This document shows positions 1 through 36,706 of a DNA stretch of 36,706 nt, one piece after another. The stretch is from a virus: IMG/VR virus record IMGVR_UViG_3300032241_002959, positions 1 through 36,706 of that record. The stretch is one strand, 5' to 3'. Numbering within the stretch: the first letter of the stretch is position 1; each line of letters starts with the position of its first letter. The position numbers were made by a program, and so were the translations under genes. The notes beneath the pieces were generated by a model, which saw nothing but the letters and a program-made list of their open reading frames with translations, was not told where the DNA came from and searched no databases.

Positions 1-1
1 A

Positions 2-571
2 CACGTTGCAACAACATATATGAAAAAACAAAATTCAAATGTTGGTGGAATAACTCCTTGGACTATTGCAGCAGGTGTAACAAATGGTAGAATTACTAAT
101 ATCTCAGGATTGGAAATGGATTTTACTGCATCAGATATCGAATTCTTAAATGGTGCACAAATGAACCCTATTGTTTTCAAAAGAAATAGAGGAAATGTTA
201 TTGAAACTGAAAATACAGCTCAAACTCTTTATAAATCAGCTCTTTCTTATATTCACGTAAGAGAAGTTCTAATTGAACTAGAAAGAGAATTATCAAGAAT
301 GTTGTTAGACTTCCAATGGAAATTCAATACATCTGATGTTAGAGCAGAAATTAAAATGAGAGCCGATGTTATTTGTGAAACATATGTAAATAAAGGTGGT
401 CTTTATAACTATTTCAATAAAATGGACGAAGAGAATAACACTTCTGAAATAATAGATAATCAAATTGGTGTTCTTGATACTTATATTGAACCAGTTAAGG
501 GTATGGGAATAATAGTTAATAACGTAACTATACTTAGAACAGGTGCTATTGCAGCAGGAGGTTTCTTATAA
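2..571 (+). CDS. Tail sheath protein, C-terminal part (5' end outside window)
   Basis: The frame is open from the first bases of the window, so the ATG at 20 is an internal methionine and the gene begins upstream. The product would polymerise around the tail tube and contract at infection. What is visible is the typical C-terminal domain of T4 gp18-type sheaths: an NGAQMNPIVF stretch, then an FKRNRGNVI segment, a helical part with VREVLIELERELSRMLLDFQ, and an ending strand with IEPVKGMGIIVNNVTI. These correspond to the family's 'N.i..f...g..iwG.rTl', 'v.R....ie..i......f.fe.N' and C-terminal strand regions. A strong terminator follows directly. The assignment to the sheath family is quite firm; the exact T4 orthology is inferred from the neighbouring tail genes. 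Confidence 0.85.
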   Translation, partial: HVATTYMKKQNSNVGGITPWTIAAGVTNGRITNISGLEMDFTASDIEFLNGAQMNPIVFKRNRGNVIETENTAQTLYKSALSYIHVREVLIELERELSRMLLDFQWKFNTSDVRAEIKMRADVICETYVNKGGLYNYFNKMDEENNTSEIIDNQIGVLDTYIEPVKGMGIIVNNVTILRTGAIAAGGFL

Positions 572-593
572 ATCAAAAATATAAAAATATAAA

Positions 594-625
594 AAAGGCT
601 TCTAATTATTTAGAAGCCTTTTTTT
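594..625 (+). terminator. Intrinsic terminator after the tail sheath gene
   Basis: A GGCTTCTAA / TTAGAAGCC stem with a TTAT loop is flanked by A-runs upstream and a seven-T tail downstream. It ends the sheath transcript before the homing endonuclease gene. Confidence 0.9.
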
Positions 626-661
626 ATATAAACATATTAAAATTAAATTAATATAATAATA

Positions 662-2365
662 ATGGATTTAAATATATTTAAAACAGAAGACAAATCAGGT
701 AAAATGGCTAAGGAATCTTATGTGTGTAAAAATCACACAGAAGAATATAATTTTATTATAGATAATTGTAAATTAGATATACCATTTAAAGAAAAAGTTT
801 ATATAGTTATTAATGGATTAAATGATACACCAAAATGCCAAAATCCCAATTGTAACAATAGTGTTAAATTTAAAAACTCAACCATAGGATATTTAAATTA
901 TTGTTCAAAAAAATGTATTAGCAGTGATCCAAACATTATTTTAAGAAAAGAAATTAAATCTATTGAAAAATTTGGCACAAAAACACCATCTCAATCAAAA
1001 GAAATAAAGGACAAAATAATTAAAACTAATAATATTAGATATGGTGGAAATTCACCAATGTCATCAAATGATACACAAGAGAAATCAAAACAAACTTTAT
1101 TAAAAAACTATGGAGTAACTTGCCCAAGCCATTCAGAAGATATATCAAAAAGAAGGATAGAGAGTTTCAAAACTAGCAATCATAAAGAAACTTACAAAAA
1201 TACATCATTGGAAAGATATGGCACAGAACACCCCTGGATGAATAAAGATATACATAAAAAAACTATAGATTTCTTTTACCAATCCTATAAAGAAAGAATA
1301 GAAGATAAAATAGATCACAATAAATTTGAATTTAAAGGCCTCAATAAGGGAATGACAACCAATTTAATATTTAAATGTAAAGAATGTGAGAATGATTTTC
1401 ATATACTACCATATCAATTTTATAGTAGAATAAACAATAACACACATATATGCACAAATTGTTTCCCAATATCAGAGAATGCCTCAATATCACAAATTGA
1501 GCTATATAATTTCATAAAAAATAACTATGATGGTGAAATTATATCAGACTGTAAAAATATAATAAAACCATATGAAATAGATATTTATATACCCAAATTA
1601 AATTTAGGCTTTGAATTTAATGGTGTTTGGTGGCACTCTGATAAATACAAACCAAATAATTACCATTTAGATAAATATGAAAAGGCTAATGAAAATGGTA
1701 TAAAATTAATAACTATATGGGAAGATGATTGGCTCAAAAACAGAGAAATATGTGAATCATTCATTATCAATAAACTAAATAAAACTGATAAGAAAATATA
1801 TGCTAGAAATTGTATTATAAAAGAAATATCATACAATGAATCTAAAGATTTTTTATACAAAAATCACTTACAAGGTGATTGTAAATCATCTACAAGAATT
1901 GGTCTATTTAACAATGATATACTTGTATCATTAATGACATTTTCTAAACTAAGACTACCTCTACAAAGAAAAGAAATAAATAGAAATAAAGAAAAACATT
2001 ATGAATTGACTAGATTTTGTAATATATTAAACACAAATGTTGTAGGTGGCGCATCAAAGATATTGAATTATTTCATTAATAAATATAAACCATTACAAAT
2101 AGAAACTTATTCCGATAATCTTATATCTGATGGATATTTATATGAGAAACTAGGTTTTGAATATTCACATACATCTAATCCTGGTTATTGGTATGTAATT
2201 GATGGTATAAGAGAACATAGGTTTAATTGGAGAAAACAAAAACTAATTAAAATGGGTTATGATCCAAATAAAACAGAAGAGGAAATAATGTCAGAATTAG
2301 GCTATCATAAAATATATAATGCAGGGAATAAAAAATGGATATATAAATTCAATATTATTTTATAA
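662..2365 (+). CDS. Free-standing homing endonuclease, Vsr/PD-(D/E)XK-like core, with GNAT-like C-terminal domain
   Basis: A 567-residue protein with a modular build. Residues 59-85 hold a four-cysteine finger (C59, C64, C81, C85). Residues about 100-205 hold three or four NUMOD-like repeats of the type 'YG...PS.S..I..K...T', as in phage homing enzymes that contact long DNA sites. A second finger follows (C239, C242, C264, C267). The nuclease core is residues 304-356: YEIDIYIP (E305, D307), then GFEFNGVWWHSD (E318, H325) and TIWEDDW, the arrangement of Vsr-like or Hef-type phage endonucleases. Residues about 380-520 look like an acyltransferase (GNAT)-like fold, with VVGGASKIL and YEKLGFEY. 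It sits alone between a terminator and a baseplate gene, as expected for a mobile endonuclease gene. No intron is visible. The nuclease class is well supported; the GNAT comparison is tentative. Confidence 0.75.
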   Translation: MDLNIFKTEDKSGKMAKESYVCKNHTEEYNFIIDNCKLDIPFKEKVYIVINGLNDTPKCQNPNCNNSVKFKNSTIGYLNYCSKKCISSDPNIILRKEIKSIEKFGTKTPSQSKEIKDKIIKTNNIRYGGNSPMSSNDTQEKSKQTLLKNYGVTCPSHSEDISKRRIESFKTSNHKETYKNTSLERYGTEHPWMNKDIHKKTIDFFYQSYKERIEDKIDHNKFEFKGLNKGMTTNLIFKCKECENDFHILPYQFYSRINNNTHICTNCFPISENASISQIELYNFIKNNYDGEIISDCKNIIKPYEIDIYIPKLNLGFEFNGVWWHSDKYKPNNYHLDKYEKANENGIKLITIWEDDWLKNREICESFIINKLNKTDKKIYARNCIIKEISYNESKDFLYKNHLQGDCKSSTRIGLFNNDILVSLMTFSKLRLPLQRKEINRNKEKHYELTRFCNILNTNVVGGASKILNYFINKYKPLQIETYSDNLISDGYLYEKLGFEYSHTSNPGYWYVIDGIREHRFNWRKQKLIKMGYDPNKTEEEIMSELGYHKIYNAGNKKWIYKFNIIL

Positions 2366-2382
2366 AAAGGGAGAGCATGATA

Positions 2383-2394
2383 AGTAATATATAA
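2383..2394 (+). promoter_or_regulatory. Putative phage late promoter motif for the gp26-like gene
   Basis: AGTAATATATAA matches 10 of 12 bases of the motif TTTAATATATAA seen at other junctions in this window. It ends 21 bases before the ATG at 2416. The assignment comes from recurrence and spacing only. Confidence 0.45.
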
Positions 2395-2415
2395 TCAAAA
2401 AACAAAAACTTATTT

Positions 2416-3378
2416 ATGTCAAATAATAATGAAATGAGCGAAGAAGATTACTTAAGAAGACATCTTCTAGACCAAGAAGAAGGTAAAAGAACCTTAACAC
2501 AAGAAACACAGATCAACTCTGATATACCATTTAATGTAAGTGCAAGTATATCAGAAAACACAAAGGTTAGTGATCTTCAATTTTTTAATTTTGATATCAG
2601 AGAACTACCATGTGGTGAATTTTATCCACAAGGTTCTTTATTTATGGTAAGACCTGCACAAGTTAGGGAAATACAAGCATATTCAATGGTTGATGATAAT
2701 AATTTTTATGATATCGTTGAAAAAATGAATGATATGCTACAAGCTTGTGTCAGAATCAAATATGCTGATGGTAAAATCGGCTCGTTTTTAGATATCAAAG
2801 ATCAAGATAGATTATATTTGGTATTTTTAATTAGAGAACTTACTTTCCAACAAGGAAATAATCTTAGCGTAAATGCAAAGTGTCCTTCTTGTGGAGAAGA
2901 GCACCAAATAGAATTAAAAAGAGAAAACTTTGAATTCCACACAATTGATGAAAAATTACAAAAATATTACAATCGCAATACAGGTAGCTATCACTTCAAA
3001 GCAGTTAATGGAAAAACATTTGAGTTAACACCACCTAACATCGGTATACAAAAAGCATTTACTGATTACATAGTAAGAGAAAATAATGATAAGAATACAC
3101 CAAATCTTTCATTCTTGAAAATAATACCATTCATGTTAGCAGGAAGATCTAATATAACTTATGAGGGTATTAAATTGAAATTGAAAGAATTCCAAGAAAT
3201 GGATGATATCTCATTTCAATTTCTAAATGCTGCTGTTGGTAAAATGACATTTGGTATAAAAGAACTTAAGAAAACTTGTACGTGTGGTCAGGAGATCCAC
3301 ACTGATATGCAATTTCCCAACGGTGCGTCAGGAATTTTCGTTATTCCAGATGCCTTTGACTCATTTATTGCGGAGTAA
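2416..3378 (+). CDS. Baseplate protein, T4 gp26-like
   Basis: A 320-residue protein resembling the T4 baseplate family that includes gp26 (T4_baseplate type). In T4 gp26 is needed for assembly of the central baseplate hub; an alternative view is that this family acts as a chaperone for the tape measure. Recognisable parts are IRELPCGEFYPQGSLFMVRP (residues 61-80), a zinc-ribbon half at C156-x2-C159, its likely other half at C288-x-C290, and the C-terminal PNGASGIFVIPDAF. The zinc ribbon is inferred from cysteine pairing; the second pair has CxC rather than CxxC spacing. The gene follows the homing endonuclease, has its own promoter motif, and is followed four bases later by a small gene. No Shine-Dalgarno sequence is present; the leader is A-rich. 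Confidence 0.65.
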   Translation: MSNNNEMSEEDYLRRHLLDQEEGKRTLTQETQINSDIPFNVSASISENTKVSDLQFFNFDIRELPCGEFYPQGSLFMVRPAQVREIQAYSMVDDNNFYDIVEKMNDMLQACVRIKYADGKIGSFLDIKDQDRLYLVFLIRELTFQQGNNLSVNAKCPSCGEEHQIELKRENFEFHTIDEKLQKYYNRNTGSYHFKAVNGKTFELTPPNIGIQKAFTDYIVRENNDKNTPNLSFLKIIPFMLAGRSNITYEGIKLKLKEFQEMDDISFQFLNAAVGKMTFGIKELKKTCTCGQEIHTDMQFPNGASGIFVIPDAFDSFIAE

Positions 3379-3382
3379 ATTA

Positions 3383-3595
3383 ATGTTACAAAAACATTTT
3401 AACACACAAGAAGAAGCGATGGATAAATGGCCTTTCTGGATGCTAGAAGAAAACATTAAAATAGTAAACCAAATAATAGAGGAAGAGGAGAAGCATAGAA
3501 AAACAGAAGAAGAAGGTCAGAAGGCATCAATGCCTGATACTAGTTCAATGATGAAAAATGCTTCAAGTATGACTAATAATATGCCTAAATTTTAA
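3383..3595 (+). CDS. Small conserved-looking protein downstream of the gp26-like gene
   Basis: A 70-residue product starting at the ATG 5 bases after the preceding stop codon. The open frame extends further upstream to at least 3284, but that part reads like out-of-frame translation of the gp26-like gene, so the start at 3383 is preferred. The N-terminal half (QEEAMDKWPFWMLEENIKIV) has a WPFW core and then a charged helix rich in Glu and Lys; the C-terminal half is low-complexity with many Met, Ser and Asn. Its position and tight spacing suggest a tail or baseplate assembly role together with the gp26-like protein. The function is unknown; a role as partner or assembly chaperone is inference from position. 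Confidence 0.6.
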   Translation: MLQKHFNTQEEAMDKWPFWMLEENIKIVNQIIEEEEKHRKTEEEGQKASMPDTSSMMKNASSMTNNMPKF

Positions 3596-3630
3596 ACAGA
3601 AAACCCACCAATTGGTGGGTTTTCTGTTTA
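3593..3630. terminator. Perfect 38-base palindrome, bidirectional terminator
   Basis: The sequence from 3593 to 3630 reads the same on both strands. Its core is AAAACCCACC-AATT-GGTGGGTTTT. The left arm begins with the TAA stop codon of the small gene ending at 3595. Symmetry and flanking A/T runs allow termination from either direction between convergent genes. Confidence 0.85.
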
Positions 3631-3631
3631 C

Positions 3632-3661
3632 AAAAAAACTCGCATAGATTGCGAGTTTTTT
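3632..3661. terminator. Second terminator hairpin between convergent tail genes
   Basis: An ACTCGCA / TGCGAGT stem with a five-base loop lies between a seven-A run and a T-run. It probably ends the minus-strand tail-tube transcript that stops at 3666, and may back up the palindrome next to it. Confidence 0.85.
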
Positions 3662-3665
3662 ATTA

Positions 3666-4289
3666 TTAATAACCTTTAATAAGTGGTGGTGATATTGTAA
3701 AGTTTTGATCAATATACTCATCAACGAAATAATCATATAGGAATGTTGCTTCAACTGATTGTACAATCTCATTACTACTCCAATCCAATGCCCAACCTGT
3801 TAATTTAGATATTTGACAGTTTTGGAAAGTAACACGTCTCAAAATAACACCCTTTTTATCATGTTGATTAACGATAATAGTACCAATTAAATCACTTTTA
3901 TAATGTAAAGTACCATTTTGAGAGTTAAATAACAAATCATACCAAGCTTTCATAGTAGCCCAAGTTTCCATAGAACCATTTTGGTTAACATTAACCTGAA
4001 ATGGGATAGTAATCTCACCACTAGTTTTATTTGGTGTTGTTTGAAATTGTCTAGTAGAATACTTAAATCTTTGCTCTTTTGCAGCAACATCAAAACTTGT
4101 TAAGTTTCCTAGATCTATTTTAGTTGCATTCTCTAAAAGTAAAATAGGATCTCTTTTTTGAGCAGTCAAAATAACCGGTAAGATAAATGTAATCTCAAAT
4201 AGATTAGTGTATACTACTTCATCAGGTAATGTACCTGGACCACCTGGTGATCCAACTCCCTGCAACTGCGTATAATGTGGTAATGCCAT
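3666..4289 (-). CDS. Tail tube protein, T4 gp19-like
   Basis: A 207-residue protein with the layout of contractile-tail tube proteins: a flexible Gly/Pro-rich N-terminus (GVGSPGGPG), a first strand TNLFEITFILP, FKYSTRQFQ in the middle, and a second half ending in a strand series with FQNCQISKLTGWALDWSSN and VEATFLYDYF. In T4 gp19 stacks into hexameric rings that form the channel for DNA. It lies on the opposite strand from the sheath gene and about 3 kb from it, whereas gp18 and gp19 are adjacent in T4, so the order has been rearranged. A weak match to the late promoter motif lies 43 bases upstream (4333-4344). The family call is fairly sure. Confidence 0.75.
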   Translation of the reverse strand: MALPHYTQLQGVGSPGGPGTLPDEVVYTNLFEITFILPVILTAQKRDPILLLENATKIDLGNLTSFDVAAKEQRFKYSTRQFQTTPNKTSGEITIPFQVNVNQNGSMETWATMKAWYDLLFNSQNGTLHYKSDLIGTIIVNQHDKKGVILRRVTFQNCQISKLTGWALDWSSNEIVQSVEATFLYDYFVDEYIDQNFTISPPLIKGY

Positions 4290-4479
4290 GTTTTTTTAAT
4301 TATTTTTTATTTAATTGTTAAACAATCATAAAGTATATATTTTAATATTTTTACCTCTTGTTTTTACAATTTTATATAATGTATATATTATAATAAAAAA
4401 CCTATTTTTTTCCATTTTATTGAGAATTATAACAAACTATATTATTATTTATTCATATAAACAAAAAGAAATTATTTAT

Positions 4480-5610
4480 ATGAGTAAAAGAATTTTCATG
4501 ATAGGTGACACTCACCTAGGTTTAGGCTTTCCAAATACAACCGATAAATGGCATAAAGTTCATATAGAATACTTTAGAGACTTCCTAATACCTCTATTAA
4601 AGAGAGAAGTAAAGGAAGGAGATATCATCATACATTTAGGAGATTTATTTGATAATAGAAATACTATACCAATTAATATACTTAATTATGGAATGGATAT
4701 TGTTGAAGAAATATCAAAAATAGCACCTCTACATATTATAATAGGAAATCATGACCTATACTCCAAAAGTGCAAGTGATATAAATAGTGTCAGACCGTTC
4801 AGATACATACCAAATGTATTTGTATATAACAAGACTACTAAAATAGAATATAATGGCTTAAATCTACTAATGATGCCATATATAGAGAATAGATTAGAGC
4901 AAATTAAACAAATAAATGAGAATAAAGGATGTGATTATTTATTCTGCCATTCCGATTTAAATGGTTGTAAAATGCACTTAACATCTGTTGCACATAGAAA
5001 CTCCGATAAAATTGATATTGACGATTTCAAATCATTTAAAAAAGTTAGATCCGGTCACATCCATCTTGTTCAGAGTAATAAGGCATTTACATTCGTTGGT
5101 TCTATTTTCCAAATGGATAGAAATGATACTGGTGATCAAAAAGGAATATTTGTTATAGATACCGAAAATGACACTGAAGAATTCTATCCAAATAATGTAT
5201 CACCGGTTTTCAAAAAATATAAAGTCGTTGATGAAAAATCCATTGATGAGTTAGACACATTAAAAAATACAAAAGATTACATAGATTTATCTATATCAAA
5301 TAACTTATTAGTTAGTAATAGAAAATTACGTAGAAAATTAGAAGCAATGTTAGAAAATGGAAATTTTGCATCTGTTGAATACATAGACGATATTGTGAAA
5401 ACAAACGATGAGGGAGAACCGATCATTGAATCAGTTGAAACAGAAGATGGTTTAATTGATATATCAATCCAACTAGAATATGAATCATATATCAGAGAAT
5501 ATATTCAGAAACAAAATTATGAAAATGAAAACTATAAAAATGGTATTCTAAAAGAATTTGATGAAGTAATTAGGATTTACAATGAAAATTATAAATCAAA
5601 AATTGATTAA
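4480..5610 (+). CDS. SbcD/Mre11-type recombination nuclease subunit, T4 gp47-like
   Basis: A 376-residue metallophosphoesterase that, with a gp46/SbcC-type ATPase, would resect DNA ends for recombination-dependent replication. All metal-site motifs are present: GDTH (D10, H12), GDLFDNR (D55), GNHD (N90, H91), CHSD (H157) and SGHIH (H193, H195). Length matches T4 gp47 and SbcD. The frame is open back to 4315, but that part would encode an AT-rich hydrophobic extension; the ATG at 4480 puts the first metal motif ten residues in, as in the family. The leader ATTATTTAT-ATG is A/T-rich without a Shine-Dalgarno sequence. The SbcC/gp46 partner is not in this window. Confidence 0.88.
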   Translation: MSKRIFMIGDTHLGLGFPNTTDKWHKVHIEYFRDFLIPLLKREVKEGDIIIHLGDLFDNRNTIPINILNYGMDIVEEISKIAPLHIIIGNHDLYSKSASDINSVRPFRYIPNVFVYNKTTKIEYNGLNLLMMPYIENRLEQIKQINENKGCDYLFCHSDLNGCKMHLTSVAHRNSDKIDIDDFKSFKKVRSGHIHLVQSNKAFTFVGSIFQMDRNDTGDQKGIFVIDTENDTEEFYPNNVSPVFKKYKVVDEKSIDELDTLKNTKDYIDLSISNNLLVSNRKLRRKLEAMLENGNFASVEYIDDIVKTNDEGEPIIESVETEDGLIDISIQLEYESYIREYIQKQNYENENYKNGILKEFDEVIRIYNENYKSKID

Positions 5611-5645
5611 AATTCAAACTGAACTTATATTTCAGTACGTATTCT

Positions 5646-5653
5646 TATATTTG
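5646..5653 (+). promoter_or_regulatory. Possible Bacteroidota-type -7 element
   Basis: TATATTTG fits the TAnnTTTG -7 consensus of Bacteroidota primary sigma factor promoters and lies 27 bases before the start of the small membrane protein gene. No good TTG -33 element is seen at the right distance. Confidence 0.3.
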
Positions 5654-5680
5654 TATTATAAACATTAAAACTTAAAAATT

Positions 5681-5845
5681 ATGAAAAGAGTTAACTTCTT
5701 AGGACCATTATTAATTGTGTTAATAATCCTTAAACTAATTGGATCCATAAATTGGCCATGGTCAATCGTTCTATCACCATTATGGTTAGCAATAACAATT
5801 ATATTCATTGGTAATATAATAAATACTTTAAAGAAATTAAAATAA
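5681..5845 (+). CDS. Small two-helix membrane protein
   Basis: A 54-residue ORF: a basic start (MKRVNFLG), a hydrophobic helix (PLLIVLIILKLIG), the signature WPWSIVLSPLWLA, a second helix and a lysine-rich end. This WSW...LSPLW pattern is typical of small phage membrane proteins often annotated as transmembrane Fragile-X-F-like; their function is not established. It lies in a short gap behind the SbcD-like gene and ahead of a terminator, with an A-rich leader before the ATG. A holin-like role is conceivable but nothing here shows it. Confidence 0.75.
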   Translation: MKRVNFLGPLLIVLIILKLIGSINWPWSIVLSPLWLAITIIFIGNIINTLKKLK

Positions 5846-5857
5846 TTAATAAACTAT

Positions 5858-5889
5858 AACAAATGCTACTAAATTTAGTAGCATTTGTT
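5858..5889. terminator. Perfect 32-base palindrome, bidirectional terminator
   Basis: AACAAATGCTACTAAA is followed directly by its reverse complement. It lies between a plus-strand gene ending at 5845 and a minus-strand gene whose stop codon begins at 5891. Confidence 0.85.
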
Positions 5890-6518
5890 TATTTTATAAT
5901 TTTAATATCTAAATTAGTATCAATAGATTGAACCAATTTAATTAAATCATCACTTGGTTTATATAGTATAATACCCGTTATATATTTAGATGATAAATAA
6001 CCAGGTTTATTTGATTCTATTTTCTCCTCATATACATCTGGTCGCTTACCAGCATAATCCATAATATCCTTCGGTGAATTACCCATACCAGTTTTTTTCA
6101 CTCTTTTAATTGTCTTTATCTTAAGAGCAGCAGTAAAATCAAATGGATGTATCTTGTAATTATTAGATATCAAAGAACCATCAAGCACAAAAGTAACTCT
6201 ATTATTTTTAACCCATTGTGAATTTCTACTAGTTGATATAAAATACGATCCTCTCATATTTTTCCACAAATCCATACCTCCATAATTATCAGCATTTTTA
6301 TACCAATTTATCATTGGTTGATTACCAGTCCCATCACCAAAATTAGCAGATGCGAATTTTAAACCTTTTTCTAAAATGGAAATTATAGTTTCATATGTTT
6401 TACTATCAACATCATCACTGACTTTATCACTTTTAATATCATCACCTTTTACTGTAAATCCATGATATAAATTACCATAATTTTTACCTTCATTAAATTG
6501 TAACCAATTTTTAATCAT
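5889..6518 (-). CDS. Putative packaged protein, possibly ADP-ribosyltransferase-like
   Basis: A 209-residue protein. The start, MIKNWLQFNE-G, fits the capsid-targeting-like pattern of this window, with possible cleavage after E10. The rest resembles the core of ADP-ribosyltransferases: LYHGF (H19), then ILEKGLKF (residues 48-55), then SYFISTSR (residues 91-98), then VTFVLDG and YKIHPFDF, and finally VYEEKIES (E164, E165, E168) before a last strand ITGIILY. HG followed by a 'YF.STS' strand and a late glutamate is the order of catalytic elements in these enzymes. T4 also packages an ADP-ribosyltransferase (Alt). The match is by motif order only; it may instead be an inactive or unrelated phage protein. 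It is the last gene of a five-gene minus-strand cluster and overlaps the upstream gene by four bases. Confidence 0.5.
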   Translation of the reverse strand: MIKNWLQFNEGKNYGNLYHGFTVKGDDIKSDKVSDDVDSKTYETIISILEKGLKFASANFGDGTGNQPMINWYKNADNYGGMDLWKNMRGSYFISTSRNSQWVKNNRVTFVLDGSLISNNYKIHPFDFTAALKIKTIKRVKKTGMGNSPKDIMDYAGKRPDVYEEKIESNKPGYLSSKYITGIILYKPSDDLIKLVQSIDTNLDIKIIK

Positions 6519-6787
6519 CTTTTTATTTTTATTTTTATTAATTTTATTTTTAAGTCTCCACTACCTTTTATCAATCTGTGATAAATACCCATCGGTATAA
6601 AAACTTCACCCTCAATCTTCTTAGGAAGTTCATTATCTAATTGTATCATCCAATCAGTTTCTTTTAAAGATTCTATAATACGAGATTCACGATCGTGATG
6701 CCACATAAATTCACTAGATTCAGTATATTGACTGAATTCTCTGATAAATGTATTATCACTTATTTTACTCTCTTTAAATGGTAACAT
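6515..6787 (-). CDS. Small cupin-like protein
   Basis: A 90-residue protein with a single cupin-like strand series: MWHHDRESRIIE (residues 29-40), WMIQLDNELPKKI, VFIPMGIYHRLIKG (residues 67-80) and a closing strand DLKIKLIKI. The HH.D and later 'P.G.YHR' elements are the usual metal-site positions of small cupins. Similar small proteins are widespread in T4-like phages, without known function. The start has a weak version of the targeting pattern (MLPFKE-S), too short to count. The ATG overlaps the stop of the upstream gene (TAATG), implying coupled translation. Confidence 0.55.
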   Translation of the reverse strand: MLPFKESKISDNTFIREFSQYTESSEFMWHHDRESRIIESLKETDWMIQLDNELPKKIEGEVFIPMGIYHRLIKGSGDLKIKLIKIKIKR

Positions 6788-7179
6788 TATGATATAATTT
6801 TTTTATAATTTTCTTTTAGTTCTTTAATTTTTTGTAACCAATTATCCTTAACATCACCATCAACTACAAACTTTTTAATTCTAGGCTCAATATAAATCAA
6901 TAGCTCTCTTATTTGACCAAACAAAGCTGATAACATTTTAGGACTTTTATAAAGATCATTTACATTATCTATCAAATCAGTATATTTTTCACCATTTATA
7001 AGTGGTTCTCTCAATCTCTTCATCATAGAAGTCAATTCTTTGGTTGCAGTTTCATCAATACCCATCTTAGTAATCTGAGAAAACTTCATAGTAATCATAA
7101 AACCAAAGTCAAATAGAAAATCACTAATAAACTTTCTATTAACTGATTCAAATATCTTATAAGATTTTAAATATTTCAT
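6787..7179 (-). CDS. Unknown protein with capsid-targeting-like N-terminus
   Basis: A 130-residue, mostly helical and lysine-rich protein. Its N-terminus MKYLKSYKIFE-S is a good example of the targeting pattern (hydrophobic-x-Glu, possible cleavage after E11). The mature part has hydrophobic helices (FISDFLFDFGFMITMKF; ALFGQIRELLIYIE) but no clear membrane segment. No family was recognised. It is in the middle of the minus-strand cluster 5889-8214 and is coupled to the cupin-like gene by a TAATG overlap. An internal head protein is inferred from the N-terminus. Confidence 0.6.
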   Translation of the reverse strand: MKYLKSYKIFESVNRKFISDFLFDFGFMITMKFSQITKMGIDETATKELTSMMKRLREPLINGEKYTDLIDNVNDLYKSPKMLSALFGQIRELLIYIEPRIKKFVVDGDVKDNWLQKIKELKENYKKIIS

Positions 7180-7196
7180 CTCTTACTATTTTAATT

Positions 7197-7763
7197 TTAC
7201 CAGTACCCAGGATATGTTTTATTATTCCAAAGGTGACCATATTTATTGATTCTACAAGCCCAATAACCTGCTTTAGTCTTATCTTTCTTTGTATCACATT
7301 TATGACGTGCTGCAAATGCCTTTCTAGCCTTTGGATCACTAACCTTAGCCGTCAAACCACCATGAACATCACCAAATGCTATTTTTTTAATATTACCTGT
7401 TTTTTGATCTTTTATATATACGTGATATTTTTTACTACCACCACGCATAGGTTTATTAAGTTCCACTTCTTTACCATGGTATTCAGCTTCATTTAATTCC
7501 TCAATAACCTCCATTGGAATATCTAAAGCAACTCTAGCACCCTCAAAGATACCAAACTTACCAATATCAGTTGTATCATAAAGTTCTTTATCAATACCTT
7601 TAAGTTCTAATAAACCACCATCATATAAATTCCTAGCTTCTTCTAAGATAGCAAAGAATTCATCAGAACCTGGTCTAAATACATTTTCAGTTATTGGCAT
7701 AGCATTAACCAAATGATATTTCAAACTTTCTGAAAAATTATCAAAATTTACCAAATGTTTCAT
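7197..7763 (-). CDS. Two-module phage protein with C-terminal Cys/His domain and targeting-like N-terminus
   Basis: A 188-residue protein beginning MKHLVNFDNFSE-S, which fits the targeting pattern. Module 1 (residues 27-85) has ENVFRPGSDEFFAILEEAR and later TDIGKFG...ALDIPME. Module 2 (residues 97-180) has KPMRGGSKKYHVYIKD, KIAFGD, then AARHKC (H154, C156) and DKTKAGYWAC (C170). Module 2 is a known type in large phages and some giant viruses, usually annotated as a structural or unknown protein; the His and Cys residues could bind a metal. Its role is not established. It is directly downstream of the Cys-rich gene, one base apart. Confidence 0.65.
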   Translation of the reverse strand: MKHLVNFDNFSESLKYHLVNAMPITENVFRPGSDEFFAILEEARNLYDGGLLELKGIDKELYDTTDIGKFGIFEGARVALDIPMEVIEELNEAEYHGKEVELNKPMRGGSKKYHVYIKDQKTGNIKKIAFGDVHGGLTAKVSDPKARKAFAARHKCDTKKDKTKAGYWACRINKYGHLWNNKTYPGYW

Positions 7764-7764
7764 A

Positions 7765-8214
7765 TTATAAAATCCCTTTTAAAAAATCAGCAAATGGAAC
7801 AACATTATTATTAGGAACTACTTCTTGTTCACATTCACATGGTTCACAATTACAAGCATCACAAACAACACTAGGCTCTAAATCACCTTGACATTCACAT
7901 GGTTCACAACCACACTCTTGACAACATTCTTCAGCACAATTATCACCTTCTCCTGTTTCAACTGAAGCTTCACCATCTTCATCAATTGTTATCTTAACTG
8001 AAAAATCTTCAAATTTTTTAATAGCAGTTTTCAAACCAGGTGTACCACCATCATTTTGAATTTCCTTTTTAAGTTTTTTCTCGGCAGCATCTGTTAATTC
8101 ATCATTATTTCTTGCAAAACCAATAACATCTTTATCATCCTCAAATGATTTAATATCAACACTTGTAACCTCATCTTCTTTAGATTTAGTTTCATTAAAT
8201 CTTTTAATATACAT
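7765..8214 (-). CDS. Cysteine-rich acidic protein with targeting-like N-terminus
   Basis: A 149-residue acidic protein, first gene of the minus-strand cluster. The start MYIKRFNE-T matches the targeting pattern, with possible cleavage after E8. The C-terminal third contains twelve cysteines, of which ten form two exact copies of C-x2-C-x-C-E-P-C-E-C (residues 98-108 and 118-128). This array suggests metal binding, for example zinc clusters, but it matches no family I can name. The DNA reflects the duplication: ACATTCACATGGTTCACAA occurs at 7831-7849 and 7891-7909. A putative promoter motif is 22 bases upstream, divergent from that of the giant virion gene. Confidence 0.65.
   Translation of the reverse strand: MYIKRFNETKSKEDEVTSVDIKSFEDDKDVIGFARNNDELTDAAEKKLKKEIQNDGGTPGLKTAIKKFEDFSVKITIDEDGEASVETGEGDNCAEECCQECGCEPCECQGDLEPSVVCDACNCEPCECEQEVVPNNNVVPFADFLKGIL
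7831..7909. repeat. Internal direct repeat encoding the duplicated cysteine motif
   Basis: The 19-base sequence ACATTCACATGGTTCACAA occurs twice, at 7831-7849 and 7891-7909, exactly 60 bases apart. It encodes the CEPCEC part of each cysteine array, so the duplication is recent or under strong constraint. Confidence 0.8.
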
Positions 8215-8236
8215 ATAATAATTCTTTTTTTATATA

Positions 8237-8248
8237 CTATATATTATT
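8237..8248 (-). promoter_or_regulatory. Putative late promoter motif, cysteine-rich gene cluster
   Basis: On the minus strand AATAATATATAG matches 9 of 12 bases of TTTAATATATAA, 22 bases before the start at 8214. It forms a divergent pair with the exact motif at 8271. Confidence 0.4.
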
Positions 8249-8270
8249 TTTAAATACCAAGAAATGGTTT

Positions 8271-8282
8271 TTTAATATATAA
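8271..8282 (+). promoter_or_regulatory. Putative late promoter motif (exact), giant virion protein
   Basis: TTTAATATATAA lies 19 bases before the ATG at 8302. The same 12-mer occurs exactly upstream of three other genes (24978, 28741 and 35526, all on the minus strand). Confidence 0.55.
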
Positions 8283-8301
8283 CAAAAAGTATTTATATTA
8301 A

Positions 8302-11300
8302 ATGTCTAATCATAAAAATCTAATTTTCTTCAATAACCAAGGAGATTCACTAAACTTCAACTATAATGATACAACTGATAGATTTGAAGGAGATATCCTT
8401 TTTGATGAAAATTCATCAGATACATATAAAACATATGGAATATACACAATGGAAAGAATTCCTTCATTTGAATTTGAAGATCCAGGTGTATTATCTTTAA
8501 ATAAATTCCAACTATTCAATGAGTATGGTTTCCATTTCTATAGTGGGACACAGAATCCATACCCAATCACAATGATTGAGCCAGTTAATAATGATCCAGA
8601 CTTCCACTCAAAATGGATATATGGGGATAATTTTGATACACTATTTCCAATTGGTTCAGTTGTTAAATTCAATAATTCATTTTTAGAATTTACCAATAGT
8701 AACAAAGCATATACGGTTGTTGCTAATAAAAAAGGAGCAATAATGATCATTAGTGATATTGACAATGCATCATTTGAAACAAATTATTATACAGATTATA
8801 CAAATAAATCAAATTATATAAACAACAATACCCCATTGTTATATTTAACCGGAATAAATGCAATTGGTGTTTATGATTATATAGATTCTAATTATAATAA
8901 TAATTTATCTTATTGGTCTGAGCCAAATTTCTATGATAAATTTTACAATGGTAAAAAATTAAATATAGTAAACAGCAAAAGCAATGACAGTGTTGTAACC
9001 GTTACTGATTTCGAATTAACAGATAGTGTTAATTATGAATACTATGTAAATAATCTACCGGATAATCAAGATTTGATAATAGAATATAAAAGTAAAACAG
9101 ATCTACCAAACATATATAATGGACCAATCACAATAACCGATGATAATAGAATAATATTCCAAAAAGGATTACCTGATATAATAAAACCAGGCACTGAATT
9201 TAAAATTGTTGGATCTACTTTAAATACTAATTTCCTAATGGTATCAGATATTCAATCATTTATATCAAACACACAACAAACTTTTTATACAACACAATCA
9301 CAAGTATTATATGATAATAAAATATTTGAATGTGTCTTAGCTTATACACAAAGTTATGCAGATATTAATACACTGAATGTTAATCCATATAATACATACT
9401 ATTGGAAACCTTCAAATTATGTAATAGTGGATCAAATTACATATAATGAGACACTATTAAACTCACAAGTATATTTAACATCAAATATACTATATTTCAC
9501 ATATGGATATACACAAAGCTCAATAATAACATTAGCATCAGCTGCTGAATTATTTAGTTCAGATTTTAGTTCATTTAATATAGATTTATATTATAAAGAT
9601 GGTGCACTAAAAGCTGATTTAATATATCCAAGTAATTATGCTGAGGTTAATTTTTACGCAAATAGTTTAACACAATCAATTGGACAAATATATAAAACAA
9701 ATGAACGATTAATTGAAGTATCAGAAGAATTAACTTCTGAATTAAATTATAACTTAAGTGAAAATTTTAAATACAATATTGTATTTGATGAATTAGATGA
9801 TTTTGGTATAAAAATAACATTAAACAAAGAAGTATACCAAGAAGAGATTGATTTCATATTTAGTGGAGAGTTTATTGACATGGAAAGAACCATTGATAGA
9901 ACCATCAGAAATTGGTTGGATAGATATTATATACAATTAAATTTATTAGGTATAAATGCTGAACTTGACTATATTGGAAACTCATCATCATTATATTTCA
10001 ATTCTATTATTATTAAATCACAATACCCAAATGTACCAATGTTATTAAATAGTGTTGAAGTTGGGTCAGTTGCAAGTTTCCATATTGAACATTCTAGAAT
10101 ATTATTTACTAACCCAAATTCTATAGGTAGTTATATAAATATAATAATAAATAACAAAGATTATCAACAATCAACTATATTTGCAACACAATCAGGAACT
10201 GCATCATATAAAGTGGCTGATATACCAGCTACATTAGAAGCTTGGGTAAATACTTATGGTGAATACTTAACAACATTTGGACTTATACCTACTAATATAA
10301 ACAATCTTTTAAAGTTTGATATAACTAGAACCGATATAATATTTGAATACACAATACAAAATGGAAAATTAAATATACCTGGTTTAGATGATTATATAAT
10401 CACAAATAAACTACCAGGATCAATTGGTACTTTAATATCATCAAATGAAGTTGTATTACCGAGCACAGCAACAGCATCATTTGAAGATGCTGGTTTTGCA
10501 ACAGGTATGGTTTTCTCATTGAATAACACATTATACCCATACGATAATCAAGAATACACAATACAATATTTAGATCCAAATACTCTTAACTTAAGCTATC
10601 AAGGACCATTCTGGGGATCAACAAGTTCACTTTGTGACACATCACCATATGTAACACTAGCCTTCAATACTGGATTTGGTCAAACCGCCTGTGCACCTAT
10701 AGTATCAGGAAGTGGTTCAAGCCCATTTGATCTAAATCAATTTGATAACACTGCTTTCTCAATGTTTTTAAATTCATCAACTTATCAAAATACTAATATA
10801 GACTTAAATAATATACAAGGATCAATAAATATGGTTGATTTAGTATATATCCAACTATCAGATTCAATATACATACTTGGTGAAAATTTAGTAATATTAG
10901 ATGCAATTAATTTTACATATAAATCTTATATTGATTTACCAAATAATATAGACAGTTTGAAAATACAGTTCAATAATTATAATAATTATCTATACTGTTT
11001 ATCAAAAACAAATATTTGGGTAATAGATCCATTAATAAATGTTATAATTGATAATATATCGCTTACAAATATAGCATATGATATGTCAATATCAACAAAT
11101 GGTGATATTTACATAACATACGAAAATAGCCCAACTATATCAATATATAACTACACCAATACACTAGTTGTAACAATAACAACACCATCATCAACAGATA
11201 CAAAAACTGGTAAATTAACATATAATACAAAAAGTGAGACAACTTTCGTAACCACTGATAGTGGTAATATATTAGTCATAAATTCAAATAGGACTATATA

Positions 11301-14091
11301 TCAAACATATAACATACCTAATTTAAAAATAGATTTTATATTCTACGAACCTATCAATGATACAATATATATCTATGATAATTCATATCTATATAAAATA
11401 AATGATAATACTATATCACAAATTGATAATATTTCACCAACACCATTCACTGATATGCTATATAACAATTTAACAGGTGAAGTAAATATATCTGATGAAA
11501 ATTCATTTAAATCTTTTGATTTAAATAATAATTTAAATCTAAGTGAAAATATTGATGCTTATGGTTATATAACACTAAACCAATATGATGGAATGGTATA
11601 TCTAACATCACAAACAACCAATTCAATACTAACAATAAACCCATCAAATGGTTGGAATATAGAAACCACACATTTTAATGCAATATCCACTAAAATAATA
11701 TATAACCCAGCTAGAAACTCGGTATGTGCTATACAACCAAGTATAAATAATGTTGTTGAAATTACAACTACAATAGAAACCAACATTACAACCACAACTA
11801 CTAATTCTATATCAATAGAAGATCAGAATTATGGAACACTGCATAGTGAATATACACCACATGAGGATATATGGCTAAAATCAAGAGAATATCTTAGAAG
11901 ACCTAGAGAGAATTATATTAATGATACACAAGTGCAATTCTATTGGAAATGGATTGATGACCAAACGCCTGATTTCTTCTTATATGATATGTCTGGTGAT
12001 CAATTACAAACAACAGGTAGTTATTCATACACAGGACCAAAACCTTTATTAGATGTTGGATTAAATAAATATCCAAATAGTGATATAACAAAAGTTTCAA
12101 TACCACAATATCAACAAACTGTTTTTGACACTATAACACAAAATTTAGATTATATCAATGATAGCGAAAATATATACAATGAACCAGAGGCTATGCAATT
12201 ATTTATAGGTTTTAAATCAGAAGATGAAGGACCAAAACAATCTATTTTACAACTCTACAAAAAAGAAACTATTGAATTTGATATAACAAGTACATCAACG
12301 AATAACACTATATTAACATTTTCAACTGAAATAGATTCAACTGGATTAACTTACGGACAAGTTAAAATAAACAACATGTCTGATGAAACATTTATAAATA
12401 AAGGTCTTAAACAAGGACAAACAATACTACTTTATATAAAAGATGTTTCCAATATAAACAACCAATACACATCACATAATAATGGATCATTATTTAAAAT
12501 AAGAGACATATACACAAATACACTAATATTGGACTTTTTTAATATCACATCAGATTATTTATACCAAGAAAGTACTATTATACAAGATTACCCAATACTA
12601 GGAAAAGACACTTATCTAAAAACTACCTTTCAAATAATAGATAGAGAAATTGGTAGATTTAATACATATGCACAAACTGAAATAGAAGATTTTAGATACA
12701 AAATCCAACTTAATAATATAGGAAAAAATATAGGACCACATGAAGTATTCATATTCAAAGATTATGATATATTAGAAGGTGGTATTGACTGGAATTTCTT
12801 AAATATAAAGAGAAAAGAAATGTTGATGAATAAAAATCTTATATATCCATATATAGGTGCATATAAATCAATCATAAATGCTATTAATTTTTTTGGTTAT
12901 AATGATTTGGAATTAAATGAATATTATAGAAATATAAACCCAAAATCAAAAGATTTCTCTAAACTATTCAAGGTTGAAATACCTGATATATTTGATAACT
13001 CAATACAAGGTTGGTCTAATGATGGAGATTTCCTAAAACATACATACCCAAACGCCAATTATGAAGAAACAAATCTTCTTAATTTAACTTACGATATAAC
13101 TGATAAAAGTGGTAATAATATTCTAACATATAGTATTGATGATGTAACGATTAAATTACAAGGTCTTAAATATTGGCTTTCAAAAAATATAATACCTTTA
13201 ACACATAAGATATTAGATATAACAGGTAAGACTTACTTTAAAGGAGGTAATCAAATAACACATAAAATGCATGATGTTAGAATATTCAATGTAAATGAAA
13301 ATATGACACCTATAACAGGTAAATTAAATGAGGCTTATTTAATGCCCATAAATAGTGGATCAACAGTATATAATTGTGTCATTGATTTTTATTCAATTAT
13401 AGATGGTGTGGGAGCAGATAAGAACCCAACAGGTCTTACCACACCACCCAAACCATTCAATGGTGTAGAACTTAAATTACCAGATTATTTTAATATTAAA
13501 ATAAGAACTTATAAAACATATAAAGAATGGACACCATTCACTAGTTACCAAAAAGGTGATAAAATTATATATTATGGTTACTTATACGAATCCACTATCA
13601 ATAATAACAGGACAAATAATCCACAAAAATATGATAGTGTATCACCTTGGTCTTCTAATATAACATATACACCTACTAGTTTAGCTGAATATTCTAATAG
13701 AATTTATGTATATAGTGGTTTAGGATCAACTGCTTCAATAAACCCACCAGTATTAGATCAAGGTGATAATGCAAATTGGTTAGATATAACAGAGTGGTCT
13801 AAAATTAATTATGAACCAGTACAAACAATAGATGAATATAGAAGAATAACAACAACATATAGTATTGGTGTGACACAATCAACTACATTATTGAACCAAA
13901 TACCACCATACAATTTCACAATAGATTCAAATTTAGACCCATTTATAACAATTGAAATTATAAGTGATAATGGATATGGTTCTATTTACAATGATAAGAA
14001 AAACTATGAGATTAGAGGTATAAAAGATTTAACTGATAAGGTCGTACCAATAGAACAAATTGGACCATTTGTTCCAATAACAATAATATAA
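8302..14091 (+). CDS. Giant virion protein (baseplate or tail fibre component) with beta-propeller and carbohydrate-binding-like modules
   Basis: A 1929-residue, Asn/Ile/Tyr-rich protein with no cytosolic enzyme motifs. The N-terminal third is beta-rich. Residues about 840-1150 read as a beta-propeller: repeated strands of the type 'D.IYIL....LVILDA', 'NYLYCLSKTNIWVID', 'GDIYITYENSPTISIYN', 'GNILVINS' and 'DTIYIYDNSYLYKI'. A threonine-rich linker (residues about 1153-1165) ends it. Residues about 1495-1540 (LNIKRKEMLMNKNLIYPY, AINFFGYNDLELNEYYRNI) resemble the assembly region of baseplate wedge or tail-I type proteins. Residues about 1740-1800 (WTPFTSYQKGDKIIYYGYLY) have the W/Y pattern of small CBM5/12-like sugar-binding modules. 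It would act at the tail tip in host binding. It has an exact late promoter motif and a strong terminator. A T4 gp7 counterpart is possible but unproven. Confidence 0.6.
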   Translation: MSNHKNLIFFNNQGDSLNFNYNDTTDRFEGDILFDENSSDTYKTYGIYTMERIPSFEFEDPGVLSLNKFQLFNEYGFHFYSGTQNPYPITMIEPVNNDPDFHSKWIYGDNFDTLFPIGSVVKFNNSFLEFTNSNKAYTVVANKKGAIMIISDIDNASFETNYYTDYTNKSNYINNNTPLLYLTGINAIGVYDYIDSNYNNNLSYWSEPNFYDKFYNGKKLNIVNSKSNDSVVTVTDFELTDSVNYEYYVNNLPDNQDLIIEYKSKTDLPNIYNGPITITDDNRIIFQKGLPDIIKPGTEFKIVGSTLNTNFLMVSDIQSFISNTQQTFYTTQSQVLYDNKIFECVLAYTQSYADINTLNVNPYNTYYWKPSNYVIVDQITYNETLLNSQVYLTSNILYFTYGYTQSSIITLASAAELFSSDFSSFNIDLYYKDGALKADLIYPSNYAEVNFYANSLTQSIGQIYKTNERLIEVSEELTSELNYNLSENFKYNIVFDELDDFGIKITLNKEVYQEEIDFIFSGEFIDMERTIDRTIRNWLDRYYIQLNLLGINAELDYIGNSSSLYFNSIIIKSQYPNVPMLLNSVEVGSVASFHIEHSRILFTNPNSIGSYINIIINNKDYQQSTIFATQSGTASYKVADIPATLEAWVNTYGEYLTTFGLIPTNINNLLKFDITRTDIIFEYTIQNGKLNIPGLDDYIITNKLPGSIGTLISSNEVVLPSTATASFEDAGFATGMVFSLNNTLYPYDNQEYTIQYLDPNTLNLSYQGPFWGSTSSLCDTSPYVTLAFNTGFGQTACAPIVSGSGSSPFDLNQFDNTAFSMFLNSSTYQNTNIDLNNIQGSINMVDLVYIQLSDSIYILGENLVILDAINFTYKSYIDLPNNIDSLKIQFNNYNNYLYCLSKTNIWVIDPLINVIIDNISLTNIAYDMSISTNGDIYITYENSPTISIYNYTNTLVVTITTPSSTDTKTGKLTYNTKSETTFVTTDSGNILVINSNRTIYQTYNIPNLKIDFIFYEPINDTIYIYDNSYLYKINDNTISQIDNISPTPFTDMLYNNLTGEVNISDENSFKSFDLNNNLNLSENIDAYGYITLNQYDGMVYLTSQTTNSILTINPSNGWNIETTHFNAISTKIIYNPARNSVCAIQPSINNVVEITTTIETNITTTTTNSISIEDQNYGTLHSEYTPHEDIWLKSREYLRRPRENYINDTQVQFYWKWIDDQTPDFFLYDMSGDQLQTTGSYSYTGPKPLLDVGLNKYPNSDITKVSIPQYQQTVFDTITQNLDYINDSENIYNEPEAMQLFIGFKSEDEGPKQSILQLYKKETIEFDITSTSTNNTILTFSTEIDSTGLTYGQVKINNMSDETFINKGLKQGQTILLYIKDVSNINNQYTSHNNGSLFKIRDIYTNTLILDFFNITSDYLYQESTIIQDYPILGKDTYLKTTFQIIDREIGRFNTYAQTEIEDFRYKIQLNNIGKNIGPHEVFIFKDYDILEGGIDWNFLNIKRKEMLMNKNLIYPYIGAYKSIINAINFFGYNDLELNEYYRNINPKSKDFSKLFKVEIPDIFDNSIQGWSNDGDFLKHTYPNANYEETNLLNLTYDITDKSGNNILTYSIDDVTIKLQGLKYWLSKNIIPLTHKILDITGKTYFKGGNQITHKMHDVRIFNVNENMTPITGKLNEAYLMPINSGSTVYNCVIDFYSIIDGVGADKNPTGLTTPPKPFNGVELKLPDYFNIKIRTYKTYKEWTPFTSYQKGDKIIYYGYLYESTINNNRTNNPQKYDSVSPWSSNITYTPTSLAEYSNRIYVYSGLGSTASINPPVLDQGDNANWLDITEWSKINYEPVQTIDEYRRITTTYSIGVTQSTTLLNQIPPYNFTIDSNLDPFITIEIISDNGYGSIYNDKKNYEIRGIKDLTDKVVPIEQIGPFVPITII

Positions 14092-14094
14092 ACA

Positions 14095-14126
14095 AAAAAC
14101 CCCTTAGATTTTTCTAAGGGGTTTTT
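14095..14126. terminator. Bidirectional terminator between giant gene and methyltransferases
   Basis: The stem AAAAACCCCTTAGA / TCTAAGGGGTTTTT with a TTTT loop sits between convergent genes ending at 14091 and 14128. Confidence 0.92.
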
Positions 14127-14127
14127 A

Positions 14128-15033
14128 TTATTTCAAACCTTTAAATATATGGGCAATCACATCAACAGTCCAACCATCACCCAATATACAAGCTGCCTCA
14201 TTTTGAGTTAAGTTATCAGTATATCCACTCGGAACAGTTTGGCAAAACTCACGTTCCCTATTATTCATATATCTAACACCACTATACACACTCAAATCCA
14301 TACCCTTTGATAACTCATCAATTTCAGCAGCACTTTTACCTTTAAAATTTACATCAAAATGTTTCTTTAATTCTTCATAATGTTCCTTTGATTTAAATAT
14401 AAGAGTAGTGAAACCTGTATTGAAATATCTATGACACATTTTAATGGGAGTTGATAGTGGTCTAGAATCCGATTCAAGTAAAGTTCTAGCCTTATCTCTA
14501 TCAGAATAACCATTAATCAAAAAATCATTCAATTTCATTTTTTTATTTTCAGGAAGTGTAATACCTGGTATATTAGTCCAATATAAACGATGTCTTAAAT
14601 GCGGTGCAACTAATTCAGAATTTATAACAACTGGCTCACATCCCATCATTTCACTAATAAAATCCTGATGCTCTTTTTTCATCCTAACATTCTCTAATAA
14701 GAAATATTTTGGATTTGTCTCCTCTAATAATCTAGTATATTCAAAGAATAAACCACTCTTAGTACCATCAACACCAAGTCTCTCTTTATTAGCACCAGAA
14801 AAATCTTGACATGGTGATCCACCTATCAATAGGTCTATTTTAGGCAAATCTTTACCATTTATCTTAGTAATATCTCCTAATCTATTTGGAGTATCTTGTG
14901 GATAATTAATATCAGCTACCTTTATAGCATAATCTTTAATTTCACTACTGAAATAATTAGTAACATCAACACCCGCTTTTTCAAGAGCTATTCTACCACA
15001 ACTCATTCCATCAAAAAGACTTAATACATTCAT
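14128..15033 (-). CDS. C5-cytosine DNA methyltransferase, tandem copy 1
   Basis: A 301-residue Dcm-type enzyme, transferring methyl from SAM to cytosine C5. Motif I is LSLFDGMSCG (residues 4-13), motif IV is GGSPCQDFS with catalytic C75, motif VI is LLENV (112-116), and motif VIII is LRHRLYWTN. The region of residues 160-255, the expected target recognition domain, differs from copies 2 and 3. The C-terminus has GDGWTVDVIAHIFK where the other two have GNGWTVDVIAHIFK. Copy 1 lacks the Q of the usual QxRxR in motif VIII. It is the last of three copies on the minus strand and lies 5 bases after copy 2. No restriction enzyme is nearby, so modification or protection of phage DNA is more likely than a restriction-modification system. 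Confidence 0.92.
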   Translation of the reverse strand: MNVLSLFDGMSCGRIALEKAGVDVTNYFSSEIKDYAIKVADINYPQDTPNRLGDITKINGKDLPKIDLLIGGSPCQDFSGANKERLGVDGTKSGLFFEYTRLLEETNPKYFLLENVRMKKEHQDFISEMMGCEPVVINSELVAPHLRHRLYWTNIPGITLPENKKMKLNDFLINGYSDRDKARTLLESDSRPLSTPIKMCHRYFNTGFTTLIFKSKEHYEELKKHFDVNFKGKSAAEIDELSKGMDLSVYSGVRYMNNREREFCQTVPSGYTDNLTQNEAACILGDGWTVDVIAHIFKGLK

Positions 15034-15038
15034 AATTT

Positions 15039-15893
15039 TTATTTTATATTTTTAAATATATGAGCAATTACATCAACCGTCCAACCATTACCAAGCATTT
15101 TCAATGCCTGTGATCTACTTACTGAAATAGTATAATCAATAGGAACACATTGTAATCTCTCTCCCTCATTTCTTGTTATTTTTCTAACCCTACCATCATT
15201 TTCTAAAATCTTAGCCTTACCACTAGCACCAGTATCTAAACAACCATGTTTACCATTTAAATAATAAGCTCTCTGATCTTGACTACCATGACCTGTACCA
15301 TTTATATCATATTGTAAATAATTCTTTTTAAACACACGGATTTTTGTTTTATCATCATCTATATATTCAAAATCATTACTATTTAGATCTACTATATCTT
15401 TAATTAAAATTCCTCTATCTTCTGGTAAGTTAATAACAGGTATATTAGTCCAATATAAACGTTCACGATTCTGTGCAGAAACGAGATTACTATTAATCAT
15501 TATAGGTTCAACACCTAGTTCTTTAGTGATTATATCCTCCCATTCGTTTTTCATCTTAACATTTTCTAATAGAAAATATTTAGGATTAATTTCATTTTTA
15601 ATCCTAACATATTCCCAAAATAAACCTGATTTACCATCAAAACCAGTACCATTTCCAGCTCTTGAAAACGATTGACATGGACTACCACCTATAAGTAAAT
15701 CAATTTTCGGTAATTCAGATCCATTTAAATCCAAAACACTCCCCAATTGAATTGTATCTGGATAGTTATCTAAAGTTACTTTCATAGCATGAGTATCAAT
15801 TTCAGAGGCAAAATATTTATCATATTTAATACCTGCTCTATTTAAAGCTATTTGCCCACAAGACATACCATCAAAAAGACTTAAAACATTCAT
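15039..15893 (-). CDS. C5-cytosine DNA methyltransferase, tandem copy 2
   Basis: A 284-residue Dcm-type enzyme. Motifs: LSLFDGMSCGQIALNRAGI at the N-terminus, GGSPCQSFS (C73), LLENV (residues 108-112), SAQNRERLYWTNIP (motif VIII complete) and GNGWTVDVIAHIFKNIK at the end. Its first 22 residues are identical to copy 3, and its C-terminal 17 residues are too. The central part (residues about 155-250) has its own sequence, including HGSQDQRAYYLNGKHG, so a different DNA target is likely. This is the shortest copy. It lies 4 bases after copy 3. Confidence 0.92.
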   Translation of the reverse strand: MNVLSLFDGMSCGQIALNRAGIKYDKYFASEIDTHAMKVTLDNYPDTIQLGSVLDLNGSELPKIDLLIGGSPCQSFSRAGNGTGFDGKSGLFWEYVRIKNEINPKYFLLENVKMKNEWEDIITKELGVEPIMINSNLVSAQNRERLYWTNIPVINLPEDRGILIKDIVDLNSNDFEYIDDDKTKIRVFKKNYLQYDINGTGHGSQDQRAYYLNGKHGCLDTGASGKAKILENDGRVRKITRNEGERLQCVPIDYTISVSRSQALKMLGNGWTVDVIAHIFKNIK

Positions 15894-15897
15894 ATAA

Positions 15898-16809
15898 TTA
15901 TTTTATATTTTTAAATATATGAGCAATTACATCAACCGTCCAACCATTACCAATCATTTTTCTAATTTGATTATCACTAGCAACACCATCAAAATAATTA
16001 TCAGGAACGGTTTGTAATCTACAATATTCCTTAATAGTATAATATCTAAATGGTAATTGTAATTTAAAAGCATCAGGATGACGACCCACTGGCATTATAG
16101 TTAAAACATTATCCTTAGCAACCGTAGTTAGACAATTACTTTTATTTCTGTTAGTAGCTCTAACTTCAAGACATTGTGTAATGGGCACATCTTTATTATA
16201 ATCCTTTCTAATACCATTATCATCTAATCTTCTACCTAGTATAGTTGCCTTATTCAATCTTCTACCCCTTATTGCACTAGGTCCTATCATAACATCATCT
16301 TCTAAAATATCAACCAAATTAATATTCTTATCATCAGGCTGTTGAATATTAGGTATATTAGTCCAATATAATCGTTGGCGATTTTGTGCAGAAACAAGAC
16401 TACTATTAATCAAAATAGGTTCTACACCCAGATGCTCACTAATAACATCTTGATACTCCTTTTTCATTACAACATTTTCTAATAAAAAATACTTAGGTTC
16501 ACACTCTTTTAACAATCTAACATACTCAAAGAATAATTTACTCCTAGGATCTTCAAAATTTAATTGTTTCCCCGAAAAGCTGAAACCCTGACAGGGACTA
16601 CCACCAATCAATAAATCTATTTTAGGTAAATTAGATCCCTTAACATCCAAAACACTACCTATTTGGATAGTATTTGGATAATTGTGATTAGCCACTTTGA
16701 TAGCATGTTTATCAATCTCACTAGCATAATAGTTATTATACTCTATACCAGCTCTATTTAGAGCAATTTGCCCACAAGACATACCATCAAAAAGACTTAA
16801 CACATTCAT
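15898..16809 (-). CDS. C5-cytosine DNA methyltransferase, tandem copy 3
   Basis: A 303-residue Dcm-type enzyme, first of the three in transcription order. Motifs: LSLFDGMSCGQIALNRAGI, GGSPCQGFS (C73), LLENV (residues 109-113), SAQNRQRLYWTNIP and GNGWTVDVIAHIFKNIK. The recognition part (residues about 160-260) is basic and includes IRGRRLNKATILGRRL, different from copies 1 and 2; CRLQTVPDNYFDG is motif IX-like. Just upstream is a terminator for the gene before it, so either readthrough or a promoter in the short gap (16810-16827) must drive the three copies; no good match to the late motif is visible there. Confidence 0.92.
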   Translation of the reverse strand: MNVLSLFDGMSCGQIALNRAGIEYNNYYASEIDKHAIKVANHNYPNTIQIGSVLDVKGSNLPKIDLLIGGSPCQGFSFSGKQLNFEDPRSKLFFEYVRLLKECEPKYFLLENVVMKKEYQDVISEHLGVEPILINSSLVSAQNRQRLYWTNIPNIQQPDDKNINLVDILEDDVMIGPSAIRGRRLNKATILGRRLDDNGIRKDYNKDVPITQCLEVRATNRNKSNCLTTVAKDNVLTIMPVGRHPDAFKLQLPFRYYTIKEYCRLQTVPDNYFDGVASDNQIRKMIGNGWTVDVIAHIFKNIK

Positions 16810-16827
16810 CTAACTACTATATAATTT

Positions 16828-16853
16828 AAAAAGTGCTAATTAATTAGCACTTT
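16828..16853 (-). terminator. Terminator with a stop codon in its centre
   Basis: AAAGTGCTAATTAATTAGCACTTT is a perfect 24-base palindrome followed on the minus strand by five T. The TAA stop of the gene ending at 16840 lies at the centre of the hairpin. Confidence 0.8.
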
Positions 16854-17520
16854 CTGTATTTTCTGGCTCTAAAACCTCACCATTAATAGTCTCAGTCTCT
16901 CTACCTTCAATTGTTACACCTTCTTCAAAAGCTGCAACCCAATCTTGGATATCACTTGATAAACTTTTCCCAAGAGCATCATAATAGTTAAGAACTTTAC
17001 TAATATTACCAATTCTAACTAATACTTCACTAAATAAGAAAGCATCTTTTGTTAATCCTTTAATTTTATGATTAGAAATCAAATGGTAAACATAAGTGAT
17101 TTCAGTTGCAGTCACTGGAAACGCTTGCAAATCAGTATCATTTGTATATTTACTAGTTTCTCTCATTGATCCCAATAAATGAGTTAATTCAATAGCAAAG
17201 AAAACAGTATTAACATCATATTCTAATTTAGATAATAAAAGATCAGTTAAGAATTTCCATTGTGGTCTATTCAAATGAAAATTATATTTAACAGTTTTCA
17301 TTGAATCAGCATATTCTCTCCATAAATTTTGAGCATCAGCATAAAGTTGATTTTTAACATCCTCAGATTTACCTTTACCATCTTGTTTGATGAAATTTTC
17401 AATGTTAGATACATTATTTTCTAAGATATTCTCATCACCTTCAGCAAATAAGAAATAATCTTTATCATTAAGAGTAATCTTAACTTCTGGTTTTACTACA
17501 TTTGTTTGTATATTTGACAT
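16840..17520 (-). CDS. Unknown phage protein
   Basis: A 226-residue acidic protein. Residues 8-30 contain a beta hairpin (VKITLNDKDYFLFAEGD). The centre is helical and hydrophobic, with FHLNRPQWKFLTDLLLSKLEY and VFFAIELTHLLGSMRE, and a third helical part GLTKDAFLFSEVLVRIGNISKVL. The last 25 residues are an acidic tail. There is no signal peptide or membrane segment. I recognise no family. It lies between the tape-measure cluster and the methyltransferases and ends in its own terminator, so it is probably the last gene of the 21860-16840 unit. A structural or tail-assembly role is suggested only by that context. Confidence 0.55.
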   Translation of the reverse strand: MSNIQTNVVKPEVKITLNDKDYFLFAEGDENILENNVSNIENFIKQDGKGKSEDVKNQLYADAQNLWREYADSMKTVKYNFHLNRPQWKFLTDLLLSKLEYDVNTVFFAIELTHLLGSMRETSKYTNDTDLQAFPVTATEITYVYHLISNHKIKGLTKDAFLFSEVLVRIGNISKVLNYYDALGKSLSSDIQDWVAAFEEGVTIEGRETETINGEVLEPENTESAN

Positions 17521-17567
17521 ATATTTTTATTTTATTTTTATACAGACTAGCTGTTTATTTTTATTTA

Positions 17568-18014
17568 TTAGATGATAAATTCCTCATCAGTTTTTGCATC
17601 TTGTTGTTGCTCTACATAAAGCTCCTCTACTTTATTGGCACGGGCAACCTTATCCACACCATATTTGTTTACAATAGAAGAGAATGTATTCAAATCAGTT
17701 CCTACTAATTTAATTTTACCACTTTCCATATTAACAGTGATCTTATCAATTTCTTGTTCAATTAGAATTGTAACAGATTCATCATCAAAAACATTCAATA
17801 AATCTTCATTTATTGAGATCATTAACTCTTTACCAAGTGCGAATGCATAATCATCTGCAATTTTTTTAACTTTAACCAATTGTTTTTGTTTAGAATTACC
17901 AATAAAAAGGAATTTAAGGTTAACTGGAATAGTTTTTTTATTAAAAACTTCCATAAATAATTCCTCTGTTGTTTCATCTAACTCATAAAACGTTTCTTTT
18001 GTTTCTTTTGCCAT
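17568..18014 (-). CDS. Phage metallopeptidase-like protein with the catalytic motif lost
   Basis: A 148-residue protein with the layout of the putative phage metallopeptidase domain: a strand KFLFIGNSKQKQL (residues 34-46), KKIADDYAFAL, the strand MISINEDLLNVFDDE, then the helix position LIEQEIDKI (84-92) and VGTDLNTFSSIVNKYG (104-119). In active relatives the helix carries HExxH followed by an 'HD..EF..V...G' segment. Here HExxH reads QEIDK, so both zinc-binding histidines are missing and only the Glu remains. It is therefore probably a structural or regulatory derivative. The family link is from memory of motif spacing and should be checked. It sits between the unknown proteins at 16840 and 18063 in the tape-measure unit. 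Confidence 0.5.
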   Translation of the reverse strand: MAKETKETFYELDETTEELFMEVFNKKTIPVNLKFLFIGNSKQKQLVKVKKIADDYAFALGKELMISINEDLLNVFDDESVTILIEQEIDKITVNMESGKIKLVGTDLNTFSSIVNKYGVDKVARANKVEELYVEQQQDAKTDEEFII

Positions 18015-18062
18015 AATTTTTAAATATTAGTTTTAATTTATAATGTATATTGTTTAAAAAGT

Positions 18063-18500
18063 TTATCTTAAAGCGAAAAATAAAGTTCCCAGAATAACTA
18101 ATGCTGAAATAATAGGTATCCATATTTTAAATATACGTGCTCTACGTTCATCGGATCTAAACATTGAAAATCCAACCACTACTAAATATGAATATTTATC
18201 AACCTTTTTTAAATCATAAAAATCATACAATTCATTAAGACCCTTTGAATTCAAAAAGATACCCAATTCACTAGAATATTCCTTTATGAAATTCTCAGCA
18301 ATTCTATCAATATCTGATTTTTTCAAAGAGTATGCCTCACCCACTACATCAGGTGGTACATTTATAACAGTGTATAAACGATTAGCTTCATCAATTCTCA
18401 AATTGAATCTATTTTCTAATTCTAATCTATTCTCCTTTATCATTTTTTTGAACTGAGAATACATTTTAAGTTTTTTAAGGAAAGATATATTTTTATTCAT
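18063..18500 (-). CDS. Phage protein with C-terminal membrane anchor
   Basis: A 145-residue protein. The N-terminus is basic and helical (FLKKLKMYSQFKKMIKENR), then LRIDEANRLYTVINVPP, KSDIDRIAENFIKEYSSELG and FLNSKGLNELYDFYDLKKVD, then a strand YSYLVVVGFSMF. Residues about 124-143 (FKIWIPIISALVILGTLFFA) form one membrane helix, leaving the bulk in the cytoplasm. No enzyme motif was recognised. It is directly downstream of the tape-measure-like gene. A role in tail assembly or in the virion is possible from position only. Confidence 0.6.
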   Translation of the reverse strand: MNKNISFLKKLKMYSQFKKMIKENRLELENRFNLRIDEANRLYTVINVPPDVVGEAYSLKKSDIDRIAENFIKEYSSELGIFLNSKGLNELYDFYDLKKVDKYSYLVVVGFSMFRSDERRARIFKIWIPIISALVILGTLFFALR

Positions 18501-18536
18501 AAAAGTTATATGACATATAATAGTTAAAGTTTATAC

Positions 18537-21500
18537 TTAATAAGTATTATTTCCATCATCACCATTCAATTTCTCTTTCAAATATTTATCAAGATAACCC
18601 GTATTATGAATAAGTTTATATAACAAATCTATCATTTTATCATTTTGTTCATTAGTTGTACCATGCTTACCTCTATATTCCTTTTTACCACCATCTTTTC
18701 TCTTATCACCAGGCACTGCAATAGATGTCAAATTACCAATAGCACCACCAACTAATCCGATATTAGAAGCATTGGGATTTGCGTTATTAACATTACTATC
18801 CGAATTCTTAATAACTCTATTAATCATATTACTATTAAGACCTTTAAAAGCACTTATTTTCTTCTCATCTAACGAATTAACAGCTTTATTAAACTTCATT
18901 AATGAATTACCCATTTTATCATAAGCTATTGCTAACTTAGTCATACTACTAGCTATATTTGTCATTGGATCACCAAAAACAGCACCCTTAACCAAACTTT
19001 TCAAACCATTACCACTATTTAATTTATTAGCAAGTGTCATATAATAATAAATATTAGATGACATATTTTTCATGAAATTTGGATCAATTTTTATTTGAAA
19101 TGCATCCACTCCCTTTTGTAATTCTTTTGCAAAATTAACCATACCTTTAGCACTTTTAATAATAAGATCCCTATTCAAGAAACCAACATCAGAATCAGCA
19201 ACCATATTCTGTAATCTACTAAAATATTTAAATGAATTTAATACACTAACTCCCCAATTTTTATCAGGCATATTTTTAGGATCCCAATTTACTTTTGATA
19301 ATGAGAATATACGACCAACTTTAACAATAGCATATGCCATTTGTTTAACACCATAAACCATATCACCAATAGCCTCCTTACCACTCTCAAACCAACCTTT
19401 ACCACTAAGTGCCTTGAAAACAGGTGAGAATGCAGAAAGAGCATTACCAACACCAACACTCCACTCTTTAGTTGGATAAGTTCCCTCATTAAACCCAACC
19501 TTACTCATTGCAAAAATACCAGCAGATGCAACTATACCATGTGATATAGTCATTATAGCATTTTTAAATTCTTCAATACTAACACCTGTACCGAAAATAC
19601 CACTCTCATCAGATAATATTTTATAAACCGGAGCAAAAGCACCAATTGCATTACCAACACCCTCAGCCCATTCTTTACTAGGACCACCAGTAAAAGCAAC
19701 TTTACCAGCTTGGAAAAATAATGCAGCATCAACTATTCCTTGTGATATAGTACGTATAGCATCAGTAAATGCACCAACACTCGGACCACTACCCATAAAT
19801 AAACTAACTATACCACCTCTCATCATCATCTTATAAATAGGAGCAAAAGCACCTATTGCCAATGAAACACCTTCAGCCCATTCTTTTTTCGGACCACCTG
19901 TAAAGGCATTCGATGAAGCTTTAAATATCCATGCAACATCAACAATTGAATGTGCAATAGTTCTAACAGCATTAGCACCTGCTTTGATGGCTAGACCACC
20001 TAAACCCAAAGTACCAACAACATATGTTCCTAATGTAATAACAGCTAATCCAAAACCTGTCATCAACCCACCAACACTTAATGCCCATTCCCAACCAGGA
20101 TATTTATCATATTTACCCTTGGATATTATTCTATCAACATCAACAATTGATTGTGCAACCATTGGTATCATTTTAGTACCAGCTACTATTGCAACTGCTC
20201 CGATACCAGTAACTGCCAATGCACCCAAAGCAACAACAGCCAATCCAAATCCTAACATAGTAGAACCAACACTCAAAACCCAACCTAAACCAGGATATTT
20301 ATCATATTTACCTTTGGATATTATATCATCACTATCAACAATTGATTTTGCAATTAATGGAACTAATAATGCACCAGCTACTATTGCAACTGCACCAATA
20401 CCAGTAACAGCTATACTACCCAATTCAAGAACAGCCAATCCAAATCCTAACATAGCCAATCCCACTGAAACTGCCCAACCTAAACCAGGATATTTTTTAT
20501 ATGTTCCCATTGCTAAAATATTAGATGATATTGCAATTGCACCAGCAATAAGAGGTATAGCAATAACACCCAAACCAATAGCAGCCATACCAACTCCACT
20601 AGCAGCAACTATACCAACACCCAAAACAGCTGGTAAAACAGCCAATAAACAAAGACCTAAAACAACACCAAAAACAGCTATCTTTAGTAATAAACCAAAC
20701 TCTATCGGTTTACTCATTGCTAATATATGTGATGATAACATTATAGCCAATGAAATAGCAACAAATACTAATGGAACAACAGCTAACATTTTTTTAGAAC
20801 CAATAGTTTTATCCATTATCACTATACCAATTGCCATCTCAGGCATAACATATGACATTAATCCAAATAAAAGAGCTATACCCAAAGCTGTAATAAATGT
20901 AGGTAAATCTAGTGGTTTGATTAATGATAATACCCAAGATGATGCAGTAATTGCAACTGCTATACCAACTAAACACATCAATAGATCTTTTGGTTTAACA
21001 TTAGCTTTATCAAATGCAACAACACCCATTGCAATTTTATCTAAATTATATGATATAATCATAAACATAGCACTTATCAAAATACCAGTTATAGCCTGAC
21101 CCAATGTCATCGGTACTATAAATGCCAATGCCCAAGATGATAAAGTAATTGCAACAGCTACTCCAACTAAACACATCAATAGATCTTTGGGCTTAACATT
21201 TGCTTTATCAAAAGCTGCTACACCCTTTGCAATTTTATCTAAATTATACGATATAACCAAAAACATACCAGCTATTAATATACCTGTCACTGCTTGTGGA
21301 AATGTAATAGGTTGAATTGCTTGTAATACCCAAGATGATAAAGTAACAGCAATTGATATTAAAACCATAGTTGCTGATGCAACCAATGCTTGTTTCATAG
21401 TTAACTTTAATGCTCCAATCTTTTCAAATGTCTGTGCAAGTATAAACATAGCAATTGACAAGCCTATAACAGATAAAAAATTAATACCACCAACCAATTT

Positions 21501-21860
21501 AAAAGCCATTCCAATTGCAAGAACAGCAACAGCTATTAGAAGTATTGTACCAACACCTTTTTTGATATCATTTTCTTGCTTTTTACTACCACCAACTTTT
21601 TCAAATGTTGATTTATTATCACCTCTACTTTTAGAAAGTTCTATTATAGTTTGTTGATTTTTTAATATTGCCTTAGTATCTCTTTGCAGAGCTTTTACAC
21701 CAATATTAATTTCTTTAATTTCTTTAATAAAATTACCACCCTGAAGTGCCTGCGTAGTTGCCGATTTCTTCGCTTTATCATCTTTTTTCAATGCATCTGA
21801 TATCTCACTCAGTGCAAGTGATAAATTATTGAGAGCATCTAGTAACTTCTTATCCATCAT
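18537..21860 (-). CDS. Repeat-rich hydrophobic protein, probable tail tape measure
   Basis: An 1107-residue protein. Residues 1-100 are a polar, coiled-coil-like region (LLDALNNLSLALSEISDALK). After that come long hydrophobic segments organised in repeats: AFDKANVKPKDLLMCLVG occurs twice, 66 residues apart; KYPGLGW / KYPGWEW blocks occur three times, about 65 residues apart, each followed by a glycine/alanine-rich helix pair; KEWAEGV / KEWSVGV blocks occur three times, about 70 residues apart. The common spacing suggests one ancestral unit, as in tape measures whose repeats set tail length. The C-terminal 200 residues are polar. T4's own tape measure, gp29, is shorter and lacks such repeats. 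A large multi-pass membrane protein is the alternative. Confidence 0.55.
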   Translation of the reverse strand: MMDKKLLDALNNLSLALSEISDALKKDDKAKKSATTQALQGGNFIKEIKEINIGVKALQRDTKAILKNQQTIIELSKSRGDNKSTFEKVGGSKKQENDIKKGVGTILLIAVAVLAIGMAFKLVGGINFLSVIGLSIAMFILAQTFEKIGALKLTMKQALVASATMVLISIAVTLSSWVLQAIQPITFPQAVTGILIAGMFLVISYNLDKIAKGVAAFDKANVKPKDLLMCLVGVAVAITLSSWALAFIVPMTLGQAITGILISAMFMIISYNLDKIAMGVVAFDKANVKPKDLLMCLVGIAVAITASSWVLSLIKPLDLPTFITALGIALLFGLMSYVMPEMAIGIVIMDKTIGSKKMLAVVPLVFVAISLAIMLSSHILAMSKPIEFGLLLKIAVFGVVLGLCLLAVLPAVLGVGIVAASGVGMAAIGLGVIAIPLIAGAIAISSNILAMGTYKKYPGLGWAVSVGLAMLGFGLAVLELGSIAVTGIGAVAIVAGALLVPLIAKSIVDSDDIISKGKYDKYPGLGWVLSVGSTMLGFGLAVVALGALAVTGIGAVAIVAGTKMIPMVAQSIVDVDRIISKGKYDKYPGWEWALSVGGLMTGFGLAVITLGTYVVGTLGLGGLAIKAGANAVRTIAHSIVDVAWIFKASSNAFTGGPKKEWAEGVSLAIGAFAPIYKMMMRGGIVSLFMGSGPSVGAFTDAIRTISQGIVDAALFFQAGKVAFTGGPSKEWAEGVGNAIGAFAPVYKILSDESGIFGTGVSIEEFKNAIMTISHGIVASAGIFAMSKVGFNEGTYPTKEWSVGVGNALSAFSPVFKALSGKGWFESGKEAIGDMVYGVKQMAYAIVKVGRIFSLSKVNWDPKNMPDKNWGVSVLNSFKYFSRLQNMVADSDVGFLNRDLIIKSAKGMVNFAKELQKGVDAFQIKIDPNFMKNMSSNIYYYMTLANKLNSGNGLKSLVKGAVFGDPMTNIASSMTKLAIAYDKMGNSLMKFNKAVNSLDEKKISAFKGLNSNMINRVIKNSDSNVNNANPNASNIGLVGGAIGNLTSIAVPGDKRKDGGKKEYRGKHGTTNEQNDKMIDLLYKLIHNTGYLDKYLKEKLNGDDGNNTY

Positions 21861-21879
21861 TTAATATAATTTTTACATA

Positions 21880-21891
21880 GTATATATAAAA
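21880..21891 (-). promoter_or_regulatory. Putative late promoter motif, tape-measure unit
   Basis: On the minus strand TTTTATATATAC matches 10 of 12 bases of TTTAATATATAA and lies 19 bases before the start at 21860. Confidence 0.45.
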
Positions 21892-21904
21892 AACGATTAT
21901 ACTT

Positions 21905-21916
21905 CTTAATATATAT
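21905..21916 (+). promoter_or_regulatory. Putative late promoter motif, divergent partner
   Basis: CTTAATATATAT matches 10 of 12 bases and overlaps the ATG at 21915. If it is a promoter, translation must begin at the next ATG, 21930. Confidence 0.4.
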
Positions 21917-21929
21917 GTTAACAGAAAAT

Positions 21930-22391
21930 ATGAAAATTAAAAAAATAATTAAATATTATCTTCTAGGTGAGTCTTTAAAGGATATAGAATTAGATAGAAT
22001 TCTTACAAAGATTAATAAAAAGAAGAAACTCTCTGAAAGGGAAAAGAATTTTATTGACCTATACGAAGCAACTAAAAATGATATTTTAAATGATTATATG
22101 CTATTATCAAAAAATACAACATCATCTAAAATTAAAGAATTATTAAAATCAAACATAAAAATAATATGCAATCTGGAAGATCAAGATGGTGCATTTAGAT
22201 TAGAAATACTAAATATTGAAAATGATTTTGAAAATGATAAAGCTATAATATACATGAGGGGAAATGAAAAACATTATCTAGAAGATAAATATTTATACAA
22301 TTTAATTTATAATATAGGGAAAAAAAGTTATTCACTTGAAATACAAGATGAATATTTCGAAAAAATAGAAGCCAATAATAATGAAGATTAA
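21930..22391 (+). CDS. Unknown protein with ILxKI...LSExEKxF module
   Basis: A 153-residue product (158 if the ATG at 21915 is used; that ATG overlaps the promoter-like motif, so 21930 is preferred). The N-terminus is basic (MKIKKIIKYYLLGES). Residues about 21-43 carry DRILTKINKKKKLSEREKNF, a short module also found near the C-termini of two other products here (26245 and 29757) and like the DUF6576-type tail of Bacteroidota proteins. The rest alternates strands and helices with no motif. The stop overlaps the next ATG by 11 bases, implying a two-gene operon with 22381. Confidence 0.55.
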   Translation: MKIKKIIKYYLLGESLKDIELDRILTKINKKKKLSEREKNFIDLYEATKNDILNDYMLLSKNTTSSKIKELLKSNIKIICNLEDQDGAFRLEILNIENDFENDKAIIYMRGNEKHYLEDKYLYNLIYNIGKKSYSLEIQDEYFEKIEANNNED

Positions 22392-22656
22392 AAGATTTAA
22401 TAAATTTGTAAAAGAATCCATATCAGGTACTGAAATACCCACAAATCCAAACTTCAGTTATTTTGGTCCATCATATGGTACACAGAAAAGTCCAAATACA
22501 ATAAATTATCATGATACTGATGTTATACTAGCATCTGATAATAAATTTTATTCAGAAGATGATTATAATGATATGTATCAAAACTATCTTAAAAATGGTG
22601 GTAAACCACTAGATGGTTTTAATTTAGAAAATATAGAAACAATTTTAAATTTCTAA
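22381..22656 (+). CDS. Small protein with capsid-targeting-like N-terminus
   Basis: A 91-residue protein starting MKIKRFNKFVKE-S, one of the clearest copies of the targeting pattern (possible cleavage after E12). The remaining 79 residues are polar and rich in Asn, Asp and Tyr, with no recognised domain (NYHDTDVILASDNKFYSEDD is a representative part). It overlaps the upstream gene by 11 bases. Its stop codon overlaps the stop of the convergent fibre gene, and no terminator is visible at that junction, unlike every other convergent pair in the window. Confidence 0.6.
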   Translation: MKIKRFNKFVKESISGTEIPTNPNFSYFGPSYGTQKSPNTINYHDTDVILASDNKFYSEDDYNDMYQNYLKNGGKPLDGFNLENIETILNF

Positions 22657-23942
22657 CCCATAACAACTATAGTAGCACTTGATACTGAACTAGTAGAAGT
22701 AATCACAACACTATTAGAACCATTTCTACTTATAGATGGATAAAACATATTTTGTGTACTATCATTCCAACATGTAACACCAACACTTAATGAATTAAGA
22801 TTATGTGTAAGTGTATATGGAGTATTAGAAACCAGTGAAATACTAACAGAATATTTACTAACTAGACCACTACCTGTCCCCAATGGAATATTCAATAATT
22901 GAACATTACCATAATTTGATACAGTCCCACCAACACCAACATTAAACGAACCATTAATAACAACAACTTTACCATTATTATCTATATTCAAATTACCATT
23001 AACTACCATGTCACCATAAACTAAATACTCCTGATATGCTGGAACTATAACGGTTTCATTTGATCTTATATTATAACGAACTAATGTCGGATCACTACTA
23101 GGTTTAGTTAATCTAAAATAAGTACCATCATATTGAATATTATACAAAACATTAGGATTAATCTCACCTTTTACAAAATCACCCAAACCTGCACTACTCT
23201 GATTTTTCAAAGTTTTAGCACCCAATCCATTTATATTCAATGTTAATGTAGTACTATTATTAGTAGTAGAAAATTGAACAATATATATCGTATCAAGTTG
23301 ATATGTAAATAAATTATCACAAGTAGATGTGAAAACAATACCATCACTAGTAACAGCACTTATTGGTAATATTTGGTTCTCTTTCTCCTTTACCCAAAAA
23401 CCCTTACCTAAGTCATAACGAAATATTATATTATCTTGGTTATTAACTCTAACTGACATACCATCCTTTGGTGTAGTTACTACCCAAATACCCTTAGTTG
23501 CATTCCACTGAACTATATCACCTTTAACTAAAACTCCCCAATTAACTCCACTTGGAGAATCACCCAATAAATAACGATCTCCATCACTAGGAGAGATATA
23601 TTCAACACTAGCTACTGATATAATTGGGTCTAACCAATAAGTATCACCACTAGTAGATGAACCACCTGTTACGAATTTAACCCAATTTAAATTATTATTT
23701 ATATTAGAATCAACATAACCATATTTCAATTGATATGTACCATTATTCAATGGGTTAACATCATTGTATACACTACAAATCATACCCCATTCTCTTCTTT
23801 CTTTAATAATTGAATCTCTATCACTTAATAAAGCATATGAATGATGACCACCTTTAGCTTCAACAGCATAAACGGTTGCTATAGCATCACTTGGATTATT
23901 TGGTCTTATTGATGATGATATTAAAGTTCCTGTATTTTGCAT
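22653..23942 (-). CDS. Tail fibre or baseplate protein with DUF2793-like module
   Basis: A 429-residue, Ser/Thr/Asn-rich, beta-strand protein. Residues about 100-180 (YISPSDGDRYLLGDSPSGVN, WGVLVKGDIVQWNATKGIWV, TPKDGMSVRV) follow the layout of DUF2793-type modules found in phage fibres: 'dGdryivg..atG.Wag..g.ia.w...gW....P..G'. Residues about 295-350 are a repetitive strand series (VVNGNLNIDNNGKVVVINGS, FNVGVGGTVSNYGNV) like a beta-helix shaft. The C-terminal 75 residues, with YTLTHNLNSLSVGVTCWND, form a tip domain of the type that trimerises or binds receptors. It follows the 333-residue gene by 14 bases and is likely in one transcript with it. Confidence 0.7.
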   Translation of the reverse strand: MQNTGTLISSSIRPNNPSDAIATVYAVEAKGGHHSYALLSDRDSIIKERREWGMICSVYNDVNPLNNGTYQLKYGYVDSNINNNLNWVKFVTGGSSTSGDTYWLDPIISVASVEYISPSDGDRYLLGDSPSGVNWGVLVKGDIVQWNATKGIWVVTTPKDGMSVRVNNQDNIIFRYDLGKGFWVKEKENQILPISAVTSDGIVFTSTCDNLFTYQLDTIYIVQFSTTNNSTTLTLNINGLGAKTLKNQSSAGLGDFVKGEINPNVLYNIQYDGTYFRLTKPSSDPTLVRYNIRSNETVIVPAYQEYLVYGDMVVNGNLNIDNNGKVVVINGSFNVGVGGTVSNYGNVQLLNIPLGTGSGLVSKYSVSISLVSNTPYTLTHNLNSLSVGVTCWNDSTQNMFYPSISRNGSNSVVITSTSSVSSATIVVMG

Positions 23943-23956
23943 ATCTTATATTTATT

Positions 23957-24958
23957 TTAACTTATTATTATTGTAAGTGGTGAGTTTTGAGCAGTGTTAC
24001 TAACCCACACATCATAATTAGATGTAAAACCAAGTTCATTTGTAAATGAATTTAAATTAGACACACCCCTAACCTTTGTAAAGGCTGTACTTAATAACCC
24101 ATTAACAACAAAACTAGGAGTTCCAAATACACTAGGCCAAGCAAATACCAAATACATACCTGCACCATTTATATTCGCATATGTTTTTGAAAATGTATTT
24201 GTTAACACATAACCAGGTGATACACCTGCACCATTTAATGATTTTATAACACTATCACTTATAAAAGAACCAACAGAATTAGAATATGATGGATCAGTTG
24301 TTAGATTTGGATTAGATAAAGTACTTAAATCAACTTTACCCCAATACATTTTATTTTGCCAAACTAATGTAGTTGTTGATGTAACAGTTGAAGTACCATC
24401 ACCAACTGACATTGTAAATGATTGAACTTCTTGGACACCTGGATTAAGACTATAAGTACCAACAGATGTTTTAACACCAGTTTGAGTATTACCAGTTGGT
24501 GCTACTGTCAAACCATCAACTTTAATACTCGTTATATTATTTTTAGTTTTAGTTGCAACCCAGTTAATACTAACAGAAGTTGATCCACCAAATTGCCTAG
24601 GGTTGTTAATAGGAATTGATATACTTGATATTGGTGCAACATATGGATATAATAACATATCAAACATTTGTTGAATAGAATATGTACCACTAAATGATGT
24701 TCCTAATGAAATACCTCCAACAGTTTGTGTTGTTGGATTACTATTACTATAGTAAACTACATTTGATGAGGTTGCTGATTGACTAGCAATTATCTGAATA
24801 TCATCAATTCTATTCCACAACGTCCAAACAGAATCTCTAACATCTTTAGGTTTAATCAATTGCGAAGAATTATCCTTTATCTCCGAAAGTAAAGTACCAA
24901 TATCACCTATATAATCAGAATTAACATTTGGACCAATATAACTACCTGTTCCTGGCAT
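23957..24958 (-). CDS. Tail fibre or baseplate structural protein
   Basis: A 333-residue Ser/Thr/Asn-rich protein. Residues 35-52 carry IKPKDVRDSVWTLWNRIDD, a module common near the N-terminus of Bacteroidota phage fibres and baseplate attachments. QMFDMLLYPYVAP (residues about 97-109) precedes a likely Ig-like domain (SISIPINNPRQFGGS, INWVATKTKNNITSIKVDG, GTYSLNPGVQEVQSFTMSVG). The last third is a beta-rich tip (YLVFAWPSVFGTPSF). It is the first gene of the fibre unit, with an exact late promoter motif 19 bases upstream. Identity as a fibre is inferred from composition, module and neighbour. Confidence 0.65.
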   Translation of the reverse strand: MPGTGSYIGPNVNSDYIGDIGTLLSEIKDNSSQLIKPKDVRDSVWTLWNRIDDIQIIASQSATSSNVVYYSNSNPTTQTVGGISLGTSFSGTYSIQQMFDMLLYPYVAPISSISIPINNPRQFGGSTSVSINWVATKTKNNITSIKVDGLTVAPTGNTQTGVKTSVGTYSLNPGVQEVQSFTMSVGDGTSTVTSTTTLVWQNKMYWGKVDLSTLSNPNLTTDPSYSNSVGSFISDSVIKSLNGAGVSPGYVLTNTFSKTYANINGAGMYLVFAWPSVFGTPSFVVNGLLSTAFTKVRGVSNLNSFTNELGFTSNYDVWVSNTAQNSPLTIIIS

Positions 24959-24977
24959 AAAATTTTATTATTTTTTA

Positions 24978-24989
24978 TTATATATTAAA
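24978..24989 (-). promoter_or_regulatory. Putative late promoter motif (exact), fibre unit
   Basis: On the minus strand this reads TTTAATATATAA, 19 bases before the start at 24958, the same spacing as for the giant virion gene. Confidence 0.55.
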
Positions 24990-24995
24990 TTTTAC

Positions 24996-25026
24996 TTTGG
25001 TCTTTTGTAAATAATTACTATATTTG
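24996..25026 (+). promoter_or_regulatory. Bacteroidota-type promoter for the nucleotidyltransferase operon
   Basis: A TTTG -33 element (24996-24999) lies 19 bases before TATATTTG (25019-25026), which fits TAnnTTTG. The ATG at 25048 is 21 bases further on. A 14-base direct repeat TTTGTAAATAATTA (25004-25017, 25023-25036) overlaps the second element and may be an operator. Confidence 0.5.
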
Positions 25027-25047
25027 TAAATAATTAATTATTAAACT

Positions 25048-26232
25048 ATGCTACAACAACTATTTAAACTCATACAAGAAAAATCACCTGGTGCTAAACC
25101 TCTACTACTAGTTATCAGAGGATCACAAGCATATGGTACTAATGTAGAAACATCAGATACAGACTATTCAGGTGTTTTTATCCAAAAGATTGATGATATA
25201 CTTGGGTTCAATTACACCGAACAAATCAATGATGAAAAAAATGATACAGTTATCTATGAGATAAAAAGATTTTTAGACTTATTATCATCAAACAATCCAA
25301 ATATTTTAGAATTACTTAATACTCCGGATGATTGTATTATCTATAAAGATACTATCTTTGATGAGATACTAAACAATAGGGATAAGTTCATTACTAAAAT
25401 CTGTGCTAAATCTTTTGGTGGATACGGAATCGAACAAATTAAAAAAGCAAAAGGTCAGAATAAAAAACAAAACTGGGAAAAAGATAAAGTAACTCGTAAA
25501 GATGTACTTGACTTTGTTTATGTGATTGAAGGATCAAAATCTATTCCTTGGAAAAAATGGAGCAACGGTAGATATGATGAAAAGTTTTGTGGTGTTGTAA
25601 ATGTACCGAACGCTAGAGATGTTTATGCTGTTTATTATGATAATCATTCTTTTATGTGTTTTAGCGAATTTTGGTCAGAAGAAACTAGAGAACTTTCTAA
25701 AAAATTTAGAAAGGAAGAAGGTCTTCCAATGGGTCTAGGTTATAAGGGTCTTGTTAAAACTGGTGAAGGTCAAAATGTTGCTGAATCCAACCAATTACGT
25801 TTATCTAGCATTCCAAAAGGTGAAACTCCAATCTGTAATATCGTTTATAATAAAGATGGTTATTCAGAACATTGCAAAGATTACAAATCTTATGAAGATT
25901 GGTTAGCGAATAAAAACGAAGCAAGATGGGTTGATGTTAAATCACACGGTCAGAAAATTGATGGTAAGAATATGATGCACTCCAAACGCCTTATGTCTAT
26001 GGCAAGAGAGATCGCAGAAGGTAAAGGTATTAATGTTAGACGCGATGATGCTAAATACTTAATCTCAATTAGAAGAGGTGAAGTTGATCTTCAAACTTTA
26101 ATTGATGAGGTTGAGAAAGAAATGGTAGAGATTGATGAATTATTCCTTAATTCAAATCTACCTGATAAAGTTGAGATGGATTTTATTAACGATTTACTAA
26201 TCAAAATAAGAAAAAATATATATAATATATAA
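25048..26232 (+). CDS. RlaP-type predicted nucleotidyltransferase
   Basis: A 394-residue protein. The N-terminal motif VIRGSQAYGTNVETSDTDYS (residues 22-41) is the GS-x10-D-x-D signature of polymerase-beta-like nucleotidyltransferases of the RlaP (RNA ligase-associated) type. Family members often accompany RNA or DNA ligases in phages and are thought to act in nucleic acid end repair; the substrate is not known. Residues 45-95 fit the second part of the fold (IYEIKRFLDLL, NPNILELL). The last half includes HSKRLMSMAREIAEGKGINV and a C-terminal helical part. Its codon choice looks somewhat less AT-rich than its neighbours. It starts an operon of three genes and has a host-like promoter rather than the late motif, suggesting earlier expression. 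Confidence 0.85.
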   Translation: MLQQLFKLIQEKSPGAKPLLLVIRGSQAYGTNVETSDTDYSGVFIQKIDDILGFNYTEQINDEKNDTVIYEIKRFLDLLSSNNPNILELLNTPDDCIIYKDTIFDEILNNRDKFITKICAKSFGGYGIEQIKKAKGQNKKQNWEKDKVTRKDVLDFVYVIEGSKSIPWKKWSNGRYDEKFCGVVNVPNARDVYAVYYDNHSFMCFSEFWSEETRELSKKFRKEEGLPMGLGYKGLVKTGEGQNVAESNQLRLSSIPKGETPICNIVYNKDGYSEHCKDYKSYEDWLANKNEARWVDVKSHGQKIDGKNMMHSKRLMSMAREIAEGKGINVRRDDAKYLISIRRGEVDLQTLIDEVEKEMVEIDELFLNSNLPDKVEMDFINDLLIKIRKNIYNI

Positions 26233-26244
26233 AAATAGGAAAAT

Positions 26245-26868
26245 ATGACTACAATTAATTTATTAGGATTTGGATTTATTTTTGGTATTTTATTTACATC
26301 TTTTTTCAATAAAAGTGTGAAATATTTCCAAAATAAAAAAATAATTAAAGATGTTTCTGATCAATTTAACGAAATTTTAAATAATTTAAGAGTTGGTAAA
26401 ACAAAATTTATCAATAGAGTTAATGATATAATCTATATTGATACCAGATTAAAGGACTGGAAAGAAGTTAAAATTATTCTTATGCTAGATAAACAAATGC
26501 TTTGTATATTTAAAGATGATAAATGTTTATACACATCCGACTTAATAGATATAGACTTAAAAACAGAAATTATACAAGAGGTATATAATATATATTCAAA
26601 TGACATAGATGATACTATAGAAGTAATGGGTTATACAATGTCCAAAACTGATTTTCAAAATAAAATATCAGAAATACGAGAAAACTTCAATTTCAGTGAT
26701 ATATTAGAACAAGATGATAATAATTCGGATGTTGATAAAATAATTATTGAAAATGAAAGAAAATTAGATCTAAATGAAATATTAGATAAAATAAATGAAA
26801 TTGGTTATGAAACCCTTTCAGAACATGAAAAAAAGTTCTTAGATCACATAAGTAAACAAGATAAATAA
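26245..26868 (+). CDS. Membrane-anchored unknown protein with ILDKI...LSEHEKKFL tail
   Basis: A 207-residue protein. Residues 4-21 (INLLGFGFIFGILFTSFF) form one N-terminal membrane helix; the rest is probably cytoplasmic and acidic. The middle has strands (DIIYIDTRLKDWKEVKIILML) and helices. Residues about 173-200 end in LDLNEILDKINEIGYETLSE, the module shared with products at 21930 and 29757 and like the DUF6576-type tail of Bacteroidota proteins. It is second in the operon behind the nucleotidyltransferase, 12 bases after its stop, with a weakly purine-rich AGGAAA before the ATG. The function is unknown. Confidence 0.6.
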   Translation: MTTINLLGFGFIFGILFTSFFNKSVKYFQNKKIIKDVSDQFNEILNNLRVGKTKFINRVNDIIYIDTRLKDWKEVKIILMLDKQMLCIFKDDKCLYTSDLIDIDLKTEIIQEVYNIYSNDIDDTIEVMGYTMSKTDFQNKISEIRENFNFSDILEQDDNNSDVDKIIIENERKLDLNEILDKINEIGYETLSEHEKKFLDHISKQDK

Positions 26869-27092
26869 TGGAAATTAAATTACATAGTTATGACTATTTA
26901 ATAAATAATAGCTTCAGTAGAATTAAAAATAATAAACCTTTTGATGAGAAATTAAAACCATATACAATTGAGTTTATTGATGAAATGTTATTATATTTTA
27001 AAACAAAAGAAGAATATGAAAAATGTCAATTTCTTTTAGATTTTAAAGAAAAATTAAACCATGAAAATGGTTTCAAAAAAAAGGGTGCTTGA
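26868..27092 (+). CDS. Small unknown protein
   Basis: A 74-residue charged helical protein (YTIEFIDEMLLYFKTKEEYE) coupled to the upstream gene by a TAATG overlap. No motif recognised. Its stop codon lies in the loop of the following terminator. Confidence 0.5.
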   Translation: MEIKLHSYDYLINNSFSRIKNNKPFDEKLKPYTIEFIDEMLLYFKTKEEYEKCQFLLDFKEKLNHENGFKKKGA

Positions 27093-27105
27093 TTGCACCC
27101 TTTTT
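27078..27105. terminator. Terminator between the small gene and the endolysin
   Basis: The stem AAAAAGGGTGC / GCACCCTTTTT with loop TTGATT is symmetrical and can serve both convergent genes. The TGA stop of the plus-strand gene is in the loop. Confidence 0.9.
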
Positions 27106-27115
27106 ACGTCTTAGA

Positions 27116-27841
27116 CTATTTCAATAAAGCCCAAAATTTATGAAATCTTTCTAGTCTTGAATCAAGACCATTTGTTCCACCATTTACACGTCTTGTAACC
27201 TTAGTTACAACATCATCACTTGATCCCAAATCACATATTGACCATAATTTATTCTTATCAAAGAACCAAGCAGCAGATGCCATAGGATATTTTGTTGAAA
27301 CTAAATCAGGATTAGCTACACAATCTTCACCAATAAACTTAGAAAATGCCGTATAATTAACTCTACCTGTACATTGTATAAAACCACGTCCTTTAAAACG
27401 GACACCATCACCAGGCTCAGTATTACCCAAATCCTTACGACCCTCATATGCTTTACCAGTAGCAAACTCTACAACCCACTTAAAATCACCACTCTCATGA
27501 GCACATTGTGCTAAGAAATGTGCCAATCTTAAGTTATTTGTAATATTAAATTTAGATGCTGTATCGGGTATCTGTGCTATAACAGAATCTGGAATATGTG
27601 TTTTTAAATTTTCTAATTTAAACTCACTACTAATATGTGTTGGATTTTTTACAGTATCATTACCAAATAACTTAGACCAAGTATTATCACCTACAACTCC
27701 ATCTGGAGTTAATCCATTTTTTGATTGCCATTCCTTAACTGCACCTTCAGTACCAGAACCATATGAACCATCTGGGTTTAAACCTAATTTTTCTTGAAGC
27801 TTTTTAACATCTTCTCCTGTTGAACCATTTTTCAATAACAT
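27116..27841 (-). CDS. Endolysin: peptidoglycan-binding domain plus GH19 chitinase-like lysozyme
   Basis: A 241-residue protein that would cleave the host cell wall at lysis. Residues 1-58 are a PG_binding_1 domain (GSTGEDVKKLQEKLGLNPDG, PDGVVGDNTWSKLFG). Residues about 78-235 are a glycoside hydrolase 19-type catalytic domain: LAHFLAQCAHESGDF with the likely catalytic E116, a second acidic region around E125, then RFKGRGFIQCTGRVNY (148-163) and the C-terminal RRVNGGTNGLDSRLERF (217-233). All are the hallmark segments of GH19 phage lysins. There is no signal peptide or signal-anchor, so a holin would be needed; none is clearly identified here. The late-type promoter motif is 20 bases upstream, within an inverted repeat. 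Confidence 0.93.
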   Translation of the reverse strand: MLLKNGSTGEDVKKLQEKLGLNPDGSYGSGTEGAVKEWQSKNGLTPDGVVGDNTWSKLFGNDTVKNPTHISSEFKLENLKTHIPDSVIAQIPDTASKFNITNNLRLAHFLAQCAHESGDFKWVVEFATGKAYEGRKDLGNTEPGDGVRFKGRGFIQCTGRVNYTAFSKFIGEDCVANPDLVSTKYPMASAAWFFDKNKLWSICDLGSSDDVVTKVTRRVNGGTNGLDSRLERFHKFWALLK

Positions 27842-27843
27842 AA

Positions 27844-27892
27844 TTTTTCTTAATTTTTTCTTTATATATTATTTAAGAAAAATTAAGAAAAA
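27844..27892. repeat. Inverted repeat around the endolysin promoter motif
   Basis: The arms TTTTTCTTAATTTTTTCTT (27844-27862) and AAGAAAAATTAAGAAAAA (27875-27892) are complementary but for one extra base. The 12-base spacer holds most of the late promoter motif on the minus strand, like an operator. Confidence 0.55.
27862..27873 (-). promoter_or_regulatory. Putative late promoter motif, endolysin
   Basis: On the minus strand AATAATATATAA matches 10 of 12 bases of TTTAATATATAA and is 20 bases before the endolysin start at 27841. Confidence 0.45.
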
Positions 27893-27907
27893 CCAAAATA
27901 TATATAT

Positions 27908-27996
27908 TATATATCATGATGTTGCATGTTTTTAAATTAAGAAATTAAGATAAAAACTAAATTATTATTTATATATATCATGATGTTGCATGTTTT
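27908..27996. repeat. 25-base direct repeat at the 3' end of the 27965 gene
   Basis: The same 25 bases, with core TCATGATGTTGCATGTTTT, occur at 27908-27932 and 27972-27996, 64 bases apart. The second copy encodes the last residues (QHHDIYK) of the minus-strand gene; the first lies downstream in the intergenic gap. Confidence 0.8.
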
Positions 27997-28717
27997 CAAC
28001 CCAAATGAAGTAATTATTGAATGATTTGTGATAAGACATATTAGTCAGATCTGATATTAATTTTATCAAAAAATCAGGTGTATTTCCATCTTCATTTATT
28101 TTAAATATACCATACATTTTATCTTCAAATATATCTCTTTTAACTAAATCAGATAATTTAACACATATATTACTAGTTAATTCAATATCTTTCTTACAAA
28201 GTTCATCATATAAATAATCAAATATATTTCCCTCAATAACTTTTAATTCTTCTAAAGAATAAATAAGAACTTCTATACTTTTACCATTCCAATCATTTAT
28301 ATCAAATAAATGTCTTTCAGCATCAATAATATCAATAGAACCTATATTAGTATCAAATACATCCGCTAATACTTTTTCCATATTTATATCTGATTTTTCA
28401 ATACCTTTATATAAACATTGTTTAAGTGAACTTACTTTAAATTCATCAGATTCGAAATATTTAAAATTCTCAAAAGTTAATACACCATCAACCTCCATAT
28501 TAACTCTATCATCTATTACATCTTCTAATACTCTTTCAATACCACTTACATCCTTTAAGTTGTTTCTTGATATAAATTTATTAAATCTTTCAGATCCTGG
28601 TTGTAAATATCTTTTCAAATTAGATGGTCTTATTTTACTCTTGTTCATGTAATCATCCACTAATTCATTTACTAATTGATAATATCTATTAGCATCTTCT
28701 CTATTATTAATTGACAT
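27965..28717 (-). CDS. Conserved-looking phage protein, unknown
   Basis: A 250-residue acidic, mainly helical protein. Residues 12-40 (YYQLVNELVDDYMNKSKIRP, SNLKRYL) then FISRNNLKDVSGIERVLEDV (residues 48-67) and VDGVLTFENFKYF resemble an unknown protein often met in T4-like phages ('y...vN.LiDdY...kirPsnL'). No enzyme motif, membrane helix or targeting-like N-terminus (start MSINNREDANRYY) is visible. It has an exact late promoter motif 23 bases upstream, and its 3' end is partly duplicated downstream. Its transcript probably continues towards the endolysin, as no terminator is seen between them. Confidence 0.55.
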   Translation of the reverse strand: MSINNREDANRYYQLVNELVDDYMNKSKIRPSNLKRYLQPGSERFNKFISRNNLKDVSGIERVLEDVIDDRVNMEVDGVLTFENFKYFESDEFKVSSLKQCLYKGIEKSDINMEKVLADVFDTNIGSIDIIDAERHLFDINDWNGKSIEVLIYSLEELKVIEGNIFDYLYDELCKKDIELTSNICVKLSDLVKRDIFEDKMYGIFKINEDGNTPDFLIKLISDLTNMSYHKSFNNYFIWVENMQHHDIYK

Positions 28718-28740
28718 AATTTAAAATTATTTTTATTTCA

Positions 28741-28752
28741 TTATATATTAAA
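28741..28752 (-). promoter_or_regulatory. Putative late promoter motif (exact), 27965 gene
   Basis: On the minus strand this is TTTAATATATAA, 23 bases before the start at 28717. Confidence 0.5.
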
Positions 28753-28773
28753 TTACAAAATACAAAATATATA

Positions 28774-28785
28774 ATTAATATATAG
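28774..28785 (+). promoter_or_regulatory. Putative promoter motif close to the start codon
   Basis: ATTAATATATAG matches 10 of 12 bases and ends 3 bases before the ATG at 28789. If it is a -10 type element, the mRNA would be almost leaderless. Confidence 0.35.
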
Positions 28786-28788
28786 AAT

Positions 28789-29691
28789 ATGAGTTTATCA
28801 CATTCAAGAACATACTATAATCTTAAACCTGTTGAATATGTTGTAAAACAGTACTATCCTATTAAGGAAGATAATGAATTTATACCTCGTTTTTCTTTGA
28901 AAAATGTAACCGATATTGCAAATATTCCCATTAATGAACCTATTAAATATTCAGATGAGGTTATGATAAAAGCTATTAAATATGGTATGGTAATGCTTAT
29001 AAATTATAAAGGTGCAGAAGATGATCACTTTGCTGGTCACGAGAGAGTGATCTACCCAATGGTTTTAGGTAGATCAGCTAAGGGTAAAACATTACTTAGA
29101 GGGTGGCATCTAAATGGATGGTCAATTTCTAATAGAAGACATATTAATAAAATATGGAGAATGTTCAGAACAGATAGAATATTATCAATGACATTTACTG
29201 GATCTTTTTATAGATTAGCACCAGCTGGTTATAATATGAATGATAAAGGAATGAGAGGTGGTATTATAGCTAAAGCTGATTTTGCAGCAATTAGAAGAAA
29301 TCAACAAGCCCTTGTTAATCAAAATAAAATACAACCTAGAGAAGAAGTTGAATTAGGGACACCAGAGAAGAAATTTTCATCTATCATAGTAAAAGATACC
29401 GAAAGTCAATTAGACTTAACCAAAGTGGCTGAAAATGCATATATAAACGATATAAAAGATGTTGCTGGTCTTAAAATTACATTTCTTAAAAGTGTATATG
29501 GTAACAAATATCTAGCAGTTTTAGGTGCATTAGGTCAACCTGGTAATACAGTTAAAGTAAATACTGATAAAAATAATCAATTAGGTGTATATAAAGTATT
29601 AGATTCAATAACTGGTCAAGTTCTTAAAAGTATAAAGAATGTAAAAGGAAATACTATATATGATCTCTATATTTTTGATAAAAAGATTTAA
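28789..29691 (+). CDS. WYL-domain-like protein
   Basis: A 300-residue basic protein. Residues about 55-140 resemble a WYL domain, the SH3-like ligand-sensing module of many prokaryotic regulators: MLINYKGAEDDH (strand 1), RVIYPMVLGRSAKGKTLLRG (with WYL replaced by GWHLNGW), then KIWRMFRTDRILSMTFTG, the typical 'w..Fr.dRI....' segment. There is no helix-turn-helix upstream, unlike classic WYL regulators. Residues 145-195 are a basic linker; residues about 195-300 form a second, beta-rich domain of unknown type with TFLKSVYGNKYLAVLGALG and NVKGNTIYDLYIFDKKI. It is divergent from the 27965 gene. Functions from ligand sensing to a structural role are open; the WYL match is moderate. Confidence 0.45.
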   Translation: MSLSHSRTYYNLKPVEYVVKQYYPIKEDNEFIPRFSLKNVTDIANIPINEPIKYSDEVMIKAIKYGMVMLINYKGAEDDHFAGHERVIYPMVLGRSAKGKTLLRGWHLNGWSISNRRHINKIWRMFRTDRILSMTFTGSFYRLAPAGYNMNDKGMRGGIIAKADFAAIRRNQQALVNQNKIQPREEVELGTPEKKFSSIIVKDTESQLDLTKVAENAYINDIKDVAGLKITFLKSVYGNKYLAVLGALGQPGNTVKVNTDKNNQLGVYKVLDSITGQVLKSIKNVKGNTIYDLYIFDKKI

Positions 29692-29756
29692 TAAATATCA
29701 AAAATGTTTGTTTATTTAAAAAATATTTGTATATTTATAAAACAAACAAATAAGAT

Positions 29757-30239
29757 ATGAAAAGGGTTTATAAAATATTATCTAGTTTCTCCAACGAAGA
29801 TACCTTTGAGGGATTAATAAGATTAAGTAATTCGGAAATTGAACAATATGATTCATTTGAAAATGATCCTTATTCAAATTTTTATATGTTTGATGGTAAA
29901 GTGTGTCATTGGGAAAATGGACATTTGATGCTAGGCATCATCTTCGGTGAAGATAGGTTAGAACTTTTTAAGTATTTAGATAGCAAAATACACGAAGGTT
30001 GTGATGGATATACAATAATTCAAGATATAACTGATGAAATTCTTTATACAATGCACGATACATCTATATATGGCTTTGCAGAGGATAATATGAAACATGA
30101 TTTTCATAAATATAGAGAAAATTTTCTTGATAAAGATGATATCTTAGACAAAATATCTAAATATGGAATAGATAGCTTGAGTGAAAATGATAAATTATTT
30201 TTACAAGATAAAAAAATAAAACATCCAATGGATATATAA
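29757..30239 (+). CDS. Unknown protein with ILDKI...LSENDKLFL tail
   Basis: A 160-residue acidic protein. The N-terminal 115 residues contain NFYMFDGKVCHWENGHLMLG and GYTIIQDITDEILYTMHDTS, but no known motif. Residues about 127-148 (DDILDKISKYGIDSLSENDK) are the same short module as in products at 21930 and 26245, here near the C-terminus. The start MKRVYKILSSFSNE-D is a loose version of the capsid-targeting-like pattern. Upstream, TTTG (29707-29710) and AATATTTG (29722-29729) resemble host promoter elements but with poor spacing. A terminator follows. Confidence 0.55.
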   Translation: MKRVYKILSSFSNEDTFEGLIRLSNSEIEQYDSFENDPYSNFYMFDGKVCHWENGHLMLGIIFGEDRLELFKYLDSKIHEGCDGYTIIQDITDEILYTMHDTSIYGFAEDNMKHDFHKYRENFLDKDDILDKISKYGIDSLSENDKLFLQDKKIKHPMDI

Positions 30240-30244
30240 AATAA

Positions 30245-30269
30245 AAAAACCATCTTTAAGATGGTTTTT
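30245..30269. terminator. Terminator between convergent genes
   Basis: The stem AAAAACCATCT / AGATGGTTTTT with a three-base loop lies between genes ending at 30239 and 30275. Confidence 0.88.
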
Positions 30270-30274
30270 AATTT

Positions 30275-30646
30275 TTAAAAAGCTCCTTCAGCACCAGTTC
30301 CTGATTCTGGACCACCGTATTTACCAGCATCTTCCCATTCACCATTCTCTTTTTGTTTAACTGTTTTTGCCTTCATAACTACCTTTGCAACATCTACAGG
30401 ATTAACAGCATCTGCTCCTATTTTTCCACCCAAGAAAGCATCTACACTTGGTGCATTTTTTTTAGCAACATCAAATCTATCACCAAAACTAGCAGCATAA
30501 TCATTATATTTTTTTTTAAGTGTTTCTTTTTCTTTTTCAAGATTTGAAAGAATTTCTTTTATAACAGCTTGTGGTCTCAAACCACCTAAAAAAGCCTCAT
30601 TAGTTGTATCTATTGAATAACTTTCAAAATTTTTTAAATATTTCAT
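30275..30646 (-). CDS. Small glycine-rich protein with capsid-targeting-like N-terminus
   Basis: A 123-residue protein. The start MKYLKNFESYSIDTTNE-A has the targeting features, with two possible cleavage points: FE-S after residue 8 or TNE-A after residue 17. Then FLGGLRPQAVIKEILSNLEK leads into a charged helix (KEKETLKKKYNDYAA), AFLGGKIGADAVNPVDVAKV and a glycine-rich end (GKYGGPESGTGAEGAF). No family was recognised. It is the only gene of its minus-strand unit and is divergent from another targeting-signal gene at 30757. A packaged internal protein is inferred. Confidence 0.6.
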   Translation of the reverse strand: MKYLKNFESYSIDTTNEAFLGGLRPQAVIKEILSNLEKEKETLKKKYNDYAASFGDRFDVAKKNAPSVDAFLGGKIGADAVNPVDVAKVVMKAKTVKQKENGEWEDAGKYGGPESGTGAEGAF

Positions 30647-30671
30647 ATTAATTTTAATATTTTTTTATAAT

Positions 30672-30683
30672 CTATATATTTAA
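30672..30683 (-). promoter_or_regulatory. Putative late promoter motif
   Basis: On the minus strand TTAAATATATAG matches 10 of 12 bases, 25 bases before the start at 30646. Confidence 0.4.
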
Positions 30684-30724
30684 TTAAAAATCTTACTTTT
30701 TTTAACTTTTTCTTAAAAATAAAA

Positions 30725-30736
30725 ATTAATATATAA
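30725..30736 (+). promoter_or_regulatory. Putative late promoter motif
   Basis: ATTAATATATAA matches 11 of 12 bases, 20 bases before the ATG at 30757. It is divergent from the motif at 30672. Confidence 0.5.
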
Positions 30737-30756
30737 TAAAAATAAAATAAATTACT

Positions 30757-31338
30757 ATGATAATAAAAAAATTCAATACCCTTAACGAGAAATGGAAAGG
30801 TAAAGAAGTTGAGGTTCAAAAAACAGGAGAATATACTGATAAAACTATAGCAGAACTTAAAAAAATGAAATCAGATCTTAAAAAAGAAAATGATAAATAC
30901 CAAGAAGATGGTAAAGATGTTCCTAAAAAGAATAAAGAAAAAATGAGTGAAATCATATTTGCTATAAGAGCAAAAGGTGGTTGGAAAAAAGGTGAAGGTG
31001 CTACTAATGAAGGTATGGAAACTGAAAATTATATGTTTTTTAGTAATTTAAAAACAATTAAAAGATTAGTTGATGAAATGTTGGAAATGGATGAAAATAA
31101 TGTAGATGAATTATTGTCAAATGGACATAATTGGGCATTAGATCATATTGCAACATCAAAAGACGATGTAGAAGAAGTTTTCAATTTCCTGGCAGGTGAG
31201 AAAGACGATCAAAAAGAAAAACCATTATTGGGTGGACCTGAATCATCTCATACAATTCATGACAATCATATGAGAAATATGGAATCTGAAGAAGAATCTG
31301 ATGAGAAGATTAAAGGATTTAATGATTTTAACTCATAA
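30757..31338 (+). CDS. Two-domain phage protein with capsid-targeting-like N-terminus
   Basis: A 193-residue protein starting MIIKKFNTLNE-K (possible cleavage after E11). Domain A (residues 18-79) has VEVQKTGEYTDKTIAELKKM and later SEIIFAIRAKGGWKKG; this 'GeY..KTiaELkk...FAiRAK' pattern is common in large phages and appears in unrelated contexts. Domain B (residues 92-147) has MFFSNLKTIKRLVDEMLEMD and NGHNWALDHIATSKDDVEEV, also a recurring phage module. The C-terminus is acidic with SHTIHDNHMRNMES. Neither module has an established function. A strong terminator follows. It is likely virion-associated if the N-terminus works as inferred. Confidence 0.65.
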   Translation: MIIKKFNTLNEKWKGKEVEVQKTGEYTDKTIAELKKMKSDLKKENDKYQEDGKDVPKKNKEKMSEIIFAIRAKGGWKKGEGATNEGMETENYMFFSNLKTIKRLVDEMLEMDENNVDELLSNGHNWALDHIATSKDDVEEVFNFLAGEKDDQKEKPLLGGPESSHTIHDNHMRNMESEEESDEKIKGFNDFNS

Positions 31339-31369
31339 AATAAATAATAATTTTAAAATATAAATAATA

Positions 31370-31397
31370 AAATCCCCCAACTTTTGGGGGATTTTTT
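31370..31397 (+). terminator. Strong terminator after the 30757 gene
   Basis: The stem AAATCCCCCAA / TTGGGGGATTT with a short CTT loop and a T-tail ends 12 bases before the next ATG. Confidence 0.92.
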
Positions 31398-31408
31398 ATA
31401 AAATTAAT

Positions 31409-31819
31409 ATGGAAAAACTTGAAGAACTATTAGAATTTCTCTTTGAACGTAGGGAAGATGATAGAGTTGAATTTAAAGCAGAAGTAAGTGGTAATGCTAC
31501 AAATTACTATATATACTTTACTCCTGATCAAAAAGATGATAAGGGTTTAAATAAATACTTCCATAGATTAACTATCTACATTAATGGTGAATTTAAATTC
31601 ATTGAAATAAGTTATGGTAATAGTAAAGATGATGAAGTGACATTTAAAGATGATACATTAATTGATACTTGGTCAGAAAAAATAGAAAATTATTTGGAAA
31701 CAAAAAAAAGTGAAATATTTGACAACTTAATCAATACTGCATTTTCAGATGCATATAAAAAAGATTTCCTTAGAGATTGGAAAATGATAAAAATATTAGA
31801 TAAAAATGAACCTTTATAA
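31409..31819 (+). CDS. Unknown acidic protein
   Basis: A 136-residue protein, first of a four-gene operon. The N-terminus is an amphipathic helix (MEKLEELLEFLFERREDD), followed by beta strands (VEFKAEVSGNATNYYIYFTP, RLTIYINGEFKFIEISYG), like a small alpha/beta fold. No family was recognised. The start is 12 bases after a terminator, so a promoter must lie within or just before that hairpin; none is clear. Its end overlaps the next gene by 14 bases. Confidence 0.55.
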   Translation: MEKLEELLEFLFERREDDRVEFKAEVSGNATNYYIYFTPDQKDDKGLNKYFHRLTIYINGEFKFIEISYGNSKDDEVTFKDDTLIDTWSEKIENYLETKKSEIFDNLINTAFSDAYKKDFLRDWKMIKILDKNEPL

Positions 31820-32300
31820 TCAAGAAGAATTAGATAGAATTAGTAAAATAAAAGAAACTAATGATAAATTAGAAGAATTTTTTAATGATAAAAGAACCGA
31901 ATGGAATAATAATGTTGAACCTTTGTTTAAAGTATTAACTGTGGATCTTTCTAATCCTTCTAATGGGAAAAAAATATTAGAAGCACAATCATTAGCACTA
32001 TCATACAGACAAATGATAAATGAAAATATAAATTTCTTTTTAAATAAAAGAAGTAAAGAATCCACCAAGATTAAAAAAATAAGACAAGATAAATTTGTTT
32101 TTTACGCAATTGGGTTTCAAGTTAAAACAAATACAGGTGAAAAAGCTATACTAATAGATGCACATTTAGCAGAGAACGATCGTTGTATTGAGCTAATAGA
32201 AAGCTACATAACCTTTTTGAGAGATACTGTTAAAAATCTAGAAGCATTTGGCTTTACTATTAAAAATATGATAGAATTATTAAATTATTTAGGAAGATAA
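31806..32300 (+). CDS. Recombination mediator, UvsY-like
   Basis: A 164-residue, highly charged helical protein. Its C-terminal part (RCIELIESYITFLRDTVKNL, GFTIKNMIELLNYLGR) matches the C-terminal region of UvsY-type proteins ('...hieFL..t...l...gFaIKn.iew..f'), which form a ring that loads the UvsX recombinase onto gp32-coated single-stranded DNA. The mid part, QALALSYRQMINE in spirit (AQSLALSYRQMINE, residues about 56-69), fits the early helices, and a basic cluster RSKESTKIKKIRQDK could bind DNA. It is somewhat longer than T4 UvsY (137 residues). With the SbcD-like and clamp-like genes it would supply recombination-dependent replication. The assignment is plausible but moderate. Confidence 0.55.
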   Translation: MNLYNQEELDRISKIKETNDKLEEFFNDKRTEWNNNVEPLFKVLTVDLSNPSNGKKILEAQSLALSYRQMINENINFFLNKRSKESTKIKKIRQDKFVFYAIGFQVKTNTGEKAILIDAHLAENDRCIELIESYITFLRDTVKNLEAFGFTIKNMIELLNYLGR

Positions 32301-32302
32301 AT

Positions 32303-32674
32303 ATGAAATTTAGATTAAAAGAAGATTGGTATGTTGAAGACTTTTTTGATAAAGTTAAAATATATGATGCTGGTCAAGTATTCACACCAACAGAGGATGG
32401 TAGATATTTAATGAAAGGACTTAATGGCTCGGAAATGTATCTTCGTTATGATAACATGCTTACAGCAAAAGGTATAGGAAAAGATGGTTTACCAGGTGAA
32501 CCATTATTTGAACCCATAAACGAACAAGAAATTGAATTAATTGTTGAAGAAATAAATGATGAAATTATTGAAGATACTAAAAAGTGGAGAATACAATTGG
32601 ATGTAAACACAACACAATCCAAATTAAAAGAAATACAAAAATTTATACATGAAAATATACCTAATATGTTATGA
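32303..32674 (+). CDS. Unknown acidic protein
   Basis: A 123-residue protein starting MKFRLKEDWYVEDFF. The first part has short strands (VKIYDAGQVFTPTEDGRYLM) and FEPINEQEIELIVEEIND leads into a charged C-terminal helix. It starts 3 bases after the UvsY-like stop and overlaps the aminotransferase by 4 bases (ATGA). No motif was found. Co-expression with both neighbours is nearly certain from the spacing. Confidence 0.55.
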   Translation: MKFRLKEDWYVEDFFDKVKIYDAGQVFTPTEDGRYLMKGLNGSEMYLRYDNMLTAKGIGKDGLPGEPLFEPINEQEIELIVEEINDEIIEDTKKWRIQLDVNTTQSKLKEIQKFIHENIPNML

Positions 32675-33732
32675 GAATAAATAAAGCAACAGTAACCTAT
32701 TCATCTATCGTTAAAATAGGTGAAGAAATACAAAAATTAGAAAATGAAACAGGTCTCAAATATCTTAAATTACATAGAGGTGTTATGGATGTTACAAATA
32801 TTGATATTAATTCAGTTAATATTAATTTAGACCTCAATAGCTTAACTACTCAACAATATAGTGGGAATGATGGTCATCCCAAACTAATAGAAGCCATTAG
32901 AGAGGACTTTAATATAAAAGATAATGTAATTATAACACCTGGTGGAATGGCTGCATTAGATCTAATTATAAACTCACTTGATAATAATATATTTTGGATT
33001 CCAAATTTCCACTGGGGCTCTTGGAATAAAATATTAAAAACTCATGATAAGGATATAAAAACATTTGATGACTTCTCAATAGATAATTTCAGACCTAGAA
33101 GTGGTGTTGTTATGCTGTGCTACCCATCTAATCCAACCGGATATTGTCCCGATTTTAAAACATTAAAAACTTTTATAGATTATACAAAGGATAATAATAT
33201 TACGGTTATATTAGACTTACCTTACTATCATTTATTTAATGGTAATGAAATATCTGAACTTCTATATGATAATGTAATTCTAGTATCATCTTTTTCAAAA
33301 TCAATAGGTTTATCAGGATATAGAATTGGTTTTATATCTACTAAAAATAATGATTTATATCAAACTTTAAAAATAAGATCTCTTTATAAATATAATTCAA
33401 TATCAACTTTACCCCAAATAATAATATCTGAATTGTTAAAAGAAAAAAAAGCAATATCAAATTATAGAAATATAACAGTAGAACACATAACTAAAAATAT
33501 TAAATATCTAACTGATAATGGGCTATTGTTCAATGAATATACAAGCATACCAATTGGACCATTTGCAGTAATTAGTATTGGTTATGAGAAATTATTAGAG
33601 TATAAAATTTCAAGTGTACCAATTAATAATTTTTCATTAATAAAAATGAGAATACATGATAATTGTAGTAGAATATCAGTTGCAGTAAATCATGATCTAT
33701 TTAAAGAATACTTTGATAGATTATTAAAATAA
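32671..33732 (+). CDS. PLP-dependent aminotransferase (fold type I, class I/II)
   Basis: A 353-residue enzyme. Recognised elements in order: QQYSGNDGHPKLIEAI (residues 61-76, substrate arm), IITPGGMAALDLI (87-99, cofactor phosphate loop), CYPSNPTGY (150-158, with N154), ILDLPYYHLF (180-189, D182 and Y185), and SSFSKSIGLSGYRIGF (206-221) with the Schiff-base lysine K210 and R218. The C-terminal SRISVAV carries the expected substrate carboxylate-binding arginine. All active-site positions look intact. Class I/II aminotransferases move amino groups between amino and keto acids; the substrate cannot be read from sequence. Such a gene is unusual in a phage. It is the last of the four-gene operon and may serve amino acid metabolism, sugar or base modification. 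Confidence 0.88.
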   Translation: MRINKATVTYSSIVKIGEEIQKLENETGLKYLKLHRGVMDVTNIDINSVNINLDLNSLTTQQYSGNDGHPKLIEAIREDFNIKDNVIITPGGMAALDLIINSLDNNIFWIPNFHWGSWNKILKTHDKDIKTFDDFSIDNFRPRSGVVMLCYPSNPTGYCPDFKTLKTFIDYTKDNNITVILDLPYYHLFNGNEISELLYDNVILVSSFSKSIGLSGYRIGFISTKNNDLYQTLKIRSLYKYNSISTLPQIIISELLKEKKAISNYRNITVEHITKNIKYLTDNGLLFNEYTSIPIGPFAVISIGYEKLLEYKISSVPINNFSLIKMRIHDNCSRISVAVNHDLFKEYFDRLLK

Positions 33733-33761
33733 AAAAACGACACTATTTGGTGTCGTTTTTT
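33733..33761. terminator. Bidirectional terminator after the aminotransferase
   Basis: The stem AAAAACGACAC / GTGTCGTTTTT with loop TATTTG lies at a convergent junction. The minus-strand gene's TAG stop (33743-33745) is inside the hairpin. Confidence 0.9.
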
Positions 33762-34141
33762 ATTTCTTTAAATGGGAAACGAAATTGATAGTTATTAACC
33801 CATCTATCACCAATTTGTATTAGAGAATTATCAGCACTTTTACCATCATCATCTAATTCATAACCTAAATCTAACATTCTCTTTTCTATGCTTAGAAAAT
33901 CTCTAAGAGCTTTAAATGGATTGGCTTCTGTCAATTTCTCAGCGTGACCTACTATTAAATAACCATTTTTATTTTTATCAGCATAATGTTGATTTTCTTT
34001 ATTATATAAATAAAACATACCGTCTTCCCAATATGGTTTAATCTCAATCTTAAATCCATTATCAATTAAATCAATAAAAATCCATTTTATCTCTTCTATA
34101 TTTGGATCATTAGATTCTACTATTCTACTAAATTTTCTCAT
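33743..34141 (-). CDS. Unknown protein with capsid-targeting-like N-terminus (paralogue A)
   Basis: A 132-residue protein starting MRKFSRIVE-S. After the signal it has IKWIFIDLIDNGFKIEI (residues 18-34), closely similar to the next gene's IKNIFINLIDNGFELKI, so the two are paralogues over their first 35 or so residues and differ afterwards. The rest is YWEDGMFYLYNKENQHY, LIVGHAEKLTEANPFKALRD, and a helix IEKRMLDLGYELDDDG. Such 'IF..LiDnGF.v.i' proteins occur in several large phages without known function. Translation is coupled by a TAATG overlap to 34141. Confidence 0.6.
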   Translation of the reverse strand: MRKFSRIVESNDPNIEEIKWIFIDLIDNGFKIEIKPYWEDGMFYLYNKENQHYADKNKNGYLIVGHAEKLTEANPFKALRDFLSIEKRMLDLGYELDDDGKSADNSLIQIGDRWVNNYQFRFPFKEIKNDTK

Positions 34142-34887
34142 TATAATTTGTTAACTTTAATCTTATTTGGAAACTTTTTAGCCATCTCTAAAAGTTTTTC
34201 AACTACTTCAATACCTTCCTTATCAAATTTAAGAGGATTACCTATTTCATCATTACCTATATACTCTTTTCTTCTTTCATTTCCCCAAAGTGCATCATAA
34301 TCAAGTCTTCTTTTAAGAATTTTCCTTAAAAAATCTTCATAACCAGGATATTCAGCAACAAACACATCCACCGCATTATCAATATCTCTATCTATATCCA
34401 TTTGCCAACCAAAATATTCTGGCGTTTTCCATCCATTTTCATTAGCAACATCCATTCTAAAATAACTTGCATCATTTAACTTACCTTCAATTCTAGTAAC
34501 ACCTAGAACATTCTCAACATATGATTTAAATTCTTTCCAACCATGAACATCCTTTGATGGTACAGAAGTACTATCATTATATCTCAAAAAAATATCAGAA
34601 TATGTTCCATCATTAGTTTTCTTACCTATTATCATTTCATCAGCTTTAAAATAATCTAAACCAAGATCAAATAATCTTTTATTAGCAATGTAAATATCAT
34701 TAATACATTCCATATAATCCATATTATCATCTTTAGAACCATAACGAGTAAGATGTATAGAATAGAAAGATTTTGCATGATCAATTTTTAATTCAAATCC
34801 ATTATCAATCAAATTAATAAATATATTTTTAATATCAGTATAAATCTCACTTTCTAGTGATTCTATTATTTTAGTAAATTTTCTCAT
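34141..34887 (-). CDS. Unknown protein with capsid-targeting-like N-terminus (paralogue B)
   Basis: A 248-residue protein starting MRKFTKIIE-S. Residues 18-36 (DIKNIFINLIDNGFELKID) are shared with paralogue A. A helix IYIANKRLFDLGLDYFKADE follows, matching A's IEKRMLDLGYELDDD. The remaining part is unique: WKEFKSYVENVLGV, YFRMDVANENGWKTPEYFGW, DNAVDVFVAEYPGYEDFLRK and ILKRRLDYDALWGNERR, ending in a basic tail. No enzyme motif is seen. It is the middle gene of the minus-strand group, overlapping both neighbours by one base. A packaged protein is inferred. Confidence 0.6.
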   Translation of the reverse strand: MRKFTKIIESLESEIYTDIKNIFINLIDNGFELKIDHAKSFYSIHLTRYGSKDDNMDYMECINDIYIANKRLFDLGLDYFKADEMIIGKKTNDGTYSDIFLRYNDSTSVPSKDVHGWKEFKSYVENVLGVTRIEGKLNDASYFRMDVANENGWKTPEYFGWQMDIDRDIDNAVDVFVAEYPGYEDFLRKILKRRLDYDALWGNERRKEYIGNDEIGNPLKFDKEGIEVVEKLLEMAKKFPNKIKVNKL

Positions 34888-35144
34888 TAATCTCTAATAT
34901 CTTTATCTATCTCTTTATCATCCTCTTTGTCAGCTGTTGCATCAACTTCCATAGCATGATATAGTTTTTTAACCTCACTATCATTCATTGCTTTTAAATC
35001 GCTCTCATCAAATGATGAAACATCAATTAACCTCTTTTCCATCTCTTTACGACTTATTCTCTCCTTATCATTAGGATCCAAATCATAGCTATTCTCAGGA
35101 TGTCTGTTAAAGTTCTTATACTCTTTTAAATATTTAAATTTCAT
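34887..35144 (-). CDS. Possible independent product from the internal start at M127
   Basis: An 85-residue charged product would start at the ATG at 35144-35142 on the minus strand, in the same frame as the longer ORF. It begins MKFKYLKEYKNFN. Its leader is A-rich like those of genuine starts in this genome. Whether it is a separate gene, an internal translation product or just part of the larger protein is undecided. Confidence 0.35.
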   Translation of the reverse strand: MKFKYLKEYKNFNRHPENSYDLDPNDKERISRKEMEKRLIDVSSFDESDLKAMNDSEVKKLYHAMEVDATADKEDDKEIDKDIRD

Positions 35145-35522
35145 AACATTATTTATTTTTTTTTCTGATATACCCAAAATAAATTGAATATCCTTTTCAA
35201 TAATATCCAAGCCCTCATCAACAGATTTAACAGATTTTTCAAAATCTATACTATCACCTGCATATTTTGTTATATAAAGATCATCAATACTAAACTCATA
35301 TTTAATAGCTAAATTATCTTTTGTGAAATTAACAATCAAATCATGATCATTTTTATTCTCCCACTCATAAATCAAATTTGATGATATTGATTGATCCTGT
35401 GCTTGTGCCTGACTTTGTGAAATACTATTAACCAAATCACTAATTTCCTGCATTTTTGCATCTATCATACTATTTGAATTATCAACAAATTCTAAAATAT
35501 ATCTATTCCATTTTTTTATCAT
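34887..35522 (-). CDS. Unknown protein with targeting-like N-terminus, apparently two genes joined in frame
   Basis: A 211-residue ORF starting MIKKWNRYILE-F. The first 126 residues include a glutamine-rich stretch (SISQSQAQAQDQS) and a strand-rich part (YEFSIDDLYITKYAGD). Then the sequence reads EKKINNVMKFKYLKEYKNFN, where M127 has the look of a second start: MKFKYLKEYKNFN resembles the other targeting-type N-termini, and the DNA before it (nine A then TAAATAATGTT) looks like an intergenic leader. With eight A instead of nine, the first part would stop at TAA. The last 85 residues are charged (DLDPNDKERISRKEMEKRLI). An exact promoter motif ends only 3 bases before the start codon. Confidence 0.6.
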   Translation of the reverse strand: MIKKWNRYILEFVDNSNSMIDAKMQEISDLVNSISQSQAQAQDQSISSNLIYEWENKNDHDLIVNFTKDNLAIKYEFSIDDLYITKYAGDSIDFEKSVKSVDEGLDIIEKDIQFILGISEKKINNVMKFKYLKEYKNFNRHPENSYDLDPNDKERISRKEMEKRLIDVSSFDESDLKAMNDSEVKKLYHAMEVDATADKEDDKEIDKDIRD

Positions 35523-35525
35523 AGA

Positions 35526-35537
35526 TTATATATTAAA
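35526..35537 (-). promoter_or_regulatory. Exact promoter motif next to a start codon
   Basis: On the minus strand this is TTTAATATATAA, 3 bases before the start at 35522. This implies a near-leaderless mRNA or a different role for the motif. Confidence 0.45.
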
Positions 35538-35561
35538 ATAAAATAAACAAAAATGTCTTTT

Positions 35562-35573
35562 TTGAATATATTA
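35562..35573 (+). promoter_or_regulatory. Putative late promoter motif, clamp-like gene
   Basis: TTGAATATATTA matches 10 of 12 bases and ends 18 bases before the ATG at 35592. It lies downstream of an alternative ATG at 35553, which supports the 35592 start. Confidence 0.4.
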
Positions 35574-35591
35574 TTTATAAGATTAAATTAT

Positions 35592-36374
35592 ATGAGCAAT
35601 AAAACAAAAATAAAAGTAAAATCTGATATGTTCCCTGATTTTATATCAAAGTTAGCAGACCTAACTGATATATCAGACACTATTAAACTCAAAATTGATA
35701 ACGATAATGTTATGATGTACTCAACATTAGGTGGGGCAGTGCTTTTAGCATTTAAAAATTATCTAATTGATACAAATGACTATTTCATTATTGATGAACT
35801 TGAATACTCAATCGATGTAGTTATATTAAATGCTAAAAAATTTGTTAAAAACTTAAACTTCTTAAAAGAATCAGATAACGTAGTTATAAACTTAACACAT
35901 AAATCATCCCAAGATGACGATAATGTAATGGTTGCTAGAACAATACAAATAACAGGTGGTAAACTTAAAATTAATTGGGTTGCCGGTGAACACTATGAAA
36001 TTAGAGATATCACAAAAGATATATTAAATGATAGACTTAACCTAAGACATCGTAAATGGAATTTTACCATATATAAACAAGATTTTAATGATATTAAAAA
36101 ATTATCATCTATAAATGGTGATAAATTACTCAATATAAATGTAAATAACGGAAAAGTAGTTATATCAGAAACTGGTGCTTGGGAATTAGATATATTTGAT
36201 ACAATGGATGACCGAAATTCAACAATGATACTAAATAAAAGATTCCTAAAATGTATAGATGATAGCAAAGATATAGATTTTAGTATATTTGAAAATTTTA
36301 TGCTAATTAAAGATAATACCACAAATCTAATGCTATCCTACGAACAAAGCTTTGATGAAAGTGAATATGAATAA
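35592..36374 (+). CDS. Probable DNA polymerase sliding clamp, T4 gp45-like
   Basis: A 260-residue protein. The ATG at 35592 gives MSNKTKIKVKSDMFPDFISK; an in-frame ATG at 35553 would add 13 hydrophobic residues and lies upstream of the promoter-like motif, so it is less likely. The sequence shows the clamp pattern of repeated strand and helix units: IKLKIDNDNVMMYSTLGGAV, VVILNAKKFVKNLNFL, LKINWVAGEHYEIRDI, FTIYKQDFNDIKKLSSI, LLNINVNNGKVVISETGAWE and a C-terminal strand pair ending LMLSYEQSF. Length is close to T4 gp45 (228). In T4 the clamp holds the polymerase on DNA and also activates late transcription. Identity is by layout and phage type, not by a strict motif. Confidence 0.5.
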   Translation: MSNKTKIKVKSDMFPDFISKLADLTDISDTIKLKIDNDNVMMYSTLGGAVLLAFKNYLIDTNDYFIIDELEYSIDVVILNAKKFVKNLNFLKESDNVVINLTHKSSQDDDNVMVARTIQITGGKLKINWVAGEHYEIRDITKDILNDRLNLRHRKWNFTIYKQDFNDIKKLSSINGDKLLNINVNNGKVVISETGAWELDIFDTMDDRNSTMILNKRFLKCIDDSKDIDFSIFENFMLIKDNTTNLMLSYEQSFDESEYE

Positions 36375-36706
36375 TAGACGAACATATTATAGAAATAATG
36401 TGAGAAATTCAAGATTTCCATATGTGCTTATTCTAGTGATAATATCACTATTATATGTTATGAATAATATGAATAAAGACAATAACGAACTAATCACAGA
36501 TAACGAAATACTACAATATGAAATACTAGAAAAAGATTCCATAATAAATTCATTAAATGAAAAAAATATTAATGTAATTAAAAAAACACCAAAAGTAAAT
36601 ATAATAAAAAAAGTCTATAATAGACCTAGTAAGATCACAATTGATGAAAAACTAATTATAAATGAAAATGTGGATGAAAACCCATTTACCAATGAAAATG
36701 CGTTGG
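36367..36706 (+). CDS. Membrane-anchored protein, 3' end outside window
   Basis: An ORF starting at ATG 36367, overlapping the clamp-like stop by 8 bases and open to the window's end (at least 113 residues). The N-terminus is basic (MNNRRTYYRNNVRNSRF), then one membrane helix (PYVLILVIISLLYVM), then a charged coiled-coil-like region (DNEILQYEILEKDSIINSLN) and a Lys/Asn-rich part. The N-terminus would stay inside by the positive-inside rule. No family was recognised. The leader overlap implies co-translation with the clamp-like gene. Confidence 0.6.
   Translation, partial: MNNRRTYYRNNVRNSRFPYVLILVIISLLYVMNNMNKDNNELITDNEILQYEILEKDSIINSLNEKNINVIKKTPKVNIIKKVYNRPSKITIDEKLIINENVDENPFTNENAL

Follow-up and report, generated by a model that had tools for sequence, protein, structure and literature searches.

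The N-termini shared by ten proteins of the window, that is, the whole 36,706-nt stretch of viral DNA analyzed here, are very probably capsid-targeting propeptides of the T4 type, as judged from sequence, and the proteins bearing them probably serve as injected cargo. We found no report of such propeptides on the scale encountered here. Enrichment of the leader, its modularity, the conservation of its junction and, in relatives, protease and capsid genes are directly observed; from these we infer core binding, cutting, packaging in the phage of the window, and injection. A leader of about 8-15 residues, written in a lineage-specific dialect, would bind the prohead core, a gp21-type (S77) protease would cut it after hydrophobic-x-Glu, and the tagged proteins would be packaged in the head and then delivered with the DNA. 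Most genes in 600-kb phages have no known function, and a readable head-entry tag would assign a role to about one-eighth of such a genome at once, list candidate injected counter-defence proteins, and bear on large head and genome size as well as on protein-delivery tools.

Ten window proteins start with a putative capsid-targeting leader

The window is a fragment of a megaphage genome, and its tail tube protein was used to place it among megaphages of 634-735 kb (Table 1). All ten ORFs listed by the sequence-only reading were recovered with identical coordinates, strands and N-termini. Four of them cluster in 5889-8214; the rest, which occupy both strands, are at 22.4, 30.3-30.8 and 33.7-35.5 kb. 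A 90-aa ORF without the tag (6515-6787) lies amid those four.

Table 1. Leader-bearing proteins of the window and its tail tube protein (a slash marks the predicted cut)
Protein	Position	Strand	Leader (position)	Remarks
Tail tube protein	3666..4289	-	none	used to place the window
209 aa	5889..6518	-	MIKNWLQFNE/G (6489-6518)	convincing relatives not found
130 aa	6787..7179	-	MKYLKSYKIFE/S (7147-7179)	profile score 22.6
188 aa	7197..7763	-	MKHLVNFDNFSE/S (7728-7763)	PHROG 7595 body
149 aa, acidic	7765..8214	-	MYIKRFNE/T (8191-8214)	
91 aa	22381..22656	+	MKIKRFNKFVKE/S (22381-22416)	
123 aa	30275..30646	-	MKYLKNFE/S (30623-30646)	sole relative near-identical
193 aa	30757..31338	+	MIIKKFNTLNE/K (30757-30789)	
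132 aa	33743..34141	-	MRKFSRIVE/S (34115-34141)	weak paralog of neighbour
248 aa	34141..34887	-	MRKFTKIIE/S (34861-34887)	
211 aa	34887..35522	-	MIKKWNRYILE/F (35490-35522)	

Genes were called with our own greedy ORF caller, and some starts are therefore wrong; counts were restricted to proteins of at least 60 aa. A first-Glu rule (first Glu at 7-15, a hydrophobic residue at Glu-2, at least one K/R and no Pro) selected 11 of the 40 window proteins, as compared with 3.7±1.6 when residues 2-20 were shuffled (200 rounds, never more than 9) and with 3.1±1.6 in interior stretches. Nine of the ten listed ORFs passed, while 30275-30646, with Asn at Glu-2, was picked up only by a trained profile. The ORFs at 25048 and 32303, absent from the original list, also passed; the former is probably a chance match, because two of its four orthologs have no Glu there and a third has its first Glu at residue 3. 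A profile trained on the related megaphage LR756502 retrieved, at scores >6, only 6787, 22381 and 30275 (3/40; shuffled 0.05).

Divergent orthologs keep the junction for 7197, 7765, 22381, 30757 and 34887, and 6787 is backed by a 71%-identical ortholog in G007, which reads MKYLKEYKIFE/S from a start internal to its own gene call. At 7197 leaders differ in length but the Glu stays fixed in 5/5 aligned megaphage sequences, the window among them; the immuto homolog does not have this fixed Glu. Orthologs of 7765 read MNIKRFNE/S and MHINRFHE/A, those of 30757 NIKCFDSFNE/K and ENIKSFDSFNE/K, and relatives of 34887 MIKKWNQFIRE/F, MIKKWGDFIRE/F, MMRKLKLYRE/F and MSKIKKFYE/F. The ortholog junctions of 22381 are MIKKFYQFINE/ISGTE, MAIKSFKSFNE/EVSGTE and KINNFKQFKE/AISGTE. 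The relatives of 30275, 33743 and 34141 are all near-identical, apart from one paralog pair. Relatives of 5889-6518 were found neither in IMG/VR (where the scan reaches close relatives only) nor in the phage collection or among 5239 called proteins, the only matches being two of 10.9 bits, in G006 and G008, inside frames of ~1300 residues. Since these four (5889, 30275, 33743 and 34141) have no divergent or convincing relatives, it is the motif or the profile that identifies them. The 5889-6518 protein was also considered as an ADP-ribosyltransferase on account of LYHG, STSRN and YEEKIE, which we take to be candidate motifs of such enzymes; we do not claim this tentative assignment: Pfam, NCBIfam and PDB gave no support, and the predicted fold was meaningless (pLDDT 32).

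More than a hundred proteins carry the leader in each of two relatives

Two relatives of 630-640 kb, LR745206 (W01) and LR756502 (W02), were scored with cross-trained profiles, each built on one genome and applied to the other. The LR7565xx genomes presumably come from a huge-phage clades paper. This procedure tagged 112 of the 910 LR745206 proteins and 140 of the 940 encoded by LR756502 (1.7 and 2.2 upon shuffling), so that the initial figure of about ten proved an underestimate, about 110-140 being present in each relative. Leader length (7-15) and the hydrophobic-x-Glu form are fixed by the test itself. The main dialects are MK[YH]LKxFNE/S, MK[YH]LKxYKIFE/S and MI(I)KKYxQFIxE/S, with Ser, Asn or Ala favoured after the Glu. 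The strict T4 site initially put forward, L/I-x-E, is taken more broadly here: of 185 LR745206 motif proteins, 98 have Ile or Leu at Glu-2, and Phe and Tyr, also common, make up most of the remainder.

Low GC (about 25-32%) and an A-rich upstream sequence with no Shine-Dalgarno site obvious by eye could suggest that AT-rich, Lys-rich starts merely aid expression in a probably Bacteroidota-like host and mimic a motif. This translation-initiation bias is largely refuted by the shuffles, which leave about 2 profile matches instead of 112-140, and by codon usage, rendering it highly improbable; besides, Bacillus phage G, with 30% GC, yields 1 profile match versus 1.07 shuffled. Synonymous codons vary at fixed residues, nine-residue leaders have a mean nucleotide identity of 0.73, and the P1' Ser is written in both codon families, TCN and AGY. 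Both Ser families and this identity value indicate selection on the peptide rather than copied DNA.

We then compared orthologs, taking as leader a pass of the first-Glu rule or a profile score above 2. The LR756502 ortholog bears a leader for 29 of 36 tagged LR745206 proteins, as opposed to 31 of 314 untagged ones (p=2e-19); the seven exceptions at called starts fall to six if nearby starts are allowed. Orthologs keep the hydrophobic-x-Glu junction while leader length, leader class or the downstream body changes, and the same locus can hold a different body behind the same kind of leader. Such swaps of leader class between orthologs argue against the idea that tagged proteins are paralogs diverged past recognition, with an inherited, non-functional N-terminus, as do the 105 (LR745206) and 127 (LR756502) clusters formed by the tagged bodies, several of which match different Pfam families. 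Although 33743 and 34141 are indeed weakly paralogous (33% across 94 residues, as detected by way of a relative), common descent is a scarcely credible source of the whole set.

In W04 the profile tags 24 of 975 proteins, whereas the plain rule finds 160 versus 72, which evidences incomplete transfer of the trained profile between lineages. Second cut sites downstream of the leader are not in excess (31/112 versus 33.0 in LR745206; 39/140 versus 39.6 in LR756502), and the late-promoter signature TATAAATA, looked for in the 60 upstream bases, fails to distinguish tagged genes from untagged ones in either LR745206 (4/112 versus 30/798) or LR756502 (6/140 versus 27/800).

Relatives encode a gp21-type protease and a matching predicted capsid site

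By the sequence-only reading's own standard, the lack of a gp21-type protease would speak against it, and cleavage sites in the capsid protein were to be looked for as a check. Relatives encode such a protease, so that this refutation fails, and their capsid protein has a matching predicted junction. An S77 match was obtained in 9 of 10 relatives' records, immuto included, the unmatched one being a 201-kb contig. The megaphage matches score below the Pfam cut-off; in the frame, which shows His and Ser motifs (GEFDHP and SSRAAG), the protease is joined to a scaffold-like part that has about 11 repeats of the YLAE type, and the gp23-type capsid gene lies beside it. The gp23 family was found above cut-off in 10/10 records searched. 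The predicted capsid cut, SINE/N (SINE/NAY), occurs in 80/80 IMG/VR homologs, the best 80 of 195, and the junction reads INE/N in LR745206 and LR756502 and MNE/N in W04. No protease match was obtained in the 36.7-kb window, but this negative is uninformative, as the window is a fragment and the search was silent in all 14 control genomes too. No capsid gene was recognised in the window.

Sphingomonas phage PAU tags labelled internal capsid proteins

As in megaphages, the cultured phage PAU bears stereotyped leaders on different bodies, in this case MK[ST][LI]xxLYE/ on 19 of 295 proteins, a pattern set after viewing the PAU N-termini and without use of the depositor notes. The depositors named five genes 'internal capsid protein', and four of these have the leader, compared with 19/295 overall (p=6e-5); it is absent from the fifth, gp70, and from both 'internal capsid vertex' proteins. 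PAU differs from the megaphages in its dialect, in having fewer tagged proteins and in a second LNE site in 7/19 (second cut sites, 10/19 versus 5.4±1.8), and its protease, of 246 aa, is not fused to a long scaffold. The sequenced cut of its capsid protein leaves 520 residues, and the predicted LME/N site gives 521, one residue off.

The protease and capsid junction of relatives, along with the labelled PAU proteins, lend good support to the proposed targeting and gp21-type cut after hydrophobic-x-Glu. Alternatively, the leader might be an uncut docking tag for a membrane, a replication compartment, a nucleus-like shell or a scaffold, with the Glu as part of the docking motif. A short basic/aromatic N-terminus could dock anywhere, and MK[YH]L is the most stereotyped part of the main dialects; yet the Glu is anchored beside the body while leader length varies, specific residues are preferred after it, the capsid protein shows a junction of like form, and in PAU the leaders occur on proteins annotated as internal to the capsid, all of which makes docking decidedly unlikely.

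First-Glu enrichment was not evident in Bacillus phage G, which has no S77 match (54 versus 49), and a looser any-Glu rule raised its count to 116 versus 100.5±7.7, for which reason weak excesses mean little. No clear enrichment was scored in T4, HTVC008M or PTm1 either, though all three have a gp21-type protease; HTVC008M was consequently rejected as a further positive case.

Comparison with known targeting systems

T4 IPI-IPIII and Alt have capsid-targeting sequences with gp21 sites (excerpt of PMC9026906). Megaphages share with T4 short N-terminal propeptides that have hydrophobic-x-Glu at their end, mature bodies unrelated to one another, an S77 protease and a gp23-type capsid; T4-type propeptides span about 10-19 residues, and megaphage leaders are likewise short and common to unrelated bodies. 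They differ in scale, with a handful of tagged proteins in T4 versus 112/910 and 140/940, in having their own dialect with Phe/Tyr also common at Glu-2, and in the fusion of the protease to a scaffold-like part.

The ejection (inner-body) proteins of phages phiKZ and SPN3US form a large injected cargo, which a gp21-like protease cleaves after Glu (excerpts of PMC9026906, PMC5694885 and PMC13282480), features shared by the cargo proposed here. However, phiKZ cuts at S/A-x-E (excerpt of PMC9026906), unlike the I-N-E of the megaphage capsid site, and SPN3US has several propeptides of more than 100 residues (excerpt of PMC5694885), in contrast to the stereotyped 8-15 of megaphages, a length set by the test. 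The phiKZ-type combination of S/A-x-E sites and several propeptides >100 residues is not seen in megaphages, although the test itself fixes both the length of leaders and their hydrophobic Glu-2, which therefore weigh less against this type. In phage P1, a foreign protein is directed to the capsid by the N-terminal 30 residues of DarB, and the excerpt of PMC9024508 reports no stereotyped leader family; DarB is set beside the megaphages by description, not by sequence.

Tagged bodies and their possible role as cargo

Of the 112 tagged LR745206 proteins, all but the two shortest were scanned against Pfam, and at least 95 of these 110 gave no match at E 0.001, the matches covering 15 families with one protein each. 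The scan of LR756502 covered 110 of 140 tagged proteins, leaving out shorter ones and those crossing 20-kb pieces, and 110 of 112 length-matched untagged LR745206 proteins with profile scores below 0 served as control.

Targeting to the prohead could also mean that the tagged proteins are, for the most part, components of head assembly or of the core, degraded or retained rather than injected. T4 core proteins are cut at such sites as well (excerpts of PMC9026906 and PMC5694885), and the leader is borne by PAU gp152, annotated 'scaffolding'. Nevertheless, an LR756502 partner is present for 32% of tagged versus 47% of untagged LR745206 proteins, which fits accessory cargo, and a scaffold role hardly suits enzymes such as RNA ligase, 2H phosphoesterase and lysozyme; we hold this option to be unlikely.

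If the tags on >100 unrelated proteins act as proposed, a large ready-made toolkit would be carried in the head and delivered with the DNA. The broader proposition is evenly poised: megaphages of this clade may inject at least ~100 preloaded proteins, about one-eighth of their genes, counter-defence enzymes included, via a lineage-specific peptide code, with genes becoming cargo by gaining a leader and forming a fast-turnover arsenal that acts before phage gene expression. Families among the tagged bodies include RNA ligase, 2H phosphoesterase, NUDIX, lysozyme and methyltransferase; the tagged 2H phosphoesterase matches the Acb1 model weakly, and the tagged RNA ligase is of the T4 type.

Leader-bearing proteins in the window and across phage genomes

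The window is a 36,706-base virus record with genes for tail sheath, tail tube and hub-like proteins; its tube protein is 79% identical to that of LR745206 (634,780 bases) and 66% to that of LR756502 (642,428 bases), being farther from those of LR756504, LR756501/LR756503, LR756500, PTm1, PTm5, pT24 and PAU. Relatives of this protein are encoded in 324 IMG/VR stretches (top identity 97%). We interpret the window as part of a megaphage genome from the group containing LR745206 and LR756502, a group that PMC9723777 places as sister to Mar_Mega_1.

The sequence-only reading had claimed for ten window proteins a leader, that is, a short N-terminus ending in hydrophobic-x-Glu, and all ten N-termini were confirmed. 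A first-Glu rule asks for the first Glu at 7-15, a hydrophobic residue at Glu-2, at least one K/R and no Pro; of 40 window proteins, 11 satisfy it, nine of the ten among them, versus 3.7±1.6 with shuffled N-termini. Gene 30275, with Asn at Glu-2, fails this rule and scores high in a trained profile.

Proteins passing the first-Glu rule
Genome	Passing/total	Shuffled
LR745206	185/910	77
LR756502	205/940	73
LR756501	160/975	72
PAU	41/288	21
immuto	23/217	13
PTm1	25/293	19
T4	18/251	18
Bacillus phage G	54/657	49
HTVC008M	15/183	11

A looser any-Glu rule gave z of 11-12 for the megaphages, 5.3 for PAU, 3.3 for immuto, 2.5 for PTm1 and 2.0 for phage G; enrichment is therefore clear in megaphages and PAU only. 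The known MKTYQEFIAE-type starts were seen in T4 but are too few to shift its genome statistics. When LR745206 and LR756502 were each scored with a position profile trained on the other (score >6), 112 of 910 LR745206 and 140 of 940 LR756502 proteins were retrieved (shuffles, 1.7 and 2.2), in agreement with the plain-rule excess above shuffles (~108 and ~132). At single copy each, tagged proteins would sum to 2.4-2.8 MDa. Dialects differ among the leader-rich lineages and end in hydrophobic-x-Glu. The most frequent opening tetrapeptides are MKYL (43) and MKHL (16) in LR745206, MKHL (47) and MKYL (30) in LR756502, MKKL (18) and MIKK (15) in LR756501, and MKTL (15) in PAU; MKRL (13) is likewise common in phage G.

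The leader-body junction

Mere inheritance of leaders along with paralogous bodies was rejected, as the bodies, taken from residue 21, of the 112 tagged LR745206 proteins fall into 105 clusters and those of the 140 in LR756502 into 127. Copied DNA or codon bias was also rejected: nine-residue leaders (35 and 40, respectively) average 73% DNA identity and include 0 and 1 pairs of identical sequence, and Ser after the predicted cut is encoded by both TCN and AGY codons. Tagged genes tend to lie side by side (40 and 62 adjacent pairs vs 13.8±3.2 and 20.7±3.8 in permutations), to which neighbouring paralogs may contribute a little.

Among reciprocal best partners in LR756502, a leader is present for 29/36 tagged but 31/314 untagged LR745206 proteins (p=2e-19), or 30/36 and 49/314 with nearby starts allowed. 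The 22381 family reads (slash, predicted cut) MKIKRFNKFVKE/SISGTE in the window, MIKKFYQFINE/ISGTE in LR745206, MAIKSFKSFNE/EVSGTE in LR756502 (start internal to the gene call) and KINNFKQFKE/AISGTE in the relative G002. In the 7197 family, Glu is fixed beside the body in 5/5 megaphage sequences, window included, with 0-4 residues inserted before it; the immuto homolog has a different start without such a Glu, and its tblastn alignment with window 7197 starts at residue 13, directly after Glu. The body of an LR745206 protein with the start MIIKKYIKFINE/E is 84% identical to one in LR756502, where the start, internal to the gene call, is MKYLRTYE/G. In the slot flanked by the 7197 and 6515 orthologs, the window has one tagged body, 6787, for which BLAST finds no match in the relatives G009 or G002; the slot contains another tagged body in G009, and a G009-like one (by eye) plus a third in G002, all with an M[KR][HY]LKxYKIFE leader. 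These comparisons suggest that selection acts on the leader-body junction and that, in this slot, the leader is kept and the putative cargo exchanged.

Protease, scaffold-like part and capsid protein

A gp21-type protease gene, which the same reading proposed to seek outside the window, is represented by an S77 match in nine of ten relatives' records, immuto included, those of the megaphages lying below the Pfam cut-off. The megaphage frame has GEFDHP and SSRAAG (GELDHP and SSRGTG in immuto) and encodes 707, 699 and 807 aa in LR745206, LR756502 and LR756501, extending into a scaffold-like part with ~11 repeats of YSEYLAEN or YIAEN type. This region is richer in [LI]-x-E triplets than composition-shuffled sequence (24 vs 12, 25 vs 13 and 22 vs 11, respectively), in part because it is repetitive. 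Protease and scaffold are separate genes in T4, whereas in megaphages and PTm1 the S77 protease and the scaffold-like part share one frame. A gp23-type capsid gene, above the Pfam cut-off in 10/10 records, directly adjoins the megaphage fusion; its predicted junction is FHSINE/NAY or similar (MNE/N in LR756501), and SINE/N is kept in 80/80 IMG/VR homologs (best 80 of 195; 68 via pattern, comprising 22 distinct local sequences, and 12 via inspection).

Phage PAU served as an outside check. Four of its five genes labelled 'internal capsid protein' by the depositors, on a basis absent from the record (gp70, 142, 154, 199 and 270), carry the PAU leader (MKSLTNLYE, MKTISKLYE, MKSISELYE, MKGLHNLYE), found in 19/295 called proteins overall (Fisher p=6e-5); neither gp70 nor two 'internal capsid vertex' proteins have this leader. 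The predicted cut LME/N leaves 521 capsid residues, one off the 520 (from 585) established by N-terminal sequencing (PMC5646251, Table 1).

In T4, according to PMC9026906, packaging of IPIII needs its first 10 residues, and L/I-x-E is the site after which gp21 cuts. The leader itself is seen; by analogy, it would bind the core, the S77 protease would then trim it, and the mature protein would remain with the DNA and be ejected. The capsid-targeting mechanism is already known, and that review suggests that such sequences allow T4-like phages to acquire various proteins; in the open-access literature, as far as accessible, we found no report of leaders on one eighth of a phage's genes, of lineage dialects or of leaders in megaphages.

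Tagged protein families and neighbouring genes

Pfam scans of 110 proteins each matched 15 families in tagged LR745206, 22 in tagged LR756502 and 63 in length-matched untagged LR745206 proteins. The first 25 of these 63 include gyrase, DnaB, gp32, two tRNA synthetases, IMP dehydrogenase and guanylate kinase, all absent from both tagged lists; DUF6576 is common to the three lists; families of NUDIX and methyltransferase type occur among tagged and untagged proteins alike. Tagged LR745206 proteins include a T4-type RNA ligase (75 bits, above cut-off), a 2H phosphoesterase fused to an RNase_T exonuclease domain (both above cut-off; Acb1 anti-CBASS model below), NUDIX, M15 peptidase and methyltransferase; those of LR756502 include RNA ligase, 2H protein, lysozyme, SET, GNAT, HNH and glycosyl hydrolase. 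Other phages use RNA repair and cyclic-nucleotide hydrolysis against host defences, so the tagged ligase and 2H phosphoesterase fit, without proving, early-acting cargo.

Within the leader cluster, the untagged 6515-6787 ORF has a conserved x-E-[ST] start that includes Pro and does not pass the rule. The tandem methyltransferase-like ORFs are a local gene triplication.

Coordinates of features in the window and relatives
Record	Position (strand)	Feature
Window	6515-6787 (-)	90 aa, 67-86% identity in relatives; starts MLPFKES, MILPYKET, MTLPFQET
G006	63863-64993	endonuclease-like stretch (KHHIIP..., by eye) upstream of, and in frame with, 6515-6787 homolog
G008	314 onward	same
G007	5609 onward	same
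Window	8302-14091 (+)	1929 aa; no PHROG match
LR745206	209260-214992	1910 aa, adjoins leader genes; start similar to 1929-aa ORF
Window	14128-16809 (-)	three tandem ORFs (301, 284, 303 aa), common start MNVLSLFDGMSCG; C5-cytosine DNA methyltransferase-like by eye
Window	18537-21860 (-)	1107 aa, repetitive, hydrophobic, Gly/Ala-rich; no PHROG match; tape-measure-like by appearance only
LR745206 (L090)	198546-200669	S77 and scaffold-like part in one frame, ~11 YSEYLAEN-type repeats
PTm1	217778 onward	S77 fused to scaffold-like part, 589 aa; repeats differ from megaphages'
LR756501 (735 kb)	11314-11850 (-)	second, short S77-like protein, 178 aa; FRPRAAG for VSSRAAG of others

Follow-up and report, generated by a model that had tools for sequence, protein, structure and literature searches.

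A 209-aa protein encoded on a viral DNA stretch of 36,706 nucleotides (IMG/VR record IMGVR_UViG_3300032241_002959; the whole stretch is called the window here) belongs to an unannotated phage family with a predicted ADP-ribosyltransferase (ART) fold. On the evidence presented below, we think it probable that this protein is a small H-type ART that is carried in a megaphage head and injected. Its fold and family are well supported. Family membership, the predicted fold, the conserved residues, the resemblance of the N-terminus to a known tag, and the protease and capsid families of the relatives were established by computation.

Gene and genomic context

The first-pass annotation had read the open reading frame (ORF) at 5889-6518 as a possible packaged ART-like protein, with a series of short motifs behind a targeting-like N-terminus. 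The ORF proved to be genuine; it lies on the minus strand and encodes 209 aa, and its product contains all of the motifs named. Motif positions are L17-Y18-H19-G20, Y92-FISTS-R98, V108-TFVLD-G114, S118-NNYKIH-P125, and D161-VYEEKIE. The gene is the last in a leftward run of five tightly packed genes (5889-8214), and its ATG overlaps the stop codon of the gene before it (ATGA). All five products have a tag-like start, in which hydrophobic-x-E is followed by S, T or G (an arrow marks this boundary below).

5889..6518, minus strand: ART-family gene, 209 aa, predicted DarT/Tpt1-like ADP-ribosyltransferase fold (ORF, profile and model)
6515..6787, minus strand: upstream overlapping gene, 90 aa, N-terminus MLPFKE↓S (ORF call)
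6787..7179, minus strand: tag gene, 130 aa, N-terminus MKYLKSYKIFE↓S, 26.8 bits to the tag profile
7197..7763, minus strand: tag gene, 188 aa, N-terminus MKHLVNFDNFSE↓S, phrog_7595 match
7765..8214, minus strand: acidic protein, 149 aa, N-terminus MYIKRFNE↓T

In the 7197-7763 protein, the match to phrog_7595 (E 6.6e-13; unknown function) lies in a C-terminal domain, and the tag lies at the N-terminus.

The window represents a 36.7-kb piece of the genome of a huge, uncultured T4-like phage; it does not contain the head genes. Tail sheath and baseplate-hub families adjoin its tail tube gene. The tail tube protein shares 79% identity with that of LR745206 (634,780 bp) and 66% with that of LR756502 (642 kb), and, among more distant relatives, 43% with LR756504 (636 kb) and 36% with LR756501 (735 kb). 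The four complete phage genomes that Al-Shayeb et al. reported as the largest (634, 636, 642 and 735 kb) fall in the clade Mahaphage, and Bacteroidetes were the predicted hosts of genomes above 634 kb (PMC7162821). Beside the SbcD-like (gp47) gene, LR745206 and LR756502 carry other tag-bearing genes in place of the ART gene, which suggests that this locus is a cargo island with exchangeable genes.

Two other regions of the window were of separate interest. Three tandem paralogues at 14128-16809 resemble cytosine-C5 methyltransferases (MNVLSLFDGMSCG..., ...GGSPCQ...). At 662-2365, a 567-aa protein is inserted between the sheath and hub genes and looks mobile (homing-type); four homologues were found among the structural genes of LR756500 (L006:11392-22477) and one in LR756504.

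A viral family of ART-like proteins

Searches with the 209-aa protein alone gave no Pfam match and no tblastn match in phages or in viral contigs, and its best PHROGs matches (E 0.08-0.22) were not significant. A PDB phmmer match to Ada2 was rejected as spurious. A weak match in the 735-kb genome LR756501 (E 0.01) lay in the tail sheath, covered residues 12-80 only, and was attributed to chance.

The family was found by searching IMG/VR DNA with V..V.DG...S..YK[IV].P written as a degenerate nucleotide pattern. This VLDG...YK[IV].P pattern returned 19 loci, all 19 of which encode one coherent family; outside the pattern they also share an E-x-K-x-x-G-x-(L/I)YH start, an S-x-T-R strand, and a late E-E. 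A typical family sequence reads L-x-E-[AGS]-K-Q-V-G-T-L-Y-H-F-T ... V-S-F-T-R-N-K ... V-x-L-V-I-D-G-D-K-L-S-x-x-Y-K-I-x-P ... E-A-E-E-R-I ... Y-I. A profile-guided scan of IMG/VR yielded 168 viral relatives, of which 80 were kept.

A family HMM built without the 209-aa protein scored this protein at 47.8 bits. With the search motif masked, the score was still 12.6 bits, whereas the best of 4,000 shuffles reached 12.2; this masked score is only modest, and the family claim therefore rests on the whole profile together with the structure. Given only the failed BLAST, Pfam and PHROG searches with the protein alone, a chance order of motifs in an unrelated orphan ORF could have been suspected, but the profile score, the masked-motif test, the model, and the fold search all argue against it, and we regard it as highly improbable. 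The motif order, which had been offered as suggestive, is thus not accidental, and it is virtually certain that the 209-aa protein belongs, as a divergent member, to an unannotated family of phage proteins.

Two paralogues of the family occur in the megaphage LR756504, and members are present in the cultured Vibrio phage K566, Dickeya phage JA29, and Bacillus phage SP-15 (62-72 bits). A scan of 84,980 prokaryote species, each represented by one genome, found no cellular relatives within the reach of its patterns and of tblastn confirmation with L020, and the family appears to be virus-only and widespread. By public models, it has no name in Pfam, NCBIfam or the named PHROGs, and it may coincide with one of the 16 ART families of PMC9503650. 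The Pfam model Tox-ART-HYD1 (PF15633) touched 28 of 82 members, mostly weakly (best 2.8e-5) and over a short span where inspected (28 residues in the typical member L020); the 209-aa protein itself had no match to it.

Family members occur alone and in varied fusions. In L015, L048 and L052, the ART domain (at residue about 136) lies behind another domain, with an L-x-E-[AG] site between the two; in L015, the domain ahead carries a HELVHH metallopeptidase-like motif. Ankyrin-like repeats follow the ART domain in the phage proteins L014:9814-10812 and L019:86-1288. A second, different LYHAT protein (L068:1657-2028; N-terminus MIRLKDLLKEA) is encoded directly upstream of a family member.

Predicted fold, conserved residues and ART class

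The AlphaFold model of the 209-aa protein (80 sequences) had a pLDDT of 78 and a pTM of 0.75, with low-confidence inserts (61-70). Foldseek against 350,542 PDB chains returned DarT as all of the top three matches (probabilities 0.92, 0.84 and 0.69), with modest E values of 0.02-0.05, and all other matches had probabilities of at most 0.06 among the best 50 matches listed. The model of L020 was better defined (pLDDT 87.5, pTM 0.82); its top 17 PDB matches were all Tpt1/KptA or DarT (probabilities 0.93-1.00), PARP10 ranked 21st, and the best match was the Tpt1/KptA structure 8tfi (probability 1.00) at a modest E of 0.005. Among predicted viral structures, 12 matches fell below 1e-3, nearly all of them unnamed phage proteins and one from Dickeya phage JA11. 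When the family sequence profile was compared with PDB, two DarTs ranked first, at non-significant scores. The ART-like fold suspected from the motifs was thus borne out in the models, with DarT as the only notable neighbour of the 209-aa protein and both Tpt1/KptA and DarT as neighbours of L020. The models indicate that the protein almost certainly has a split beta-sheet ART fold.

The residues and segments on which the class assignment draws are as follows.

6462..6467, minus strand: Y18-H19, strand 1; invariant in 80-82 aligned members; predicted NAD-contacting histidine
6225..6236, minus strand: S95-T-S-R98 strand (family S-x-T-R), near-invariant
6144..6197, minus strand: VTFVLDGSLISNNYKIHP, residues 108-125, family hallmark
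6030..6143, minus strand: residues 126-163, long, mostly helical insert before the glutamates; length varies in the family
6024..6029, minus strand: E164-E165, near-invariant, candidate catalytic glutamate(s)

At the positions that define the ART superfamily, H19 of strand 1 is invariant, and S95/R98 of the middle strand and E164/E165 are near-invariant. About 80 homologues conserve the histidine, the S-x-[TS]-R strand, and the E-E pair; the ART idea thus withstood both checks set for it beforehand, on fold and on conservation. Family positions retained by the 209-aa protein are E10, K12, G15, Y18, H19, I48, S95, R98, D113, G114, S118, P125, E164 and E165, and its departures are N for Q13, S for T97, and V for E162.

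The invariant strand-1 histidine and the DarT/Tpt1 structural neighbours place the family on the H-type (DarT/Tpt1) side. The R-S-E class (T4 Alt, ModA, ModB) was rejected because Y-H is invariant where the strand-1 arginine would be expected; no R-S-E enzyme was present among the high-probability PDB fold matches of the 209-aa protein and L020. The class, which the motifs had left unclear between H-Y-E and R-S-E, is therefore largely settled as H-type. The idea that the protein is an independently derived counterpart of Alt also held up in this respect, since it lies outside Alt's R-S-E clade.

The insert at residues 126-163 occupies the position of the substrate-recognising (ARTT) loop and may correspond to it. 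As this insert is variable in the family, targets may differ between members. DarT and Tpt1 act on nucleic acids. In DarT1, the ART glutamate is E152, and R52, M71 and N104 are also essential (PMC11543638); judged by position, E164 or E165 may be the counterpart of E152. We consider it likely that the protein is an active ADP-ribosyltransferase. Its divergent sequence and basic character (pI about 9.3) could also suit a protein that keeps the ART fold without catalysis and acts inside the head as a structural or DNA-binding component, as T4 internal proteins are basic (PMC9026906). However, H19, S95, R98, E164 and E165 are all kept despite the divergence, and we consider a loss of catalysis improbable.

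The proximity to DarT, together with the small overlapping gene upstream (6515-6787), raised the question of a DarTG-like toxin-antitoxin or superinfection-exclusion pair. The 90-aa neighbour had no Pfam match, and neither a macro nor a NADAR domain was seen in it; more widely, no Pfam match to a paired DarG macrodomain or NADAR antitoxin was found in the tested neighbours. The neighbour also has a tag-like N-terminus of its own, as do all genes of the run, and ART family members are not tied to one partner but stand alone or in diverse fusions. Such a pairing is thus hardly likely.

The N-terminal tag and its putative cleavage site

Internal proteins of T4 carry a 10-residue capsid-targeting sequence that gp21 cuts after L/I-x-E; residues 8 and 10 govern its processing, and the peptide has been suggested as a mechanism for loading varied proteins (PMC9026906). 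In NC_000866, the N-termini of IPIII and Alt read MKTYQEFIAE↓A and MELITELFDED, respectively. The corresponding feature of the 209-aa protein is the following.

6489..6518, minus strand: residues 1-10, MIKNWLQFNE, putative capsid-targeting propeptide; predicted prohead-protease cut F8-N9-E10↓G11

MIKNWLQFNE↓G fits the T4 peptide in length and at residues 8 and 10 (F8, E10), but its P3 residue is F and not L or I. Among 92 family proteins, P3 was L in 60, I in 21 and F in 4 (L or I in 81), P1 was E in 86, and P1' was A in 41, G in 32 and S in 9 (82 together). In the member from Vibrio phage K566, the predicted cut would follow LAE (MKKFNEFANELAE↓A). Where the ART domain is internal in a longer protein, the L/I-x-E↓A/G/S site is kept directly before the domain in 15 of 16 cases. 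Judged from the sequences, this conserved site at the domain border would look like a processing site that frees the ART domain, and the K-Q-V-G conservation downstream may also reflect the fold itself. In the model of the 209-aa protein, mean pLDDT was 54 at residues 1-10 and 90 at residues 11-20, indicating that the fold begins right after E10.

On the tag profile described below, the N-terminus of the 209-aa protein scored 7.7 bits only, a value reached by 0.6% of null windows; the MKYLK subtype dominates this profile, and MIKxW variants, of which this is one, score too low on it. The N-terminus in LR745206 nearest to that of the 209-aa protein was MIKKWNQFNESK (9/12), on a protein without a match to the ART family.

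Alternatively, the ART might be made and used in the infected cell, as T4 ModA and ModB are, and remain unpackaged, with the N-terminal peptide serving in another role such as an address for a complex or compartment. The JA29 member, which has no tag and begins straight at the ART domain, would suit this explanation, as would the occurrence of the tag in LR745206 on proteins containing RNA ligase, polyA-polymerase-head and methyltransferase domains, since these might just as well work in the infected cell. On the other hand, the site falls exactly at the fold start even in internal fusions, the residue pattern and 10-residue length of the tag fit T4 (PMC9026906), and the relatives show matches to gp21-type protease and Gp23 families. 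We consider unpackaged action possible but rather unlikely, and packaging of the 209-aa protein in the head likely.

Tagged proteins in megaphage genomes

The targeting-like N-terminus proved more striking than the first-pass annotation had claimed, as it is shared by the whole gene run and by more than 100 proteins of LR745206. A tag profile trained on LR745206 N-termini matched 103 of 853 ORFs in LR745206, and in LR756504 it matched 43 of 825; only 0.1% of windows that begin at an internal methionine reach the threshold used. A fixed, strict regular expression picked out 36 of 853 LR745206 ORFs against 2 of 3,050. Addition of the small MIKKY/MIKKW class brought the tag carriers in LR745206 to 114. 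Subtypes of the tag were MKYLKxFNES, MKYLKxYKIFES and MIKKYxxFIKES. A looser pattern (any hydrophobic-x-E in the first 14 residues) showed no more than a roughly twofold enrichment in LR745206; the case for the tag is therefore built on the profile and the stricter pattern.

When 113 LR745206 tag carriers were aligned, mean column identity was 4%, which indicates that their bodies are unrelated. Few have known domains: besides the RNA ligase, polyA polymerase head and methyltransferase mentioned above, these are M15 peptidase, NFACT-R and Zn protease. In LR745206 the tag genes cluster: 41 pairs were adjacent where 15 were expected, and none of 2,000 shuffles gave more than 28. Synonymous codons within the tag follow the genome background, indicating that the peptide rather than the RNA is under selection; a nucleotide-level cause of the shared N-termini, such as a translation signal, was rejected on this ground. 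Tag-bearing stretches of the window beyond the ART gene were as follows.

6787-8214: tag-bearing stretch
22381-22656: tag-bearing stretch
30275-31338: tag-bearing stretch
33743-35522: tag-bearing stretch

Peptidase_S77 (gp21-type protease) matches were found in all five related complete genomes, above the curated cut-off in one and weak in the other four (E 1e-4 to 4e-6); the prohead protease match of LR745206 lies at 198525-198959. Gp23-type capsid matches were likewise present in five of five. Near residue 45, the Gp23-type capsid proteins of the relatives (LR756500-LR756504, LR745206; L148-L152) share a conserved [ILM]-x-E-N, at which the prohead protease might plausibly cut as well. Together, the tagged proteins might form a very large packaged cargo. 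The literature searched contained no account of capsid-targeting peptides having expanded in huge phages; other papers may exist.

Proposed model

Catalysis, packaging, cleavage, injection and the existence of a host target are inferences, and we propose the following sequence of events. The prohead core would draw in the 209-aa protein by its first 10 residues, acting as a T4-like capsid-targeting peptide. A gp21-type prohead protease would cut after E10, leaving residues 11-209, which start where the fold starts, and the mature ART would exit the head together with the DNA. In the host, H19 and the S-x-S-R strand would bind NAD+, E164/E165 would be used for ADP-ribose transfer to a host macromolecule, and the variable loop before the glutamates would choose the target.

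A wider version of this model is tentative. Bacteroidetes-infecting megaphages might load about 100 different proteins via one modular, protease-removed N-terminal tag, including a virus-only DarT/Tpt1-like ART family whose targets upon infection would be nucleic acid or protein of the host, and in other phages the same kind of site might free the ART from internal polyprotein positions.

The family is new to Pfam, NCBIfam and the named PHROGs, and its ART class differs from that of Alt. The protease-like site at the domain border offers a simple handle to predict packaged phage proteins; applied to the largest known phage genomes, this rule suggests a possible very large cargo of injected proteins. 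Such a cargo, if real, would bear on genome and head size and on how the host is disarmed in the first minutes. Members in the cultured phages Bacillus SP-15 and Vibrio K566 make the packaged-ART reading testable.

Comparison with known systems

The best structural match of the 209-aa protein is DarT1/DarT2 (PDB 8baq, 7omw, 7yk3), with which it shares the YH.T start with a helix, the late glutamate, and the H-type class. Unlike DarT, the family described here was found only in viruses. The DarT models of Pfam and NCBIfam did not match the 209-aa protein; among 82 members they matched three (Pfam, E at least 0.007) and two (NCBIfam, E at least 0.035), none above the curated cut-off. Tpt1/KptA is the top Foldseek match of L020, and the Pfam PTS_2-RNA (Tpt1/KptA) model matched 1 of 82 members (E 0.005), which was not the 209-aa protein. 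The Tpt1 signature differs from the family residues YH, S-x-T-R and E-E.

ARTs have been reported in over 40% of jumbo phages, most frequently of the N4-like, PART, ORF28, p0068, Alt/VIP2 and Mod families, and head-packaged ARTs such as T4 Alt are a known phage strategy (PMC9503650). The protein of the window resembles T4 Alt and IPI-III in being a proposed head-packaged ART with a short putative propeptide that ends in hydrophobic-x-E at a candidate gp21-type site, and the relatives of the window phage have matches to T4-like capsid and protease families. It differs from Alt in class and size: Alt, a mono-ADP-ribosyltransferase, belongs to the R-S-E clade and has 682 codons (NC_000866), whereas the window protein is H-type and has 209 aa. 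The scale also differs, as T4 has a handful of tagged proteins and LR745206, the nearest relative, has about 113 candidates.
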